From Conexibacter sp. CPCC 205762 (GTDB lineage Bacteria > Actinomycetota > Thermoleophilia > Solirubrobacterales > Solirubrobacteraceae), in contig NZ_JAUTDN010000002.1 in NCBI RefSeq assembly GCF_030646155.1, positions 62,001-126,000 of the forward strand: DNA of 64,000 nt. The letters run 5' to 3'. Shown here one piece after another: positions 1 through 64,000 of the stretch (the stretch's first letter is position 1; the number at the start of each line of letters is the position of its first letter). The translations under genes and the position numbers were made by a program. The notes below the pieces were generated by a model, which did no database searches, was not told where the DNA came from, and was given only the letters and a program-made list of their open reading frames with translations.

Positions 1-241
1 GGCCGAGCGCGAGCGCGGCGAGCGCCGAGCGCTTGTCGGCGCGCGCGACGCCGCGGTGGGCGGCGATGATCCACAGCAGCCCGGCGCCGACCGCGAAGCG
101 GACCGACATCAGCGTCAGGACGCTGGCGCCGGCGGCGTACGCGAGCTTGGCGAGCACCGCCATCGAGCCGAAGCCGAGCGCGGCGACGATGCACAGGAGC
201 AGGCCCTGGCGCTCGCGGCTGATCTGCGGAGAAACGTTCAC
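1..241 (-). CDS. EamA/DMT-family transporter, N-terminal part
   Basis: This is the 5' end of a minus-strand gene that runs off the left edge. It reads from a GTG at 241 as an N-terminus of about 80 residues: a short polar start (NVSPQISRERQG), a hydrophobic helix with Gly-Phe-Gly-Ser, then 'LMSVRFAVGAGLLW', which resembles the first helices of EamA (drug/metabolite transporter) proteins. These are 10-helix inner-membrane permeases of varied substrate. It is divergent from a LysR regulator 71 bases away, a common arrangement in which the regulator controls the permease. The start rests on a TACTTT hexamer 7 bases upstream. The substrate cannot be told. Confidence 0.7.
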   Translation of the reverse strand, partial: MNVSPQISRERQGLLLCIVAALGFGSMAVLAKLAYAAGASVLTLMSVRFAVGAGLLWIIAAHRGVARADKRSALAALALG

Positions 242-248
242 GCAACCT

Positions 249-254
249 AAAGTA
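249..254 (-). promoter_or_regulatory. -10 hexamer TACTTT for the EamA gene
   Basis: TACTTT (minus strand) lies 7 bases before the GTG at 241, leaving almost no 5' leader. It fits the TAnnnT pattern seen before many starts in this window and would give a leaderless transcript. Confidence 0.45.
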
Positions 255-312
255 GGCCTGCGGCGGCCATCGCGTTACCCTTGATGTACTTCGGCATGCC
301 AAGGATTTCCCT

Positions 313-1236
313 ATGACACTGCAGCAGCTCCAGTACTTCCTCGCGACGATCCAGCACGGCACCTTCAGCGCCGCGGCCGACGCGCTCTACATGGCGCAGC
401 CGTCGCTGTCGGAGCAGATCCGTCGGCTGGAGTCGGAGCTGGGCGTCGCGCTGTTCGTGCGCGCGGGGCGCAGACTGGTGCTGACCGAGGCCGGCCGCGC
501 GCTGCGGCCGGAGGCGGAGCGGACGCTGGCGGCGGCCGAGCGCGCCACCTCCTCGGTCGCCGACGTGCGCGAGCTGAGAGCGGGCACGGCGACCTTCGGC
601 ACCTTCGGCGACGCGCCGACCTGGCTGATCGGCAACGTCGCGGCCGCCTTCCGCCGCCGCCACCCCGACGTCCATCTGCGGATCGTCGGGCTGAACTCCT
701 CCGAGGTCGCCGACGAGGTGCGCGAGGGGCGGATCGAGGCCGGCCTGATCGTGCTGCCGATCGACGACGCCGGCCTCGACGTGCGCCCGGCGATGGAGGA
801 CGAGCTGGTGTGGGTCAGCGCCGACGCCGAGCGGATCGCGAGACCGGTCGCGGTCGAGGCGCTCGCCGACGTGCCGCTGATCCTCTACGACGCCCGCTGG
901 GGCTGGGAGGACCCGACCCGCCGCGCGCTGTTCGAGCGCGCCCAGCGCGCCGGCGTCAAGCTGCAGACCGCGGTCGAGGTCGAGGAGGTCGCCAACGCGC
1001 TCGACCTCGCCGCCCGCGGCCTCGGCGACACGATCATCTCCCGCTCGATCTCGCTCCGCCGCGGCGCCCTCCCGAGCGCTCTCGGCGTCGCCTCCTTCGA
1101 CCCGCCGCTGCACGAGACCTTCGCCTTCATCTCCCGCCGCGACGCCCACCTCTCGCCGGCGACGCGCGAGCTGATCGCGCTCGCCGAGAAGCAGCTCGCG
1201 AACATGGAATCCCGCCGCGACGCGGCGAGAGACTGA
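313..1236 (+). CDS. LysR-family transcriptional regulator
   Basis: A 307-residue DNA-binding regulator of usual LysR length. Residues 1-60 form the winged helix-turn-helix (LQQLQYFLATIQHGTFSAAA, then SLSEQIRRLESELG). From about residue 90 comes the periplasmic-binding-protein-like effector domain, including the 'REGRIEAGLIVLP' and 'VALADVPLILYD'-type strands. An AAGGA sits 8 bases before the ATG. Divergent from the EamA permease, so it probably controls that gene and itself in answer to a small molecule. The 71-base spacer contains GGCATGCC, but no convincing T-N11-A operator was picked out. Confidence 0.9.
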   Translation: MTLQQLQYFLATIQHGTFSAAADALYMAQPSLSEQIRRLESELGVALFVRAGRRLVLTEAGRALRPEAERTLAAAERATSSVADVRELRAGTATFGTFGDAPTWLIGNVAAAFRRRHPDVHLRIVGLNSSEVADEVREGRIEAGLIVLPIDDAGLDVRPAMEDELVWVSADAERIARPVAVEALADVPLILYDARWGWEDPTRRALFERAQRAGVKLQTAVEVEEVANALDLAARGLGDTIISRSISLRRGALPSALGVASFDPPLHETFAFISRRDAHLSPATRELIALAEKQLANMESRRDAARD

Positions 1237-1240
1237 CGGC

Positions 1241-2038
1241 TCAGCGCCGCGGCGCGGCGGCGCTGCCGCGGAGGCGGCGGAGGACCATGTCGGCGAGCGC
1301 GGGGGAGAGGCCGTGGACGATGCCGAGCAGGCCGACGAGCTTCGGGTAGGCGACGGCGCGGCGGTCGGCGGCGACGGCGGCGAGGACCGCGTCGGCGAGC
1401 CGGTCGGGCGAGGCCGCTCTGTCGCCGCCGTGGTACCAGGGCGGCATCGTCGCCTTCTCGTGATCGTGCAGGTGGGTGGCGATCTCGCCCGGGTAGACGA
1501 GCGTGAGGCCGACGCCGGTGCCGGCCAGCTCGTGCCGCAGCGCCTCGCCGAAGGCGCGCTGGGCGGCCTTCGTCGCGCCGTAGACGGCGGCGTCGGGGAA
1601 GGAGCGCATCGCCGCGCCGGAGGAGACGATCACGACGTGGCCGCGGCCGGCTGCGACCATCGGCTCCAGCGCCGCGCGCACCGTCCAGACGGTGCCGAGC
1701 CAGTTGACCGCCGTCATCCGCTCGACCAGCTCCGGCGTCAGCGCGCGGAACGGGCCGTAGTGGGCGACGCCGGCGTTGGCGACCACCAGCTCAAGCCCGC
1801 CGGCCTCGGCGACGAACTGCGCCACCGCCGCCTCGATCGCCTCGCGCGAGGCGACGTCGCAGGGCAGCGGGAGGTGACCGGAGCCGGGCAGCTCGCGCGC
1901 CAGCCGCTCCAGCTCGCCGGCCGAGCGCGCCGCCAGGCCGACCGTCGCGCCGCGCGCGGCCAGCGCGCGCGCGAGCGCCTCCCCGATCCCGCTCGACGCG
2001 CCCGTCACGAGTGCGCGTGTGCCTGCGCCGACCTCCAC
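1241..2038 (-). CDS. SDR-family NAD(P)-dependent oxidoreductase
   Basis: A 265-residue classical short-chain dehydrogenase/reductase. It has the Rossmann cofactor loop TGASSGIG (about residues 13-20), the NAG motif (VVANAGVAHYG), catalytic Ser in 'VIVSSGAA' and the YGATK active site (Tyr and Lys present). Substrate unknown; the family acts on alcohols, ketones, sugars and lipids. It starts at GTG 2038, chosen because TAGGCT lies 6 bases upstream and the glycine-loop spacing is right. Divergent from the DtxR-type regulator; its 3' end is 4 bases from the LysR stop (convergent). Confidence 0.88.
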   Translation of the reverse strand: MEVGAGTRALVTGASSGIGEALARALAARGATVGLAARSAGELERLARELPGSGHLPLPCDVASREAIEAAVAQFVAEAGGLELVVANAGVAHYGPFRALTPELVERMTAVNWLGTVWTVRAALEPMVAAGRGHVVIVSSGAAMRSFPDAAVYGATKAAQRAFGEALRHELAGTGVGLTLVYPGEIATHLHDHEKATMPPWYHGGDRAASPDRLADAVLAAVAADRRAVAYPKLVGLLGIVHGLSPALADMVLRRLRGSAAAPRR

Positions 2039-2044
2039 GCGGCG

Positions 2045-2050
2045 AGCCTA
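2045..2050 (-). promoter_or_regulatory. -10 hexamer TAGGCT for the SDR gene
   Basis: TAGGCT on the minus strand, 6 bases before the GTG at 2038. The sequence from hexamer to start (TAGGCTCGCCGCGTGGAG) is almost the same as that before the BASS transporter at 10478. Confidence 0.45.
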
Positions 2051-2056
2051 ACCCAT

Positions 2057-2062
2057 TAACCT
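2057..2062 (+). promoter_or_regulatory. -10 hexamer TAACCT for the DtxR-type regulator
   Basis: TAACCT ends 7 bases before the ATG at 2070. No Shine-Dalgarno sequence is seen, so a leaderless transcript is likely. It lies within a few bases of the oppositely directed SDR hexamer. Confidence 0.45.
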
Positions 2063-2069
2063 GGTCGTC

Positions 2070-2789
2070 ATGAGCCACGAGCACGTCACGGTCGCCGAGG
2101 AGGAGTACCTCCAGATGCTCTTCTGGCTGTTCGAGGCGAACCTGCCGATGACCGGCGCCAACCTCGCCCGCGCGATGCAGCTGTCGGCGCCGACGGTCCA
2201 CGAGATGATCGGCCGGCTGGAGCGCGACGGCTACATCACGCGCGCCAGAGACAAGTCGATCTCGTTCACCGACGAGGGCCGCCGCGAGGCCGAGGAGGTC
2301 ACCTCCCGCCACCGCCTGATCGAGCGCTTCCTGACCGACGTCGTCGGCGTCCCGTGGGACGACGTGCACGAGGAGGCAGAGCGGCTGGAGCACGCGATGA
2401 CGCCGCGCTTCGAGGCGTACGTGCGCGCCTCCGTCGGCGACGCGAAGACCTGCCCGCACGGCCATCCGATCAAGGTCGGCGAGCGCGTCTCCGGCGTCCC
2501 GCTGGCCGACTGCGAGATCGGCGCCAGCGTCAGCGTGCTGCGGCTGGAGAACGAGGCCGAGGACGTCCTCCACTACCTGATGGACGCCGGCGTCGGCCCG
2601 GGCCTGGAGGGCACGCTCTCCGCCAGCGACGACGAGCACGTGACGATCACCGCCGCCGATGGCGCGCAGCACACGCTCACGCGCACGGTCGCCGAGACGG
2701 TCACCGTCAGAGCCGATCCGTCGCCGCCGCCGCGCACCGCGATCCCCGCCGAGCAGCTCGTGCTGGGCCGGGATCGCTACGGCCGCTGA
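2070..2789 (+). CDS. DtxR/MntR-family metal-dependent regulator
   Basis: A 239-residue regulator of the iron/manganese-sensing DtxR family. Residues 1-65 are the winged helix (VAEEEYLQMLFWL, 'LARAMQLSAPTVHEMIGRLE'). Residues about 70-145 are the metal-binding and dimerisation domain, with 'HRLIERFL', 'HEEAERLEHAMTP' and 'CPHGHPI' motifs carrying typical His, Glu and Cys ligands. The C-terminal half (GERVSGVPLADCEIGASVSV) is the SH3/FeoA-like domain. Such proteins repress metal-uptake genes when metal-loaded. No uptake gene is adjacent, so the targets are elsewhere or include the divergent SDR. Confidence 0.88.
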   Translation: MSHEHVTVAEEEYLQMLFWLFEANLPMTGANLARAMQLSAPTVHEMIGRLERDGYITRARDKSISFTDEGRREAEEVTSRHRLIERFLTDVVGVPWDDVHEEAERLEHAMTPRFEAYVRASVGDAKTCPHGHPIKVGERVSGVPLADCEIGASVSVLRLENEAEDVLHYLMDAGVGPGLEGTLSASDDEHVTITAADGAQHTLTRTVAETVTVRADPSPPPRTAIPAEQLVLGRDRYGR

Positions 2790-2857
2790 GCGCTGACGCG
2801 CCAACTAAAGCGTTTTGACTGAACGCTGACGGACAGCTGCCGATCTTCTCGGCGGAG

Positions 2858-4825
2858 ATGTCGGACGGAACCGACACCCCGCGCCCTGCCCCCGCGCCGG
2901 CCGTTCATCGGCTGCTCGCTCCCGACGAGGAGCTGGTCCGTCTGCGCGCCGAGGTCGCGCGCGAGCGCGAGGCGCGCGCCGAGGCCGAACGGGTGGCGCA
3001 GGAGACGACCGCCGCGCTGGCCGCGCGTCAGCAGGAGCTGGAGCTGCTGGAGGCGATCGCCGCCGCCGCCAACGGCGCCCGCACGCTGGAGGACGCGCTC
3101 GACGCCGCCGTCGAGGCGCTGCGCCGCCACGGCTGCTGGACGGTCGGCCGCAGCTGGATCGCCGACGGTGCCGACGAGCCGCTGATAGACGCCGGCGCCG
3201 AGCTGTTCGACGCCGCGGTGCCCGCGCTCGTCCCGCCGCCCGACGGCCTGCACGAGCGCGCGCGGGAGGACGGCGAGGCGGTCTGGACCCGCAACGGCTT
3301 CGCCTTCCCGGTCCTGCTCGGCGAGCGCGTGCTGGCGGTGCTGGAGCTGCGCGCCTCCGCGACGCGCCGCCCCGACCCGGCGCTGGCGCGCCTCTCCAAC
3401 CACGTCGCCGGCCATCTCGAACGGGTCGCCGAGCGGGTCGCGGCACGCGAGCGGATCGTCCACCAGACGCTCCACGACGCCCTCACCGGCCTGCCCAACC
3501 GCGTCCTCTTCGAGGACCGCCTCGGGCTCGCGCTCACGCGCGCCCGCCGCCGCGGCACTCAGACGGCCGTCCTGTTCCTCGACGTCGACCGCTTCAAGCT
3601 CGTCAACGACACCCTCGGCCATCGCGCCGGCGACGCGCTCCTGCGCGAGGTCGCGCAGCGGCTGCGGACCGCCGTCCGCGCCAGCGACACGGTCGCGCGC
3701 TTCGGCGGCGACGAGTTCGCCGTCCTCTGCGAGGAGCTGAACGACGAGCGCGACGCGCTGCGCGTCGCCAACTCGCTGCACGCCGCGCTGAGCGTGCCGT
3801 GCGAGCTGGGCGGCGACGGCGGCGACCTCGGCAGCGAGTCGCTCGTGCTCAGCACCAGCGTCGGCGTCGCGGTCGCGCGCGGGCGCGAGGCGACGCCGGA
3901 GGAGCTGCTGCGCGACGCCGACGCGGCGATGTACCGCGCCAAGGAGCTGGGCCGCTCGCGCACGGAGCTGTTCGACGAGCGGCTGCGCGCGCGGCTCGAC
4001 GCGCGCCTGCGCGTCGAGCGGGAGCTGCACCAGGCGCTCGACGCGCGCGAGCTGCGGCTCGTCTACCAGCCGGTCGTCTCGCTGCGGACCGGCGGGATGC
4101 GCTCGGTCGAGGCGCTCGTGCGCTGGGACCACCCGGAGCGCGGCACGCTCAGCCCCGGCGCCTTCCTGCCGATCGCGGAGGAGAGCGGGCTGATCGTCAA
4201 GATCGGCGAGTACGTGCTGCGCGAGGCGTGCGCGCAGGCGGTCGCCTGGCGCGGACGGCTCGGCGCGGAGGCGCCGCTGCCGATCCACGTCAACCTCGCC
4301 GCGCGCCAGCTGAGCCAGACGAACTTCGTCGACACGGTCGTGCGGATCCTCGCCGACACGGGCGCGACCGCGCACGACATCGCGCTGGAGATCACCGAGT
4401 CGTCGGTGATCGAGAACACGCTGCTCGCGTCCGACATGCTGCGCGAGCTGAAGGCGCTCGGCTTCGAGATCCTGCTCGACGACTTCGGCATCGGCTACTC
4501 GTCGCTCGGCTACCTGCAGCAGCTGCCGATCGACGTGCTGAAGATCGACCGCTCGTTCATCGACGCGCTCGGCGGCGCGGCCGACGCCGAGGACGACGGC
4601 CGCGCGAGCGCGATCGTGCGCGCGATCGTCGGCATGGCCGACGCGCTCGCGATCGACGTCGTCGCGGAGGGCGTCGAGACCGACGAGCAGGCGCGCATCT
4701 CGCAGGCGCTCGGCTGCGACCTCGCGCAGGGCTTCCTGTTCGCCCGGCCGGAGCGGCCGGAGACGGTCGAGCAGCTGCGGCGGGCGTGGACGCCCGCCGC
4801 GCGCGCGAAGCCGCGTCGCTCCTAG
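2858..4825 (+). CDS. GAF-like / GGDEF / EAL c-di-GMP turnover protein
   Basis: A 655-residue soluble signalling protein. A helical N-terminus (about 25-70, Glu/Arg/Ala-rich coiled coil) leads to a GAF-like sensor (about 70-190), then a diguanylate cyclase domain with an intact GGDEF at 283-287, then an EAL phosphodiesterase domain with E-A-L at 418-420. The EAL domain keeps the residues needed for catalysis, including the Asn of 'HVNLAARQL', the DDFG-GYSS loop and 'VVAEGVET'. Both halves therefore look active, or one may regulate the other. No membrane helices are seen. Its stop overlaps the stop of the convergent aminotransferase (4822-4825). Confidence 0.92.
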   Translation: MSDGTDTPRPAPAPAVHRLLAPDEELVRLRAEVAREREARAEAERVAQETTAALAARQQELELLEAIAAAANGARTLEDALDAAVEALRRHGCWTVGRSWIADGADEPLIDAGAELFDAAVPALVPPPDGLHERAREDGEAVWTRNGFAFPVLLGERVLAVLELRASATRRPDPALARLSNHVAGHLERVAERVAARERIVHQTLHDALTGLPNRVLFEDRLGLALTRARRRGTQTAVLFLDVDRFKLVNDTLGHRAGDALLREVAQRLRTAVRASDTVARFGGDEFAVLCEELNDERDALRVANSLHAALSVPCELGGDGGDLGSESLVLSTSVGVAVARGREATPEELLRDADAAMYRAKELGRSRTELFDERLRARLDARLRVERELHQALDARELRLVYQPVVSLRTGGMRSVEALVRWDHPERGTLSPGAFLPIAEESGLIVKIGEYVLREACAQAVAWRGRLGAEAPLPIHVNLAARQLSQTNFVDTVVRILADTGATAHDIALEITESSVIENTLLASDMLRELKALGFEILLDDFGIGYSSLGYLQQLPIDVLKIDRSFIDALGGAADAEDDGRASAIVRAIVGMADALAIDVVAEGVETDEQARISQALGCDLAQGFLFARPERPETVEQLRRAWTPAARAKPRRS

Positions 4826-5922
4826 CCGACCGGCAGCGACTTGACGGCGTCGGCGAGGCGGCCGACGCCCTCCTCGATCTGCGCCACGTTCACGCCCGAG
4901 TAGGCGAGGCGGAAGGCGTTCTCGCCGCCCTCGATGAGGAAGTCGGTGCCTTTCACGATCGCGACGCCGCGGTCGCCCGCCGCCTTGAAGAGCGCATCGG
5001 CGTCGAAGCCCTCGGGCATCTCGACCCAGAGGAAGTAGCCGCCCTCCGGCGCGACGAACCTCGCCTCCGGCAGCTGCGCGGAGAGCGCGTTGCCGAGCGC
5101 CTCGGCGCGCTCCTTCAGCGCGACCTTGACGGTCTCGATCGAGCGCTCGTAGGAGCCGTTGCGGCAGAACTGGTTGACGATCGACTGCGCCACCATGTTC
5201 GGCGAGATGTAGGTGTTGGTCGCCAGCTTCGCGATCCGCGCGATCAGCTTCTCCGGGCCGACCAGGTAGCCGACGCGGATGCCAGGGCAGACCGTCTTGG
5301 AGAACGAGGAGGCGTAGACGACCTGGTCGTCCTCGGCCAGCGACAGCATCGTCGGCAGCGTCTCGCCGCTGAAGCGCAGCTCGACGTACGGGTCGTCCTC
5401 GAAGATCAGGAAGCCGTGCTGCTTGGCGAGCGCGACGAGCGCCTGGCGCTTCTCCAGCGACAGCGTGTAACCGGCGGGGTTCTGGAAGTTCGGGATCAGG
5501 TGCGCCAGCTGCGGCTTGACGCCGTCGGCCAGCAGCGCCTCGATGCCGGCGACGTCGACGCCGTCCTCGTGCAGCGCGACCGGGCGCAGGTCGCCGCCGC
5601 GCGAGCGCAGCGACAGCAGCGTGCGGTCGTAGGTCGGCCGCTCGACGATCACGACGTCATCGGGCTCCACGAGCGCCTCGAACAGGAACGCGTCGGCCTG
5701 CATCGACCCGTTCGTGACGATCACGTTCTCCGGGGCGACGCCGTGCTTCTCCGCGATCCACGCGCGCAGAGGTCTGTAGCCGATCGACGTGCCGTACGAG
5801 AACGTCCCGGCGGGGTCGGCCGTGAAAGCGGCGTCAGCGGCGGCGCGGAGGCCCTCGACGTCGATGATGTCGAGCGACGGAGCGCCGCGCGCGAAGGAGA
5901 TCGGAGCGGGTTCGGAGGCCAT
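4822..5922 (-). CDS. PLP-dependent class I/II aminotransferase (LysN/2-aminoadipate type)
   Basis: A 366-residue fold-type I PLP enzyme. Residue runs include 'FSYGTSIGYRPLRAWIA', 'VTNGSMQADAFLFEAL', the aromatic 'RPTYDR', 'IPNFQNPAGYTLS', 'FEDDPYVELRF', the Schiff-base lysine in 'SSFSKTVCPGIRVGY' and 'GGYFLWVEMP'. The 'NFQNPAGYT' and 'SKTVCPGIRVGY' style matches the MocR/2-aminoadipate transaminase branch, here without the DNA-binding domain. Likely moves an amino group between an amino acid and 2-oxoglutarate; substrate not decidable. Single gene, converging on the c-di-GMP gene. Start supported by TACCCT 6 bases upstream. Confidence 0.88.
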   Translation of the reverse strand: MASEPAPISFARGAPSLDIIDVEGLRAAADAAFTADPAGTFSYGTSIGYRPLRAWIAEKHGVAPENVIVTNGSMQADAFLFEALVEPDDVVIVERPTYDRTLLSLRSRGGDLRPVALHEDGVDVAGIEALLADGVKPQLAHLIPNFQNPAGYTLSLEKRQALVALAKQHGFLIFEDDPYVELRFSGETLPTMLSLAEDDQVVYASSFSKTVCPGIRVGYLVGPEKLIARIAKLATNTYISPNMVAQSIVNQFCRNGSYERSIETVKVALKERAEALGNALSAQLPEARFVAPEGGYFLWVEMPEGFDADALFKAAGDRGVAIVKGTDFLIEGGENAFRLAYSGVNVAQIEEGVGRLADAVKSLPVG

Positions 5923-5928
5923 CCCCGG

Positions 5929-5934
5929 AGGGTA
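5929..5934 (-). promoter_or_regulatory. -10 hexamer TACCCT for the aminotransferase
   Basis: TACCCT, minus strand, 6 bases before the ATG at 5922. It is the same hexamer found before accE, the acyl-CoA mutase and moaD-moaE. Confidence 0.45.
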
Positions 5935-5947
5935 CGCGATTAACGAC

Positions 5948-5971
5948 GCGGCGCCCGTCTCAGGGCGCCGC
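5948..5971 (-). terminator. Terminator hairpin after sucCD
   Basis: A perfect 9-base-pair stem (GCGGCGCCC / GGGCGCCGC) with a 6-base loop, 28 bases past the sucD stop. There is no U-run, as is common for terminators in such GC-rich genomes. Confidence 0.6.
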
Positions 5972-5998
5972 GGGACCTGCTGCGAATCTTCCCGGCGG

Positions 5999-6874
5999 TT
6001 ACTTCCCGAGGATCTCCATCGCGAGCTCGGCCGTCTCGGTCGGCGTTCTGCCGACGCGGACGCCCTTCGCCTCCAGCGCCTCGGCCTTCGCTCTCGCGGT
6101 GCCGGCCGTGCCGGAGACGATCGCGCCGGCGTGGCCCATCGTCTTGCCCTCAGGCGCCGTGAAGCCGGCGATGTAGGCGACGACCGGCTTCGTGACGTTG
6201 GCGGCGATGTACTCGGCCGCCTCCTCCTCGGCGGAGCCGCCGATCTCGCCCGACATCACGATCAGCTCGGTCTCGGGATCGTTCTGGAACAGCTCGATCA
6301 CGTCGATGAACGACGAGCCCGGGACCGGGTCGCCGCCGATGCCGACGATCGAGGAGTTGCCGAAGCCGCGCTGCGCCAGCTCGTTGCCGATCTGGTAGGT
6401 CAGCGTGCCGGAGCGCGAGACGACGCCGACGTTGCCCTGCTTGAAGAACGACGCCGGGATGATGCCGACGCTCGCCTTGCCCGGCGACAGGATGCCCGGG
6501 CAGTTGGGGCCGACGAGGCGGACGTCCGGGTTGCGCTTGAGCTGCGTGTAGACGCGCAGCTCGTCGTGCGCCGGGATGCCCTCGGTGATCGCGACGATCA
6601 GTCTGATGCCGGCGTCGGCCGCCTCGAGGATCGAGTCGGCGGCGAAGCGCGGCGGCACGAAGATCATCGCCGTGTTGGCGCCGGCCTTGTCGACCGACTC
6701 CGCGACGGTGTTGAAGACCGGGATGCCGTTGACGTCCTGGCCGCCCTTGCCGGGCGTCACGCCGGCGACGACCTGGGTGCCGTAGTTCTTGTTGTTGGTC
6801 GCGTGGAACGTGCCCTCGCGGCCGGTGATGCCCGTGACGACGAGGCGGGTCTCTCTGTCGACGAGGACGCTCAT
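5999..6874 (-). CDS. sucD: Succinyl-CoA synthetase alpha subunit
   Basis: A 291-residue subunit of the TCA-cycle enzyme that converts succinyl-CoA, ADP/GDP and phosphate to succinate, NTP and CoA. The CoA-binding Rossmann domain begins with '[12 protein letters not shown]'. The ligase domain holds '[13 protein letters not shown]' and the phosphorylated histidine at about residue 248 in '[10 protein letters not shown]'. Length is normal for the family. Its ATG overlaps the sucC stop by four bases (6871-6874), so the two are translationally coupled. A hairpin terminator follows. Confidence 0.97.
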
Positions 6875-8025
6875 GCGGCAACTCCGGTCTTGGCGAGCGC
6901 GACGACCTTCTCGGCCGCCTCGTTCATCGTCGTCGCGGTCGCGACGTTCGGCAGGTTCGCGTCGGCCAGCAGCTTGCGCCCCTCGACGTCGTTGGTGCCG
7001 TCGAGGCGGACGACGAACGGCACGGTCGGGTTGATGATCCCGTACGCCTCGATCAGGCCCTTCGCGACCTCGTCGCAGCGCGTGATGCCGCCGAAGATGT
7101 TGAAGAGGACCGCTCTGACCTTCGGGTCGGAGAGGATCACCTCGACGGCGCTGACGATCGCGTCGGACTTCGAGCCGCCGCCGGCGTCGAGGAAGTTCGC
7201 GGCCGAGCCGCCGGCGAGGCCGACGACGTCGAGCGTCGACATCACGAGCCCGGCGCCGTTGCCGAGGATGCCGATGTCGCCGTCGAGCTTCACGTACGTG
7301 AGGCCGCGCTCGTGCGCCATCTGCTCCTGCGGGTCCTCGGCGGAGGGATCGCGCAGCTCCGCGTTCTGCGGATGCCGGTAGAGCGAGTTGCCGTCGAGCG
7401 TGACCTTCGCGTCGAGCGCGACGACGTCGCGGTCCGCCGTGATGATCAGCGGGTTGACCTCGATCAGCATCGCCTCTTCGGCGACGAAGGTCGCGTACAG
7501 CTTCGACAGCATCGCGCCCACGGGGCGGATCAGGTCGGCCGGGATGCCGGCGGCGAACGCCAGCTTGCGGCCGTGGAAGTCCTGGAAGCCGAGCAGCGGA
7601 TCGACGTGCAGTCTCGCGAGCGCCTCCGGCGTCTTCTCCGCGACCTCCTCGATGTCCATGCCGCCCTGAGTCGAGAGCATGACGAGGGGCGCCTTGGCGG
7701 CGCGGTCGAAGACGATCGAGGCGTAGTACTCCTCCGCGATCTGCGAAGCGCCCTCGATCCAGACCTCATGGACCGTGAAGCCCTTGATGTCCATCCCGAG
7801 GATGTCGGTGGCGTACTGCGTCGCCTCCGCTCTGTCCTTCGCGAGCTTGACGCCGCCGGCCTTGCCGCGGCCACCGATCAGCACTTGCGCCTTGACGACG
7901 CAGGGGTATCCAATTTCATCAGCTGCCGCGACGGCGTCTTCAACCGTCTTGGCAGGCTTCCCGGTGGGGACCGGGATTCCATGTCGGGCGAAAAGTTGCT
8001 TGCCCTGATATTCGAGCAGGTCCAT
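6871..8025 (-). CDS. sucC: Succinyl-CoA synthetase beta subunit
   Basis: A 384-residue nucleotide-binding subunit of succinyl-CoA synthetase. It starts '[18 protein letters not shown]' and carries the ATP-grasp fold ([17 protein letters not shown]), 'IEVNPL' and the '[14 protein letters not shown]' succinate/CoA-contact loop. First gene of the sucC-sucD operon. Near this mutase/carboxylase-rich region it would also take the succinyl-CoA made from methylmalonyl-CoA. A TAGAGT 11 bases upstream is a weaker promoter candidate than those elsewhere in the window. Confidence 0.97.
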
Positions 8026-8094
8026 AGCGCCCGCGGACTCTACTCCGCATTAGCAGAATGGGCCCCCAGAACGCGCGAATAGGCCGCGAGCAGG

Positions 8095-8100
8095 CATAAT
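8095..8100 (+). promoter_or_regulatory. Possible -10 (CATAAT) for the HAD gene
   Basis: CATAAT ends 9 bases before the ATG at 8110 and is the closest match to TATAAT in this divergent spacer. No matching -35 is obvious. Confidence 0.35.
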
Positions 8101-8109
8101 GGCCGGCCA

Positions 8110-8790
8110 ATGGCCATTCCCAGAACTGTCACTTTCGTTACGTTCGACGTCTACGGCACCCTGATCGACTGGGAGTCGGGCGCGTACGACGCTTTCACCA
8201 GAGAGGCGAAGCGCGACGGCTTCACGATCGAACGCGACCAGCTGATGCCGCTCTTCCACTCCGTTCAGGAAGAGATCCAGGCCGGCTCCTACGAGCTGTA
8301 CGCCGAGGTCCTGCGTCGCACCGCCGTCAGAATCTCCGAGGAGCTGGGCTGGGGCCTGGAGCCCTCGCGCTCCGGCTTCCTGCCGGACTCGGTCCAGCGC
8401 TGGCCGGCGTTCAGAGAGGCCAACTCGGTCCTCGCGAGACTCGCCAAGCAGTACAGAACGGGCCTGATCTCGAACATCGACGACAAGCTCCTCGGTCAGA
8501 CGCGGCGCCACATCCCGCTCGACTTCGACCTCGTCGTGACGGCGCAGCAGGTGCGCTCGTACAAGCCCGACCCGGCGCACTTCAAGGAGTGCGAGCGGCG
8601 CGTCGGCAGCAAGAGAGGCTGGGTCCACATCAGCTCCGGCTACAAGACCGACGTCGAGCCGCTGCTGAGACTCAGAGTCCCCGTGATCTGGGTCAACCGC
8701 GACAGAACGCCGCTCGAGAGCGGTCAGAAGAAGCCGGACGCGGAGGTCTCCAGCCTGCGCGAGGCGGCGAGACTGCTCGGCATCGGCTGA
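8110..8790 (+). CDS. HAD-superfamily hydrolase (haloacid dehalogenase type II-like)
   Basis: A 226-residue HAD hydrolase. Motif I is 'FDVYGTLIDWESG' (nucleophile Asp, with Val-Tyr replacing the phosphatase-type Asp-Gly and so closer to L-2-haloacid dehalogenases), motif II is 'LISNIDD', and motif III includes Lys in 'YKPDPAHF'; 'SSGYKTDV' is motif IV-like. Likely acts on a small haloacid or phosphoester. Eleven of its 24 arginines are AGA and none AGG. It precedes an MBL-fold hydrolase by 16 bases, probably one operon. CATAAT ends 9 bases before the ATG. Confidence 0.85.
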   Translation: MAIPRTVTFVTFDVYGTLIDWESGAYDAFTREAKRDGFTIERDQLMPLFHSVQEEIQAGSYELYAEVLRRTAVRISEELGWGLEPSRSGFLPDSVQRWPAFREANSVLARLAKQYRTGLISNIDDKLLGQTRRHIPLDFDLVVTAQQVRSYKPDPAHFKECERRVGSKRGWVHISSGYKTDVEPLLRLRVPVIWVNRDRTPLESGQKKPDAEVSSLREAARLLGIG

Positions 8791-8806
8791 GGCTGAGGCG
8801 CGCGCG

Positions 8807-9601
8807 ATGAAGGCGGTCAGCGTCCACCCGGACGTCATCGTCATCACCAGCCGCATCTGGAAGACGACCGCGACGCTCGTCCGCAACGGCAGCGAGGCGT
8901 TCCTGATCGACTCGCCGATCCTGCCGGACGAGCTGGAGATCCTGCCCGCGCTCGCGGAGCAGGCCGAGTTCCCGGTCAGCGGGCTGCTGGCGACGCACGC
9001 CGACTGGGACCACCTGCTCGGCGGCTACGCCTTCCCGGAGGCCGCGCTCGGCGTCGGCGAGACGACCGCCGCGCGGCTGACGGCGGAGCCCGGCAGAGCC
9101 GCGCGCGAGCTGCGCGACTTCGACGAGGAGTACTACCTCGACCGGCCGCGGCCGCTGTCGCTGCCGGGCGTGCAGGCGCTGCCGGTGCCGGGCTACTGCG
9201 CCGTCGGCGACCAGGAGCTGCAGCTGCACCCGGCCGACGGCCACACGGCCGACGGCACGGCCGTCCTGATCCCGTGGGCGCGCGTGCTGGTCGTCGGCGA
9301 CTACCTCTCCTCGCACGCGATCCCGGAGCTGTCGCCGGGCGCCTCGATCGACAAGTACCTGGCGACGCTGAGACGGCTCGCCCCGCTGCTGACGGCCGCC
9401 GACACGGTCGTACCCGGCCACGGCGACCCGCTCGACAGCGCCCGTGCCGCGGCGATCCTGCGCGAGGACGTCGCCTACCTCGAAACGCTGCGCGGCGACG
9501 ATCCGAGCAGAGCGCCGCTGCCGCTCGCGCGCCGCACCGGCGCGCAGAAGCGCCTGCACGAGTACAACCTCTCGCTGCTGCGCGACGGCAAGGCCACCTG
9601 A
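8807..9601 (+). CDS. MBL-fold metallo-hydrolase
   Basis: A 264-residue metallo-beta-lactamase-fold protein. The first metal motif reads 'THADWDHLLGG', HxDxDH rather than the usual HxHxDH. Later ligands are seen in 'HPADGHTADG', 'VVGDYLSSH' and 'VVPGHGDPL'. The family hydrolyses thioesters, lactones, phosphodiesters or similar bonds; no substrate can be assigned. It probably shares a transcript with the HAD gene just upstream. It ends 7 bases before the stop of the convergent BASS transporter. Confidence 0.82.
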   Translation: MKAVSVHPDVIVITSRIWKTTATLVRNGSEAFLIDSPILPDELEILPALAEQAEFPVSGLLATHADWDHLLGGYAFPEAALGVGETTAARLTAEPGRAARELRDFDEEYYLDRPRPLSLPGVQALPVPGYCAVGDQELQLHPADGHTADGTAVLIPWARVLVVGDYLSSHAIPELSPGASIDKYLATLRRLAPLLTAADTVVPGHGDPLDSARAAAILREDVAYLETLRGDDPSRAPLPLARRTGAQKRLHEYNLSLLRDGKAT

Positions 9602-9608
9602 GCGCGCC

Positions 9609-10478
9609 TCAGGCGGCCCGCACGGCCGCGTTGCGGCGGTGCATCGCGCGCGCGAAGAGGCCGCCGCTGAGGAACATGATCGCGCCGTAGGCGGCCGCCG
9701 GCACCGACAGCTCGGTCGCGAGCGTGCTGCCGACGGCGATCGCGAGCGTCGCGTTGTGGATCCCCAGCTCGAGCGCGATCGCGGTCGCCTGGCGGTCGTC
9801 GAGGCCGGCGAGCTTGGAGACGGCGAAGCTGATCGCCAGCGCGGTCACGTTGAGCACGACGACGGCGCCGAGGATCGCGCCCGCGTGCTCGAGCACGACG
9901 TCGTGCTCGGAGGCGACCGCGCCGATGACGACGAGCAGGAAGAGGCCGGCGGCAAAGCGCCCGATCAACGGGCGGGCGGCGGCGACACGCCGCGGCCAGC
10001 GCTCCCGCACCGCCATCCCGACGGCGACGGGGACGATCGTCAGCAGCAGCACGCGCGCGACGATCGAGCCCATCGCGAGGTCGCCGACGAGCGCGCCGGC
10101 GTCGAAGTGGTCGGAGGCGAGGCCGAGGTAGGCGGGGACGGTGATCGCGGCCGCGACGCTGCTGACGGCCGTCATCGTCAGCGACAGGGCGGTGTCGCCG
10201 CGCGCGAGGTGGGTGAGGACGTTGGCCATCGTGCCGCCCGGCGAGGCGCCGAGCAGGACGAGGCCGACCGCCAGCCCGGCCGGCAGGTCGAACAGCGTCG
10301 CGACGCCGAACGCGAGCGCCGGCGAGACGACGACGAGGTTCACCAGCCCGATCGCGACGCCGCGCGGCTGGCGCACGACGCGGCGGAAGTCGGCGAGCGT
10401 CAGCTCCAGCCCGAGCGCGATCATGATCGTCGCCAGCGCGGCGGGCAGCAGCACGGAGGTCGTCAGCGTCGGCTCCAC
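9609..10478 (-). CDS. BASS-family (bile acid:sodium symporter-like) transporter
   Basis: A 289-residue integral membrane protein with about nine or ten hydrophobic helices. Family signatures are 'LGASPGGTMANVLTHLARGD' (a discontinuous helix with the Na-binding region) and 'ALELGIHNATLAIAV', both typical of the bacterial BASS/NTCP branch. It would take up an organic anion with sodium; substrate unknown. GTG start at 10478 is set by TAGCCT 6 bases upstream. Confidence 0.85.
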   Translation of the reverse strand: MEPTLTTSVLLPAALATIMIALGLELTLADFRRVVRQPRGVAIGLVNLVVVSPALAFGVATLFDLPAGLAVGLVLLGASPGGTMANVLTHLARGDTALSLTMTAVSSVAAAITVPAYLGLASDHFDAGALVGDLAMGSIVARVLLLTIVPVAVGMAVRERWPRRVAAARPLIGRFAAGLFLLVVIGAVASEHDVVLEHAGAILGAVVVLNVTALAISFAVSKLAGLDDRQATAIALELGIHNATLAIAVGSTLATELSVPAAAYGAIMFLSGGLFARAMHRRNAAVRAA

Positions 10479-10484
10479 GCGGCG

Positions 10485-10490
10485 AGGCTA
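10485..10490 (-). promoter_or_regulatory. -10 hexamer TAGCCT for the BASS transporter
   Basis: TAGCCT, minus strand, 6 bases before the GTG at 10478. Hexamer, spacer (CGCCGC) and start codon closely match the SDR gene at 2038. Confidence 0.45.
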
Positions 10491-10496
10491 ACGAGG

Positions 10497-10516
10497 GCGG
10501 CGCGTCCGCGCGCCGC
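10497..10516 (-). terminator. Hairpin after the acc alpha-GNAT operon
   Basis: A perfect 8-base-pair stem (GCGGCGCG / CGCGCCGC) with loop TCCG, 22 bases past the GNAT stop and just before the BASS promoter. Probably ends the leftward operon. Confidence 0.45.
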
Positions 10517-10537
10517 TTTGCGGTGCGACGCCTCCGC

Positions 10538-11026
10538 TCAGCGCGGGTCGTCGAGGCTGCGCGCGAGCACGACGTCGCGCTTGCCGCCGGCGCGGCCGAC
10601 GTGGAAGCCGAAGCGCTCGTAGAGCGCGATCGCGGCCGCGTTGTCCTCGTGCGTGTCCAGCTCGATCCAGCGGCAGTTGCGCTCGCGCGCCCGCTCCAGC
10701 GCGGCCTGCACGAGCGCGGCTCCGTGGCCCTCGCGCCGGTGATCGCCGTCGACGTAGAGGTCCTCCAGCACGCACTCGCTGCCGGCCCGCCAGAGGTTGA
10801 AGCCGTAGCGCAGCTGGCAGATCGCGACCGGCGCCAGGCCGGCCGCCGGAGCCGACAGCAGGAACTCGCCCTCGCCGCGCTCCAGCACGCGCTCGACGCC
10901 GGCGTGGAAGGCGTTCGCGGACGGCCAGTCACGGCCGAGGTGGTCGCGGAAGGCGACCAGCAGCTCGGCCACGTACTCGGCGTCCAGCAGGTTCGCCCGC
11001 CAGACGTGCGGCGTCACGTCGCTCAC
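10538..11026 (-). CDS. GNAT-family N-acetyltransferase
   Basis: A 162-residue acetyl-CoA-dependent acetyltransferase. The acetyl-CoA pyrophosphate loop is 'RREGHGAALVQAALERA' (motif A), preceded by 'CVLEDLYVDGDHR' and followed by 'NAAAIALYERFGF' (motif B). Substrate unknown. GTG start 7 bases after the stop of the acyl-CoA carboxylase alpha gene, so it is the second gene of that operon. Confidence 0.85.
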   Translation of the reverse strand: MSDVTPHVWRANLLDAEYVAELLVAFRDHLGRDWPSANAFHAGVERVLERGEGEFLLSAPAAGLAPVAICQLRYGFNLWRAGSECVLEDLYVDGDHRREGHGAALVQAALERARERNCRWIELDTHEDNAAAIALYERFGFHVGRAGGKRDVVLARSLDDPR

Positions 11027-11033
11027 GCGTGCG

Positions 11034-12824
11034 TCAGGCCGCGTCCGGCGATCTGATGACGGCGATCGTGTCGCCGGCGGAGATCGCGGCGCCCTCGACG
11101 ATCGGGATCTCGGCGATCACGCCGGCCTTGTGCGCCGTGATCTCGTTCTCCATCTTCATCGCCTCGATGATGCAGAGCAGCTGGCCCTCCGCGACCGTGT
11201 CGCCCTGCTTCACCTTGACTCTCCACATGTTGCCCTGCATCGGCGAGGGCAGCGTGTCGGCGCCGCCGCCGGCACCGCCGCTCTTGCGCTCGCGCCGCGG
11301 TCTCTTGCCGCCGGCCGCGGCGGGCCCGGACCCGTTGACGGCCACGACCGCCCCGCCGATCGGCGCGGCGCCGATCACGTTGACGTCGAAGCGGCGGCCG
11401 GAGACCTCGACCGTGTAGGTCCGCTCGACCTTCGGGTCGTCCTCGTCATCCGTGGGGACAGGGGGCGGGAAGGCGAGCGTTCTGAGCCACTTGCGGTCCT
11501 CGACGAGGTCGCGGCAGGTCTCCGCGTTGGCCCACTGCTCGGTCGCGAGGATCGCCGAGTGGAACGGCATCAGCGTCTTCAGCTCGGTGATCTCGTACTC
11601 CGACAGCGCGCGCAGCATCCGTCTCGTCGCCTGCTCGCGGTCGGCGTCCCAGACGATCAGCTTGGCGACCATCGGGTCGTACATCGGCGAGACCTCACCG
11701 CCCGGGCCGACGCCCGAGTCGACGCGCACGCCGGGGCCCGACGGCTCCTTGTAGTCGCCGATTCTGCCCGGGGCGGGGGCGAAGTTGCGCGAGGCGTCCT
11801 CGGCGTTGATGCGGCACTCGATCGCGTGGCCGCGCAGGACGACGTCGTCCTGCGTCAGCGAGAGCGGCTCGCCGGCGGCGGCGCGGATGCCCTCCTTGAC
11901 GATGTCGACGCCCGTCACCATCTCGGTCACGCAGTGCTCGACCTGGACGCGCGTGTTCATCTCGAGGAAGAAGTACTCGCCGTCCTGCAGCAGGCCCTCG
12001 ATCGTGCCGGCGCCGACGTAGTGGACGGCGGCGGCCGCGTCGGTCGCGATCTTGCCGATCTTCGCGCGCAGCTCGGCGTCGACGGCGGGCGCCGGCGCCT
12101 CCTCGATCAGCTTCTGGTGGCGGCGCTGGATCGAGCAGTCGCGCTCGCCGAGGTGGATCACGTTGCCGTGACGGTCGGCCAGCACCTGCACCTCGACGTG
12201 GCGCGGATCGGGCAGGTAGCGCTCGAGGTAGACGGTCGGGTCGGAGAAGAACTTCTCGCCCTCGCGCGAGGCGCCCTCGAAGGCGCCCTCCAGCTCGTCG
12301 TCGGTCAGCGCGACGCGGAAGCCCTTGCCACCGCCGCCGCCGGCCGCCTTGACCGCGACCGGGTAGCCGATCGTTCTCTCGATGATCTTGCGCGCCGCTC
12401 TGACGTCCTTGACCGGCTCGGTCGTGCCCGGCACGATCGGCACGCCGGCCTTCTGCATCAGCTCGCGCGCGGCCGTCTTGCTGCCCATCGCGTCGATCGC
12501 CGCGGCGGGCGGGCCGATGAAGGTGACGCCGGCCTCCTCGCAGGCGGCGGCGAAGCCGGCGTTCTCGGCCAGGAAGCCGTAGCCGGGGTGGATCGCCTCC
12601 GCGCCCGAGCGCTTGGCGACCTCGAGGATCTTGTCGACTCTGAGGTACGACTCGGCCGCCGGGCCGGGGCCGATCAGATACGCCTCGTCGGCGCGCTTGA
12701 CGTGGAGGGCGTCGCGGTCGAGCTCGCTGTAGACGGCGACCGAGGCGATGCCCATCTCCTCGCAGGCGCGGATCACACGGACGGCGATCTCGCCGCGATT
12801 GGCGATCAGAATCTTCGAGAACAC
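11034..12824 (-). CDS. accA: Acetyl/propionyl-CoA carboxylase alpha chain (biotin carboxylase + BCCP)
   Basis: A 596-residue chain that carboxylates its own biotin with ATP and bicarbonate for transfer to acetyl- or propionyl-CoA by the beta subunit. The biotin carboxylase domain runs from 'FSKILIANRGEIAVRVIRA' through the glycine loop 'KAAGGGGGKGF' and 'EMNTRVQVEH'. After an Ala/Gly/Pro linker (about 490-525) comes the biotinyl domain with biotin lysine 557 in 'EAMKMEN'. Actinobacterial alpha chains have this same two-domain form. GTG start chosen because it gives the canonical N-terminus and TAACCT lies 8 bases upstream. Partner beta and epsilon chains are at 31303 and 30053. The symbol varies between genomes (accA3/accBC). 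Confidence 0.95.
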   Translation of the reverse strand: MFSKILIANRGEIAVRVIRACEEMGIASVAVYSELDRDALHVKRADEAYLIGPGPAAESYLRVDKILEVAKRSGAEAIHPGYGFLAENAGFAAACEEAGVTFIGPPAAAIDAMGSKTAARELMQKAGVPIVPGTTEPVKDVRAARKIIERTIGYPVAVKAAGGGGGKGFRVALTDDELEGAFEGASREGEKFFSDPTVYLERYLPDPRHVEVQVLADRHGNVIHLGERDCSIQRRHQKLIEEAPAPAVDAELRAKIGKIATDAAAAVHYVGAGTIEGLLQDGEYFFLEMNTRVQVEHCVTEMVTGVDIVKEGIRAAAGEPLSLTQDDVVLRGHAIECRINAEDASRNFAPAPGRIGDYKEPSGPGVRVDSGVGPGGEVSPMYDPMVAKLIVWDADREQATRRMLRALSEYEITELKTLMPFHSAILATEQWANAETCRDLVEDRKWLRTLAFPPPVPTDDEDDPKVERTYTVEVSGRRFDVNVIGAAPIGGAVVAVNGSGPAAAGGKRPRRERKSGGAGGGADTLPSPMQGNMWRVKVKQGDTVAEGQLLCIIEAMKMENEITAHKAGVIAEIPIVEGAAISAGDTIAVIRSPDAA

Positions 12825-12832
12825 GCGGCGGA

Positions 12833-12838
12833 AGGTTA
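12833..12838 (-). promoter_or_regulatory. -10 hexamer TAACCT for the carboxylase alpha gene
   Basis: TAACCT, minus strand, 8 bases before the GTG at 12824. It is also close to the left boundary of the low-GC insertion. Confidence 0.45.
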
Positions 12839-12979
12839 GTGGGTGAGCGTTTAAAACCGCCCCGATCGAACTTCGGCCTACGAGACAACGGTGTAGCGGT
12901 TCAAGCGGCGCGCGGCGCGGTCGATGATGCGGGCAGTGGAACCTGCCACTCAGAGAGTGTTTACCATCTTCTCCGAGCA

Positions 12980-14449
12980 ATGCTGACGAAGCTCGAGATC
13001 GAGGGTCTGAAGGCGTTCGCCGACCGCACAAGCGTCGAGCTCGCGCCGATAACCCTGGTGTTCGGTGACAACTCTGCCGGCAAGTCCTCGCTCCTGCAGT
13101 CTCTCCTGGTCGCGCAGCAAACGATTTGTTCAGCGAGAGACGGCAGGCTCCGAACGTCGGGGCACGACTTCGACCTGGGCGGCTTCACGAACTTGGTCCA
13201 CGCCCATGACTGCGATCGGCTGCTGGTGATCGGTTGCACCGTCACAGGAGGCCGAGACTTCCGGGACGAATCCACTAGCCATAGCATCGTGATGAACTTC
13301 CGAGCCGGGGACCACTCGACGGCTGATGTCGACGAACTGAGACTCTCCTGGCACGGCGGCAGAACGACGACCGGACTGGTGTTTCGACCGATTGAGGCGC
13401 GTCGCTCCGAGAGAGAACGACAGTACGACGTCGGCAACGGGGACTGGTCGCCAGAGCTGTTGGAATGGCTGAAGGTCGTCCTTGGACCGCGGCTGGCTGG
13501 GAGACAGCGAGCAGCCGCGTCAGCGGCGTGGCGAACGTGTCGCGAGGCCGCAATCGCGGTGGCGCGCCTCGACGAGACTGCGGAGGAATGGGACGGCTTC
13601 ACGGAGCAAGAGATCGAGAGGGCGCTCGGTCTGATCCGGCCGCGGTTCTCTGCCCAGAGCGGCAGTTGGCTGCCTCGCGGCGTGACTGCCGATTCGCTTC
13701 CGCGTGGTTCGGAGGCGACGGCCGTGGCGGCGGTCGTGGCTGCGCTCGAAGCTGTGATCGGGCAGGCTCACGAGCGGTTGCAAGACGAGCTCGGTCGCGT
13801 TGTCCATCTCGGGCCCGCGCGCGAGATTCCGCAGCGGGTGACATTGCTTCGCGATGCCTCCCCGGAGATCGGCCGGCTCGTCCACGACGCGGCGCTGCTC
13901 GATCGAGTCAACAAGTATCTGAGACATCTCGAGATCCCGTACGACCTCGTGCCAGCCCTGCTCGGCAGAGGAGATGCTCTGCTTGAGGACGCGATAGCGC
14001 TCCGTCTGATCGATCATCGGTATCAGACAGCGCTCACCGTCAACTTGCGCGACGTCGGAGTCGGCATCTCGCAACTGCTGCCGGTCGTCGTGTCAGCGGT
14101 GACGAATCCGTTTGGGGCCGTGTTTATCGAGCAGCCGGAGCTGCACGTCCACCCTGGACTCCAAGCCAAGCTCGGGGACGTGCTCGTCTCGGAGAGCGCC
14201 ACAACGCAGTTCGTCGTCGAGACGCATTCCGAGCATTTGATGCTGCGGCTTTTGCGCTATGTGCGAACCGGCCGGATCAGCGCCGACGACATCGCGGTCC
14301 TCTATGTGCACCACAACGAACACGGTGCAGGCGCGAGCGTTCGTCGAATCGAGATCGACGACGCTGGTGAGTTCGTCCAGCGATGGCCGGGCGGATTCTT
14401 CACTGAGCGAGAGACCGAGTTGTTCGCCGGCGAAGCACCGTTCGCATGA
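12980..14449 (+). CDS. DUF3696-type AAA ATPase (OLD/RecF-like fold)
   Basis: A 489-residue ABC/RecF-like ATPase. Start set at 'MLTKLEIEGLKAFADRT', the canonical beginning, not at upstream in-frame ATG 12839. Walker A is GDNSAGKS at 29-36. The ABC-signature-like 'DVGVGISQLLPVVV' precedes Walker B 'VFIEQPELHVHP' (Glu384/Glu387) and the switch 'ETHSEH' (His416). The tail, 'IEIDDAGEFVQRWPGGFF', matches the C-terminal DUF3696 block. No TOPRIM nuclease domain is seen, so the effector is probably a partner. Such ATPases are often sensors or motors in anti-phage systems. It overlaps the next gene by ATGA. Base composition is much lower in GC than the flanks. Confidence 0.85.
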   Translation: MLTKLEIEGLKAFADRTSVELAPITLVFGDNSAGKSSLLQSLLVAQQTICSARDGRLRTSGHDFDLGGFTNLVHAHDCDRLLVIGCTVTGGRDFRDESTSHSIVMNFRAGDHSTADVDELRLSWHGGRTTTGLVFRPIEARRSERERQYDVGNGDWSPELLEWLKVVLGPRLAGRQRAAASAAWRTCREAAIAVARLDETAEEWDGFTEQEIERALGLIRPRFSAQSGSWLPRGVTADSLPRGSEATAVAAVVAALEAVIGQAHERLQDELGRVVHLGPAREIPQRVTLLRDASPEIGRLVHDAALLDRVNKYLRHLEIPYDLVPALLGRGDALLEDAIALRLIDHRYQTALTVNLRDVGVGISQLLPVVVSAVTNPFGAVFIEQPELHVHPGLQAKLGDVLVSESATTQFVVETHSEHLMLRLLRYVRTGRISADDIAVLYVHHNEHGAGASVRRIEIDDAGEFVQRWPGGFFTERETELFAGEAPFA

Positions 14450-15459
14450 GAGTCACGCGGGTTGTCATCTGCGGCAACGCCGCAACCGAGACGGTGCAGA
14501 CTGCGACGAGCATCGGGGACCGGGCACGAGCATTGCGGAAGCGGATCGATGAAAAGGGTCTGGGACTGTTCGCGAACCTCGACGAGCGAGGAAAGTTCCT
14601 GAACTCGCTTTCACCAGTCGAGCGACAGCGCTGGGTCAGCCTGGTCGTGGACCGGCGACTGGTGCACAGTCTCGATGGCGTCAGAGGCGTCTTCGAGCAC
14701 GCGACGGTCGACGATCTGCGAATGACGTACGCCGACCTCGCCGATGTCGTCGTGTGCAGCGAGCAACAAGAGCAGAGCCTGATGCAAGAACGCGGACAGG
14801 CTGACAACAGAAGGCCGGAGGTCACGTCACTCGAGACGGTTGCGAGTGCCTCGGCGTTCGACCACGACGCAGTCCGATCGACAGTCGCGGCTGGTGAGAC
14901 ACGTGACGCTGTGTTCGACGAGCGGATCAGACCGTTCGCGCCATGGATCGAGAGACTGGTAATCCTCGACCGGTACGCGCTGACGGCTGTCGAGAAACCG
15001 TACGATCCCGAGGACGGCTTCAAGTGGCTCCTGCGGCGCTTGCGTGAAGAACGCCGCACTCAAGACCCGTTGAAGCTGGTGCTCACAATGGCCGTGAAAC
15101 GAAGCGAGATCGACGCGGCCACGGTGGCCTACGTGATTGAACGCTTCGGCCTGCGGCATCCTGATCCCGAATTGTTCAAGTCGATTGCGTTGAACGTCGT
15201 GAACGAAGACACCGGCCAACGTCATTTGCACGATCGGTTCTTCCGTTTCGATGGCCGTGTGCTCGACTGTGGAACGGGCCTGGCCGTCTTCGGGCAATCA
15301 CAGGTCTTTCAGCGCACGAGACTCTCGATCGGCAGTTACGCCGAGTCGGAAGAGACGCTTGACCTGGTCGAGCTGGAACCGACCACCGGCGCGGCGTCAT
15401 GGCGCCGCAACCAGCAGTTGTGGCTCGCGAGAGACCGATCTCCCATCGACTTCGACTGA
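14446..15459 (+). CDS. Island protein with a possible MIT_C/PLD-like C-terminal domain
   Basis: A 337-residue soluble protein I do not recognise as a named family. Residues 1-130 are mixed alpha/beta ('[10 protein letters not shown]' start). The second half holds '[13 protein letters not shown]' (about residue 168), '[12 protein letters not shown]', then 'LHDRFFRF' with His262-Asp263-Arg264 and 'CGTGLAVFG'. That order (aspartate-tyrosine strand, HDR, Gly-rich strand) reminds me of the phospholipase-D-like C-terminal domain of MITD1; this is an inference from motif memory. ATGA overlap with the ATPase upstream and a 2-base gap to the large gene downstream show one operon. Low GC like its neighbours. 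Confidence 0.6.
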
Positions 15460-15461
15460 GC

Positions 15462-18400
15462 ATGGGCGACTTCGGCGAAGACGACTCGACGATTGGCAAC
15501 GCGCTCGCGCGCCCGTGCGAGCTGACTCCGACTTCGGTGAAGGACGTTGTCGCAGCGGTCTGGACGATCTTCTTGAGTGGCAGAAAACAAGAGGGGAGAA
15601 ACGCAAGCTCGCTCGGCACCCGTCTCTTGAGGATCAACTCGTTCGTCGGCATGACGCTGACGCTCCCGCAGGACGCGCAAACGACCGACAGCGCGCTCGC
15701 CTTCGTTCGGCACGGAGCGGTAGGCGCCGCTGCCGAAGCGTTGCTGGCGCTCAAGAGCCATGATCCTCAGGCCAAACACAGAATGGCGAGTGTCAGAGAT
15801 ACGCTCCGATTCCGGTTGCGCCAGGCGGGGCAGGCACCAGCGGAGAACTGGGGCGAGTTGCTTATGCTCGGGCGTGCGGTGGCGATCCACACGAGCGTCG
15901 CGACAAGGCTTGAGAGCAAGCACCGCGATAGACGCGGTGGGTCCAGAGCACTTATGGAGGTGTTCTGGAAGATCGCGGTGACGAGCGGGACACTCGCGCT
16001 GCGAGCGGGCCAGGGTCCTCACAGCGAGATGCCGGCGGGCGCAGGTGTCGCGAGTTTGGAGAAGACTGACGAGCCTCGCGATCACGGGGCGGAGCTGATC
16101 CGCCTCCGTGAATGCGCTGAGCAACTCAGCAAGGGGTTAGAGACGGCTTCCGCGGCATTGAGAACTGACGGTCTGCCGCCGGCCGCTGATCTCATCGAGT
16201 CCCTCGTGCGGTACGGGGCCGATGTCGAGGCCCTTGCTGCAGCGCTTGAGACCGCATCAGATCTGAGCGCGATCAGAGCCGCGCTCGCGCAGCGCGATCC
16301 ACGAGTTCGCGCACTTAGAGCGTTGGCGAGTCTCAGGACGGTCGGCGACCAGCTCCTGCCGGATGCTGACGTTCTGCGTGACAGCGCGCGTCATGCGCTC
16401 GCTCGACTCTCCGAAGGCGTTCAGGTCGAGGAACTGGATGCGCTGCTCTGGATGCATGATTGGATCGGCAGCTACCACCACGGGTTCGAGGCCTTCGACT
16501 CCGACGTTCTGATGGCAGCGTTGCTTGCCGCGGGAATCGGTACGCGGCTCGCGACAGCACCGACGATCGACAAACTCCGTCTCGGTGCGACCAGCGGCGA
16601 GGCGCTGGCACCGGTGATGATCGCAGCCAGTGAGGAGTCAGAACTTCCGCCGGAACCTGAGCCGGAGCCGGAACCTGAGCCGAAGCCGGAGCCTGAACCG
16701 AGGCCCGAGCCCGATCCAGAATCGAAGTCGGAGCCAACGCCGGCGGCCGAACGGGAGCCGGGTGAGGCCGAGCGGGAATCGGCAGAGACGCCGGTTCCCG
16801 AACCGCTGCCGGAAGTGACGGTGGATCCAGCGCTCACGCTTGAACGGGAGCCGGGGGAACCTGTAACGGAATCGGCACCGGTATCCGAACCCGAGCACGA
16901 ACCAGAACCTGAGCACGAACCCGCGTCCGAGTTCGGAGAGCGGATCTCGCAGCGGCTTCCTCCTGAGATTGGGACCGCCGCGCTCGTCAGTCGGGGACTG
17001 GCTGGCGTAGCGGCGGCCGAACTCCCCCCTTCGCCCCGGCGGACAGCACTCGAGCTGCTCGGGCTCGCGGCAAGCGCGCGGTCTCCTCACGGTCCCTGTG
17101 CTGGTCAGCTCTCCCGCACGATCGGCGAGCTCCACGAGAAGCTCGAACAAGAAGAAACGCAGCTGATCGCCGTCAGCGCGGCCATCAGCTGCGCGGTCGT
17201 TGCGCCGAGTGGATGGATTCAGGAGCTGTTCGGCGAAGCGGCGCCCGCGATGCAGGATCGCGCCGGTCTGCGCGCGATCAGCGAGGTGCTGCACGACTCG
17301 GCGCAGCGGCACTTCATCGTTCCGCACGGCGACGACCGGCCGGTGAGAGGCGAGTCGCCTGGAGTGCTTCAGCGCAGACTTGATGCGCTGGCAATCGACG
17401 CGCGTCGGTGGTTGGACAAGCCGGGCAAGACACAGTTCGAGCGCGCTACACGCCTCTGGCAACGCTGGGTCGACGAGCGTTCCGGGCGGCTGGGGCGGAT
17501 GCTCGCGCGCGTGATCGAGAATCGTCCGTCGGAGATAGCGGCGATGCAACCGGAGGTGCGAGACCTCCGTGCGAATCTGCTCAGAACACTTGACGACGAC
17601 GACGCAAAGCTGCGCGGCTCCGGTTCGAGCCGTCTCGAAGGGCGAGCGCGGCGAGAACTGGTTCGACGTACTGAAGAGATCCTGCAGCTCGTCGACGACG
17701 CGATCGTCGCGTCGCACGCACTGCTCGAATTCGAGCAAGACACCCGCACTGAGAACCCAGGCGGGGCAGCGACGCTCGACGCCATCCTCGATGTTCTGAC
17801 CGCACACCTCAAGGCAGCGAAGGAAGAGGTCGCCCAACTCGACAGAGCTGGCAAGGTGGTGGCCGCTGCCAGCCTCAGGTTCGCGCTCGATCGTCTTCAG
17901 CAGCTTGTGGTCAAGCGCGAGCTCGACCTCTCCGATCGCGAGCCTCCGTTCGAGGAAGCGCTGCGAGGCACTCTGCTCGCCTTTGACGTGGAACTCGATG
18001 AGGACCTCGAGCTGATCCGACGCCCGCTCAGCGAGAGAACGCGCGCACAGATCCTGGAGCAGCCGCCGATCTGGCGACAGGCATGGAGACTGCGTCGGGC
18101 GAGAGGCGAGGTGTTGCACGCTCGGCGAATCCGTCGCATCCTCGTGGAGGTCGAGATGCGAGATCCTCAGAGGCTCGACAACGAGCTTCAGCAGACAGAG
18201 CGCAGAGTGCGCCGCGAGCTGGAGGACGAGACGGAACAGCTGCGCACAGAGATCGACCGTGACTGGCGCATGGGACACCTGGCGCCGTCCGTTTGCGCTC
18301 TGCTGTTGCAGCGGCTCGATCGCATCGCGGTCCAGATCGACCAGCCGGACGCGCTGTTGCTGCGGGCGCTCGACGGTCTGCGCGATGACGCCCGGACGGA

Positions 18401-21400
18401 GGCGCGAGAACATGTCGCTGACAGGACCGCCCTGCTTCTGAAGGAACTTGCCGCGGCCGGCTGCGAGCAGGAATTGACCGAAGCGGTTGAGCGGCTCCTT
18501 GAGGGGGGGGACATCACGAGCGCGGAAGACGCGCTCGCTCAGATCCGGCGAGGAGAAAGACCGAGCCTCAAAGCCCAGAGAGACCACCTGGATGAGCTGC
18601 GGAGATTCCTGGAAACCGCCGACCTGCTCGCGAAGGAGAACCTCACGGCGAAACGTGTACAAGCAGCTGTTCGTGGCGACCAGCAGCTCACCACGCTCGA
18701 CTTCGAGGCTGTTCGGGAAGCTGGCCACGAGCGCGCCGTGTCGCGCGTGGTCGAACGCTGGTTCTCGCTCGACGAAGAACGAAACGCGCGCGCCGACCGT
18801 CGCGGCGAGTTGCGGGAACACATCAATGCGATCTTGGAGCTGCTCGGCTTCCAAGTTACGGAGATCGGGTATGGCACGAGCGAGGTGCGCTCTAACCAGC
18901 CCTCGGTTGAGTTCGAGGTTCGCACCAAACCGAAAGGTCGGTCGTACGCCCCGCAGTTCGGCAGCGAAGGCACGGTCTTGCGGACCGTGCTGCTGCGCTC
19001 AAGAACGACCGATGTCGTCACCGCTGCCGGCAAAACGACGGAGTTGGCGTGCATCGTGCTCATCCCGCGCGTGCTGACCTCGACGCAGCGACGGCGAATC
19101 GCGACGCTTCAGCGCAACAGCCCGACCGCCAGCCCGGTGCTGGTCATCGATACCGCGGTGTTTCTGCACGCTTGTGCTCATGGTTCACTCGGGCTTGCGC
19201 CGACGATGCGAGTTGCGCTGCCGTTCACCGCAGTGAATCCATATACTCCCTTCCGGGCCGGGTCGGTGCCGACCGAGATGTTCTACGGGCGCCAGCAGGA
19301 AGTTAAGGATCTGCTCGACCCTGATGGCTGCTCGATCGTCTACGGCGGGCGCCGGCTCGGCAAGTCGGCGCTGCTTTACGAGGCCGTACGACGCGCAGAG
19401 CAGTCTGATGACGAGATCGCCGCGATCGTCGTCGACCTGAAGGGCGTAGGGATCGGCGAACGCAATCCGCCGTCGGCGCTGTTGCCGTTCCTGACCGAGC
19501 AGCTCAGCGCACGCCTCGATACTCGAGTCAGAGAGGCGCGGCTCGGCGATTTCGAACGCCTGCAGACGCTCGTCGGGCAGTGGCTCGCGTGTGATGAGCG
19601 ACGACGCATCGTGGTCCTGATGGACGAGACCGACGCGTTTCTTCAGGCAGACGCGGCGGTAAACTTCGAGACGACGAACCACCTCTCGGCGCTTCAAGAA
19701 AACAACTCACGTCGGTTCAAGGTCGTTTTCGCGGGGCTGCATCACGTCAAGCGGTTCAACGACGTCCCGAACCAGCGTCTCACGCACTTCGGTGGCAAGG
19801 TCGCGGTCGGCCCGCTGCCGATCGCGGATGCGCTGCGCCTCGTCCAAGAACCGTTTGCGGCGCTCGGCTTCGGCTTTGAGCCTCCTGAAGCAGTACACCG
19901 CATCCTGACGGAGACGCGTAACCACCCTTCGCTGATCCAGCTTGTCTGCCACAACCTCATGCGCCACGTCCTCGCGGGCAGACCTCAGGAGCTCGAGCCG
20001 CCGTACCGGATCACTCGCGAGGATGTGGAAGCGGTCATGTCGCGTCCGGCGCTGGTGACGGAGATGCGCGAGCGGATGGAGCTCACGCTCAATCTCGACC
20101 CGCGATATCGCGTCATCCTGCTCGTGATCGCACTGCAACTCCTTGAACGGACGGTTGAGCGACCGCTGCGCTCAGATGAGATCCGGAGACTCTGCACAGA
20201 GTGGTGGCCGGTCGGGTTCGCCGAAACCGGTGACTACGAGTTTGACGCGCTGCTTGAGGAGATGCGCGAGTTTGGCGTTTTGTATCGCGACATCAACACC
20301 GATGCTCACCGCCTGCAAAGTCCGAGCGTCGGACGTTTGCTCGGCACGTTCGAGAGCATCCAAGAGGCGTTGCTCAGCACCCATCAACTCAGCCCTCCGG
20401 TGCGTTTCAACGCGAACGCGTACCGCGAGCAGTTGCAGCACGACGGCGACACGTCGAAGGGGTCGGTGAGACGGAGCCCGCTCACGGTGGCGCAGGTGGG
20501 GGAGCTTGCCAGACACAGGGAGAGCCGGGTCGTCGTCGTTCTCGGGACCGCTGCGACTCAGGTGGCGAATGTCAACGATGCGCTGCATCTCGGCGGTCTC
20601 AAGCGACAGCTCGGAGCCTTCGGAGAGGCCAGGCGAACGGTCAAGCCGATAGCCGAAGCAGGGCCTGACGCGCGCGCATCCCGCGACTCCTACATCAACT
20701 CGGTTCGCACCCCGAGAGGCAACACGCACAAGTTGGTGGTGCTGACGCGGGATCCGCGGTCCGAGGACCTCGACACACTCATCGACGCCAGCGTCCATGC
20801 CATCGACACACTCGGCGGCAAGCGGACGAGCGGGACGGTCTGCGCCGTCATCGTGAGTCCGGCGACAGCAAGTGCTGTCCGGAGCCTGATCGGGGAGGAC
20901 GAACGAGCTGTCGTTCGCCCATTCACCGTACTCAGGATGGAGCGCTGGGATCCGGCTGGCCTGCGTGCCTGGGCCTACGACGACGAGCTCGCCTTCGCAA
21001 CCGACCGCTGGCTGGGCGAACTGCTGGCCACAACGGGTGGATGGCCGGCTCTGATCGAGCGGCTGGGGGCCGGCGAACTCCGCTCCAGCGCTGCACTCTC
21101 CAGCGCCCTCCGCGACGAACGCGAGCGGCTTGAGACAAGAGACGGCGCCTCGGAGCTGCTTGAGGCCGTCGGACTGACGGACCCTGAAAGCTTGGAGGGG
21201 CGCGCCTGGGACGGGATGTTGCGATACGGCGAGCCGGTGCCGCTCACGCGCAGCATCGTCACGGACGTGAGCGCACTCAGCGAGCTGACCGATGCGTACG
21301 CCGCACGTATCGCCTACGAGACGTTGCGCGCGAAAGACGTGCTCGTGGTCGACAAGCCGTCGCGCTCGATCTCACCCGAACCGACTGTCGCTGCTGCTTG

Positions 21401-21419
21401 GCGGCGAGTGTTCGGCTGA
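15462..21419 (+). CDS. Giant P-loop NTPase of the island (1985 residues)
   Basis: Largest gene in the window. Start set at 15462 (MGDFGEDD), 2 bases after the preceding stop; an earlier in-frame ATG (15399) lies inside the upstream gene. Residues 1-390 are mostly helical. About 396-487 is a Glu-Pro-rich linker. About 490-1230 is Arg/Glu/Leu-rich and helical, with likely coiled coils. At 'NPYTPFRAG' and 'FYGRQQE' (near 1260) an AAA/STAND/Orc1-like NTPase begins: Walker A GGRRLGKS (1295-1302) and Walker B VVLMDETD (1384-1391). A winged-helix-like part and a second alpha/beta region ('[11 protein letters not shown]', '[15 protein letters not shown]') follow to the end. No nuclease motif or membrane helix is recognised. 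Probably the sensor/scaffold of the three-gene system. It overlaps the convergent PAP2 gene by 48 bases. Confidence 0.75.
16647..16922 (+). repeat. Glu-Pro dipeptide low-complexity tract in the giant NTPase
   Basis: DNA built from GAG/GAA-CCG/CCT codon pairs, giving runs such as [18 protein letters not shown] and later [10 protein letters not shown] (about residues 396-487 of the protein). Synonymous codons vary between units, so the tract is kept at protein level and is not a recent perfect DNA repeat. It should form an extended, stiff, acidic linker between two helical regions. Confidence 0.85.
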
Positions 21420-22382
21420 GGCTTGCTGCCGGGCGCCCTGATCGCGACGGCGCGCGTGCCAGCGCGTCCAGGCCCAGCGGACGCCGAAGTACGCGGCGAC
21501 AGCGTAGATCCAGCCCAGCAACAGGTCCGCAACGTAGTGCTCGCCGCCCCAGACGAGCGCGAATCCCATCACGAGCGGGTAGGCGACCAGCAGCGTCCGC
21601 AGGTACCACCGCCGGGCGCTCCCCCACAGCTCCAGGCAGATCAGCAGCGAGAAGGCGGCGTGCAGCGACGGCACGGCGGCGACGTCGTTGGCGTACTCGT
21701 AGCCGGTCCCGACGAGGCCGAATCTGGCGCCGATCCCGAGCTGGCCCCAGATCTGCGGGATCGCCCGCTCGACGTGCGGGATCAGGCCCTGCTCGGCCGC
21801 CATCCACGGCGGCGCGGCGGGGTAGAGCGCGTAGGTCGCGAAGCCGGCCAGCGACAGCACCGCGACCGTGATCGCGTAGCGGCGGAAGCGCTGCCGGTCG
21901 AGCTTCCACAGGATCGCCGCCAGCAGCGGCGTCGCGAAGAAGTGGGACATGTAGACGACCCACGCGACGATCCCGTACCAGGGCAGCGTGCCGGGGGTGT
22001 AGAGGCGCTCCTGCAGCCAGGTCGTCGGCACCTGGCCGCCGAAGAGGAATCTGTCGACGTCGATCTGCGGCAGGAAGAACGGCTCGAAGAAGAGGCCGTC
22101 GGCGGCGCCGCGGGCGAGGTCGTAGCCGGCCAGCACGAGGAAGAACGGCAGCCAGTCGATCAGCGCGCCCTTGAACCAGCCTCTGAGGTCGCCGAACGAG
22201 AAGGCGAGCAGCCCGAGCAGGATCCACAGCAGGATCCAGTCGCGCGTCAGCGGCAGCCCCTCGGCGGCGACGAACCAGACCGTCGCCGCCAGCCACACGA
22301 GCGGCGGCAGCAGCCGCAGCGCCCGCCTCGGTCGCGTGAGCGACGATCCGATCGCGGGCCTGCGGCTGGTACTCGATTCCAT
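21372..22382 (-). CDS. PAP2-superfamily membrane phosphatase (inositolphosphotransferase-like)
   Basis: A 336-residue integral membrane protein with about six to eight helices. The PAP2 active-site motifs are visible as '[11 protein letters not shown]' (catalytic His) and '[13 protein letters not shown]' (second His with the Asp of H-x3-D). The layout is that of the Aur1/Ipt1-like branch, which moves or removes phospho-head groups from lipids at the membrane surface. The last residues (about 16) are encoded inside the 3' end of the low-GC island gene, so the C-terminal tail may have been altered by the insertion. ATG 22382 is supported by TATCGT 6 bases upstream. Confidence 0.88.
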
Positions 22383-22388
22383 CGCGCG

Positions 22389-22394
22389 ACGATA
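22389..22394 (-). promoter_or_regulatory. -10 hexamer TATCGT for the PAP2 gene
   Basis: TATCGT, minus strand, 6 bases before the ATG at 22382. It lies between the cysN terminator hairpin and the gene, so PAP2 has its own promoter. Confidence 0.45.
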
Positions 22395-22409
22395 GCGCCG
22401 TCGCGCGTT

Positions 22410-22435
22410 CCGGGGCAGGCCGAAGCCCGCCCCGG
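22410..22435 (-). terminator. Terminator hairpin after cysN
   Basis: A 7-base-pair stem (CCGGGGC / GCCCCGG) around a 12-base loop that can itself pair partly, 8 bases past the cysN stop. Confidence 0.5.
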
Positions 22436-22443
22436 TGCGGGCG

Positions 22444-23748
22444 CTAGCCCGAGATCAGACCGGCGCCGACGGTGTCGTTGGTCGCCTCGTCGATCAGGAT
22501 GAAGCTGCCGGTCTCGCGGTTGCGCTCGTAGCTGTCGAACGCGAGCGGGCTGCTCAGCTTCAGCTTCACGTGGCCGATCTCGTTCAGCGACAGGCCGCCC
22601 TCGGCCGGCTCGCGGTCGAGCGTCTCGACGTCGAGCCGCCAGTCGATCGCCTCGACGATGCCGCGCACGGCGCGCGTCGTGTGCTTGATCGCGTACTTGC
22701 CGCGCGGCTGCAGCGGCTGGTCGCTCATCCAGCAGACGACCGCCTCCAGCTCCTTCGCGACCGTCGGCTGGTCGCTCGGGCGCGCGATCATGTCGCCGCG
22801 CGAGACGTCGAGGTCGTCTTCCAGTAGAAGCGTGACCGACTGCGGCGGGAAGGCGGCGTCGAGCGGGCCGTCGATCGTGTCGATGCCGGCGACTCTGGTC
22901 GTGCGGCCGGAGGGCAGCACGACGACCTCCTCGCCGGGCGTGATCACGCCGCCGACGACCTGACCGGCGTAGCCGCGGTAGTCGTGGTAGCGCTCGTCGT
23001 TCTGCGGGCGCACGACCCACTGGACCGGGAAGCGCCAGTCGTCGAGGTTGCGGTCGCCCGCTATCTCGACCGTCTCGAGGTGGTGCAGCAGCGTCGGGCC
23101 GTCGTACCAGGGCGTGTTCGCCGAGTCCTCGACGACGTTGTCGCCCTTCAGCGCCGAGATCGGGATGAAGGTGATCTCGCTGAAGGCGGCGATCGGCTCC
23201 GACCACGCCTTGAAGTCGGCGACGATCGCATCGAAGACCGACTGGTCGTAGTCGACCAGGTCCATCTTGTTGACGCAGACGACGAGGTGCGGCGTGCGCA
23301 GCAGCGCCGAGATCGCGGCGTGGCGGCGCGACTGTCTGACGAGGCCGTTGCGAGCGTCGACCAGCACCAGCGACAGGTCGGCCGTCGAGGCGCCCGTGAC
23401 CATGTTGCGCGTGTACTGCTCGTGACCGGGGCAGTCGGCGATGATGAAGCGCCGTCTGTCGGTCTGGAAGGAGCGGTAGGCGACGTCGATCGTGATGCCC
23501 TGCTCGCGCTCGGCGCGCAGGCCGTCGGTCAGCAGGGCGAGGTTGAGCTCGCCGTCGCCGCGGCGCTCGCTCGTCTCCTTCACGTGCGCGAGCTGGTCGG
23601 CGAGGATCGACTTCGCGTCGTGCAGCAGGCGGCCGATCAGCGTGCTCTTGCCGTCGTCGACCGAGCCGGCGGTCGCGAAGCGCAGCAGCTCCGTCGTCTC
23701 AATGCCCTCGTCGTGCGGTCGCCCGTTCATCGAGGCCGTCGCTGCCAT
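22444..23748 (-). CDS. cysN: Sulfate adenylyltransferase large (GTPase) subunit
   Basis: A 434-residue GTPase that drives ATP sulfurylase, making adenosine 5'-phosphosulfate (APS). Translation-factor GTPase motifs: GSVDDGKS (28-35), 'DCPGHEQYTRNM' and 'VNKMDLVDY', followed by beta-barrel domains. It ends after them: there is no fused APS kinase (CysC), in line with direct APS reduction by the CysH here. The start at MAATASMNGRP overlaps the cysD stop (TAATG). Last gene of cysH-tauE-cysD-cysN. Confidence 0.95.
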   Translation of the reverse strand: MAATASMNGRPHDEGIETTELLRFATAGSVDDGKSTLIGRLLHDAKSILADQLAHVKETSERRGDGELNLALLTDGLRAEREQGITIDVAYRSFQTDRRRFIIADCPGHEQYTRNMVTGASTADLSLVLVDARNGLVRQSRRHAAISALLRTPHLVVCVNKMDLVDYDQSVFDAIVADFKAWSEPIAAFSEITFIPISALKGDNVVEDSANTPWYDGPTLLHHLETVEIAGDRNLDDWRFPVQWVVRPQNDERYHDYRGYAGQVVGGVITPGEEVVVLPSGRTTRVAGIDTIDGPLDAAFPPQSVTLLLEDDLDVSRGDMIARPSDQPTVAKELEAVVCWMSDQPLQPRGKYAIKHTTRAVRGIVEAIDWRLDVETLDREPAEGGLSLNEIGHVKLKLSSPLAFDSYERNRETGSFILIDEATNDTVGAGLISG

Positions 23749-24653
23749 TAGAAGTAGCCCTCTCGCTTGCGGTCTTCCATCGCGGCCTCGGTCGCGCGGT
23801 CGTCCGCGCGCGTCTGGCCTCGTTCGGTGATGTTGGTCGCCGCGATCTCCGCGACGACCGTCTCCAGCGTGGTGGCGGTCGAGGTGACGGCACCGGTGCA
23901 GCTGATGTCGCCGACGGTCCGGTAGCGGACCATCTCGGTGAAGACGTCTTCGCCCTCCATCCGCTCCATGAAGTCGAAGGCGGCGTAGAGCATCCCGTCG
24001 CGTCTGAAGACCTCGCGCTCGTGCGCGAAGTAGATCGACGGCAGCTCGAGTCTCTCGCGCTCGATGTACTGCCAGACGTCGAGCTCGGTCCAGTTCGAGA
24101 TCGGGAAGACGCGCACGTGCTCGCCCTTGCGGACGCGGCCGTTGTAGAGCTGCCACAGCTCCGGGCGCTGCGCCTTCGGGTCCCACTGGCCGAAGTCGTC
24201 GCGGAAGGAGAAGATCCGCTCCTTCGCGCGGGCGCGCTCCTCGTCGCGGCGGGCGCCGCCGAAGGCCGCGTCGAACTGGTGCTCCTCGATCGCGTCGAGC
24301 AGCGTGACCGTCTGGAGGCGGTTGCGGGAGGCGCGCGGGCCTCTCTCCTCGACGACGCGACCCTTGTCGATCGACTCCTGCACGGAGGCGACGATCAGCC
24401 GCTCGCCGATCTCGGCGATGCGGCGGTCGCGGTACTCGATCACCTCGGGGAAGTTGTGACCGGTGTCGACGTGCATCACCGGGAACGGGAACCTCGCCGG
24501 GCGGAACGCCTTCTCAGCCAGTCGCAGCAGGACGATCGAGTCCTTGCCGCCGGAGAAGAGCAGCACGGGCCGCTCGAGCTCGGCGGCGACCTCGCGCATG
24601 ATGTGGATCGCCTCGGCCTCGAGCGCGTCCAGATGTGAGAGCTCGTACGTCAT
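23748..24653 (-). CDS. cysD: Sulfate adenylyltransferase small subunit
   Basis: A 301-residue PP-loop ATP pyrophosphatase; it makes APS from sulfate and ATP together with CysN. PP-loop SGGKDS at 34-39, then 'VMHVDTGHNFPE' and 'FGGARRDEERARAKERIFSF', all standard. Ends with the usual 'DRKREGYF'. Overlaps tauE by ATGA upstream and cysN downstream, so all three are translationally coupled. Confidence 0.97.
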   Translation of the reverse strand: MTYELSHLDALEAEAIHIMREVAAELERPVLLFSGGKDSIVLLRLAEKAFRPARFPFPVMHVDTGHNFPEVIEYRDRRIAEIGERLIVASVQESIDKGRVVEERGPRASRNRLQTVTLLDAIEEHQFDAAFGGARRDEERARAKERIFSFRDDFGQWDPKAQRPELWQLYNGRVRKGEHVRVFPISNWTELDVWQYIERERLELPSIYFAHEREVFRRDGMLYAAFDFMERMEGEDVFTEMVRYRTVGDISCTGAVTSTATTLETVVAEIAATNITERGQTRADDRATEAAMEDRKREGYF

Positions 24654-25585
24654 GCCTGTTCCGTTGCGGTGGGTGGGTCGGTCTTGGGGAGGATGTCTGC
24701 GCTGCGTATGCGGCGCTGTCTGCCGCGGTGCAGCCCGTAGGCGGCGACGGCGACCAGAAGCGGCACGATGAAGATGACAGAGACGGGATAGTCAGCGACA
24801 CCGGCCTTCTTCAAGAGTGCCATGCCGGCGGCGAGGAGGACTATCCCGAGCGTCGGCCGCAGCGCGTTCTCGGGCAGCTTGAACGCGAGGTTCGAGCCGA
24901 TCCAGACGCCGGGGAGCGAGCCGATCAGGATGTTGCCGGCGAGCGCCAGGTCGACGTTGCCGCTGAGCAGGTGCGCGATCGAGGCGACCCACAGCAGCAG
25001 CGCCGCGTGGAAGACGTCGGTGCCGACGACGCGCAGCGGCGTCAGACGGAAGACCAGGATCAGCGCGACGGCGATCAGCGCGCCGCTGCCGGCCGAGGTG
25101 AGGCCGAGCACGAAGCCGACCGAGATGCCGACGAGGATCGCCGCGACCTTGTGGCGCGTGTCGAATCTCTCGATCGTGACGCGCTCGCCGCCGCTGCTCA
25201 TGAACAGCGCGCGGGCGAGCACGGCGATGCCGGTGACGAACAGCGCGCCGGCGACGGCGGTCAGCAGGAAGGTGTCGAACGAGTCGCCGCCGAGCGCCTT
25301 CTCCAGCATGTGCAGCACCTGCACCCCGCCGAGCGCGCCGGGGATCGAGCCGACCGCGAGCCACAGCGCGATCGTCATGTCGACCGAGCCGCGGCGCCAG
25401 TGGCGCCAGCCGCCGACGGTCTTGGTGACGGCGGCGTAGGCGAGGTCGGTGCCGATCGCAGTCGTCGGCGCGGTGCCGAGCACGAGGATCAGCAGCGGCG
25501 TCATCAGCGAGCCGCCGCCGATGCCGGTCATGCCGACGAGCATCCCGACGCCGAAGCCGAAGGCGATGACGAGAGGCCAGTCCAC
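24650..25585 (-). CDS. TauE/SafE-family sulfite/sulfate permease
   Basis: A 311-residue membrane protein with about eight helices. 'FGVGMLVGMTGIGGGSLMTPLL' (motif in two parts here) at the N-terminus and the second-half repeat 'GFVLGLTSAGSGALIAVAL' are TauE/SafE hallmarks. Its place between cysH and cysD, overlapping cysD by ATGA, suggests it moves sulfate in, or sulfite out, as the comparable permease of the Corynebacterium cys cluster is thought to do. GTG start at 25585. The C-terminus has a short basic cytoplasmic tail. Confidence 0.88.
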   Translation of the reverse strand: MDWPLVIAFGFGVGMLVGMTGIGGGSLMTPLLILVLGTAPTTAIGTDLAYAAVTKTVGGWRHWRRGSVDMTIALWLAVGSIPGALGGVQVLHMLEKALGGDSFDTFLLTAVAGALFVTGIAVLARALFMSSGGERVTIERFDTRHKVAAILVGISVGFVLGLTSAGSGALIAVALILVFRLTPLRVVGTDVFHAALLLWVASIAHLLSGNVDLALAGNILIGSLPGVWIGSNLAFKLPENALRPTLGIVLLAAGMALLKKAGVADYPVSVIFIVPLLVAVAAYGLHRGRQRRIRSADILPKTDPPTATEQA

Positions 25586-25608
25586 GGCGTCAGTCTTTCA
25601 CCATTTCG

Positions 25609-25623
25609 GTCGGAATACCCGAC
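25609..25623 (-). promoter_or_regulatory. Short dyad between cysH and tauE
   Basis: GTCGG-AATAC-CCGAC in the 42-base gap. The half AATACCCGACT resembles the half-site of Rrf2-family regulators (IscR/CymR type). Could be an internal operator or a small hairpin setting cysH/tauE stoichiometry. Confidence 0.3.
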
Positions 25624-25627
25624 TGAT

Positions 25628-26302
25628 TCAACCGTGAAGGCCGCACTCGACCTTGTCGTTCCCCGCCCAGCGGCCGCTGCGGTCGGCGGCGGGCACCGTG
25701 CAGTGGGTGCAGCCGATCGACGCGTAGCCGCGGTCGTGCAGCGGGTTGTACGGCAGGTCGTGCTCGTGGATGTAGCGCCAGATGTCTCTCTCGCTCCAGT
25801 CGGCGAGCGGTGCGGCCTTCCAGATTCCCTGCTTCTCGTCCCAGCTGATCTTGGGCGTGTTGGCGCGGGTCGGCGCCTGGTCGCGGCGCACGCCGACGAT
25901 CCATGCGTCAACTTCGCTCAACGCCTGTCTGAGCGGGACGACCTTGCGGATGCCGCAGCACTTGTCGGGCGCGCTCTTCCACAGCTCGGGCCCGTGCTGC
26001 GCCTCCTGCTCGGCGAGGCTCATGCCCCGCCACGCCTCGAACTCGACGCCGTAGCGCGCTTCCATCTTTCTCCACGTCTCATAGGTCTCGGGGAAGAGAA
26101 CACCGGTGTCGAGCGTGAAGATGCGGGCCTCGGGCTCGATTCTCAGTAAGAGATCGATGAGAACCGACTCCTCCTGCTGAAACGAGCAGGCGAGATAGAG
26201 GCGCGGGTGGAAGCGCTCCACCATCCGCGCGACCACCTCCGCGGCCGTGAGCGACTCCGCGTCGGCGGTCAGCGAGTTGTCGATCGGAGCGGTCGCACTC
26301 AT
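25628..26302 (-). CDS. cysH: Adenosine 5'-phosphosulfate (APS) reductase, assimilatory
   Basis: A 224-residue enzyme that reduces APS to sulfite with thioredoxin. It has the PP-loop-derived 'ACSFQQEESVL' and the four iron-sulfur cysteines of the APS-specific branch (Cys115-Cys116 in 'DKCCGIRK', Cys198 and Cys201 in 'GCTHC'); PAPS-specific enzymes lack these. The catalytic Cys220 is in the C-terminal 'ECGLH'. The absence of an APS kinase domain in CysN agrees. First gene of the cys operon; its promoter region contains a long dyad (26311-26347). Confidence 0.94.
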   Translation of the reverse strand: MSATAPIDNSLTADAESLTAAEVVARMVERFHPRLYLACSFQQEESVLIDLLLRIEPEARIFTLDTGVLFPETYETWRKMEARYGVEFEAWRGMSLAEQEAQHGPELWKSAPDKCCGIRKVVPLRQALSEVDAWIVGVRRDQAPTRANTPKISWDEKQGIWKAAPLADWSERDIWRYIHEHDLPYNPLHDRGYASIGCTHCTVPAADRSGRWAGNDKVECGLHG

Positions 26303-26310
26303 GGTCGACG

Positions 26311-26347
26311 TAAATTAGCAGAAACCCGATGGGGTTTCGGGAATTTA
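26311..26347 (-). promoter_or_regulatory. Nested dyad operator upstream of cysH
   Basis: Two nested inverted repeats with one centre: outer TAAATT (26311-26316) / AATTTA (26342-26347) and inner GAAACCC (26321-26327) / GGGTTTC (26332-26338). The outer left arm overlaps a TAATTT -10-like hexamer 9 bases before the cysH ATG, so a bound repressor would block transcription. AT-rich for this genome. A related AAACCCC/GGGGTTT element stands before sirA. Confidence 0.5.
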
Positions 26348-26449
26348 GACCATTGCGGTCAACAAAGCGACCCCTCCGCGGTTGCCTTCCCCCACCTGCT
26401 TCCGGCATGCTGGACGGAAAGGGGACAGACCGCGGAATCGGGGGATTCG

Positions 26450-27478
26450 ATGGGGTTGAAGATCGCGTTCATCGCGCGCACGGGAACGCCCAACGCCTAC
26501 TACCGCGCCGTCGGGCCGCTGATGGCGCTGACGGCTCGGGGGCACGGGCTCGCCCAGGTGATGGGGGAAGGTCAGCCGCCGAACCACGGCGCTCTCGCCG
26601 AGTGCGACCTGCTGCTCGTCCATCGCTTCAGTGAGGGCGACCCGTTGACGGCGATGCGGACGGTGCACGAGCGGGGCGTGCCGGTCGTGTGGGACAACGA
26701 CGACGACGTCGTCGCGCCGCAGCGGGCGTCGGGCGCCGGCAGAAGACGCTGGAACGCGGTCGAGCGCCAGCGCCTGGTCGGCTCGATCCGGCGCGTGCAC
26801 AGACTTGCGAGCGTCGTGACCACGCCGAGCGCCCAGCTTGCCGAGGGCTACCGCGAAGACGGCGCGCGCAACGTCCACGTGATCGAGAACTACCTGCCGT
26901 CGCAGTTCGTGCTCGCGCGCCGGCCGCAGCGCGCCGACGACACCGTCACGATCGGTTGGACCGCCGCCTTCGAGCACGAGGTCGACGCTCGCGAGCTGAG
27001 ACTGCCGCAGTTGCTGAGAAGACTGATGGAGGCCCACCCGCAGGTGCGGGTCGCCTCGCTCGGCGTCGACCTCGGTCTGCCGCGCGATCGCTACAGACGC
27101 TCCAGACCGCTGCCGTTCGACCAGGTCGCGCCATGGGCGGCGAGCTTCGACATCGGGATCGCGCCGCTGACTGACATACGCCTCAACCGCGCCCGCTCGA
27201 ACATCAAGCTGAAGGAGTACGCCGGAGCCGGGACGCCGTGGGTCGCCTCGGCGGTCGGGCCGTACGTCGGCCTCGGCGAGCGCCAGGGCGGCCTGCTGAT
27301 CGACAACGACCGCTGGTACGAGACGCTCGAACGGCTCGTGCTCGACGCCGGTCAGCGACGCCGGCTGGGCGAACAGGGCCTCGCCTGGGCGCGCACGCAG
27401 ACGATCGAGACGAACGCCGCCGTCTGGGAGCGGCTGCTGACCGGGCTCGTCTCCGAGGCGGCGGCGCTGCGCCGCTGA
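26450..27478 (+). CDS. Glycosyltransferase, GT-B fold (GT4-like)
   Basis: A 342-residue cytoplasmic transferase. It begins 'MGLKIAFIARTGTPNAYYR' and shows 'WDNDDDVV', 'VIENYLP', 'IGWTAAFEHEVD' and the donor-binding 'NIKLKEYAGAGTPWVAS' with the Glu and Gly residues used to hold a nucleotide-sugar. This set is typical of GT-B enzymes acting on surface glycans. ATG 26450 is preferred; the longer frame would run back into the cysH promoter. It converges on the HAD gene with a 7-base gap. No link to sulfur genes beyond position. Confidence 0.75.
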   Translation: MGLKIAFIARTGTPNAYYRAVGPLMALTARGHGLAQVMGEGQPPNHGALAECDLLLVHRFSEGDPLTAMRTVHERGVPVVWDNDDDVVAPQRASGAGRRRWNAVERQRLVGSIRRVHRLASVVTTPSAQLAEGYREDGARNVHVIENYLPSQFVLARRPQRADDTVTIGWTAAFEHEVDARELRLPQLLRRLMEAHPQVRVASLGVDLGLPRDRYRRSRPLPFDQVAPWAASFDIGIAPLTDIRLNRARSNIKLKEYAGAGTPWVASAVGPYVGLGERQGGLLIDNDRWYETLERLVLDAGQRRRLGEQGLAWARTQTIETNAAVWERLLTGLVSEAAALRR

Positions 27479-27485
27479 GACGGCT

Positions 27486-28142
27486 TCAGCGGCGAGAGGC
27501 CGAGACCAGGCGCGGCAGTTCGGCCATCGCGTCGAATGGCTCGGCGCCCTCGTCGCGCAGCAGTGCGGCGGGGGTGCGGGCGCTGTAGCCGAGCACGCGC
27601 ATGCCGGCGGCGCGGCCGGCCTTGACGCCGGCGGGGCTGTCCTCGACGACGACCGTCGCGGCCGGCTCGAAGCCCATCCGCTCGGCGGCGTGGTGGAAGA
27701 GGTCGGGCCACGGCTTGCCGCGGCCGACGTCGTCGGCGGAGAAGATGCGCGCGTCCGGGAAGCGGTCGGTCAGGCCGGCGGCGGCGAGGCCGCGGCGGAT
27801 CCGCTCGTGGTCGCCGCTGGAGGCGAGGCAGTAAGGGATGGCGGCGGCGTCGAGGCCGTCGAGCGCCTCGGCTATCCCTGGGATCGCCGGCGCCTCGCCG
27901 GCGGCGTAGGCGGCGAACAGCGCCGCGCGGTAGTCGTCGCGCAGCGTCGCCGGCGGCGGTGCGCCGAGCCGCTCGGTCACGACCTCGACCATGTGGCCCC
28001 ACGACCGCCCCATGAACTCCCGCACCGAGTCGTCGGTGCTGGTCGGCAGGCCGATCGCCGTCAGGCCCTCCGCGAGGACCCGGTTGGCGACCGGCTCAGA
28101 ATCGACGAGGACGCCGTCGCAATCGAAGATGACCGCGGTCAC
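27486..28142 (-). CDS. HAD-IA phosphatase (beta-phosphoglucomutase/Gph-like)
   Basis: A 218-residue HAD phosphatase. Motif I 'AVIFDCDGVLVDSEPVAN' (Asp nucleophile and acid/base Asp), motif II 'CLASSGDHERI', Lys in 'GKPWPDLF' and motif IV 'VVEDSPAGVKAG'. Acts on a small sugar phosphate or similar. The GTG at 28142 makes a TAGTG overlap with the sirA stop; a GTG 12 bases earlier (28154) is an alternative. It would be co-transcribed with sirA. Confidence 0.85.
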   Translation of the reverse strand: MTAVIFDCDGVLVDSEPVANRVLAEGLTAIGLPTSTDDSVREFMGRSWGHMVEVVTERLGAPPPATLRDDYRAALFAAYAAGEAPAIPGIAEALDGLDAAAIPYCLASSGDHERIRRGLAAAGLTDRFPDARIFSADDVGRGKPWPDLFHHAAERMGFEPAATVVVEDSPAGVKAGRAAGMRVLGYSARTPAALLRDEGAEPFDAMAELPRLVSASRR

Positions 28143-29971
28143 TAGACCGCGCACTCACCCTCGCCGCGCTCGACCACGAACGGGATGTTCTTGTTCCAGT
28201 CGATGAACAGGTTCATGTTCTCGAGGTTGAACTCGGCCGGCATCGCGAGATCGCGGACCGCGTCCTCGAACGCGCTCGTGCCGACGCGCTCGGCGAAGGC
28301 GTTGAACTCCTCGCCGTCGTTGCGGTCGGACTCGTAGAGGCGGACCCAGCGCTCGACCGCCTCCGGCACGCGCTTGCTCGGCAGGCGCAGTCTCAGGCGC
28401 GCGCCGAAGATCACCTCGCCGCCCTCGTAGCGGCCGCCGATGTGCGGGATCGAGGCCGGGATCGTCTTGTCGCCGACCTTGATCGAGGCGCCGTAGAGGC
28501 CGATGTTGGCGATGTGGTGCTGCGAGCAGCCGTTCGGGCAGCCCGACATCTTGATGTGGATTCTGCGCGTCAGCGGGTCGGTCAGCTCCATCGCCGTGAC
28601 GCGCTCCTTGACGGCCTGGTTGAGGCCCATCGAGGAGGTGATGCCGAGCTTGCAGGAGTCGGTCCCGGGGCACGAGACGACGTCGGTGATCTCGTCGACG
28701 CCGGCCTCGCCGAGGTCGAGCGCCTGCAGCCGCGTCCAGACGTCGTAGAGCGCCTCGTCGCGGACCCAGCGCAGCACGAGGTTCTGCTGCACCGTCGTGC
28801 GCGCGAAGCCGCCGCTGTAGTCGCGCATGATCGCGGCCAGGCCGCGGAACTGCTCGGGCGTCAGGTCACCGCGCTCGATCTTGATCTCGACCGTCGAGAA
28901 GCCCTCCTGGATCTGGGCTCTGACGTTCGTCGAGACGTAGTGCTCGAACTCCGACAGGTCGCCGTTGGGCGTCCCGTACGAGGGCTGGAGCGACGGCGCG
29001 TTGGCCTCCTCGTCGTAGACGAAGAGACGCTGCATCGGGTCGAAGTCGCGCTCGTGGACCCAGTCGCCCTTGAGCTCCTCCTCGACCTGGTTGCGCAGCT
29101 CCTCGATGCCGAACTTGTCGACGAAGACCTTCAGGCGGGCACGGGCGCGGTTCTTGCGCAGCCACTCCTGGCGGTCGAAGATGCGGAAGACGGCCTCGGC
29201 GACCTTCAGGAACTCGCCGTCCTCGGCTCTGACGAAGTCGTAGAGCGTCGGCGCGACGCGCGCCATGATCGACGTGCCGCCGCCGACGCGGACCTCGAAG
29301 CCCTTGACGCCGTCGCGCACTCTCGCGAGGAAGGCGATGTCGTGGATGCCCGTGATCGCGCGGTCCTCGGCGGTGCCGTCGAACGCCGTCTTGACCTTGC
29401 GCGGCATCAGCTGCGTCGTCGGGTGACGGACGAAGTAGCGCACGTAGGCGCCGGCCCACGGCGTCGTGTCGAAGACCTCGTCCTCGCAGATCCCCGCCCA
29501 GGGATCGGCGGTGACGTTGCGGACGGTGTTGCCGCAGCCCTCGCGCGTCGACAGGCCGACGGCGCTGATGTCGCGGATCAGCAGCGCCATCTGATCGAGC
29601 GGAACGTGATGGATCTGCACGTTCTGGCGCGTCGTGACGTGCGCCTTTCTGAGCGGCGCGTAGCGCTCGACGACGTCGGCGAACGCCTCCATCTGCTCCG
29701 GCGTGACGCCGCCCCACGGCAGCTTCACGCGGCACATCTGGACGTTCGGCTGGCGCTGGCCGTAGACGCCCTGTCTGAGGCGGAAGCCGATGAACTCGGC
29801 CTCCGGGTAGTCGCCGGCCAGGAATCTCGACGACTCGGTGTCGAAGTCGTCGAACTCGCGCTCGAGGATCGGGATGATGTGACCCGGGACGTCGGCGATG
29901 ACCTCCGGGTTGTCGATCGAGCCCAGCTTGCCGGGGCTCTTCGTTCTCTCTCTGACCGAGCTGGGTTCCAT
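28142..29971 (-). CDS. sirA: Ferredoxin-dependent sulfite reductase (NirA/SirA type)
   Basis: A 609-residue siroheme/4Fe-4S enzyme that reduces sulfite to sulfide with six electrons from ferredoxin. The two nitrite/sulfite-reductase half domains are present. Cluster ligands are Cys434, Cys440, Cys478 and Cys482 ('SCPGTDSC', 'SGCPNGC'). Tyr70 and Cys162 match in position the Tyr69/Cys161 pair that is cross-linked next to siroheme in the M. tuberculosis enzyme, favouring sulfite over nitrite. It completes the pathway begun by cysH-tauE-cysD-cysN. AGGAGG lies about 12 bases before the ATG. Confidence 0.92.
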   Translation of the reverse strand: MEPSSVRERTKSPGKLGSIDNPEVIADVPGHIIPILEREFDDFDTESSRFLAGDYPEAEFIGFRLRQGVYGQRQPNVQMCRVKLPWGGVTPEQMEAFADVVERYAPLRKAHVTTRQNVQIHHVPLDQMALLIRDISAVGLSTREGCGNTVRNVTADPWAGICEDEVFDTTPWAGAYVRYFVRHPTTQLMPRKVKTAFDGTAEDRAITGIHDIAFLARVRDGVKGFEVRVGGGTSIMARVAPTLYDFVRAEDGEFLKVAEAVFRIFDRQEWLRKNRARARLKVFVDKFGIEELRNQVEEELKGDWVHERDFDPMQRLFVYDEEANAPSLQPSYGTPNGDLSEFEHYVSTNVRAQIQEGFSTVEIKIERGDLTPEQFRGLAAIMRDYSGGFARTTVQQNLVLRWVRDEALYDVWTRLQALDLGEAGVDEITDVVSCPGTDSCKLGITSSMGLNQAVKERVTAMELTDPLTRRIHIKMSGCPNGCSQHHIANIGLYGASIKVGDKTIPASIPHIGGRYEGGEVIFGARLRLRLPSKRVPEAVERWVRLYESDRNDGEEFNAFAERVGTSAFEDAVRDLAMPAEFNLENMNLFIDWNKNIPFVVERGEGECAV

Positions 29972-30013
29972 GCGAAGCGATCCTCCTACGGGCGGGCGGA
30001 GGACAAAGGTACC

Positions 30014-30038
30014 AAACCCCTCAGGATTTTCGGGGTTT
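30014..30038 (-). promoter_or_regulatory. AAACCCC/GGGGTTT dyad upstream of sirA
   Basis: AAACCCC (30014-30020) and GGGGTTT (30032-30038), 11 bases apart, 43 bases before the sirA ATG. The arms resemble the inner arms of the cysH dyad (GAAACCC/GGGTTTC), suggesting one regulator for both sulfur units. Confidence 0.4.
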
Positions 30039-30052
30039 TCCGCGTGAGCGGC

Positions 30053-30268
30053 TCAGCGGCCCCACGGGTGGGCGTCGGCGCCCGGACCCGGAAGCCCGCG
30101 CACGCCCTCCAGCAGGGCGGTCCGCGTCCAGCGGTCGACCTGCTCGGGCGCCGCGACGAACGTCGGCGCCGTGTCGCGCATGAACTGCTCCAGCGCCGTG
30201 ACGACCGCGGCCGCCTCCTCGGGCGAGGCGTTGGGGGCGACGATCTCCAGCTGGGGACGGCGGTTCAT
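30053..30268 (-). CDS. accE: Acyl-CoA carboxylase epsilon subunit
   Basis: A 71-residue protein with the pattern of actinobacterial carboxylase epsilon chains: 'PQLEIVAPNASPEEAAAVVTAL' (given in two parts: a short beta strand, then a Pro-Glu-Glu-Ala-Ala helix) and a Trp-containing C-terminus. Epsilon binds the alpha-beta complex and raises activity. It is separated from the beta gene (31303) by an oppositely directed SGNH hydrolase gene. ATG supported by TACCCT 7 bases upstream. Confidence 0.72.
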   Translation of the reverse strand: MNRRPQLEIVAPNASPEEAAAVVTALEQFMRDTAPTFVAAPEQVDRWTRTALLEGVRGLPGPGADAHPWGR

Positions 30269-30275
30269 CCCTCGG

Positions 30276-30281
30276 AGGGTA
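30276..30281 (-). promoter_or_regulatory. -10 hexamer TACCCT for accE
   Basis: TACCCT, minus strand, 7 bases before the ATG at 30268. Confidence 0.45.
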
Positions 30282-30308
30282 CCGCTCGCACCCGCGCACG
30301 AGGTCCGT

Positions 30309-30314
30309 TAGCGT
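30309..30314 (+). promoter_or_regulatory. -10 hexamer TAGCGT for the SGNH hydrolase
   Basis: TAGCGT ends 6 bases before the ATG at 30321. Confidence 0.45.
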
Positions 30315-30320
30315 GGCCAG

Positions 30321-31253
30321 ATGATCCCACCACGCATCGCGACCGGCATCGGTGCCGTCGCGGCGATCGCCGCGCTGTCCCTGCCGTCCGTGGCCACGGC
30401 CGCCAAGAAGCCCACGGCACAGGGCAAGAAGGCGGCGCCGCAGTTCTACGTCTCGCTCGGAGACTCCTACGCCAGCGGCTACCAGCCGCCGGCCGCCGGC
30501 GCTGCCGCCGGCAACACCAGAGAGGGCTTCGTCTACCAGGTGCCGGCGCTGGCGGCCAGACGCGGCTGGAAGCTGAGAGTCGTCAACTTCGCCTGCGGCG
30601 GCGCGACGACGACGTCGATCCTCGAGCAGAAGGACTGCCCGAAGGCGGCGCTCGGCCCGGGAGCCGCCGGCTACGGCGGCAAGACGCAGATCCAGGCGGC
30701 CGAGGCCTTCCTGAAGAAGAACAGAGCGAAGGTCGGCCTGATCACGGTCTCGATCGGCGGCAACGACGTCACCGCCTGTGCGACCGAGCCCGACCCCGTC
30801 GCCTGCGTCGCGGTCGCCCAGCCGAAGCTGGCCAGAAATGTCGCCACGCTGACCAGACGCCTGCGCAAGGCGGCCGGTCCGAGAGTCCGCATCGTCGGCA
30901 CGACCTACCCGGACGTGATCCTCGGCTCGTGGCTGCTCGGCACCGACGCCGGCAGGTCGCTGGCGAACCTGTCGGTCTTCGCCTTCCAGTCGTCGATCAA
31001 CCCGGTGCTGAAGAAGACCTACGAGGGCGTCGGCGGCAGATTCGTCGACGTGACGGCGGCGACCGGCGCCTACACGCCGCTCGACCAGACGACCGACGCG
31101 CCCGGTATCGGCGTCGTCCCGATCGCGGTCGCGAAGGTCTGCGACCTGACCTGGTTCTGCGCCGCGAGAGACATCCACGCGAGAAAGTCCGGCTACGCGA
31201 TCATCGCCGACCTCGTCGCGAGAACGCTGCCGAAGGGCAAGCAGGGCAAGTAG
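30321..31253 (+). CDS. Secreted SGNH/GDSL-family lipase or esterase
   Basis: A 310-residue exported hydrolase. Residues 1-27 form a signal peptide ending 'SVATA'. The four SGNH blocks are present: 'YVSLGDSYASGY' (Ser nucleophile), Gly in 'NFACGGATTTS', 'SIGGNDVT' (Asn) and 'ARDIHARKSGY' (Asp and His). The six cysteines suggest disulfides outside the cell, as in the Streptomyces scabies esterase/Rv0518 type. Likely hydrolyses a lipid or ester outside the membrane. Many arginines are AGA. A strong hairpin follows. Confidence 0.9.
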   Translation: MIPPRIATGIGAVAAIAALSLPSVATAAKKPTAQGKKAAPQFYVSLGDSYASGYQPPAAGAAAGNTREGFVYQVPALAARRGWKLRVVNFACGGATTTSILEQKDCPKAALGPGAAGYGGKTQIQAAEAFLKKNRAKVGLITVSIGGNDVTACATEPDPVACVAVAQPKLARNVATLTRRLRKAAGPRVRIVGTTYPDVILGSWLLGTDAGRSLANLSVFAFQSSINPVLKKTYEGVGGRFVDVTAATGAYTPLDQTTDAPGIGVVPIAVAKVCDLTWFCAARDIHARKSGYAIIADLVARTLPKGKQGK

Positions 31254-31265
31254 CGCTGCGCGCTG

Positions 31266-31291
31266 CGGCGGCGGGGAGGAGCCCGCCGCCG
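31266..31291. terminator. Bidirectional terminator hairpin
   Basis: A perfect 10-base-pair stem (CGGCGGCGGG / CCCGCCGCCG) with a 6-base loop in the 49-base gap between two convergent genes, so it can serve both. Confidence 0.65.
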
Positions 31292-31302
31292 TGGCATCGC
31301 TT

Positions 31303-32871
31303 CTACAGCGGGATGTTGCCGTGCTTGCGCTGCGGGCCCGGCTCGCGCTTGGTCTGCAGCATGTGCAGCGCCGCGATCAGCTTCGGGCGCGTCTCGTGCG
31401 GGACGATCACGTCGTCGATGTAGCCGCGCTCGGCCGCCGAGTAGGGGTTGGCGAAGCGCGCCTTGTAGTCGTCCATCAGCTTTCTGCGGCGCTCGTCCGG
31501 CGTCGGGCTGTTGGCGATGTCGCGCCGGTAGATGATGTTGACCGCGCCCTCCGGCCCCATCACCGCGACCTCCGCCTGCGGCCAGGCGAAGTTGAAGTCG
31601 GCGCCGAGGTGCTTGGAGGCCATCACGTCGTAGGCGCCGCCGTAGGCCTTGCGCGTGATGACGGTGATCTTCGGCACGGTCGCCTCGGCGTAGGCGTACA
31701 GCAGCTTCGCGCCGTGGCGGATGATCCCGCCCCACTCCTGCGCGGTGCCGGGCAGGAAGCCGGGCACGTCGCAGAGCGTCAGGATCGGGATGTTGAACGC
31801 GTCGCAGGTGCGCACGAAGCGCGCGGCCTTCTCGGAGGCGGCGATGTCGAGCACGCCCGCCAGCGACGCCGGCTGGTTGCCGACGATCCCGACCGGGAAG
31901 CCGTCGAGCCGCGCCAGCCCGCAGATGATGTTCGTCGCGAAGTGCTCGTGCACCTCGAGGAACTCGCCGTCGTCGACGATCAGCCTGACGACGTTGCGCA
32001 TGTCGTAGGGCTTGTTCGGGCTGTCCGGGACGACCGTGTCCAGCTCCGGGTCCTCGCGCAGCGGGTCGTCGGTCGGCTGCACGCGCGGCGGCAGCTCGAG
32101 GTTGTTCGACGGCAGGAACGAGAACAGGTAGCGCGCGTCCTCGAGGCAGGCGTCCTCGTCGTCGGAGGCGAAGTGCGCCACCCCGGACTTGGAGTTGTGC
32201 GTCATCGCGCCGCCCAGCTCCTCGAACGTCGGCTCCTCACCGGTGACGGTCTTGATCACGTCGGGACCGGTGATGAACATGTGAGAGGTCTCTCTCACCA
32301 TGAAGATGAAGTCGGTGATCGCCGGCGAGTAGACGGCGCCGCCGGCGCACGGGCCCATGATCAGCGAGATCTGCGGGATCACGCCGGAGCAGCGGACGTT
32401 GCGCAGGAAGACGTCGCCGTAGCCGCCGAGCGAGACGACGCCCTCCTGGATGCGGGCGCCGCCGGAGTCGTTGATGCCGATGACGGGCGCGCCGATCTTG
32501 GCGGCGAGGTCCATCACCTTCACCATCTTCTCCGCCATCACCTCGCCGAGCGAGCCGCCGACGACGGTGAAGTCCTGGCTGAAGACGCAGACGGTGCGGC
32601 CGTCGATTCTGCCGTGGCCGGTGACGACGGCGTCGCCCCACGGCCGGTTCTTCTGCATCTCGAAGTCGTGCGTGCGGTGGCGCACGAACGTGTCGAGCTC
32701 CTGGAAGGAGCCGGGGTCGAGCAGCTTCTCGATCCGCTCACGCGCGGTGTACTTCCCCTTCGCGTGCTGCTTCTCGACCGCCGCCGCCGAAGCGGAGTGG
32801 ATCGCCTCTTCGCGCAGCTCCTCGAGCTGGGCGAGCTTCTCGTCGAACGTCTCTGGAGCCTTTTGGCGCAT
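31303..32871 (-). CDS. accD: Acyl-CoA (acetyl/propionyl) carboxylase beta chain
   Basis: A 522-residue carboxyltransferase that passes CO2 from biotin to acetyl- or propionyl-CoA. Both crotonase-fold halves are present: '[18 protein letters not shown]' and '[16 protein letters not shown]' in the N-half, '[20 protein letters not shown]' and '[10 protein letters not shown]' in the C-half, with the 'PGFLPG' oxyanion loop. Length and motifs match propionyl-CoA carboxylase beta/AccD5. It needs the alpha chain encoded at 11034 and probably the epsilon chain at 30053. Confidence 0.96.
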
Positions 32872-32926
32872 AGCGGCGAGCGATGCTATCGCCCCGCCGC
32901 CGGAAAGCTCCCCGATCAGGGCCTGC

Positions 32927-33418
32927 TCAGGCGCCGGGCTTGACGACCATCAGGAAGACGGCGATCACGACCAGCAGCGAGGCGGCGCCGACGAAGATCG
33001 AGCGCTGGCGCGCGAGCGCGTCGTACTCGGCGCTGAGCGCGCCGCCGGAGCCCTGCACGTCGAGCGCGGCGCGGTCGCGCAGTCTGCGCGCGTTCGGGAT
33101 CAGGACCGCGTGCTCGATCCCAAGCAGCACGATCACGATCGCGAAGGCACCGCCCCACCAGCCGCCCGAGAAGTCGCCCCAGCGGTCTGAGGCCATGTAG
33201 AAGCCGGCGATGATGACGACGATCGCGGCGGGGGTGACGACCATCCGCGAGACCTGGATCTGCGCCTCGTGGTAGGTCGGCAGCGAGCGCGTGTCGCGCG
33301 TGCGGACGACTCTGTCGATGACGGGGTACGCGAAGGTCACACCGAAGGCGACGATCGCCGCCAGGATGTGCAGGAAGAGGACGATCGCGTAGAAGTCGAC
33401 GTGGCCCGGTGCAGTCAT
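32927..33418 (-). CDS. DUF2269-like membrane protein
   Basis: A 163-residue protein with four hydrophobic helices (about 12-32, 57-76, 85-105, 140-160). '[18 protein letters not shown]' near the N-terminus with a conserved His is in the style of DUF2269 proteins; function unknown. Single gene with its own TAGCGT hexamer. Confidence 0.7.
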
Positions 33419-33425
33419 CGTTCAG

Positions 33426-33431
33426 ACGCTA
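33426..33431 (-). promoter_or_regulatory. -10 hexamer TAGCGT for the DUF2269-like gene
   Basis: TAGCGT, minus strand, 7 bases before the ATG at 33418. Confidence 0.45.
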
Positions 33432-33451
33432 CCCGACGCTCCCGACACGAC

Positions 33452-33474
33452 GCCGCCCGCCCGCGCCGGGCGGC
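33452..33474 (-). terminator. Terminator hairpin after the 995-residue secreted protein
   Basis: An 8-base-pair stem (GCCGCCCG / CGGGCGGC) with a 7-base loop, 40 bases past the stop at 33514. Confidence 0.55.
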
Positions 33475-33513
33475 GCGAGCGGGCGGTTGGTGCGGTGCGG
33501 GACGGCGTGAGGT

Positions 33514-36501
33514 CTACTTCAGCGTCAGGCGCACCGACTGGGAGGCCTTCGCCTTGTTCGTCTGGCGGGTCGTCACGCGCACCGACAGGCGGCCTCTGCG
33601 CGCCGCCAGTCTTCTCGCCAGCGCTCTGCCGGCGCCGAGGCCGGTCACCTTCACGGTGACGGCGCGGGCGCCCTTCTTCGGCAGCTTGACGGTGACCGTG
33701 CGGCCCTTGCGCGTCAGCGCTCTGCCGCCGGCGCGCTTGCCGCCGGCCTTCGCCGAGATCGACGCGCCGCTGGTCGTGAGGCCCTTCGGCAGCGTGACCG
33801 CGACGCTCGCCAGCGGCTTGGAGCCGCTGGGCACCTTCGTGCTGACGCTCAGCGCGCCTCTGCCTCTGCGGAAGCGCAGCGAGCCGGTCGACTGCGGCCG
33901 GGTGCAGCCGATCGGAACGAGTCTCGGGCTGCGGCTCGATCTCTTGCCGTTCTGGCCGACGAACGACGAGACGAGCGGCGGCTTGGCGCAGAGGTTGCCG
34001 ACCGTCGTCAGCACGCCGGTCGAGCCGCCTCTGAAGGCGAGCTCGAAGCTCGACAGCGTCAGGTCCGGGATCGCGCCGAAGGTCGTCACGACGAGGTTGT
34101 TTCTGATCGAGACGATGCCCTCGAGGTCGAGGTTGACCTCGCCGCGCAGCTGGACCATCAGCTTCGGCAGGCCGCCGGTCGGCACTCTGACGAGGTAGGT
34201 CGGCCCGGTCAGCGGTCTGCTGATCAGCGGGCTGACCGCCTTCGCGGTCGCGACGCGCGAGCGCTCCGAGCATCTTCTGGCGGCGAACACGGCCGGGTCG
34301 CAGGCCTCTCTGATCGTCGCGAGGTTGGTCGAGACCGCCTTCGGCAGCGTCACGACCGCCTGCTTCATCGCGGCCTCGCCGCTTCTCTGCGTGATCGTCG
34401 TCGTGAAGGCCGGGTGCGCGCCCTGCTTCGTCAGCCCCTTGCCGCCGATTCTGCCGCTGATCTGCGGGCCGAACGGCAGTCTGTCGCAGCCGGTGACGGC
34501 GAGCGTGCTGGTCGCGCCGACGTTCGCGCCGCCGTCGAGCGGCGTGAAGTCGCCGCTGGCCGGCAGCTGTCCGCAGCTGGTCGGGTTGCGCATGAAGCCG
34601 GGGCGGTCGACGTTGACGATCAGTCTGCGGATCGCCAGCGGGATGCCGAACTGCAGCGCCGGGATCGGGTCGCTGATGATGTCGAGCCCGCCGTCGTTGC
34701 CGAGGATCAGGCGCTGGTTGACGATCACGGTGCCGGCGTCGACCGGACCGAGGTGGGCCGGGACCTTGATCGTGAGGCCGGCCGGGTCGCCGGGCTGCTG
34801 CGGCTGCGTCAGGTAGATGCTGCCGGGCAGCGTCGGCGGCTCGGGGCCGGAGCCGTCGATCGACTGGACCGAGCCGATCCGGCTGGAGTCCTCGCAGTTG
34901 CCCGCTCTGGCGTTGTCGAGCGAGCACTTCGTCAGCCCTCTCAGCGCGAGCGAGCCGATCAGGCCGGGCGGCAGGTCGAAGGCGACTCTGCCGACCGGGA
35001 TCGTTCTGTCAGGCCGGTCGAACGTCAGCGTGAACGGCGAGCTGGCGCCGCCCTGCGTGTTCGCCACCGACGTGCCCATCGAGGGCGTGAATCTGCGCTC
35101 GCAGTCGCCGGCGGTCGTGAAGGCGCCTCTCGTCTCGATTCTCGGCGTGCCCGACCACGGCCCGACGATCGCCGTCGAGACGTTCTCGCCGCAGGTCGTC
35201 GGCGTCACGAGCGCCGATCTGGGTCCGCCTCTGAAGGTCAGTCTGAAGTCGGTGAACGCGATCTGCGGAAGGTCCGAGAAGACCGTCGTCACCTGGCCGG
35301 TCGTGTTGTCCGGGTTGACCGTCGCCGAGACCTTGATGTGGGCGCCGAACAGCGGCACGTCGAGGAACAGGCGGAGGCGGTCGGTCGGCGTCTGCGTGCC
35401 GAAGTAGACCTTGCCGGGGAAGGAGCCGAGGATCGGCGAGACGAACTCGATCGAGCCGACCTCCGAGGAGGCCGGGCAGTTGGCCGCGACCGACGTGTCG
35501 GCCTGGTTGAAGCCGGCGTCGGTGCACGCGTCGAGGTTGGCCGCCAGCGCGACGTTCAGCAGCACGCCGGGCGGCGCGACGACCGTCGTCGTGCGGACGT
35601 GGGAGCTGACGCGCTCGGCGTTGCCCTCGCCTGGCTTGACGTCGAAGCTGATCGCCGAGGTCGAGTCCGGCGTGGCCGGGTCGGCCGCGGTCGTCAGCGA
35701 CGCCTGGAAGGGGACGTTCGCGCAGTCGGTCGGCGTGTAGGAGCCGGCGTTGCTGCTGCTGGCGCCGCCGTACGAGGTCGCGGTGACGGTGATCGCCGCG
35801 TCGATGCACGAGGTCGGGTTGGTGAAGAACGGTCTCCCGCCCGGGTAGCCGTCGAGTCTCTGGATGATGTAGTCGGTGTGGAGGCCGACCTCGCCGAAGA
35901 TCGGCACGGTCGCTCTGTTCGGCAGGCCCGCGAGCGACGCCGTCAGGCCGAGGTCGTGCGGGTCGACGCTGATCGGCGAGATGAGCTTGATGTGGTCGCC
36001 GACCGGCGGGGCGATGTCGATGCCGAAGGCGGCCGGTGAGCCGGCCGAGGGCTCGAGGTTGTAGATCGTGCCGTCGACTCTGCCGCCGAGGATGCCGTTG
36101 ACGAGCGGATTGGTCGTCGTCAGGCCGGTGACGACGGTGCCGACGGCGGTGTCGGCGGCGCAGTCGGCCGCTCTGCTGTGGTCGTCGACCGCGAACTGCG
36201 CCTGCGTGCACTGTCTGAAGTTGTTGACGTAGGCGACGACGCCGGGGGCGAGGTGGATGCTGAGGTCTCTCGCGCTGTCGGCAGCCGAGTCGCCGTTGTC
36301 GCTGAACTCGATTCTGATCGCCATGTCGGGGTGGGCGGCGGCCGAGAAGGGGTCGCCGTTCGGGACCGAGCCGCCAGCCGGCACCGCCGGCGTCGGCGTC
36401 ACTCTGTCGATCGAGAAGGCATGCGCGCTCGCTGCGAACGCGAATGGCAACAACAGCGCAACGAGCGCTGCGATCAGCGCTCGCGGGGGGACGATCCTCA
36501 T
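33514..36501 (-). CDS. Large secreted repeat protein (Solirubrobacterales-type)
   Basis: A 995-residue exported protein of unknown role. Start at MRIVPPRA (36501), with AGGAGAGG 6-7 bases upstream and a signal peptide ending 'SAHA' near residue 28. Repeated units carry 'PTTCG', 'FRLTFRGG', 'GPWSGTPRIET', 'LPPGLIGSLALRG', 'RIGSVQS' and 'GSIYLTQP', each about 100 residues and mostly beta. A basic Gly/Lys/Arg-rich tail ends the chain. No enzyme motif or anchor is recognised. It is clearly related to the protein at 58374 (shared 'KPGFM/RPGFM-NPTSC', 'TTCG'-WSG spacing). Probably cell-surface or matrix material. Most arginines in the repeats are AGA. Confidence 0.7.
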   Translation of the reverse strand: MRIVPPRALIAALVALLLPFAFAASAHAFSIDRVTPTPAVPAGGSVPNGDPFSAAAHPDMAIRIEFSDNGDSAADSARDLSIHLAPGVVAYVNNFRQCTQAQFAVDDHSRAADCAADTAVGTVVTGLTTTNPLVNGILGGRVDGTIYNLEPSAGSPAAFGIDIAPPVGDHIKLISPISVDPHDLGLTASLAGLPNRATVPIFGEVGLHTDYIIQRLDGYPGGRPFFTNPTSCIDAAITVTATSYGGASSSNAGSYTPTDCANVPFQASLTTAADPATPDSTSAISFDVKPGEGNAERVSSHVRTTTVVAPPGVLLNVALAANLDACTDAGFNQADTSVAANCPASSEVGSIEFVSPILGSFPGKVYFGTQTPTDRLRLFLDVPLFGAHIKVSATVNPDNTTGQVTTVFSDLPQIAFTDFRLTFRGGPRSALVTPTTCGENVSTAIVGPWSGTPRIETRGAFTTAGDCERRFTPSMGTSVANTQGGASSPFTLTFDRPDRTIPVGRVAFDLPPGLIGSLALRGLTKCSLDNARAGNCEDSSRIGSVQSIDGSGPEPPTLPGSIYLTQPQQPGDPAGLTIKVPAHLGPVDAGTVIVNQRLILGNDGGLDIISDPIPALQFGIPLAIRRLIVNVDRPGFMRNPTSCGQLPASGDFTPLDGGANVGATSTLAVTGCDRLPFGPQISGRIGGKGLTKQGAHPAFTTTITQRSGEAAMKQAVVTLPKAVSTNLATIREACDPAVFAARRCSERSRVATAKAVSPLISRPLTGPTYLVRVPTGGLPKLMVQLRGEVNLDLEGIVSIRNNLVVTTFGAIPDLTLSSFELAFRGGSTGVLTTVGNLCAKPPLVSSFVGQNGKRSSRSPRLVPIGCTRPQSTGSLRFRRGRGALSVSTKVPSGSKPLASVAVTLPKGLTTSGASISAKAGGKRAGGRALTRKGRTVTVKLPKKGARAVTVKVTGLGAGRALARRLAARRGRLSVRVTTRQTNKAKASQSVRLTLK

Positions 36502-36718
36502 TCTCACCTCTCCTTGCGACGTGCCTGCGACGGCGTCTTCCGTTCCGCCCACGGGACATGCCCCGCGGGATCGAGTTGCAAACGCGTGCGTTTCATGGCG
36601 AACAGGCCCCGACACATGTCGAATTCCGTCGAACTTCACCGCCGGGTAACGAGCAGCGGGCGCGCAGGCGCTTGGGTTCGCACGTCAGGCCCAACGCAAC
36701 GATTGGACGCACCCCCTT

Positions 36719-38692
36719 ATGAGCAGCACCTCCCCCGGCCGCCTCGGCGGCCTGGCGGCGACCGCAGCGCTGGTCGCCGCCGTTCTCGTGCCCGCTTCCG
36801 CGAGCGCAGAGATCATGGACGCCCACCTCGCGTTCACTGGTGACACGACCACGACGATGGCTGTCACCTTCAAAGAGACCGCCGCCGTCAGCGGCACAAC
36901 GGCGACCGCCTACGCGCGCCCCGTCGGTGCCGGCGGCGCCGCCGCATGCGCCGCGGCGCCGGGCCCCACGGGCTGCATCTCGATCGCGCTCACGCGCAGC
37001 GACGTGCCCGGCAGAGACGCCACCGGCACGGTCAACACCTACACCTTCTTCACCGGAACGTTCAGCGGGCTCACCCCCGGCGCGACGTACGACTGGTTCA
37101 TCAACGACTCAGTCACCACGGCCGGTGTCACCCCCGGCACGTTCAAGACCGCCAGAGGCGGCAACACGACCTATACCGCCGCCACGTACGGCGAGGTCCA
37201 CACCGACGACGGCGACGACGTCGTCGCCTTCGGCGCCTCCGGCCCGGGCAACTACTCGGTGCAGGGCGTCGTGGGCCTCCAGGCCGCCGACAGAACCGTC
37301 TGGAACCAGGACACGCGCCCGGCGTTCGTCGTCTCCTCCGGCGACAACATGAACGACGGCAACATGGAGCACAGATGGGATGACCTGCTCGCCGGCAACA
37401 CGGCCAGCGGGGGCAACGGCACGACGGTCGACACGACCTTCATCAGAACCGTGCGCGGCTCGATCCCGTTCATGAACGCGCTCGGCGACCACGAGTACAA
37501 GAACATCACGCCGGCGGGCACCGCCTCGCCGCTCTACTACGCCCACTCGCCGAACCCCGGCAACGGGCCGAGCGGGCAGGAGAAGGCCTCCTACTCCTAC
37601 GACTACAACGGCGTCCACTGGGTCGTGCTGGAGGCGAGCCCGGGCAACAAGCCGTCGAGCTTCCCGCAGTACTGGGCGAACGAGCTGAGATGGCTCGACG
37701 CCGACCTCGCGGCGGCCGTCACGCGCACGCGCTTCCAGATCGTCGTCATGCACCAGCCGCCGTTCCACTCGAAGACGAGCCGCGTCTACCCGTCGTACGC
37801 CGATCCCGAGTTCCGCGACGACGTGATGCCGATCTTCGACAAGTACGGCGTCGAGGCGGTCGTCTCGGGCCATGACGCCCACAACGTCCGCTCCTTCCCG
37901 CTCGTCGGCACGCCGACGGAGGACTGGGCCGTCGGCAAGCCGAGAATCTCGCCGGAGCTGGTCGAGCCGGGCCACGGCACGACCTACCTCGAGCAGTCGA
38001 CGACCGGCAAGAACTACGACGGCCTGCTCGACCGCGAGCCGTGGGTCGCCTGGTCGCAGACGCAGGAGACGATGCCGGCGGTGCTGCTGTTCACCTTCGG
38101 CGCGAAGTCGGTCGGCGTCCGCTTCGTCAGAACCGACGCGCTCGACCCGGTCACCAACCAGCTGCTGTATGGCGGCGGGCTGGTCGACAGCTTCACGATC
38201 AAGCAGGTGCCGCCGGCCGGCACCGAGGAGCCGAGTGGCCCGCAGGGGCCGAAGGGCGACAGCGGCGAGCAGGGGCCGAAGGGCGACGCCGGCGCGAACG
38301 GCGCGGCCGGCACCAACGGCACCAACGGCACGAAGGGCGACAGCGGCGCGGCAGGCGCCAAGGGGGACGCCGGCGCGAAGGGCGAGACCGGCGCCGCAGG
38401 CGCCAAGGGCGACCAGGGTGAGCGCGGCCCGGCCGGCGCTGCCGCCAAGGTCACCTGCAGCGTCAAGCGCGGCAAGGGCGCGCCGAAGGTCAGCTGCAAG
38501 GTCACGAGCGCGAGCAAGAGCACCAGCAAGCAGCTGGCCCGTTCGAACGCGCGCCTCGTGCGCGGCGGGCGCACCTACGCGACCGGCACGGCGGCGACGC
38601 TGAAGAGCCGTCGCACGGTCACGCGCGGCAGCTACACGCTGCGCGTCACGGCCGGCAAGCGCGTGCTGGCCTTCCCGGTCCGCATCCGCTAG
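36719..38692 (+). CDS. Secreted calcineurin-like phosphoesterase with collagen-like tail
   Basis: A 657-residue exported metallophosphatase. Signal peptide 1-30 (ends 'ASASAE'). A fibronectin/PAP-type N-terminal domain (about 35-145) precedes the metallophosphoesterase domain: 'SSGDNMNDG', 'ALGDHEYKN' (GDHE where GNHE is usual), 'VMHQPPFHS' and 'SGHDAHN'. From residue 507, 23 uninterrupted Gly-X-Y triplets (GPQGPKGDSGEQ..., many with GDS, GAK, GEK-like units) form a collagen-like stalk, followed by a basic beta domain with two Cys. It is probably a purple-acid-phosphatase relative shown on a trimeric stalk. No Shine-Dalgarno is seen before the ATG. Confidence 0.85.
   Translation: MSSTSPGRLGGLAATAALVAAVLVPASASAEIMDAHLAFTGDTTTTMAVTFKETAAVSGTTATAYARPVGAGGAAACAAAPGPTGCISIALTRSDVPGRDATGTVNTYTFFTGTFSGLTPGATYDWFINDSVTTAGVTPGTFKTARGGNTTYTAATYGEVHTDDGDDVVAFGASGPGNYSVQGVVGLQAADRTVWNQDTRPAFVVSSGDNMNDGNMEHRWDDLLAGNTASGGNGTTVDTTFIRTVRGSIPFMNALGDHEYKNITPAGTASPLYYAHSPNPGNGPSGQEKASYSYDYNGVHWVVLEASPGNKPSSFPQYWANELRWLDADLAAAVTRTRFQIVVMHQPPFHSKTSRVYPSYADPEFRDDVMPIFDKYGVEAVVSGHDAHNVRSFPLVGTPTEDWAVGKPRISPELVEPGHGTTYLEQSTTGKNYDGLLDREPWVAWSQTQETMPAVLLFTFGAKSVGVRFVRTDALDPVTNQLLYGGGLVDSFTIKQVPPAGTEEPSGPQGPKGDSGEQGPKGDAGANGAAGTNGTNGTKGDSGAAGAKGDAGAKGETGAAGAKGDQGERGPAGAAAKVTCSVKRGKGAPKVSCKVTSASKSTSKQLARSNARLVRGGRTYATGTAATLKSRRTVTRGSYTLRVTAGKRVLAFPVRIR
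38237..38445 (+). repeat. Collagen-like Gly-X-Y repeat (23 triplets)
   Basis: Encodes residues about 507-575 of the phosphoesterase. Pro is scarce in the middle; stability would come from Lys-Gly-Asp/Glu pairs (GPKGDS, GAKGDA, GAKGET), as in bacterial collagen-like proteins that lack hydroxyproline. Confidence 0.9.
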
Positions 38693-38702
38693 ATCGCATC
38701 GT

Positions 38703-38732
38703 CTTCCGGCGCCGCTCGGGCGGCGCCGGAAG
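38703..38732. terminator. Bidirectional terminator hairpin
   Basis: A perfect 13-base-pair stem (CTTCCGGCGCCGC / GCGGCGCCGGAAG) with loop TCGG, lying in the 48-base gap between convergent genes. Strongest hairpin in the window. Confidence 0.75.
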
Positions 38733-38740
38733 CGCGGCGA

Positions 38741-40354
<1,614 letters not shown>

Positions 40355-40361
40355 GCTTGCG

Positions 40362-40367
40362 AGGGTA
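40362..40367 (-). promoter_or_regulatory. -10 hexamer TACCCT for the acyl-CoA mutase
   Basis: TACCCT, minus strand, 7 bases before the ATG at 40354. Confidence 0.45.
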
Positions 40368-40465
40368 CGCCTCGGCGCCCGCGGGGACCGCCGATCGGGC
40401 GTTGCGCGGACGTTGCCGCGGCGCCGGTTGCGACGCGCTGCGGGCGGACGGGCTGCGCGCTGGCC

Positions 40466-40471
40466 TACCCT
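40466..40471 (+). promoter_or_regulatory. -10 hexamer TACCCT for moaD-moaE
   Basis: TACCCT ends 6 bases before the ATG at 40478; no Shine-Dalgarno sequence. Confidence 0.45.
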
Positions 40472-40477
40472 TGCCGC

Positions 40478-41176
40478 ATGCACGTGCGGATCCGACTGTT
40501 CGCGATGCTGCGAGAGCGCGCCGGGACGAGCGAGCTGCAGCTCGAGCTGCCCGACGACGCCCGCGTCAGCGACGCGCTCGCGGCGCCCGCCGTCGCCGCG
40601 CTCGCAGAGGGCCTCCCGCTCGTGCTCGCCGTCAACCGCGAGTACGCCTCCGGCGAGCAGCCGCTGGCCCCCGGCGACGAGCTGGCGCTGGTGCCGCCGG
40701 TCTCGGGCGGGGCCGGCGAGCCCGACGCCGCCGCGTCTGACGCCGCCGACGCCCCGCCCGCCGCCATCCACGTGCGCGTCACCGGCGAGCCGCTGCTGCT
40801 CGACCCGCTCGTCGCCCGTGTGCGCGACACGCGTGCCGGTGCGCTCGTCACCTTCTCCGGCGTCACGCGCGACGTGCCGTCGCTCGTCTACGAGGCGTAC
40901 GGCGAGATGGCGCTGGAGCAGATGGCCGCGATCGTGCGCGAGGCGGTCGCGAGCCACGGCCTCTGCGCCGCCGCCGCCGAGCACCGGATCGGCACCGTCC
41001 CGCTGTCGGAGCCGTCGGTGCTCGTCGCCGTCTCCGCGCCGCACCGCCCCGAGGCGTTCGCCGGCGCCCGCGAGATCATCGACCGCATCAAGGCCGCCGC
41101 GCCGATCTGGAAGCAGGAGGTCGACGAGACCGGCGCCGCCACCTGGGTCGACGGCACCACCCCGCCGACCGCCTGA
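40478..41176 (+). CDS. moaX: Fused molybdopterin synthase MoaD-MoaE
   Basis: A 232-residue fusion. Residues 1-78 are MoaD (ubiquitin-like sulfur carrier, 'VRIRLFAMLRERAG' to 'LVPPVSGG' with Gly77-Gly78). An Ala/Asp/Pro linker (79-95) joins it to MoaE (about 96-232) with 'GALVTFSGVTRD', 'EHRIGTVPLSEPSV' and catalytic lysines 205 and 212 in 'IKAAAPIWKQEV'. Together they turn precursor Z into molybdopterin. MoaD must expose its terminal Gly-Gly to carry sulfur, so the fusion needs cutting after Gly78, as reported for MoaX of M. tuberculosis. The adenylating partner (MoeB/MoeZ) is not in the window. Confidence 0.93.
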   Translation: MHVRIRLFAMLRERAGTSELQLELPDDARVSDALAAPAVAALAEGLPLVLAVNREYASGEQPLAPGDELALVPPVSGGAGEPDAAASDAADAPPAAIHVRVTGEPLLLDPLVARVRDTRAGALVTFSGVTRDVPSLVYEAYGEMALEQMAAIVREAVASHGLCAAAAEHRIGTVPLSEPSVLVAVSAPHRPEAFAGAREIIDRIKAAAPIWKQEVDETGAATWVDGTTPPTA

Positions 41177-41185
41177 CCGCGTCGC

Positions 41186-41605
41186 TCAGCGACGGCCTAA
41201 CAGCCGGGAGTACTCCTCCGGCCATATCGTGTCGATGAACTGCGCCTCGACCGCCGCGCGCCCTATGCGGCTGGTCGGCCCGTCCTCGCGCGCGGTGACG
41301 GCGATCACGTCCTGGCGCTCCAGCAGATAGCGCGGGTTCATCAGACAGACCTGCTGCAACGCCCCGTCGAGCGCGAACCGCACCATGTGGTGCTCGGGCG
41401 TCTCGTCCCACCACTGGTGGGCCGGTCTCTCGGCGTCGATGTGCAGCGAGAGGATGTCGCCCTTCTGGTTGTAACGGCTGCTCGTGAAGCGCACGCCGTC
41501 GATCACGATCTCGCCGCTGACGCGCGGGCGTGGGTAGACCTTCAGCGCACGGGCATGCGCCTCCACGGCAGCGATCTCGGCGCTGCTCCGTTCCACAATG
41601 CTCAT
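41186..41605 (-). CDS. Hypothetical protein, possibly DUF2283-like
   Basis: A 139-residue protein. The middle, 'SRYNQKGDILSLHID' ... 'HHMVRFALDGALQQVCLMN', resembles the small DUF2283/YuzE beta fold (Tyr, then Asp-x-Leu strand, then acidic turn, then dG strand). N- and C-terminal parts are unassigned. Its ATG overlaps the stop of a tiny upstream ORF (41602-41739) by four bases. DUF2283 genes are often next to the toxin-like family that the tiny ORF recalls, which supports the pairing. Confidence 0.5.
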   Translation of the reverse strand: MSIVERSSAEIAAVEAHARALKVYPRPRVSGEIVIDGVRFTSSRYNQKGDILSLHIDAERPAHQWWDETPEHHMVRFALDGALQQVCLMNPRYLLERQDVIAVTAREDGPTSRIGRAAVEAQFIDTIWPEEYSRLLGRR

Positions 41606-41739
41606 ATCGGCCTTCTCCCGGTCGAGAACGCGGTCACCACGTCAGGTCCCGGAACCGTGACGAGCACCTCGGCGTCGCGTCCTGTCAGCTCGGGATGTCT
41701 GTCGACGATGTGCTCCCATCGTGCCTCGGTCAGGAGCAC
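41602..41739 (-). pseudogene. Remnant of an 'RHPE' toxin-like gene, internally deleted
   Basis: A 45-codon ORF from GTG 41739. It begins 'VLLTEARWEHIVDRHPEL', the N-terminal signature of a widespread small toxin/nuclease-like family, and ends 'VVTAFSTGRRPI', which looks like the C-terminal end of the same family. The central 40-50 residues expected between them are missing, in frame. An in-frame TGA four codons upstream prevents a longer start. Four-base ATGA overlap with the DUF2283-like gene. Either a decayed toxin or a shortened, still translated peptide. Confidence 0.45.
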
Positions 41740-41810
41740 CTGTCTACCTCAAGGATCTTTGGTCCGGCGCGGGAACACGGCGGCGACCATATCCCTGGGG
41801 GGGCGCCGGG

Positions 41811-42572
41811 TCAGATCGCCGGCGGCTCGAGCCGCCAGGAGGCGTCCCAGAAGGCCAGCTCGTGGCGGCTGCTGTGCGCGAAGACGTCGTGCAGGCGCGC
41901 GCGGGTCGGGACGTCGGCGGCGCTGCCGATGCGGTCCATCAGCTCCCGGCACCAGGCCGCCAGCGCCTGGAACTCGGGATCGGCGTAGGTCGCGATCCAG
42001 CGCGCGTAGGGATTCGGCGCGGCGGCGTCTGGCGCGGGGGTGGCGGCGTCTGGGGCGGACGCGGCGGCGGGCGGCGGCTGGGCGGCGGCGAGGCGGGCGC
42101 CGACCTCGGCGTAGCCCCACATGCATGGCAGCAGCGCCGCGACGAGGTCGGCGAAGTCGCCGAGCGTCGCTGTGCGCAAGAGGAAGTCGGTGTAGGCGCG
42201 GGTCGTCGCGGTCGGCGGCTCGGCCTCCAGCTCCGCCGGCGCCACGCCCCACTCCAGCGCGAACGCGCGGTGCAGGTCCATCTCCGTCACCAGGATCGCC
42301 TGCGTCAGCTCGGCGAAGCGGCGCATCGTCGCCAGCTCCGGCGCCCGCGCGCAGCCGAGCGCCAGCAGGCGGCCGTAGTCGACCAGGTAGACGTAGTCCT
42401 GGCGCACGAAGTGGCGGAAGCGGTCCAGCGGCAGCGTGCCGTCGCCGATCCCGCGCACGAACGGATGCGTGTGCTGCGCCTCCCAGGTCGCCGCCGCGGC
42501 GGCGCGCAGCTCCGCGCTGAAGCCGCCCGCCGCGCCCGCGGCCGCGCGGGCGCCGCCGCCCGACGTGCTCAG
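41811..42572 (-). CDS. TenA-family protein (thiaminase II-like)
   Basis: About 253 residues. 'THPFVRGIGDGTLPLDRFRH' (two parts of the TenA helix 1), 'QDYVYLVDYGRLLA', and 'LLPCMWGYAEVG' with the catalytic Cys mark it as TenA, which hydrolyses thiamin breakdown products for salvage. An Ala/Pro-rich insert of about 25 residues (PPPAAASAPDAATPAPDAAA) interrupts the fold after that motif. No ATG, GTG or TTG lies near the expected N-terminus; the first plausible codon is CTG 42572, overlapping the ferritin stop, so the start is uncertain and translation may be coupled to ferritin. Confidence 0.8.
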   Translation of the reverse strand: MSTSGGGARAAAGAAGGFSAELRAAAAATWEAQHTHPFVRGIGDGTLPLDRFRHFVRQDYVYLVDYGRLLALGCARAPELATMRRFAELTQAILVTEMDLHRAFALEWGVAPAELEAEPPTATTRAYTDFLLRTATLGDFADLVAALLPCMWGYAEVGARLAAAQPPPAAASAPDAATPAPDAAAPNPYARWIATYADPEFQALAAWCRELMDRIGSAADVPTRARLHDVFAHSSRHELAFWDASWRLEPPAI

Positions 42573-43102
42573 AGCGCGCCGCCGGCGGCGTTCGGCGCGG
42601 TCGGGTCGGTGCCCTCCTCGCGCGGCTGCTCGCGCGCCAGCCAGTCCTCGATGTCCATCGGGCGGTCGGCGAGGCGCTCGGCGATCGTCAGCAGGTCCGA
42701 CATCGAGGCGACCTCCTCGACCTGCTCCTTCAGGAACCACTGCATGAACTGCTCGCTCTGAAAGTCGCCCTCCTCCCGCGCGACGCCGACCAGCGCGGCG
42801 ATCTGGCCGCTGACGCGCTTCTCCTGCTCCAGCGACAGCGCGATCGGCGCGACGACGTCGGCGAAGGCGGTCTCGGGCGCCTTCACGCCCGGGACGGTCG
42901 CCTGCTCGTCCAGGTCGAGCAGGTACTGGATCATCATCATCGCGTGGTTGCGCTCCTCGAGCGCCTGCGCGTAGAAGAACTCGGCCAGCCGCGGCAGCGT
43001 CTGCGCGTCGTAGTGCACTGCGACGGCGATGTACTGCTGAGAAGCGGCGAACTCGTTGGCGATCTGCTCGTTGAGACGCTCGACGAAGCGGGTGGCGGGC
43101 AT
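42569..43102 (-). CDS. Ferritin (BfrB/Ftn-like)
   Basis: A 177-residue four-helix iron-storage protein. Ferroxidase ligands are visible: Glu in 'NEQIANEFAASQQYIA', 'ALEERNHAMMMIQYL' (E-x2-H) and later 'LEQEKRVSGQIAALV' and 'QWFLKEQVEEV'. Residues after about 150 ('DIEDWLAREQPREE...') form a longer C-terminal tail like that of mycobacterial BfrB. The start at MPATRF is preferred over an ATG 15 bases earlier because AGGAG sits 5-6 bases before it. The TenA-like gene follows and overlaps. Confidence 0.92.
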   Translation of the reverse strand: MPATRFVERLNEQIANEFAASQQYIAVAVHYDAQTLPRLAEFFYAQALEERNHAMMMIQYLLDLDEQATVPGVKAPETAFADVVAPIALSLEQEKRVSGQIAALVGVAREEGDFQSEQFMQWFLKEQVEEVASMSDLLTIAERLADRPMDIEDWLAREQPREEGTDPTAPNAAGGAL

Positions 43103-43135
43103 GGGACTCCTGAACATCGCGGGTTCGCTCGAAAC

Positions 43136-43150
43136 GGCCCGAAAAGGGCC
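43136..43150. promoter_or_regulatory. Small dyad in the ferritin-UXS spacer
   Basis: GGCCC-GAAAA-GGGCC, 34 bases before the ferritin ATG. Could be an operator or a leader hairpin; no iron-box consensus is recognised. Confidence 0.25.
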
Positions 43151-43203
43151 CGTGCAGCGATCGTAGAGGACCGACCTGTCAGCGAACATGCCGGTTCCAG
43201 GGC

Positions 43204-43209
43204 TATCCT
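43204..43209 (+). promoter_or_regulatory. -10 hexamer TATCCT for the UXS gene
   Basis: TATCCT ends 8 bases before the ATG at 43218. The bases in between are pyrimidine-rich (CCTGCGTC), so no ribosome-binding site is possible there. Confidence 0.45.
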
Positions 43210-43217
43210 CCTGCGTC

Positions 43218-44165
43218 ATGGCTACCTGTCTGGTGACCGGAGGCGCCGGCTTCCTCGGATCGCACCTGTGCGATGAGCTGCTGCGCCGAGGGCACCGCGT
43301 GATCTGCGTCGACAACCTCGAAACCGGCTCCCTGGCGAACATCCACCACATCCGTGGACCGGAGTTCGCGCTGCTCAACGTCGACATCATCGAGCCGTAC
43401 TTCGTCGATGAGCCGATCGACTTCGTGTACCACCTCGCCTCGCCGGCCTCGCCGATCGACTACCTGCGGCTGCCGCTGCACACGCTCAAGGTCGGCTCGC
43501 ACGGCACGCACCACACGCTCGGGCTGGCGAAGAAGCACCGCGCGCGCTTCCTGATCGCCTCCACCAGCGAGGTCTACGGCGATCCCCAGGAGCACCCCCA
43601 GAAGGAGACCTACTGGGGCCACGTCAACCCGATCGGCCCGCGCGGCGTCTACGACGAGGCGAAGCGCTACGCCGAGGCGCTGACGATGGCGTACCACCGT
43701 CAGCAGGGCGTCGACACCGCGATCATGCGGATCTTCAACACGTACGGCTCGCGGATGCGCGCCCATGACGGCCGCGCGATCCCGACCTTCCTGCGGCAAG
43801 CGCTGCAGGACCAGCCGATCACCGTCTTCGGCGACGGCTCGCAGACGCGCAGCTTCTGTTATGTCTCCGACCTGATCCGCGGAATGATCGCGCTCGCCGA
43901 GTCGGGCATCCACCACCCGGTCAACATCGGCAACCCGGACGAGTTCACGCTGCTGGAGCTGGCGCAGACCGTGATCGAGATCACCGGCTCGCGCTCGCAG
44001 ATCGTCCACGAGCCGCTGCCGACCGACGACCCGCAGGTGCGCCGGCCCGACATCACGCTCGCTCGCGAGCTGCTCGGCTGGGCCCCGGAGGTCGTGCTGC
44101 GCGACGGGCTCCAGCGCACGATCGACGACTCCGGCGTCGAGGCGCTCGTCGGAGCGACCGCCTGA
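43218..44165 (+). CDS. UDP-glucuronate decarboxylase-like NAD epimerase (UXS)
   Basis: A 315-residue extended SDR. '[16 protein letters not shown]' binds NAD; '[16 protein letters not shown]', '[21 protein letters not shown]' (two parts), '[17 protein letters not shown]' and '[13 protein letters not shown]' (Tyr-x3-Lys) are the marks of UDP-xylose synthase. It would turn UDP-glucuronate into UDP-xylose for surface glycan. It heads a plus-strand pair with the sugar-1-phosphate transferase, separated by a perfect hairpin. Confidence 0.9.
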
Positions 44166-44180
44166 CCGCGGTGACGCAAG

Positions 44181-44203
44181 ACCGGAACCTTCGCGGTTCC
44201 GGT
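44181..44203 (+). terminator. Perfect hairpin between UXS and sugar transferase
   Basis: ACCGGAACC-TTCGC-GGTTCCGGT: nine perfect pairs with a UUCG-containing stable loop, 15 bases after the UXS stop and just before the AAGGAGG of the next gene. It may be a terminator/attenuator or an mRNA-stability element. Confidence 0.5.
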
Positions 44204-44223
44204 CCGTTGCAGTGAAGGAGGTC

Positions 44224-45762
44224 ATGCAACGAGTGGCAAACGGCGCGCTGAACGTCGACGAGCAGCATCCGGAGCAGACGGCGACCGCGGTCGCCTCGAT
44301 GTCCGACAGAGACGTGCGCCGCAAGCGCCCGCCGGCGTTGTCGTTCCTGCTGCGGCTCGTGACGCTGCGCAAGCTGATGCGGGTCGCCTCGCTGCTGGCG
44401 CTCGACTTCGCCGGCGTCTGGCTCGCGCTCTTCACCGCGCTGCTGCTGAAGGGGCTGATCAAGGGCGACCACGGGCTGTCGGCATCGGTCCACCTCGCGT
44501 CGGGCCAGACGCGCGACTTCCTCGCCTTCGCCTACCTCGTGACGGTGCTGCTGTTCGCGCGCTCGGACCTCTACGCCGACCGCCCCCGCCGTCCCGGCCT
44601 GGCGCGGATCGTCAGCTCGCTCTTCCAGGTCACGGTCGTCGCGCTCGTCTACGCCGTCCTCAGCGGGCAGGAGTTCAGCAGCTACTACATCTTCTACGCC
44701 TCGCTCGGCTTCGCGGTCGTCTACGTCTCGACCTTCCGCTGGTTCCACACCGCGGTCACCGGCTGGCTGCTCGGACAGGCCGGCTACACGCGCCGCACGC
44801 TGCTCGTCGGCAGCGGCAAGCACATCGACCAGGTCGCGCACGCGCTCGGCGGCAGCGACGGCCGTGAGGTCGACCTCGTCGGCTACATCTCGCTGACGCC
44901 GCGCCCTGACAACGGCCTGCGCTCGCTCGGCGACCTCGCCGACCTCGCCGCGGTGCTGGAGCGCGACCGCGTGCAGGAGGTGATCATCGCCGACCCCGAC
45001 TTCCCGCAGGAGCAGGCGGTCGAGCTGGTCGACACCTGCCATCGCCGCGGCGTCGACGTCCACATCGCGCCGTCGACGATGGAGATCCTCGTGCAGCGGG
45101 CCGAGTTCGTGCCGGGCCAGTCGCTGCCGCTGTTCACGCTCAAGCCGCCGGTCTTCGAGGGCGTCGACTTCGCCGTCAAGCGGGCCTTCGACCTGATCGG
45201 CGCGTTCGTGCTGATCGCGCTGCTGTCGCCGCTGCTGGTGACGATGGCGCTCGCGGTCAAGCTCACCTCGCGCGGTCCGATCCTCTACCGCTCGGCCCGC
45301 CCCGGCATCGGCGGCCTGCCGTTCGACTGCTTCAAGTTCCGCACGATGTACAGCGACGAGCGCGTCACCGAGGCGGAGCTGGAGAAGCTCAACGAGGCCG
45401 ACGGCGCGCTCTTCAAGATCCGCGACGACCCTCGCGTGACGAAGGTCGGCAGAACGCTGCGGCGCTACTCGCTCGACGAGCTGCCGCAGCTGATCAACGT
45501 GCTGCGCGGCGAGATGTCGCTCGTCGGCCCGCGGCCGCTGCCGCTGCGCGACTTCGAGCGGCTCGAGGAGTGGCACAAGAAGCGCTACCTGGTGCTGCCG
45601 GGGATCACCGGCCTGTGGCAGGTCTCGGGCCGCTCCGAGCTCGACTTCGACGACCTCGTGCGGCTCGACTTCCTCTACCTCGAGCGCTGGTCGGTCGCGC
45701 TCGACCTCGTGATCATCCTGAAGACGTTCCCGGCCGTGGTCACGCGGCGCGGCGCCTTCTAG
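44224..45762 (+). CDS. Polyprenyl-phosphate sugar-1-phosphate transferase (WbaP/CpsE type)
   Basis: A 512-residue membrane initiator of exopolysaccharide synthesis. Four or five N-terminal helices (about 45-150), a central Rossmann-like domain ('RRTLLVGSGKHIDQVA'), one helix near 325, then the catalytic bacterial-transferase domain: 'KRAFDLIGAFVLIALLSP', 'PILYRSARPGIGG', 'FKFRTMY', 'RRYSLDELPQLINVLRGEMS', 'VGPRPLPL' and 'LPGITGLWQVSGRS'. It loads the first sugar phosphate on undecaprenyl phosphate. Start at ATG 44224 is set by AAGGAGG 5 bases upstream; GTG 44212 is an alternative. Its stop overlaps the convergent response regulator by four bases. Confidence 0.93.
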   Translation: MQRVANGALNVDEQHPEQTATAVASMSDRDVRRKRPPALSFLLRLVTLRKLMRVASLLALDFAGVWLALFTALLLKGLIKGDHGLSASVHLASGQTRDFLAFAYLVTVLLFARSDLYADRPRRPGLARIVSSLFQVTVVALVYAVLSGQEFSSYYIFYASLGFAVVYVSTFRWFHTAVTGWLLGQAGYTRRTLLVGSGKHIDQVAHALGGSDGREVDLVGYISLTPRPDNGLRSLGDLADLAAVLERDRVQEVIIADPDFPQEQAVELVDTCHRRGVDVHIAPSTMEILVQRAEFVPGQSLPLFTLKPPVFEGVDFAVKRAFDLIGAFVLIALLSPLLVTMALAVKLTSRGPILYRSARPGIGGLPFDCFKFRTMYSDERVTEAELEKLNEADGALFKIRDDPRVTKVGRTLRRYSLDELPQLINVLRGEMSLVGPRPLPLRDFERLEEWHKKRYLVLPGITGLWQVSGRSELDFDDLVRLDFLYLERWSVALDLVIILKTFPAVVTRRGAF

Positions 45763-46151
45763 GCTGCGCGCCGCTTCGCCAGCGCGGCGGCGACGCGGTC
45801 GCGCAGCTCCTGCGGCGCGAACGGCTTGCGCACGTAGTCGTCGGCGCCGGCGTCGTAGCCGCTTCTGACGTCGGCCTCCTGCACGCGGGCGGTCAGGAGG
45901 ATCACCGGGACGTCGGCGGTGCGCGGGTCGGCGCGCAGCTCGCGCGTGACGTCGTAGCCGGTCAGCTTCGGCATCATCACGTCGAGCACGCAGAGGTCGG
46001 GCAGCTCGGCGCGCGCCAGCTCGAGCGCCTCGGCGCCGTCGCGCGCGACGAGCACCTCGTAGCCCTGGCGCTGGAGCCGGAAGCTGACGAGCGTGAGGAT
46101 GTCCTCGTCGTTGTCGGCCACCAGGATCCGCGCCGTCGTCTCGCCGCTCAT
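45759..46151 (-). CDS. Single-domain response regulator (CheY-like receiver)
   Basis: A 130-residue receiver with no output domain. Phospho-acceptor Asp57 ('LCVLDVMMPKLTGYDV'), acidic pocket 'ADNDED' (13-16), Thr87 and Lys109 ('RKPFAP') are all present. ATGA overlap with the kinase gene just upstream makes it that kinase's partner. With no DNA-binding domain it must act by protein contact. Confidence 0.95.
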   Translation of the reverse strand: MSGETTARILVADNDEDILTLVSFRLQRQGYEVLVARDGAEALELARAELPDLCVLDVMMPKLTGYDVTRELRADPRTADVPVILLTARVQEADVRSGYDAGADDYVRKPFAPQELRDRVAAALAKRRAA

Positions 46152-49100
46152 GCCTGTCGTGCTCCGTTCCCGCTCGCGGCCTCGACGGCCTGCCTGTCGG
46201 TGGTCTCCGTCTCGGTCTGCGTCTGCGCCCGCAGCGGCAGCAGGACGCGGAAGGTCGTGCCGCGCCCAACCTCGCTCTCGACCGTGATGCGGCCGCCGTG
46301 GCCCTCCGCGATCGCCTGGCAGATCGACAGCCCGAGGCCGATCCCCGGGATCTCCTCCTTGACCGCCGTCGAGGCGCGGAAGAAGCGGTCGAAGAGGCGC
46401 GCCTGCTCGTCGGGCGGGATCCCGATGCCGGTGTCGGTCACCGCCAGCTCGGCCTCCTCGCCGCGGTCGCGCAGCGTCACGCTGACGCTGCCGCCGGCGG
46501 GCGTGAACTTGAGCGCGTTGTTGATCAGGTTGTCGACCAGCTGGCCGAGCCGCTCGGCGTCGCCGCGGATCTCCGGCACCGGCTCGGTCCGCGCCGTCAC
46601 CTCGACGCGCGCCTGCTCGGCGCGCGGGCGGGCGGCGTCGACGGCGTCCTGCACGACCCGCTCCAGCTGCGCGCGGCCGTGCTCGAGGTTGAGCGTGCCG
46701 GCCTCGACCTGGGCGACGAACAGGAGGTCGCCGACGAGCCGCTGCAGCCGCCGCCCGTTGCGCTCGACGATCTCGAGGAAGCGGCGCTGCTGCTCGTTGA
46801 TCTCGCCGACCTCCTCCTCGATCACCAGCTCCACGTAGCCGACGATCGAGGTCAGCGGCGTGCGCAGCTCGTGCGAGACGAGCGCGAAGAACTCGTTCTT
46901 GAGGCGGTCGGCCTCGGCCTCGGCGGCGCGCTTCTCGGCGACCTGCACGACGAGCCCGGCGATCCCGTCGAGCGTGTCGAGCAGCTCGGCGTCCGGCGGC
47001 GCGCCCTCGTGCTGCCAGAACTGCAGCACGCCGAGCGCGTGCGGCCCGCGCCCGACCGGCAGCGCCGCGCTGATGCGCAGCCCGGCGGCGGACGCGGCGG
47101 CGTCGTCGGCGGTGCAGCTGGTCCAGTTCGCCTCGCCGCCGGCGAAGACGCGGCCGGCGAGGCCGGCGCCGCGCTCGTGCGTGGCGGCGCGCACCTGCTC
47201 GGCGACGGCGGCGAGCGCCCGCTCGGCGGCGGGCTGCGACGGCTCGCAGCGCCACAGGCCGGCGCAGGCGAGCCGCCCGTCGACCTCCGGCAGCCAGAAC
47301 GCGACCAGCGGCCATTCCATCGCCTCGCCGAGCGCGGCGAGCGTCGGCTCGACCAGCTCGGCGCGGCCCTCGACCTCGGCCAGCACACGGCTGACCGCGC
47401 CGCGGGCCTCGCGCTCGCGCTCGCGCAGGCGGCGGCCGGTGACGTCGCGCACGAACGCGTTGGCGCGCCAGCCGGTGCCGATCCGCAGCGGCGCGAGCGA
47501 TATCTCGACCGTCAGCTCGCTGCCGTCGGCGCGTCTGGCGGGCTGCTCGAAGCGGTGGGTGCGGGCGCCCGCGTACTCGGCGTCTGCGAGCACCTGCGCG
47601 TAGCGGTCGTCGAATGCGCGCAGCTCGGCGTCCGGCACGATCAGCTCCGTCAGCGGTCTGCCGGTCGCCTGCTCGGCGGTGTAGCCGAACAGGGCCTGCG
47701 CCTGCGGCGACCACTCGAGCACGACGCCGTCCTGGTCGCTGGCGACGTAGGCGTCCTGCGCCGTCTCCAGCACCGCCTGGTTGAGCTCGGCGTGGTGCTG
47801 CGCGTACTGCGTCGCGAGCGCCCGCACGAGGCCGACCGCGGCCGGCTCGGCGAGGCGGCCGGCGAGGTCGATCGCGGGCGCCGGGAAGGGCGCGGTGCCG
47901 ACGCGGCCGAACGAGATCACGCCGGCCACGCGCGTGCGCCCCGGCAGCGGCAGGTGCAGCTCCTGGCGGATCGGGGCCTCGCCGCCGAAGGCCGGGATCG
48001 TCAGCCCGCCCTCGTCGTGCTGGGCGTGGATCGCGCGGCGCTCGGCGAGCGCGCGGCCGGCGAGGCCCGCGCCGCTGCGCAGCCGCCGCGGCAGCTGTTC
48101 GCGCTCGAAGCCGAGCACGCCGCTGAGCAGCAGCGGGCCGTCGGGGTCGGTCACGTCGAGCGCGTAGAGCGTGCCGGCGTCGGCGCCGAGCGCGTCGCCG
48201 ATCTCGCTCAGCAGCACCGCGGCCAGCTCGTCGAGGTCGGCGGCGGCCGAGATGCGGGCGACGACGCGGTGGAAGGCGTCGCCGCGCTCCTTCTCGCGCG
48301 CCAGCTCCTCCAGCGTCCGCTCCAGCTCGCCCTGCTGCGCCTCCAGCTCGGCGTTCTGGTGCTCGAGCTCGTCGCGGCTGTGCTGCGCCGCCTCCGCCAT
48401 CTCGTTGAAGGAGGAGATCAGCGTGTGCGCCTCGGCGATGCCGCCGTCGGCGGCACGCGCGTCCCAGTCGCCCTGGGCGCGACGCGTCGCCGCCGCCGCG
48501 ACGCGCTTGATCGGCGCGACGACCAGCCGTGACAGGTAACCGCCGTAGATCACGACCAGCACGGGGCAGAGGATCAGTCCCAGCAGCGCGAACAGGAGCG
48601 CGCGGGTGGCTGCGCTGTCGCTCTCGTGGCGGACCATGTCGGCGTACGTGCGCTCGGCCCGCTCGAAGGCGGTGAACTCGGCGCGGATCGCGTCGACCTG
48701 GCGCTTGCCGGTGCCGCCGGCGACCATGCGCCGGGCCTGCTCCGGGTTCGTGCGGGCGCGCGTGATCTGCGCAGGGACGTAGCCGCCGACGTACTGCTCG
48801 CTTTGCCTCACCGCCTCCTCAGCCGCTCTGCGGCGCCCGTTGGAGCCTCGCTCGGGAACGGCTGCCAGCAACGCATCGGCGGCGCCGGGAAGCTCGCGCT
48901 TGGCGTCCTCGTACGGTTCCAGGAAGTCCTGGTTGGCGGTGATGATGTAGCCGCGCTGGGCGGTCTCGGAGTCGACCACGAGCCGCTCGACGCGGTTGCC
49001 GGCGGCGATCGCACCGAGCGAGCGGGCGAGGTCGCGGTTGGCGTCGTGCAGCTGGTCGACCGAGCGCAGCGTGACCGCGAAGGCGGCAGCGACGACGACG

Positions 49101-49159
49101 ACCAGCACCGCCGCGCCGATCGCGAGGCGGCCGTCGAGCCCGCGCAGGGCGGCGCGCAT
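46148..49159 (-). CDS. Multi-sensor membrane histidine kinase (CHASE3-HAMP-GAF-PAS-GAF)
   Basis: A 1003-residue kinase. Helix 12-31, extracytoplasmic CHASE3 region (about 35-180), helix about 187-208, HAMP (209-262), coiled coil, GAF (about 300-450), PAS (about 460-580, 'AYVASDQDGVVLEWSPQAQA'), second GAF (about 600-745), HisKA with phospho-acceptor His763 ('SHELRTPLTS') and HATPase ('DNLINNALKF', 'DTGIGIPPDEQARLFDRFFR', 'GIGLGLSICQ'). Between a CheR gene and a receiver gene, all overlapping, it should pass a signal to the receiver. The stimulus is unknown. Confidence 0.95.
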   Translation of the reverse strand: MRAALRGLDGRLAIGAAVLVVVVAAAFAVTLRSVDQLHDANRDLARSLGAIAAGNRVERLVVDSETAQRGYIITANQDFLEPYEDAKRELPGAADALLAAVPERGSNGRRRAAEEAVRQSEQYVGGYVPAQITRARTNPEQARRMVAGGTGKRQVDAIRAEFTAFERAERTYADMVRHESDSAATRALLFALLGLILCPVLVVIYGGYLSRLVVAPIKRVAAAATRRAQGDWDARAADGGIAEAHTLISSFNEMAEAAQHSRDELEHQNAELEAQQGELERTLEELAREKERGDAFHRVVARISAAADLDELAAVLLSEIGDALGADAGTLYALDVTDPDGPLLLSGVLGFEREQLPRRLRSGAGLAGRALAERRAIHAQHDEGGLTIPAFGGEAPIRQELHLPLPGRTRVAGVISFGRVGTAPFPAPAIDLAGRLAEPAAVGLVRALATQYAQHHAELNQAVLETAQDAYVASDQDGVVLEWSPQAQALFGYTAEQATGRPLTELIVPDAELRAFDDRYAQVLADAEYAGARTHRFEQPARRADGSELTVEISLAPLRIGTGWRANAFVRDVTGRRLREREREARGAVSRVLAEVEGRAELVEPTLAALGEAMEWPLVAFWLPEVDGRLACAGLWRCEPSQPAAERALAAVAEQVRAATHERGAGLAGRVFAGGEANWTSCTADDAAASAAGLRISAALPVGRGPHALGVLQFWQHEGAPPDAELLDTLDGIAGLVVQVAEKRAAEAEADRLKNEFFALVSHELRTPLTSIVGYVELVIEEEVGEINEQQRRFLEIVERNGRRLQRLVGDLLFVAQVEAGTLNLEHGRAQLERVVQDAVDAARPRAEQARVEVTARTEPVPEIRGDAERLGQLVDNLINNALKFTPAGGSVSVTLRDRGEEAELAVTDTGIGIPPDEQARLFDRFFRASTAVKEEIPGIGLGLSICQAIAEGHGGRITVESEVGRGTTFRVLLPLRAQTQTETETTDRQAVEAASGNGARQA

Positions 49160-49884
49160 CAGGCGCTCCTCCGGTAGGCGTGCGGACCGGCCGGCTGGAG
49201 GCCGAGCGCGCGCGGGTCTCTCAGCCGCTCGGCGCGGCCGAGCAGCAGCACGCCGCCGGGCGCGAGCGCGTCGGCAAGCAGCCGCTCCAGCCGCGCCCGC
49301 GCCGGCGCGGTGAAGTAGATCGCGACGTTGCGGCAGAGGATCAGCTGCCAGCCGCCGCCGGGCGCGCTGCCGGCGAGCAGGTCGCGCTGCTCCCAGCGCA
49401 GGCGCGCCCGCAGCTGCTCCGACAGGGCGGTGTCGACCTCGTGCGCGCGGCGCAGGTTCTCCTCCAGCAGGTCGGAGCCGAGCAGCTGCGTCCGCTCGAG
49501 CGCGCCGAGCCGCTCCAGCAGCAGCCCGAGCGATATCAGCTCCGAGCCGTCGGAGCAGCCGGCCGACCAGACGCGGATGGCGCCAGGCTGCTGCAGCAGC
49601 GGCGGCAGCAGCTCGCGCTCCAGCAGCTCGAACTGGTGCGGGTCGCGGAAGCGGCCGGTGACCGAGACCGCGATCGAGCGGCGGAAGCGCGTCAGCGCGG
49701 TCGGGTCGGCGGCCAGCCTGCGCGCGAGCGCGGCGGCGTCGCCGACGCCCTCGGACGCGAGCGCGCGCCGCAGCTGCGTCGCGAGGTGCTCGTCGCGGAA
49801 ATCGGCAAGCGGCAGCGCGCTGACCCGCGCAAGCGCGGCTCGGTCGGCCTCCGCGACCGACGCTGCAAGCTGCTCCGTCGACAT
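49159..49884 (-). CDS. CheR-type protein-glutamate methyltransferase
   Basis: A 241-residue SAM-dependent methyltransferase of the CheR family. The helical N-domain (about 10-75) is followed by the SAM domain: 'FRDPHQFELLERELLPPL', 'IRVWSAGCSDGSELISLG' (SAM loop), 'LLGSDLLEENL' and 'LILCRNVAIYFT'. The usual 'SAGCSTGEEPYS' is degenerate. In chemosensory paths CheR methylates receptor glutamates; no receptor, CheA, CheB or CheW gene is nearby. TGATG-type overlap with the kinase makes it the first gene of the three-gene operon. ATG 49884. Confidence 0.85.
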   Translation of the reverse strand: MSTEQLAASVAEADRAALARVSALPLADFRDEHLATQLRRALASEGVGDAAALARRLAADPTALTRFRRSIAVSVTGRFRDPHQFELLERELLPPLLQQPGAIRVWSAGCSDGSELISLGLLLERLGALERTQLLGSDLLEENLRRAHEVDTALSEQLRARLRWEQRDLLAGSAPGGGWQLILCRNVAIYFTAPARARLERLLADALAPGGVLLLGRAERLRDPRALGLQPAGPHAYRRSA

Positions 49885-49997
49885 CTGCACTGGGAATACC
49901 CTCTTGACGCGCCCGCTCCTGCGCGATGGCGGGATTGGAGCGGTTCTGGACTCGAACCGGTCATCGGCAGCGCCGCTTCCGGTCTGGAGCGCGGCTG

Positions 49998-52178
49998 TCA
50001 GGGCGCCGTGGCGCCGGCGCTCGCCTGCGCCTGCATCAGGGCGAGCTGCGTGGCGGGATTCCACGGGTCGACGAAGACCGCCGCCTCGTACGCTCTCAGC
50101 GCGCCCTGCGCGTCGCCCTGGTCGGCTTCGAGGCGGCCGAGGTTGAGCCACGTCTGCGCGTTCGCCGGCTGCAGCTCGACCGCCTGCTGCAGCGTTCTCA
50201 GCGCCTCCTCGGCTCTGCCCTGCGCGACGAGCGCCTCCGACAGCGCGAACAGCGGCTCGACCGCGAGCGGGTTGATCTTGTGGGCATCGCGCGCCTTCGC
50301 GGCCGCCTGCGGCGCTCTGTTGGCGTCGAGCAGCGCGAGCGCGTCGTCGTTGACGTTCATCGCGTGCAGCGGCTGCCAGATCGTCCAGGCGCCGATCAGC
50401 CCGGCGACGAGCACCGCCAGCGCCGCGAGCAGCCGGCCGCGGGCGGCCAGCAGCGGGCGCGGCAGGCGGCCGGGCGGCGGCGGGTCGGCGAGCGGGCCGC
50501 GGCCGGCGACCCAGCCGGCGGCGATCAGGCCGGTGATCGCGGTGCCGGGGATGAACCAGGTCCAGTCGACGGCCGAGTGGAAGCCGAAGCCGACGGCGGT
50601 CAGCGCGAGCGTGACGAGGCCGATCCGCTCCGGCGTCCACTCCTGCGCCGGCCGTCGCGGCGCCGGCACGCGCGTGTCGCGCGCGCCGATCGCGGCGAGC
50701 GCCCAGGCGCCGTAGCGGCGGCGCGGCAGCAACGCGGTCGCGCGCAGCGCGGCGGTCAGCCACGCCGCCAGCAGCAGCAGGTTGACGCCGAGCCCGACGA
50801 GGCCGAGGTCGGCGAGCGTCTGCGGCACGTAGCCATGGGCGTGGCCGGCGCGCAGGCGGTCTCTCTGCAGCGCCCGTCGCGCCGATCTGTAGCCGTCGGC
50901 GCCGACGCCGGCCCAGCGCGTGTTGCTGTTGTACTTCCACAGCTTGAAGGCGTCGTCCCAGTATCTGGCGCGGACGCCGCCGGCGGAGGTGAAGCGGCCG
51001 GGGTCGTTGCCGGGCTGCTGCGCGTTGGGGTCGGTCAGCTCGTGCCATCTGTCGGAGATCGAGCCGGTCAGGCCGCGGTCGGAGAGCGCGAGCTTGCCGA
51101 CGCCCGCGATCGGCACGAGCGCGACCAGCACCAGCAGCACGGCGCCGACCGTCTGCCGCCGCTGCGGCGACCACTGGCCGCGCGAGGTCGAGAAGGCGAG
51201 CGCGAGCCCGGCGATGAAGGTGACGATCAGCACCGTCAGCAGCAGCAGGCCGAGATCGTGGCCGGCGTCGGCGCGGACGTCGAGCGGGACGCCGTCCCTC
51301 GCCAGCCCGTCGTTCCCGAACGACCACAGCCCGACGATCGCGGTGCAGACGCCGGCCGCCAGCAGCATCGCCGCGCCGCGCAGTCGCAGCGGCACGATCG
51401 CGAACCACAGCACGACGACGAGCAGCGTGCTCAGCAGCGCGCCGCGGCTGTAGGCCAGCAGCATCGCCGTCAGCAGCACCGTCAGCGCCGGCACCGACAG
51501 CGCGCGCAGGGCGGCGTGGCCGTCGCGGCGGGCGCCGACCCAGAGGCAGCCGGGGATGCCGAGCACGGCCATCAGGCCGACGGCGTTCCAGTAGTCGAAC
51601 GGCGCGCGCAGCCGCGCGGTGCCGGTGTCGACCCCTTCCAGCGACGGGAAGACCTTCACCAGCAGCGCCCAGCCGGACAGCGCCAGCGCCGCCAGCACGA
51701 TCCCGCCGATGATCGCCGTCCAGCGGCCGGCGGCGATCCGCACGAGCGCGGCCGCGCCGGCGAAGGCGGCGAGGTAGGCGAGCGTCAGGTTCGCCGCCGC
51801 CCACGAGTCCGACGGGGCGACCGACCAGCTGATCGAGATCGCCGTCAGCGCCGTCAGCGCGCCGAACAGCAGCACCGTCATGCCGCCCCACAGGCGCCGG
51901 CTGCCGGTCGCCGTCAGCGCCGCCAACGCGACGCAGAGGCTGCCGATCACGGTCAGCGCGATCTCCGGCCCGGTCGTCGAGTCGAGCGAGCTGCCGCCGC
52001 CGGAGACGAACGAGACGGCGACGATCAGCGCCGCCAGCGCGAGCGTCAGCGGCGGGTCGGGATGCGCGGCGAGGCGCCCGCGCAATCCCTGGGCGCGAAC
52101 GGGCGCGCCGGCGTCGTCGGACGCCGGCGAGGTCAGCTCGGCCGGCTCGTTCTCAGGCGCGTCTGCGAGCGAGGACAC
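49998..52178 (-). CDS. O-antigen ligase-like membrane protein with C-terminal TPRs
   Basis: A 726-residue protein. Twelve or so helices and a large outer loop with 'NSNTRWAGVGADGYRSA' and 'AHGYVPQTLADLGLVG' are in the style of Wzy/WaaL (polymerase/ligase) proteins; the Arg and His in these loops are the usual functional residues. After a last helix near 590, residues about 615-720 hold about three tetratricopeptide repeats ('AQTWLNLGRLEADQGD'). Probably joins or polymerises the polysaccharide at the outer membrane face, with TPRs docking a partner. The GTG start overlaps the preceding gene by 26 bases. Confidence 0.82.
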   Translation of the reverse strand: MSSLADAPENEPAELTSPASDDAGAPVRAQGLRGRLAAHPDPPLTLALAALIVAVSFVSGGGSSLDSTTGPEIALTVIGSLCVALAALTATGSRRLWGGMTVLLFGALTALTAISISWSVAPSDSWAAANLTLAYLAAFAGAAALVRIAAGRWTAIIGGIVLAALALSGWALLVKVFPSLEGVDTGTARLRAPFDYWNAVGLMAVLGIPGCLWVGARRDGHAALRALSVPALTVLLTAMLLAYSRGALLSTLLVVVLWFAIVPLRLRGAAMLLAAGVCTAIVGLWSFGNDGLARDGVPLDVRADAGHDLGLLLLTVLIVTFIAGLALAFSTSRGQWSPQRRQTVGAVLLVLVALVPIAGVGKLALSDRGLTGSISDRWHELTDPNAQQPGNDPGRFTSAGGVRARYWDDAFKLWKYNSNTRWAGVGADGYRSARRALQRDRLRAGHAHGYVPQTLADLGLVGLGVNLLLLAAWLTAALRATALLPRRRYGAWALAAIGARDTRVPAPRRPAQEWTPERIGLVTLALTAVGFGFHSAVDWTWFIPGTAITGLIAAGWVAGRGPLADPPPPGRLPRPLLAARGRLLAALAVLVAGLIGAWTIWQPLHAMNVNDDALALLDANRAPQAAAKARDAHKINPLAVEPLFALSEALVAQGRAEEALRTLQQAVELQPANAQTWLNLGRLEADQGDAQGALRAYEAAVFVDPWNPATQLALMQAQASAGATAP

Positions 52179-52854
52179 GTCGCCCGATCGTCGGTGCGCC
52201 GAAGCCGATCGCGCCGGCGGCGAGCAGCACGAGGAAGGCGATCAGCGGCGTCGGCAGCGCGCGGCGATCGTCCGAGAAGGAGGCCGGGATGCCGGGCGTG
52301 ACGGTCGTGCCGCCGACTCTGACGGGCGCGCCGCTGCCGGCCTGCTGGGTCGGTGCCGGCGTCGGCGCGGGAGCGGGGGCGGGCGTCGTGCCGCTGCTCG
52401 CGCCGCCGTCGCCGCTGCCGTTGCCGGGCGCGTTGCTGGTGCTGCCGGCGGTGCTGCCGAAGGAGCCGTCGGAGCCGCTGCTGCTGCCCGGGGTGCTGCC
52501 GGGGCTGCTGGTGCCGGGGCTGGTGTTGCCGCCGTTGGAGCCGTTGCTCCCGTTCGAGCCGTTGCCGCCGTTGCCGCCGTTGCCGCCGTTCGAGTTGTTG
52601 TTGCCGTTGTCGGGCGCTCTCGCGTTGAGCGCGGCGTTGATTGCGTCCATGCAGCCGGTGTACTCGGCGATGTCGCCTCTCACCAGCTTGCGCGCGTCGC
52701 GCAGGTCGCTCTTCGCGTAGCTGCCGGTCAGCAGACCGGTCGGCGAGGTCGAGCAGTCCTTGATGATCGCGTCGGCGGTCGACGCCGCGGCGGGCGCGGC
52801 AGTGACGCCGAGCGCGAGCACGGCCAGGATGAGCGGGAGCGGGGAGAAACGCAT
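52153..52854 (-). CDS. Secreted Asn/Gly/Ser-rich protein with C-terminal membrane anchor
   Basis: A 233-residue exported protein of unknown role. Signal peptide 1-24 (ends 'AAPAAA'). A small folded part (about 25-80) has Cys34 and Cys68, then a low-complexity region of NG, NGG and SNG units, Gly/Ser-rich and Ala-Pro stretches (about 80-170), and a C-terminal helix (about 205-225) with a basic end 'RRVLARRRA'. This reads as a cell-wall-spanning tethered protein. 'LPTPL' before the helix is not a sortase motif. Upstream of, and overlapping, the O-antigen-ligase-like gene. Confidence 0.75.
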   Translation of the reverse strand: MRFSPLPLILAVLALGVTAAPAAASTADAIIKDCSTSPTGLLTGSYAKSDLRDARKLVRGDIAEYTGCMDAINAALNARAPDNGNNNSNGGNGGNGGNGSNGSNGSNGGNTSPGTSSPGSTPGSSSGSDGSFGSTAGSTSNAPGNGSGDGGASSGTTPAPAPAPTPAPTQQAGSGAPVRVGGTTVTPGIPASFSDDRRALPTPLIAFLVLLAAGAIGFGAPTIGRRVLARRRA

Positions 52855-53188
52855 CAGAAAGGACCTTCGACGCCGGGGTCGTTCAACCTACCAACGGCGG
52901 ACGGACCGGGAAGTTGCGGGTGGAGAGCATGCCTCCGGCGCCGGGGAGGAGCACCGACAGGTCAGTGCCCCTCCCCGTTGCGCCGAAGGGGTGCCGCGCC
53001 GGCGACGGAAGCCCGGGACCGGGGGCGGCCTCCGTCGACCAGGACCAGCGCGGCAGAGGCGGCCCCCCGACCCGAGGCGCGCCGGGCCGGGAGAACACCT
53101 TGCCCGCCTGATACCCGGCCGCCTGAGCGGCAAACACCGCTGGCAGGAGCCGGTGTCAGCGCATCGCTCTGGCGCGTCGGCGCTGCGC
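52855..53188. other. Noncoding gap with an imperfect hairpin
   Basis: 334 bases with no convincing gene; two overlapping minus-strand ORFs of 81 and 84 codons have Arg/Pro-rich compositional translations. 52943-52976 can pair as GGGGAGG/CCTCCCC outside with GAC/GTC and GCAC/GTGC pairs inside, a strong hairpin on either strand. GCCGCCTGAGCGGC (about 53119-53132) is a second, smaller palindrome. The stretch is either the terminator region of the glycosyltransferase operon or the long 5' leader of the secreted protein gene. Confidence 0.5.
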
Positions 53189-54418
53189 TCAGCGGGCGAG
53201 CGCGCGGCGGTACGCGGCGACGGTCGCGGCGCCGCAGCCGGGCCAGGTGAAGCGCGCCTCGACGGTCGCGCGCGCGGCGGCGCCGAGCGCGGCCCGCTCC
53301 GCGTCGTCGCGCAGCAGGCGGTCGATCAGCGCGGCGAGCGCGGCGGGATCGCGCGGCGGCACGGTCAGCAGCCCGCCGCCGAGCGCGGCGATCTCCTGCG
53401 GGCCGTCCTCGCCGGCGCAGCCGATCGCCGGCACGCCGCCGGCCATCGCCTCGACGTAGGCGACGCCGAACGCCTCGTCGACGCTCGGCAGCACGAACAG
53501 GTCGGCCGACTGGGCGCGCTCGCGTGCCTGCGCCGGCGGCAGCTGGCCGCGGAAGCCGACCCGCTCGGCGACGCCGAGCTGGCGCGCGAGCTGCTCCAGC
53601 GCCGGCCGCTCCGGCCCGTCGCCGACGATCTCCCAGCGCAGCGCCGGATGGTCGGGGACGAGCCGCGCCAGCGCGTGCAGCACGTCGGCGTGGCGCTTGC
53701 GCGCGACGAGGTGGCCGACGGTCGCGAGGGTCGGCGGGCGGCTCGCGGGGGCGGAGGCGAGGGCGCCAGGCGCGGCGGAGGCGTCTGGCACGGCGGAGGC
53801 GGCGGGCAGCGGCGGCAGGTCGGTCCCCAGGTGGACGACCTCGACCTTGTCGGCCGTCGCGCCGGCGGCGCGGCAGCGGACGGCGGTGCCGGCGCTGTTG
53901 GCGAGCACCAGCTTCGCGTGCTCGAAGCTGCGCGCGACGGTGCGGCGGGCGTAGGGGCTGCGCTCGATCGTCGCCAGCACGTCGCCGCCGTGGACCGAGA
54001 CGACCAGCGGCGCGCCCGGCAGCGCGCGGCGGACGGCGTCGCCGGCCGGGACGGCGTAGTGGGCGTGGACCAGCTCGAACGGGAAGCGCGCGTGCAGCTC
54101 CCGCAGCGCGCGCTTCAGCGCCGGCGCCGCCCACGCGCCCCAGGCGCCGTAGCTCCACGGCCGCGGCGGTGAGACGTACGGCACGTAGGTGACCTCGATC
54201 CCGTCCAGCTCGACGCGCCGCGGCTGGCTCGACGCCGTGCGCAGCGCGCCGAGGTCGAGCCGCTTGACGGCGGCCAGCGGCGGCAGCGGGCGGTGCAGCA
54301 CGAGCACGCGCACATCGGCGCCGGCGTCGCGCGCGGCGAGCGCCTGGCGGTGCGCCCAGACGCCGAGCACGGGGTCGCTGGCGCGCGGGTACAGCTCGGC
54401 GACGATCGCGACGCGCAC
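53189..54418 (-). CDS. Glycosyltransferase family 4
   Basis: A 409-residue GT-B retaining transferase. N-terminal acceptor domain ('MRVAIVAELYPRASDPVLG', 'VHAHYAVPAGD', 'VSVHGGDVLA'), C-terminal donor domain ('TLATVGHLVARKRHADVLHA', 'WEIVGDGPERPALE', 'RVGFRGQLP', 'FVLPSVDEAFGVAYVEAMAG' with the E-x7-E signature). GTG start overlapping the upstream stop as TAGTG. Last of three linked transferase genes; adds a sugar to the growing surface glycan. Confidence 0.93.
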   Translation of the reverse strand: MRVAIVAELYPRASDPVLGVWAHRQALAARDAGADVRVLVLHRPLPPLAAVKRLDLGALRTASSQPRRVELDGIEVTYVPYVSPPRPWSYGAWGAWAAPALKRALRELHARFPFELVHAHYAVPAGDAVRRALPGAPLVVSVHGGDVLATIERSPYARRTVARSFEHAKLVLANSAGTAVRCRAAGATADKVEVVHLGTDLPPLPAASAVPDASAAPGALASAPASRPPTLATVGHLVARKRHADVLHALARLVPDHPALRWEIVGDGPERPALEQLARQLGVAERVGFRGQLPPAQARERAQSADLFVLPSVDEAFGVAYVEAMAGGVPAIGCAGEDGPQEIAALGGGLLTVPPRDPAALAALIDRLLRDDAERAALGAAARATVEARFTWPGCGAATVAAYRRALAR

Positions 54419-55239
54419 TACCAGCCCCGGTGGGTCGTCAGCGTGCGCTGCGCCTCCGCCGCCGTCACGTGCGGGCGCTCGGCGAGGAAGTCGCGCGCCT
54501 CCGCGACCGCCGCCTCGCGCCGGTAGCTGTCGGCGATCGGGCGCAGCACGTGCCGGATCGGGGTCGCGTCGACGACGCCGATCGGCCAGCCCTGCTCGCG
54601 CGCGACCGCGCCCCAGTGAGCGTCGAGGCCCCAGCCGGCCTTCAGCTGCGGGAACGGCAGCAGCGTCTCGAAGGTGCTCGCGTGCAGCGCCGTCAGCGGC
54701 CCGATCTCGACGAAGCCGGTCTCGCGCGCGACGCTGCCGCCCTGGCGTCTGGTGACGCGCCAGGCGGCGTGCGAGCGGCGGCGGTGGGCCGGCTGCGCCA
54801 GCCGCAGGTCGAACCGCTCGGCGAGGAACAGGAAGCGGTCGAGGAAGCCGTGTGGCAGCGCGACGTCGTCGTCGAGCAGCAGCAGCCAGTCGCGCCCGCC
54901 GGCGGGCGTGCGCTCGAGCAGCAGGTTGAGGTTCTCCCACTTGCCGCGGCCGCCGACGTCGGTCGTCTCCAGCGTGACCTCGTGGCGCGAGCGGGCCAGC
55001 TCTGCGCGCGCCTGCGGCAGCAGGTTGGCGCGGTCGGTCCGCTCGATCGCCAGCACCAGCACGCGGCGGCGCGGCGGCGCGGCGGCGGCGGCGCGCGCGA
55101 GCCGCAGCGGCTCCAGCGCGGCGACGCGGCGGGCGTCCAGCAGCGCGTCCTCGACGCGCGTGCGCACGTTCAGGCGGATGCCGCCGACGATCCCCGACTC
55201 GCCGGAGGCGAACGGGTTCTCGCTCTTGGCGGCGCTCAT
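54418..55239 (-). CDS. Glycosyltransferase family 2-like protein
   Basis: A 273-residue GT-A-type protein. 'RRRVLVLAIERTDRANLL' opens the fold, 'LLLLDDDVALPHGFLDR' is the DxD-type metal site and 'GWGLDAHWGAVA' a GT2-like acceptor loop. The N-terminal 60 residues are unusual for the family and may contact a neighbour. Coupled by overlaps on both sides (ATGA with the next upstream gene, TAGTG with the GT4 gene). Confidence 0.78.
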   Translation of the reverse strand: MSAAKSENPFASGESGIVGGIRLNVRTRVEDALLDARRVAALEPLRLARAAAAAPPRRRVLVLAIERTDRANLLPQARAELARSRHEVTLETTDVGGRGKWENLNLLLERTPAGGRDWLLLLDDDVALPHGFLDRFLFLAERFDLRLAQPAHRRRSHAAWRVTRRQGGSVARETGFVEIGPLTALHASTFETLLPFPQLKAGWGLDAHWGAVAREQGWPIGVVDATPIRHVLRPIADSYRREAAVAEARDFLAERPHVTAAEAQRTLTTHRGW

Positions 55240-56078
55240 CGCGGTCTCACCGTCTGCGCGATCCGGCCGGCGCTGTGAGCGGCCATCACGACGCCGTTGA
55301 GGCAGCGCCGCCGCGGCACGTGCCAGCAGCAGCCGGCGAGCGTCCGCAGCTCGCGCGCGAGCGACGGCGCGACGCCCTTGCGCGCGTCGGTGCGGCGGCC
55401 GGCGCGGCCGCGGAAGAAGGCCGCGCGCGAGAGCGCTCTCAGCGTCGCGTCGGACGGCGTGCGGCGATGGTCGAGGCCGGCGGCGGCGACGTAGCGGATG
55501 CGGCCGCCGGCGGTGCGGTGGCGCTCCTCCCACTCCTCCTCGTCGCCGCCGACCGGGATCGTCTCGTCGAAGCGGCCGGCGGTCTCGAAGGCGCCGCGGC
55601 GGATCGCGATGTTCGCGCTCCAGGCCAGCGGCACGTCGACGTCGGCCGGGCCGGCGTCGAAGGCGGTGATCGGCGCCGCGTCGCGGCCGCAGGCGTGCGG
55701 TCCGCCGCCTTCCAGGACGGCGCGGATCGGGCCGGTGAAGACGTCGACCTCGGGCGAGGCGTCGGCCGCCGCCAGCAGCGCCGGCAGCCAGCCCGCCGGC
55801 GCGCGCACGTCGTCGTCGACGAAGATCAGCAGCTCGCCCTCGGCGGTGTCGATGCCGGCGTTGCGCGCGGCGTTGGGGCCGCTCGGCGCCGGCAGCGTGA
55901 CGACCTGCGCGCCGTGGCGCTCGGCGACGGCGGCGCTGGCGGCGTCGGGACCGTCGAGCACGACCACGATCTCGGCCCCGGCCGTCCGCGCCTGCGGCGC
56001 GATCGACGCCAGCGACACGTCGAGATAGCCGGGTCGGTCGCGCGTCGGCACGACGATCGTGGCGGAAGGGACGCGCAT
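55236..56078 (-). CDS. Glycosyltransferase family 2
   Basis: A 280-residue GT-A transferase. 'ATIVVPTRDRPGYLDVSLAS', 'GPNAARNAGIDTAEG', 'LLIFVDDDVRAPAGWL' (DDD metal site), 'WSANIAIRRGAFETAGRFDE' and 'GGDEEEWEERHR' (ED-like catalytic base) follow the GT2 order. First gene of the leftward GT2-GT2-GT4 operon, divergent from the secreted PD40-like protein. TACTGT lies about 10 bases upstream of the ATG. Confidence 0.9.
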   Translation of the reverse strand: MRVPSATIVVPTRDRPGYLDVSLASIAPQARTAGAEIVVVLDGPDAASAAVAERHGAQVVTLPAPSGPNAARNAGIDTAEGELLIFVDDDVRAPAGWLPALLAAADASPEVDVFTGPIRAVLEGGGPHACGRDAAPITAFDAGPADVDVPLAWSANIAIRRGAFETAGRFDETIPVGGDEEEWEERHRTAGGRIRYVAAAGLDHRRTPSDATLRALSRAAFFRGRAGRRTDARKGVAPSLARELRTLAGCCWHVPRRRCLNGVVMAAHSAGRIAQTVRPR

Positions 56079-56128
56079 CGCCTCGGAAACAGTAGAGCGG
56101 CGTCTCCGCGCGAGTCGCGCCGTCCGGC

Positions 56129-56158
56129 TTGACAACCAAAAACTCACCGTTCTATGGT
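56129..56158 (+). promoter_or_regulatory. Sigma70-like promoter with overlapping dyad
   Basis: TTGACA (56129-56134), an 18-base spacer and TATGGT (56153-56158), about 105 bases before the ATG at 56263. TCACC (56144-56148) / GGTGA (56156-56160) form a dyad over the -10, a possible operator. This is the only clear consensus -35/-10 pair noticed in the window. Confidence 0.55.
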
Positions 56159-56262
56159 GACGCCAGTCCCGGAGTGAACGGTCGCGTTTTTCCGGCTTCA
56201 TGGAGAGAGATGAGCGAGGTGGCCGCTGGACCGGGCGCGCGCTCAGGAGGAGGCACACACGG

Positions 56263-58377
56263 ATGACCCTGGTGAAGACGCTCGCCGCCGCCGCGGCGGG
56301 CGCGGTCGCGGCGCTCGCGGGAGCCGCAGCGCCCGCGCAGGCGGTCGACGACTGTCCCAACGCAGCGATCCGCGCGCAGCAGGGCTCCACGCGCCTGCCG
56401 GACTGCCGTGCCTTCGAGCTGGTCTCGCCGGCCGACAAGAACGGCAACAAGATCCAGCTGATGAGATTCGTCTCGCCGGCGGGCGGCGTCCTCCACTTCC
56501 GCTCGCCCGGCGTGTTCGCCGGCGGCAGAAGCAACATCGGCGCCGACTTCGCCGCGCATCGCACCGACAACGGCTGGATCACCACCCCGTTCGTGCCCGC
56601 CCTCCGCGGCGACCGCATCCCGCGGCTGGCCGACTCACCCGTTGCGCTCGCCTTCTCGCAGGACTTCACGCAGGCCGTCGTGAGAACGGCGTACCCGCTC
56701 TATCCGTCCGACACGGGCGGATCGGCGCGCGCGCCGAGAGTCTCCGCCGACCTCTTCCTGGTGAGAGGCGACGGCAGCCACAGCTGGCTCAGCAGCGGCT
56801 CGCCCGCGACCGACGCCTCGATCGCCGAGGTCCGCTTCGTCGCAGCCTCAGACGACCTCTCCAGCGTGCTGATGCAGAGCGGCCGCCGGTACGACCCCGC
56901 GCTGCCGGACGAGTCGGTCGAGCACCTCTGGATCCGCCGCGGCGACCGGCCGATCGCGCTCGTGAGCGTCGGCCCCGACGGCCAGCCGCTGCCGGTCACG
57001 CCGGGGACGGCGCTGATGGCCGACGACGGCTCGCGGATCGTCTTCGAGTCCGAGCCGGCCTTCTTCGGAACGGCGAGACTGCTCGTGCACGACCCCGTCA
57101 GCGGGACCACGACCGAGCCGGCCTTCGGGTCCGCCAGACGCGTCTGCGAAGGGGCCGAGATCGCCAAGCTCAGCCCAGACGGGCGCCGGCTGATCTTCCG
57201 CTGCACGACGCAGTTGACCGGTGACCCGTCGGCGGGGTCGACGGCCCTCTACCGCGCCGATCTCGACACCGGCGCGGTCACTGCGCTCGGGATCGAGGGC
57301 AGCCTCCTGGCCGCGACCGACGACCTCTCCGAGGGCTATGTCAGCGGCTACGTCGACGGCGTGGGGGCGATCTGGCGGTTCGGCGACGGCGCGCCCAGAT
57401 CGGTGGCCAGACAGAGCCCGGTCGTCAGCCAGGAAGCGCTGTCGCCCAACGGCGAGTACTTCGCCTTCAAGACGGGCGGCGACCTCGGCTTCCCCACCGG
57501 CAGCCTCTTCGGGGAGACCTACCTGTACTCCAACCCGACCGGGCAGCTCGCCTGCATCACCTGCACGCCGGAGGGGAACACGGCGGACGACAGCGGCTAC
57601 CTGGCGGCCGACGGCATCGACACACATGGCCAGGTCAGCGACGCGGGCGACGTCTTCTACACGGCCGCCTCGTCGCTCGTGCCGACCGACGTGAACGGCA
57701 GATACGACGCGTACGTGTGGCACGCCGGGAGACCGCAGCTGCTCAGCTCGGGCACGGCCGCGACGGCCGCGTCCGTCGTCGGCGCCTCCGACGACGGACG
57801 CGAGGCCTACCTGATCAGCTCCGAGCGGCTCGCGCTGCAGGACGTCGACAACGGCGTCCCCGACCTCTACGCCGCGAAGGTCGGCGGCGGCTTCGCGGTG
57901 CCGGCCGCCGCGCCCGAGTGCGTCGGCGACTGCCAGGGCGAGCCGCAGCCGTTCCTGCCGCCGGCCGACCCGGGCACCGCGCTGTTCGCGGGCCCGGCCG
58001 ATCGCGACGACCCCGCCGCGCCGCGCGTCACGAAGGTCTTCGGCACCACGCCGCTGAGCGGCAGAGCGCTCGCCGGCTGGGCCAGGAGCGGTCGCACGGC
58101 GCTCGCCGTCGAGGTCTCGCACGCGGGCACCGTCAGAGCCGTCGTGCGGGCGAGGATCGGCAGACGCGCCGGCGTCGTCGTCGCCTCGGCCACGCGCAAG
58201 GCGACGGGCGGCGGGAGCGTCCGCCTGACACTGCGGCTCTCCAGCGCGGCGCGCAGACAGCTGCGCAGACAGGGCTCGCTCAAGCTCGCGCTGCGGGTCT
58301 CCTACTCCGGCCGGCCGGGCGTGCAGCTGACGACGCTCACGCTGCGCGCGCCGAGCACGCGAGGTGCCGCGCGATGA
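56263..58377 (+). CDS. Secreted PD40/WD40-like beta-propeller protein
   Basis: A 704-residue exported protein. Signal peptide 1-27 (ends 'APAQA'), then 'DCRAFELVSPADKNGN', an opening I associate with a Solirubrobacterales family. Repeated units such as 'DDGSRIVFESEPAFF', 'SPDGRRLIFRCT' and 'SPNGEYFAFKTG' are TolB/PD40-type propeller blades (about 70-540). A C-terminal beta domain (about 590-695) with basic 'RRQLRRQG' follows. Role unknown, perhaps binding at the surface. GGAGGAGG lies 10 bases before the ATG. ATGA overlap with the next gene. Confidence 0.75.
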   Translation: MTLVKTLAAAAAGAVAALAGAAAPAQAVDDCPNAAIRAQQGSTRLPDCRAFELVSPADKNGNKIQLMRFVSPAGGVLHFRSPGVFAGGRSNIGADFAAHRTDNGWITTPFVPALRGDRIPRLADSPVALAFSQDFTQAVVRTAYPLYPSDTGGSARAPRVSADLFLVRGDGSHSWLSSGSPATDASIAEVRFVAASDDLSSVLMQSGRRYDPALPDESVEHLWIRRGDRPIALVSVGPDGQPLPVTPGTALMADDGSRIVFESEPAFFGTARLLVHDPVSGTTTEPAFGSARRVCEGAEIAKLSPDGRRLIFRCTTQLTGDPSAGSTALYRADLDTGAVTALGIEGSLLAATDDLSEGYVSGYVDGVGAIWRFGDGAPRSVARQSPVVSQEALSPNGEYFAFKTGGDLGFPTGSLFGETYLYSNPTGQLACITCTPEGNTADDSGYLAADGIDTHGQVSDAGDVFYTAASSLVPTDVNGRYDAYVWHAGRPQLLSSGTAATAASVVGASDDGREAYLISSERLALQDVDNGVPDLYAAKVGGGFAVPAAAPECVGDCQGEPQPFLPPADPGTALFAGPADRDDPAAPRVTKVFGTTPLSGRALAGWARSGRTALAVEVSHAGTVRAVVRARIGRRAGVVVASATRKATGGGSVRLTLRLSSAARRQLRRQGSLKLALRVSYSGRPGVQLTTLTLRAPSTRGAAR

Positions 58378-61196
58378 CCCGCCAGATCGATCAGACCGAA
58401 GGGAACGCGTCACGCATGCGCACGACCAAGCGACGGCTCCGCGGACGGACGGCGCGCGCCGGGATCGCGACGATCGCGGGCCTGCTGGCCTCGCTGTCGC
58501 TCGCGGGCGCGGCACCGGCCGCCGAGTACGGCGAGAACTACGGCGTCGAGACCTTCACCGCCAGAGCGGTCGACCTCGTCGACGACGGCGCCGGCGGCCT
58601 CGTGCTCGGGGACGAGGTCACGCAGGCCGGGGCGCATCCGGACCTGCTCGTCGTCGACATCAGAATCAGAGGCAGAAACGTCAGCACCGGGCCGCTCCCG
58701 CAGACGATCCCCGACGGCACCGCGAAGGACATCGAGCTGGAGCTGCCGCCCGGCATCTACGGCAGCGCCGTCGCCACGCCCCGCTGCCCGATGTCGGCGT
58801 TCATCGATGGCAGATGCGCGCCGCAGACGGCCGTCGGCAAGCACGTCCTCTCCTACGCCGCCGCCCGCGGCGATGACATCCAGGGCTCGGTCGTCTACAA
58901 CGTCGTGCCGCCGGAGGGCGTCGTCGCGCGCTTCGCCTTCAACGTGATCGCCGTCGACGTGGTGATGGACATGAAGGTCAACAGCGACGGGCGCTACACG
59001 CTGCAGACGAACATCCGCGACATCTCGACGGCGCTGGCGCTGCTGCGCTCGCAGACGTACCTGTTCGGCGTCCCGGCCGCGTTGAACGGGCCGGGCACCC
59101 TGCTCGGCGCCCTGGGCGACCTCGGCGGGCCCGGCGGCGGCGAGCAGATCCCGATGCTGACGCTCGCGTCGCAGTGCGGGCCGGCGCTGCCGGTCCAGCT
59201 GCGCACGCGCTCGTGGGAGCGGCCCGAGACCTGGGTCACCGCCGCCTACACCCCGCAGGACGGCATCTCCGGCTGCGACCGGCTGACGTTCGAGCCCGAC
59301 TTCGCGGCCACGCCCGACAGCCCGCGCGCCGGCGTGCCGGCCGGGTACGAGATGCGCGTGACGGTGCCGCAGAACCTGCGCGGCGACGGGCTCGCGACGC
59401 CGTCGGTGCGGACCGTCAGCGTCACGTTGCCCGAGGGCACGGCGGTGTCGCCGTCGAGCGCGCAGGGGCTCGTCGGCTGCTCCGACGCGCAGGCCGCGCT
59501 GCTGAGCGAGGCGGCGTCGAGCTGCCCGTCCGCGTCGCGGATCGGCTCGGTGCAGATCGACACGCCGCTGCTCGCGGGGCCGCTGGAGGGCGGCGTCTTC
59601 CTCGGCACGCCGCTGTCGATGAGATCGCAGACGGGCGAGATGCTGCGCCTGTTCCTGATCGCCAAGGGCCACGGCGTGACGATCAAGCAGGAGGGGCGGA
59701 TCACGCCCGACCCGGTCACGGGCCAGCTCCATGCCGTCTTCGACGGCGCGCCGCAGCTGCCGTTCTCGGCGCTGACGGTCCGCCTCGACGGCGGGCCGAC
59801 CGCGCCGCTGACGAACCCGCGCACGTGCGGGACGCACACGACCACGAGCGAGATCACGGCCTGGTCGGGCCAGGTCGCGACCACGACCGACACGTTCGAG
59901 ATCACGCAGGACGCCAGCGGCAGAGCGTGCGCGCCGCTCGGCTTCGCGCCGTCGTTCGTCGCCGGCATGGGCAACGCCTCGGCCGGCGCCGCGTCGACGT
60001 TCACGCTCGCGTTCGGGCGCGACGACGCGCAGCAGGACCTCGGCGACCTGTCGGTGAGCCTGCCCGCCGGGATGATGGGGATGGTCGCCGCCAGCGACCT
60101 CTGCGACGACGCCTCCGCCGCGGCCGGTACGTGCGGCGAGTCGTCGCGCATCGGCAGCGTCGGGACGGCAGTCGGCGCGGGCCAGAACCCGTTCCAGCTG
60201 AGCGGTCGCGGCGTCTACCTGACGGGGCCGTACAAGGGCGGGCCGTTCGGCCTCTCGATCGTCGTGCCGGCGGTCGCCGGGCCGTTCGACCTCGGGACCG
60301 TCGTCGTGCGGGCCGCGATCCACGTCGACCGCAGAACGGCGGCGCTGAGCATCGTCTCCGACCCGTTCCCGACGATCCTCGAAGGGATCCCGCTGCGGAT
60401 GCGCCAGGTGACGGTCGCGATCGACAAGCCCGGCTTCATGGTCAACCCGACCTCCTGCTCGGAGAAGCGGATCGGCGGGGTGCTGCGGTCGAGCACGGGC
60501 ACCGCCGCGAACGTCGGCTCGCGCTTCCAGGTCGGCAACTGCCGGGCGCTGCCCTACGCGCCGAAGCTGGCGCTGCAGGTCGGCGGCAGAGGCCGCACGC
60601 GCAAGGGCGTCACGACGCCGCTGACGGCGCTGCTGCGGATGACCGACGGCCAGGTCAACAACCGCGTCGTGACGGTGAAGCTGCCGAGAACGCTGAACTC
60701 GCGGATGGAGGTGATCCGCGACGCCTGCACGCTCGACCAGTTCGAGGCCGGCGCCTGCGACAAGAACGTCGGCACCGCGACGGCGACGACGCCGGTCCTG
60801 CGCAACCCGCTGACGGGCACGCTCCAGCTCGTCAGAAACCCGGCGCGCAGACTGCCGGACCTGATGGTGCGGCTGCGCGGAGCGGGCCGTGAGGCCGGCG
60901 TCACGATCGACCTCACCGGCAAGATCACGATCCCGCGCGACCTGTCGCTGCAGACCTCGTTCGACACGATCCCGGACGTGCCGATCCGCAGCTTCAGACT
61001 CAACCTCGTCGCCGGCAGACGCGGCGCGATCGGCGTCACCCGCAACCTCTGCGCCGCGGCGACGAGACGCGGGCTGGTCTCGCAGCTCTCCTTTCGCGCG
61101 CAGAGCGGCCGGCTGGAGCAGGCCGGCCAGCGGCTGAACGTCGCCGGCTGCGGGGCGAGAGCGACCGCGAAGAAGAAGGCGCTGACGAAGCGCTGA
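58374..61196 (+). CDS. Large secreted repeat protein, paralogue of 33514-36501
   Basis: A 940-residue exported protein. ATG 58374 overlaps the previous stop; ATG 58416 (MRTTKRRL) would put the signal peptide (ending 'APAAE') in a more usual place, so the start is unsure. Repeats include 'SVTLPEGTAVSPSSAQGLVG', 'RIGSVQIDTPLL', 'LPFSALTVRLDGGPTAPLTN', 'PRTCGTH' and 'AWSG', matching units in the 33514 gene ('FRLTFRGG', 'PTTCG', 'PWSG'; 'KPGFMVNPTSC' against 'RPGFMRNPTSC'). Basic C-terminal tail. Function unknown; translational coupling suggests a complex with the propeller protein. Confidence 0.72.
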   Translation: MTRQIDQTEGNASRMRTTKRRLRGRTARAGIATIAGLLASLSLAGAAPAAEYGENYGVETFTARAVDLVDDGAGGLVLGDEVTQAGAHPDLLVVDIRIRGRNVSTGPLPQTIPDGTAKDIELELPPGIYGSAVATPRCPMSAFIDGRCAPQTAVGKHVLSYAAARGDDIQGSVVYNVVPPEGVVARFAFNVIAVDVVMDMKVNSDGRYTLQTNIRDISTALALLRSQTYLFGVPAALNGPGTLLGALGDLGGPGGGEQIPMLTLASQCGPALPVQLRTRSWERPETWVTAAYTPQDGISGCDRLTFEPDFAATPDSPRAGVPAGYEMRVTVPQNLRGDGLATPSVRTVSVTLPEGTAVSPSSAQGLVGCSDAQAALLSEAASSCPSASRIGSVQIDTPLLAGPLEGGVFLGTPLSMRSQTGEMLRLFLIAKGHGVTIKQEGRITPDPVTGQLHAVFDGAPQLPFSALTVRLDGGPTAPLTNPRTCGTHTTTSEITAWSGQVATTTDTFEITQDASGRACAPLGFAPSFVAGMGNASAGAASTFTLAFGRDDAQQDLGDLSVSLPAGMMGMVAASDLCDDASAAAGTCGESSRIGSVGTAVGAGQNPFQLSGRGVYLTGPYKGGPFGLSIVVPAVAGPFDLGTVVVRAAIHVDRRTAALSIVSDPFPTILEGIPLRMRQVTVAIDKPGFMVNPTSCSEKRIGGVLRSSTGTAANVGSRFQVGNCRALPYAPKLALQVGGRGRTRKGVTTPLTALLRMTDGQVNNRVVTVKLPRTLNSRMEVIRDACTLDQFEAGACDKNVGTATATTPVLRNPLTGTLQLVRNPARRLPDLMVRLRGAGREAGVTIDLTGKITIPRDLSLQTSFDTIPDVPIRSFRLNLVAGRRGAIGVTRNLCAAATRRGLVSQLSFRAQSGRLEQAGQRLNVAGCGARATAKKKALTKR

Positions 61197-61207
61197 GCAG
61201 GGGACAC

Positions 61208-61234
61208 GGCGGGCGGCCCGAGCGGCCGTCCGCC
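61208..61234. terminator. Bidirectional terminator hairpin
   Basis: An 11-base-pair stem with one G-U wobble (GGCGGGCGGCC / GGCCGTCCGCC) and a 5-base loop, in the 56-base gap between convergent genes. Confidence 0.6.
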
Positions 61235-61252
61235 ATCCGCCGCGGCGTGCGG

Positions 61253-62242
61253 CTACTTCCCCAGCGAGCTGAGGTGGCTGCCCTGCGTGAGGTCCTGCTC
61301 GCGCAGCCACGCGACGGTCGCCGCGATCCCCTCGCGCACGCCGATTCTCGCTTCCCAGCCGAGCAGCGCTCTCGCCTTCTCGACCGACGGCCAGCGGCGC
61401 ACGACGTCGACCTCGAAGGTCGGCAGGTGCTCGAGCTGGAAGGCGCCGGGGTCCTCGCCGCACTCCTCCCAGATGATCCGCGCCGTCTCGGCGATCGTCA
61501 GCTCCTCGGAGGCGGAGACGTTGAAGTCCTCGTTGAGGGCGGCCGGGTGGCCGGTCGCGACGACGATCCCGTCGGCGATGTCGTCGATGTGCGTGAGCGT
61601 GCGCGTCTGCGTGCCGGAGCCGAAGATCTGCAGCGGCTTCTGGCCGCCCAGGACCTTCTTGATGACGTCCGGGACCATGTGCGCGATGCCGGGCTCGGGG
61701 TCGGGCATCTCGCCCGGTCCGTAGGCGTTGAAGGGGCGGCAGATCGTGTACGGCAGGCCGTGCTCGACGTGCGCGGCGCGGCAGTAGATCTCGCCGGTCA
61801 GCTTCGAGAAGCCGTAGGCCGACGTCGGCACCGGGCAGCTCGGCAGGTAGGCCTCGGTCGTCGGGTACTCGGTCGCGTTCTCGAACACCATCGAGGAGGA
61901 GACGTACGTGAAGCGCTCGACGCCGAGGTCGATCGCGGCGCGGAAGACCCCGTTGTAGAGGCCGTTGTTCATCTCCGTCAGCGTGTACGGCAGCTTGTGG
62001 AAGTTGCCGATCCCGCCGACGATCGCGGCGAGGTGGATGACGAGCGGGCAGCCGTCCATCGCGGCCTTCGCCTGCTCGACGTCGCGCAGGTCGCCGGTGT
62101 GGATCTCGCAGCCCTCGCGCATCCACTGCGGCGCCTCGCGCTGGTCGGAGACGCGCACCTCGTAGGCGGGGTCGCGCAGCAGGCGGCGGACGACCGCGGC
62201 GCCGATCGTGCCGGCGCCGCCAGTGACGAGCACGCGCGTCAT
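61253..62242 (-). CDS. NAD-dependent sugar epimerase/dehydratase
   Basis: A 329-residue extended SDR. 'VTGGAGTIGAAVVRRLL' binds NAD, 'HLAAIVGGIGNF', 'YVSSSMVFENATEYPT' (Ser) and 'SAYGFSKLTGEIYC' (Tyr-x3-Lys) form the active site, and 'RPFNAYGPGE' follows. Probably epimerises or dehydrates a nucleotide-sugar. Its ATG overlaps the dehydrogenase stop by four bases, so it works on the same sugar path. Confidence 0.9.
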   Translation of the reverse strand: MTRVLVTGGAGTIGAAVVRRLLRDPAYEVRVSDQREAPQWMREGCEIHTGDLRDVEQAKAAMDGCPLVIHLAAIVGGIGNFHKLPYTLTEMNNGLYNGVFRAAIDLGVERFTYVSSSMVFENATEYPTTEAYLPSCPVPTSAYGFSKLTGEIYCRAAHVEHGLPYTICRPFNAYGPGEMPDPEPGIAHMVPDVIKKVLGGQKPLQIFGSGTQTRTLTHIDDIADGIVVATGHPAALNEDFNVSASEELTIAETARIIWEECGEDPGAFQLEHLPTFEVDVVRRWPSVEKARALLGWEARIGVREGIAATVAWLREQDLTQGSHLSSLGK

Positions 62243-63525
62243 GAGCGCGTCGGCTCCGTGCCCGCGAGCGCGGCCAGCTCGTCGGCGAACGCGAACACCT
62301 GGCCGCTGCCGAGGCAGTTCCAGGGGTCGACGACGAGCGCGCCGTCGGTCGCCAGCGCGGCTATCGCCTGCGTCGTCTGCGACGAGGAGAACTCGGAGTG
62401 GTTGGCGGCGACGATCACGACGTCGGCGTCGCGCAGCGCCTCCTCCAGCGGCTGCGTCGGCGAGGCGACGTGCGGGTCGTGGACGGCGACGTCGGCCAGC
62501 TCGCGCTCCAGCAGCCGCACGAGCTTGTGCGCGAGCGAGTCGCGCTCGTCGTCGGTGTCCTTCTTGAAGGCGAGCCCCAGCACGGCGACCTTTCTGTCGC
62601 GCAGCGAGCCGCCGGCGATGCGGCGCTTGAGGCCGGTGACGAGGAAGTTCGGCACCGACTCGTTGACGCGCGAGACGGCCAGCAGCATGCCGGGCGCGTT
62701 CGAGCGCTCCTCCGAGAAGGCGAAGTCCTTGCGCAGGCAGGTGCCGGCGGTGAAGCCGGGCTGGGCGAGGCCGCCGCGCGGGTAGTCCTTGTTGACGAGG
62801 TCGATCACGTCGAAGACGTTCGCGCCGTACTGCTCGCAGTCCATCATCAGCAGGTTCGGCAGCGCGAAGGTCGTGTAGCGCATGATGTTCGCCCAGATCT
62901 TCGCCAGCTCGGCCTGCACCGGCGTCGTCTGCACGATCTCCGCGTCGAAGACGCCGAACAGCCGCGCGGTGCGCGCGCCGGCCTCCTCGCCGACGCCGCC
63001 GATGATGCACGGCAGCGTGTCGATCTCCTCGAGGAACTTGCCGGCGGCGATCCGCTCCGGCGCGTGCGCGACGAAGACGTCGACGCCGGAGCGCAGGCCG
63101 CGCTTGCGCTCGAGGTAGCCGGCGACGAACTCGGTCGTGCCGGGCGCGATCGTCGAGCGCAGCACGATCGTCTGGCCCTCGCGCAGCAGCGGCAGCAGGT
63201 CGTCGAGGACCGAGCGGATGTCGCTCATGTCGATCTCGATGTGCGACAGCGAGGGCGTGCCGAGCGTCAGCACGATCGCGTCGGCGGCGGCCGCGTCGGC
63301 GACCGAGGAGGTCGTCGTCAGGCGGCCGGAGGCGTGGACGCGGGCGATCAGCTCGTCGGCGCCGGTCTCCATGAAGGGCATCCGGCCCTCGGCGATCGCG
63401 CCGAGGCGGGCGGTGTCGTTGTCGACGCCGATCACGCTCAGACCGCGGTCGGCGAAGCTGAGGGCGAGGGGGAGTCCGATCCGGCCGAGGCCGATGACCG
63501 CGACGTCGGGCGTGGTGTCGCTCAT
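62239..63525 (-). CDS. Nucleotide-sugar (UDP-glucose/ManNAc type) 6-dehydrogenase
   Basis: A 428-residue enzyme that oxidises C6 of a UDP-sugar in two NAD-dependent steps. 'VAVIGLGRIGLPLALSFADR' is the N-terminal Rossmann loop, 'LRSTIAPGTTEFVAGYL' and 'VAHAPERIAAGKFLEE' are typical, and the nucleophile Cys is in 'PGFTAGTCLRKDF' (a variant of GGSCFPKD). 'VLGLAFKKDTDDERDS' opens the C-domain. Thirteen bases after the WecG-like gene; TAGCCT 10 bases upstream is a weak promoter candidate inside that gene's stop. Confidence 0.92.
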   Translation of the reverse strand: MSDTTPDVAVIGLGRIGLPLALSFADRGLSVIGVDNDTARLGAIAEGRMPFMETGADELIARVHASGRLTTTSSVADAAAADAIVLTLGTPSLSHIEIDMSDIRSVLDDLLPLLREGQTIVLRSTIAPGTTEFVAGYLERKRGLRSGVDVFVAHAPERIAAGKFLEEIDTLPCIIGGVGEEAGARTARLFGVFDAEIVQTTPVQAELAKIWANIMRYTTFALPNLLMMDCEQYGANVFDVIDLVNKDYPRGGLAQPGFTAGTCLRKDFAFSEERSNAPGMLLAVSRVNESVPNFLVTGLKRRIAGGSLRDRKVAVLGLAFKKDTDDERDSLAHKLVRLLERELADVAVHDPHVASPTQPLEEALRDADVVIVAANHSEFSSSQTTQAIAALATDGALVVDPWNCLGSGQVFAFADELAALAGTEPTRS

Positions 63526-63538
63526 TGCCCGTGAGAGG

Positions 63539-64000
63539 CTAGCGGGCGGGGCGGTTGCGCCGTTCCGCGACCCACTGCTTCGCGAAACCGGTCACGAAGC
63601 GCGGGTTGTGACGGGCGTAGCGCTTCCACAGGCGTCTCGGCTCCTGCTTGAGCCGGTAGGCCCACTCGAGGCCGTTGCGCTGCATCCACGCGGGCGCCTG
63701 CGGGACGAGGCCGGCGTGGAAGTCGAAGGCGGCGCCGACGCCGATCAGGACCGGCGCGTCGAGCCGGTCGCGCATCGCGGCCATCCACTTCTCCTGCTTC
63801 GGCACGCCGATGCCGACCCAGACGACGTCCGGGCGGGCGCGGTTGATGTCGGCGGCGATCGCGTCCAGCTCCTGCTCCGACAGCGCGCGGAACGGCGGCG
63901 ACCAGCCGCCGACGATGCGCAGGCCGGGAAAGCGCTGGCGCAGCCTCAGCGTCAGCTTGAAGAGCGCGCTCTGGTCACGCCCGCCGTAGAGGTAGTGGCG
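63539..64000 (-). CDS. WecG/TagA/CpsF-family glycosyltransferase, C-terminal part
   Basis: The 3' part (about 153 codons) of a gene that enters from the right edge. Visible signatures: 'HYLYGGRDQSALFKL', 'VGGWSPPFRALSEQELDAI', 'ARPDVVWVGIGVPKQEKWM', 'LIGVGAAFDFHAGLVPQAP' and 'NGLEWAYRLKQEPRRLWKRY'. These enzymes add N-acetylmannosamine(uronate) or a like sugar to an undecaprenyl-linked glycan, which fits the UDP-sugar dehydrogenase downstream. Confidence 0.93.
   Translation of the reverse strand, partial: RHYLYGGRDQSALFKLTLRLRQRFPGLRIVGGWSPPFRALSEQELDAIAADINRARPDVVWVGIGVPKQEKWMAAMRDRLDAPVLIGVGAAFDFHAGLVPQAPAWMQRNGLEWAYRLKQEPRRLWKRYARHNPRFVTGFAKQWVAERRNRPAR

Follow-up and report, generated by a model that had tools for sequence, protein, structure and literature searches.

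PARIS is described as an OLD-type ABC ATPase, AriA, which has no nuclease domain of its own, together with a small TOPRIM effector, AriB (PMC12839542, PMC10568477), and Menshen (NsnA/B/C) as a system that includes DUF262 and OLD/TOPRIM nuclease components (PMC10952713). The pPIWI-RE three-gene systems were described in 2013 in an account whose main text does not mention an AAA/ATPase (PMC3702460). The locus studied here lies in a 64,000-nucleotide stretch of a Conexibacter contig, which we call the window, and consists of three co-directional genes (block 12980-21419 in ORF calls on the window). Gene 1 (P0001; 12980-14449, + strand) encodes a 489-residue OLD-type ABC ATPase that ends in a DUF3696 domain and lacks TOPRIM, gene 2 (P0002; 14446-15459, + strand) its 337-residue partner with an HDR motif, and gene 3 (P0003; 15462-21419, + strand) a 1985-residue giant with a STAND/ORC-Cdc6 AAA+ module near its C-terminus. 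Genes 1 and 2 meet in an ATGA overlap, and 2 bases separate genes 2 and 3. The frames and junctions lie where an earlier note on this DNA had placed them, and its description of a DUF3696-type ATPase without a nuclease domain, a 337-residue HDR protein and a 1985-residue protein with its own P-loop was borne out.

The block is one acquired cassette with the layout of a single operon. Its neighbours, both named by eye, are a biotin carboxylase/acyl-CoA carboxylase alpha gene on the left, outside the system (11034-12839, - strand), and a gene for a PAP2-type membrane protein on the right (21372-22382, - strand). The insertion site was retrieved from three of six congeners (G591, G090 and G042), and in all three the carboxylase gene, at 90-92% identity, adjoins the PAP2 gene, so these sites are empty. 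Homology on the left stops at 12866, 12845 and 12867 and restarts on the right at 21459, 21448 and 21444 in G591, G090 and G042, respectively, where 32, 42 and 16 bp separate the two homology blocks. Since the flanks are adjacent in these congeners, the inserted DNA starts near 12867 and ends near 21443-21458, the right end varying with the congener used for comparison, and we place the cassette, which has no strand of its own, at 12867-21443 with approximate ends. The C-terminal tail of the PAP2 gene now runs into inserted DNA and overlaps gene 3 by 48 bp, and the leader between the insertion edge and the first ATG (12868-12979, + strand) is, judged from sequence only, the presumed promoter region. 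No integrase lies within the inserted stretch, as the earlier note had said. Among the repeats listed, which were 20 of 48 families of direct repeats and 25 of 80 pairs of inverted ones, no convincing terminal repeats or target-site duplication were seen. GC content is 64.5% in the block versus 71.9% in the remaining window; the block is thus lower in GC, as had been claimed, by a smaller contrast than the 60% versus 73% first given. GC3 is 0.757, 0.745 and 0.751 in genes 1, 2 and 3. Among the window's other gene calls, 42 in number, the 24 chosen as likely real genes average 0.957 (SD 0.023); two of the 42 fall below 0.75 (7312-8082, 0.70; 57221-57694, 0.64), and these frames are taken for spurious. 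A cluster fixed across the whole order, which the earlier note had named as the finding that would speak against it, was not what we found: among 201 genomes of the order, gene 2 occurs in 2, while a full-length frame for the giant is present in 1 genome out of 232, with no match in the six other genomes of the genus. We rejected a housekeeping cluster on the empty congener sites and on the rarity of gene 2 and the giant across the genomes sampled.

Pfam matches to gene 1 were AAA_21 (63.4 bits), AAA_15 (56.8 bits) and DUF3696 (23.1 bits, against a cutoff of 22), and TOPRIM is absent from the Pfam lists of all three proteins. The best 25 of 118 PADLOC families for gene 1 include PDC-M55A (169.8 bits), NsnB (156.6 bits, E 3.3e-46), HEC-03B (133.3 bits) and AriA (62.2 bits, with 59.7 bits for a second AriA profile); AriA thus scores far under the other ATPase families. 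PADLOC ATPase-TOPRIM models align with gene 1 over its ATPase stretches, and its PHROGs matches are mostly to unnamed families. The window resembles PARIS in that an OLD-type ABC ATPase with a low-scoring AriA match is followed by a small candidate effector, but gene 1 is nearer the NsnB and PDC-M55A profiles, gene 2 has no TOPRIM profile match in the libraries used and a giant STAND gene is added; with the TOPRIM partner absent, PARIS was rejected. Menshen, suggested earlier for its similar ATPase, holds as a lead for gene 1 only, which matches NsnB, and none of its partners is present: neither gene 2 nor gene 3 matches an Nsn profile, Pfam lists DUF262/GmrSD_N for none of the three proteins and there is no OLD/TOPRIM nuclease component, so Menshen was rejected as well. 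In a Nonomuraea locus, the same kind of ATPase lies near a gene that by eye looks like DUF262. The PADLOC candidates PDC-M55 and HEC-03 share the ATPase with the window, but their other models match neither gene 2 nor gene 3 at E 1, and match none of the partner proteins of L010, L012 and L013 (loci considered below) at E 0.1. PADLOC gave no BREX model (PglZ, PglX, BrxC) for gene 2 or gene 3, whose lists are complete, or among the best 25 of 118 families for gene 1.

The small HDR protein encoded by gene 2 may, on a weak fold call, have a C-terminal domain of the MIT_C/PLD type, and we propose it as the effector. D175, H262, R264 and G278 are invariant across six aligned partners. The sole PDB matches of a three-sequence profile (A5) were two sequences of MITD1 (best 2ymb, E 0.0094, or 0.13 for the matching stretch); MITD1 was not recovered by a six-sequence profile (A2), which gave nothing but PRMT1 chains, at E 1.5 or more, nor by gene 2 or its C-terminal half alone. 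Pfam gave SgrR_N alone (E 0.16) and no MIT_C, PHROGs gave one weak match (E 0.0091), and the structure model was unusable (pLDDT 35.5). No gene 2 relatives were found in plasmids at E 0.01 or confirmed in viral contigs, and an A2 match in G519 sits in a short frame; among the other partners used as queries, that of L010 found five records and that of L014 only itself. The profile searches proposed earlier for all three proteins tied gene 1 to ATPase families, and gave no PADLOC or NCBIfam family for gene 2 at E 1 and, for gene 3, PDC-S01 as the sole PADLOC line (E 0.076).

The giant encoded by gene 3 has a long N-terminal part and middle that look helical by eye, an acidic Pro/Glu-rich hinge at residues ~391-490, an alpha/beta domain at ~1110-1240, and at ~1259-1645 an AAA+ P-loop core of the ORC/Cdc6-STAND clade with a winged helix (Walker A GGRRLGKS, Walker B VVLMDETD), followed by a variable C-terminus. 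Alignments of 16 relatives, the window included, place the conserved AAA+ and winged-helix core at 19272-20390 (+ strand). In a model drawn from the part after residue 1104, the AAA+ core matched the folds of ORC/Cdc6, CED-4, Apaf-1, plant NLRs and Avs3 (8dgc; Foldseek E 9.3e-6, low TM scores), and TnsC, MuB and BrxC chains were also among the matches. The strand order of the alpha/beta domain could, at low confidence, fit a nuclease fold; no conserved catalytic set was seen in it. Avs proteins consist of an N-terminal effector, a central STAND ATPase and a C-terminal sensor. The window giant is like them in its size of ~2000 residues and its single STAND AAA+ module, but its ATPase lies near the C-terminus behind a long preceding part, and no nuclease domain was seen. 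The giant family has no dedicated model in the versions of PADLOC, Pfam, NCBIfam and PHROGs that we searched, and literature searches found, among the papers listed (titles, abstract openings), no description of the giant or the trio and no paper on DUF3696 together with defense.

In other genomes the giant is steadily associated with effector-like partners. Among 56 other giant loci, 22 have a HEPN-motif partner after the giant, and an alternative partner of ~756 residues often stands behind a DinG/DpdF-like helicase (27/56); two giants (L009, L061) are fused behind a pPIWI-RE module, both with a HEPN-like partner as well. One of three partner types is present in 50 of the 56 relatives. The RN/RD-xxx-H motif is kept in 21 of the 22 HEPN-like partners, but Pfam backed the HEPN call weakly, with sub-threshold HEPN_Swt1 in three of seven scanned partners and no such match in the remaining four, one of which had AAA_33 instead. 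The 22 loci suggest that elsewhere the giant is paired with a probable RNase effector. Partner type tracks the giant tree, the 756 label changing 3 times versus 19.4 when shuffled and the HEPN label 5 versus 17.7. The window giant is a lone long branch, on the side of the tree where the common small partner carries the HEPN motif; it has no HEPN, 756, pPIWI-RE or helicase partner of the kinds tested, which sets it apart from the pPIWI-RE fusions among its relatives. Profile-profile comparison gave no support for kinship of gene 2 to the HEPN or 756 partners, and we rejected it. The neighbourhood survey did not find the trio again: BLAST showed no relative of gene 1 or gene 2 within the stretches fetched for the 56 other giant loci. 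The window operon is therefore a third, rare pairing, and the joint function of the trio has one operon to speak for it.

The gene 1 and gene 2 type of pair also recurs, without the giant, in five loci (L010, L012, L013, L014 and L034), although in L010 and L012 the sequence stops shortly past the pair. Gene 1 has relatives in 33 plasmid records, five of which were fetched; four contain the pair and the fifth, L011, is Menshen-like. Type I R-M-type genes lie upstream of the pair in two records, as gene pieces in one, while in the other SIR2 and HerA genes lie downstream of the pair, and one pair lies near an integrase-like frame, judged by eye. The block thus joins two modules that are found apart elsewhere, a point the earlier note had missed.

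On balance, we lean slightly towards reading the block as one horizontally acquired operon encoding a composite, probably abortive, anti-phage system, with the giant as the sensor of infection and the OLD-ABC ATPase as the gate on gene 2; these two roles, what gene 2 does and the defence against phages are all inferred. The main rival is that two independent systems, the OLD-ABC and HDR pair and a self-sufficient giant, were stacked by chance in one transcript. The five pairs without a giant, with the caveat on the ends of L010 and L012, the six giants with none of the tested partner types and the lack of the pair beside any of the 56 giants would all fit such stacking, but the ATGA overlap, the 2-base gap, the matching GC3 values and the single insertion speak for one unit, and the window giant, on its lone branch, is without its usual HEPN and 756 partners; we consider stacking doubtful. 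If the three genes do form one composite system, a signal of infection would be received by the long N-terminal part of the giant STAND signal ATPase, whose ORC/Cdc6-like AAA+ module would switch and oligomerise upon ATP. Gene 1 might act as a scaffold that keeps gene 2 inactive and then releases it, by analogy with AriA and AriB in PARIS, and gene 2, an HDR protein that may have a PLD fold, would attack either the membrane or the phosphodiester bonds of a nucleic acid.

Defence could also be more direct, and this would be compatible with a single system: the giant may be a BrxC- or ORC-like ATPase that is loaded onto DNA, with gene 2 as a nuclease of the PLD type that cleaves the DNA of the invader and no cell suicide involved. 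ORC/Cdc6, TnsC, MuB and BrxC are among the fold matches, giant relatives occur with DinG/DpdF-type helicases and pPIWI-RE, and type I R-M-type genes precede the pair in two records. The fold, however, cannot separate a DNA loader from a signalling STAND protein, the small partner usually seen on that side of the tree where the window giant lies has a HEPN motif and the block has no methylase or helicase, and we regard direct restriction as unlikely.

More broadly, and with rather less than even confidence, we suggest that the giants are a family of ~2000-residue STAND hubs, undescribed in our literature searches, that work with interchangeable modules: a HEPN RNase, a helicase with the 756-residue protein, pPIWI-RE, or an OLD-ABC ATPase with a MIT_C/PLD-like effector. 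The window would be the sole example seen of the last, with two ATPase switches in series on one effector. If so, one sensor-like giant is common to several defence designs now catalogued separately, the operon shows an exchange in which a two-gene OLD-ABC module takes the place of the usual effector, and it could be asked directly whether STAND hubs can drive unrelated effectors; a family for which the searched collections have no dedicated model would also be added.

The neighbours of the giants are repeatedly of defence type, among them RNase-T/DinG/DpdF-like helicases, REase/Y and Z-domain genes near one of the pPIWI-RE fusions, cas2e/cas1e with a DUF3320 gene, and a GmrSD-like gene (under cutoff). 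Gene 3 relatives occur in 28 plasmid records and in no phage records, and single-protein queries with genes 1, 2 and 3 found nothing in viral contigs; both absences count against the anti-phage reading. Profile A3, built on the giant family alignment of which gene 3 is the first row, found five loci in viral contigs, from which the weak L062-L064 were left out. One relative in a viral contig adjoins genes that look tail-like by eye. A mobile operon for DNA repair, conjugation control or stress could explain the plasmid relatives of gene 3 (28 records) and of gene 1 (33 records), as plasmid genes may serve other roles, but we consider it improbable given the defence-type neighbours of both giant and pair, the sporadic spread and this tail-side relative. 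The clean insertion, that spread and the defence and mobile contexts of the relatives agree with the acquired, non-housekeeping, defence-like island first proposed. Of 345 genomes sampled from the family to which G223 belongs, probably Streptomycetaceae, 42 contain a member of the giant family.

The three-gene block was inserted at a site whose flanking genes adjoin one another in congeners. Gene 1 (12980-14449, 489 aa), gene 2 (14446-15459, 337 aa) and gene 3 (15462-21419, 1985 aa) all run in the same direction, with an ATGA overlap joining genes 1 and 2 and a 2-base spacer between genes 2 and 3; the first residues of genes 1 and 3 are uncertain because earlier starts are open at 12839 and 15399. 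In all three congeners fetched among six (G591, G090 and G042), the biotin-carboxylase gene adjoins the PAP2 gene, and flanking gene order is conserved for 9 of 10 tested genes. The tenth, 9609-10478, which by eye resembles a membrane transporter, has no match in any of the three congener stretches. Homology to G591, G090 and G042 ends on the left at 12866, 12845 and 12867 and restarts on the right at 21459, 21448 and 21444, respectively, and at the empty sites these homology blocks lie 32, 42 and 16 bp apart. Besides the three genes, the inserted DNA carries a ~110-base leader; no integrase lies within it, and none of the terminal repeats listed is convincing. It now encodes the C-terminal residues of the PAP2 protein. 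The PAP2 and gene 3 frames share 48 bases (21372-21419) at their 3' ends, tail to tail, and the congeners carry a different PAP2 tail.

The block, on contig C31 of a 6.1 Mb genome, has a GC content of 64.5%, against 71.9% in the remainder of the window. GC3 is 0.757, 0.745 and 0.751 for genes 1, 2 and 3, compared with a mean of 0.957 (SD 0.023) for the 24 of 42 other gene calls that we chose as likely to be real. Among all 42, GC3 is below 0.75 only in 7312-8082 and 57221-57694, frames that look spurious. Elsewhere in the window, a mostly minus-strand run at 24650-29971 resembles sulphur assimilation genes by eye (TauE-like, CysH-like and sulphite-reductase-like).

Gene 1 matches AAA_21, AAA_15 and DUF3696 in Pfam, with no TOPRIM line, and its PADLOC matches are PDC-M55A (169.8 bits), NsnB (156.6), HEC-03B (133.3) and AriA (62.2). 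By these profile matches it is an OLD-type ABC ATPase of the same kind as that of Menshen, resembling the PARIS ATPase at a greater distance. By eye, a Menshen-like operon can also be seen in Nonomuraea (L011:8182-12152), where an NsnB-like ATPase is accompanied by a partner about 300 residues long and by a gene that resembles DUF262.

Gene 2 gave nothing in PADLOC and NCBIfam at E 1 and one chance-level line in Pfam. Five gene 1 relatives likewise have a protein of 298-337 residues as the next gene (L010, L012, L013, L014 and L034), of which BLAST from gene 2 reached only that of L034 (E 9.5e-7). The other four share D175, H262, R264 and G278 with gene 2 at 14-24% identity; their homology to it is likely but not proven, since position and these shared residues are what link them. 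The motif reads HDR in the window and L014, HAR in L010, L012 and L013, and HSR in L034. The HDR motif led us to expect an MIT_C-like domain. When a profile of the three closest proteins of this kind (A5) was compared with the PDB, two sequences matched, both MITD1: 2ymb (E 0.0094, best stretch 0.13, covering the HDR region) and 4a5z (0.13). A broader six-sequence profile of gene 2 and partners (A2) returned no MITD1 and nothing but PRMT1 chains, at E 1.5 or above; gene 2 alone found nothing in the PDB, its C-terminal half found only unrelated chains there (E 0.43 and 1.6), and the fold predicted from its single sequence was not usable (pLDDT 35.5). Weighed together, these results make a PLD-type fold plausible. 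The pair of genes 1 and 2 lies after type I R-M-type genes and before SIR2 and HerA genes in L010, after R-M-type pieces in L012, and close to a frame that looks integrase-like by eye in L014.

Both gene 2 and the giant encoded by gene 3 are rare in the order. Gene 2 has matches in 2 of 201 genomes, the second (G044) being a distant relative; the giant core matches in 8 of 232, where the window's own is the sole giant and the other seven are weak (E 4.9e-8 to 4.2e-4, frames of 335-692 aa). Six other genomes of the genus, some incomplete, have no match to the giant core. In the phylum sample of 396 genomes, 10 match the giant core, 8 of them with giants including the window's, and 2 match A2, the second weakly. 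Giants are found in 42 of 345 sampled genomes of the family of G223, every frame being at least 1377 aa; known Streptomyces loci share a tree group with these giants, from which we infer that the family is probably Streptomycetaceae.

We analysed 56 giant loci besides the window's: 6 of 28 matching plasmid records, 2 from a search of genome contigs, 7 of 9 other phylum-sample matches (two weak ones were left out), 2 of 5 viral-contig loci, and 39 further from the sample of the G223 family. The stretches span ~12-27 kb, some ended by contig ends, and genes were called by a simple script. A gene of a ~756-aa family lies upstream of the giant in the same direction in 27/56, with a DinG/DpdF-type helicase frame visible in 14 of these 27. 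At L003:337-14320, the gene order is a 1963-aa helicase with RNase-T, DinG and DpdF-like parts, the 756-aa protein, for which Pfam, PADLOC and PHROGs give no match, and the giant; L002 and 25 further loci are also of the 756 type. Helicase, 756-aa protein and giant are likely an undescribed three-gene system of actinobacteria, novelty being judged against profile libraries and a literature search to which subscription papers were mostly out of reach.

A HEPN-like partner lies downstream of the giant in 22/56 loci, 16 by a 300 bp rule and 6 in long stop-to-stop frames starting within the giant's end (L029, L097, L100, L101, L102 and L130). The RN/RD-xxx-H motif, counted by hand per locus, is kept in 21 of the 22 (the exception is L122); a looser script count gave 22 of 30 aligned pieces. 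Pfam lends weak support to a HEPN identity: among seven partners scanned, HEPN_Swt1 appears below cutoff (E 0.02-0.033) in L006, L027 and L060 and is absent from L028, L031 and L061, and the L009 partner has AAA_33 and no HEPN line. In L009:1224-16665 and L061:2774-13491 the giant STAND protein is fused behind pPIWI-RE in one frame of ~3100 aa, followed by the HEPN-motif partner; in L009, REase/Y and Z-domain genes lie upstream of the fusion. One locus (L032) has a helicase without another partner type, and six (L005, L007, L030, L033, L109 and L129) have none of the tested types, the 'helicase' label of L109 being its own giant frame. L033:3785-16514 holds a distant giant of 2283 aa, downstream of a 1010-aa FHA-domain protein and of a protein that has a RyR domain and is weakly similar to kinases, with a 427-aa unknown downstream.

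Partner types cluster in the tree of the AAA+ core, where the 756 label requires 3 changes against a shuffled mean of 19.4 and the HEPN label 5 against 17.7. A starred branch (98/96) separates two groups: the window's giant with every one of the 22 HEPN-type giants and five more, and the 27 756-type giants with two more. The window's giant forms a lone long branch whose exact position is unsure; the closest sequence to it in the alignment is that of L027 (41% identity).

STAND proteins are signal ATPases. In PARIS, an OLD-ABC ATPase recognises a phage protein and switches on a TOPRIM effector, and HNH, PD-(D/E)XK and PIN nucleases also partner such ATPases (PMC12839542, PMC10568477). Following the logic of these known systems (PARIS, other OLD-ABC pairs and STAND proteins), we propose that the giant would detect infection and that the gene 1 protein would restrain and then free gene 2, which may harm nucleic acid or membrane. 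That two systems, the gene 1/2 pair and the giant, are stacked in one operon is a real alternative, since each half is found alone or with other partners. Gene 1 and gene 2 relatives are absent from all 56 giant stretches (blastp at 1e-3 on gene calls, tblastn at 1e-2 on DNA). The partners that usually accompany giants are in turn missing from the window.

The giants, like the gene 1/2 pair, lie in a defence context, and their neighbours include RNase-T/DinG/DpdF-like helicases, PD-(D/E)XK and UvrD genes, a GmrSD-like gene below cutoff, and a DUF3320 gene and cas2e/cas1e. L060 is a viral contig in which some genes look tail-like by eye; its giant and HEPN-motif partner (6599-13131) lie beside a DEAD helicase and a Zn-binding protein of the MrfA type.
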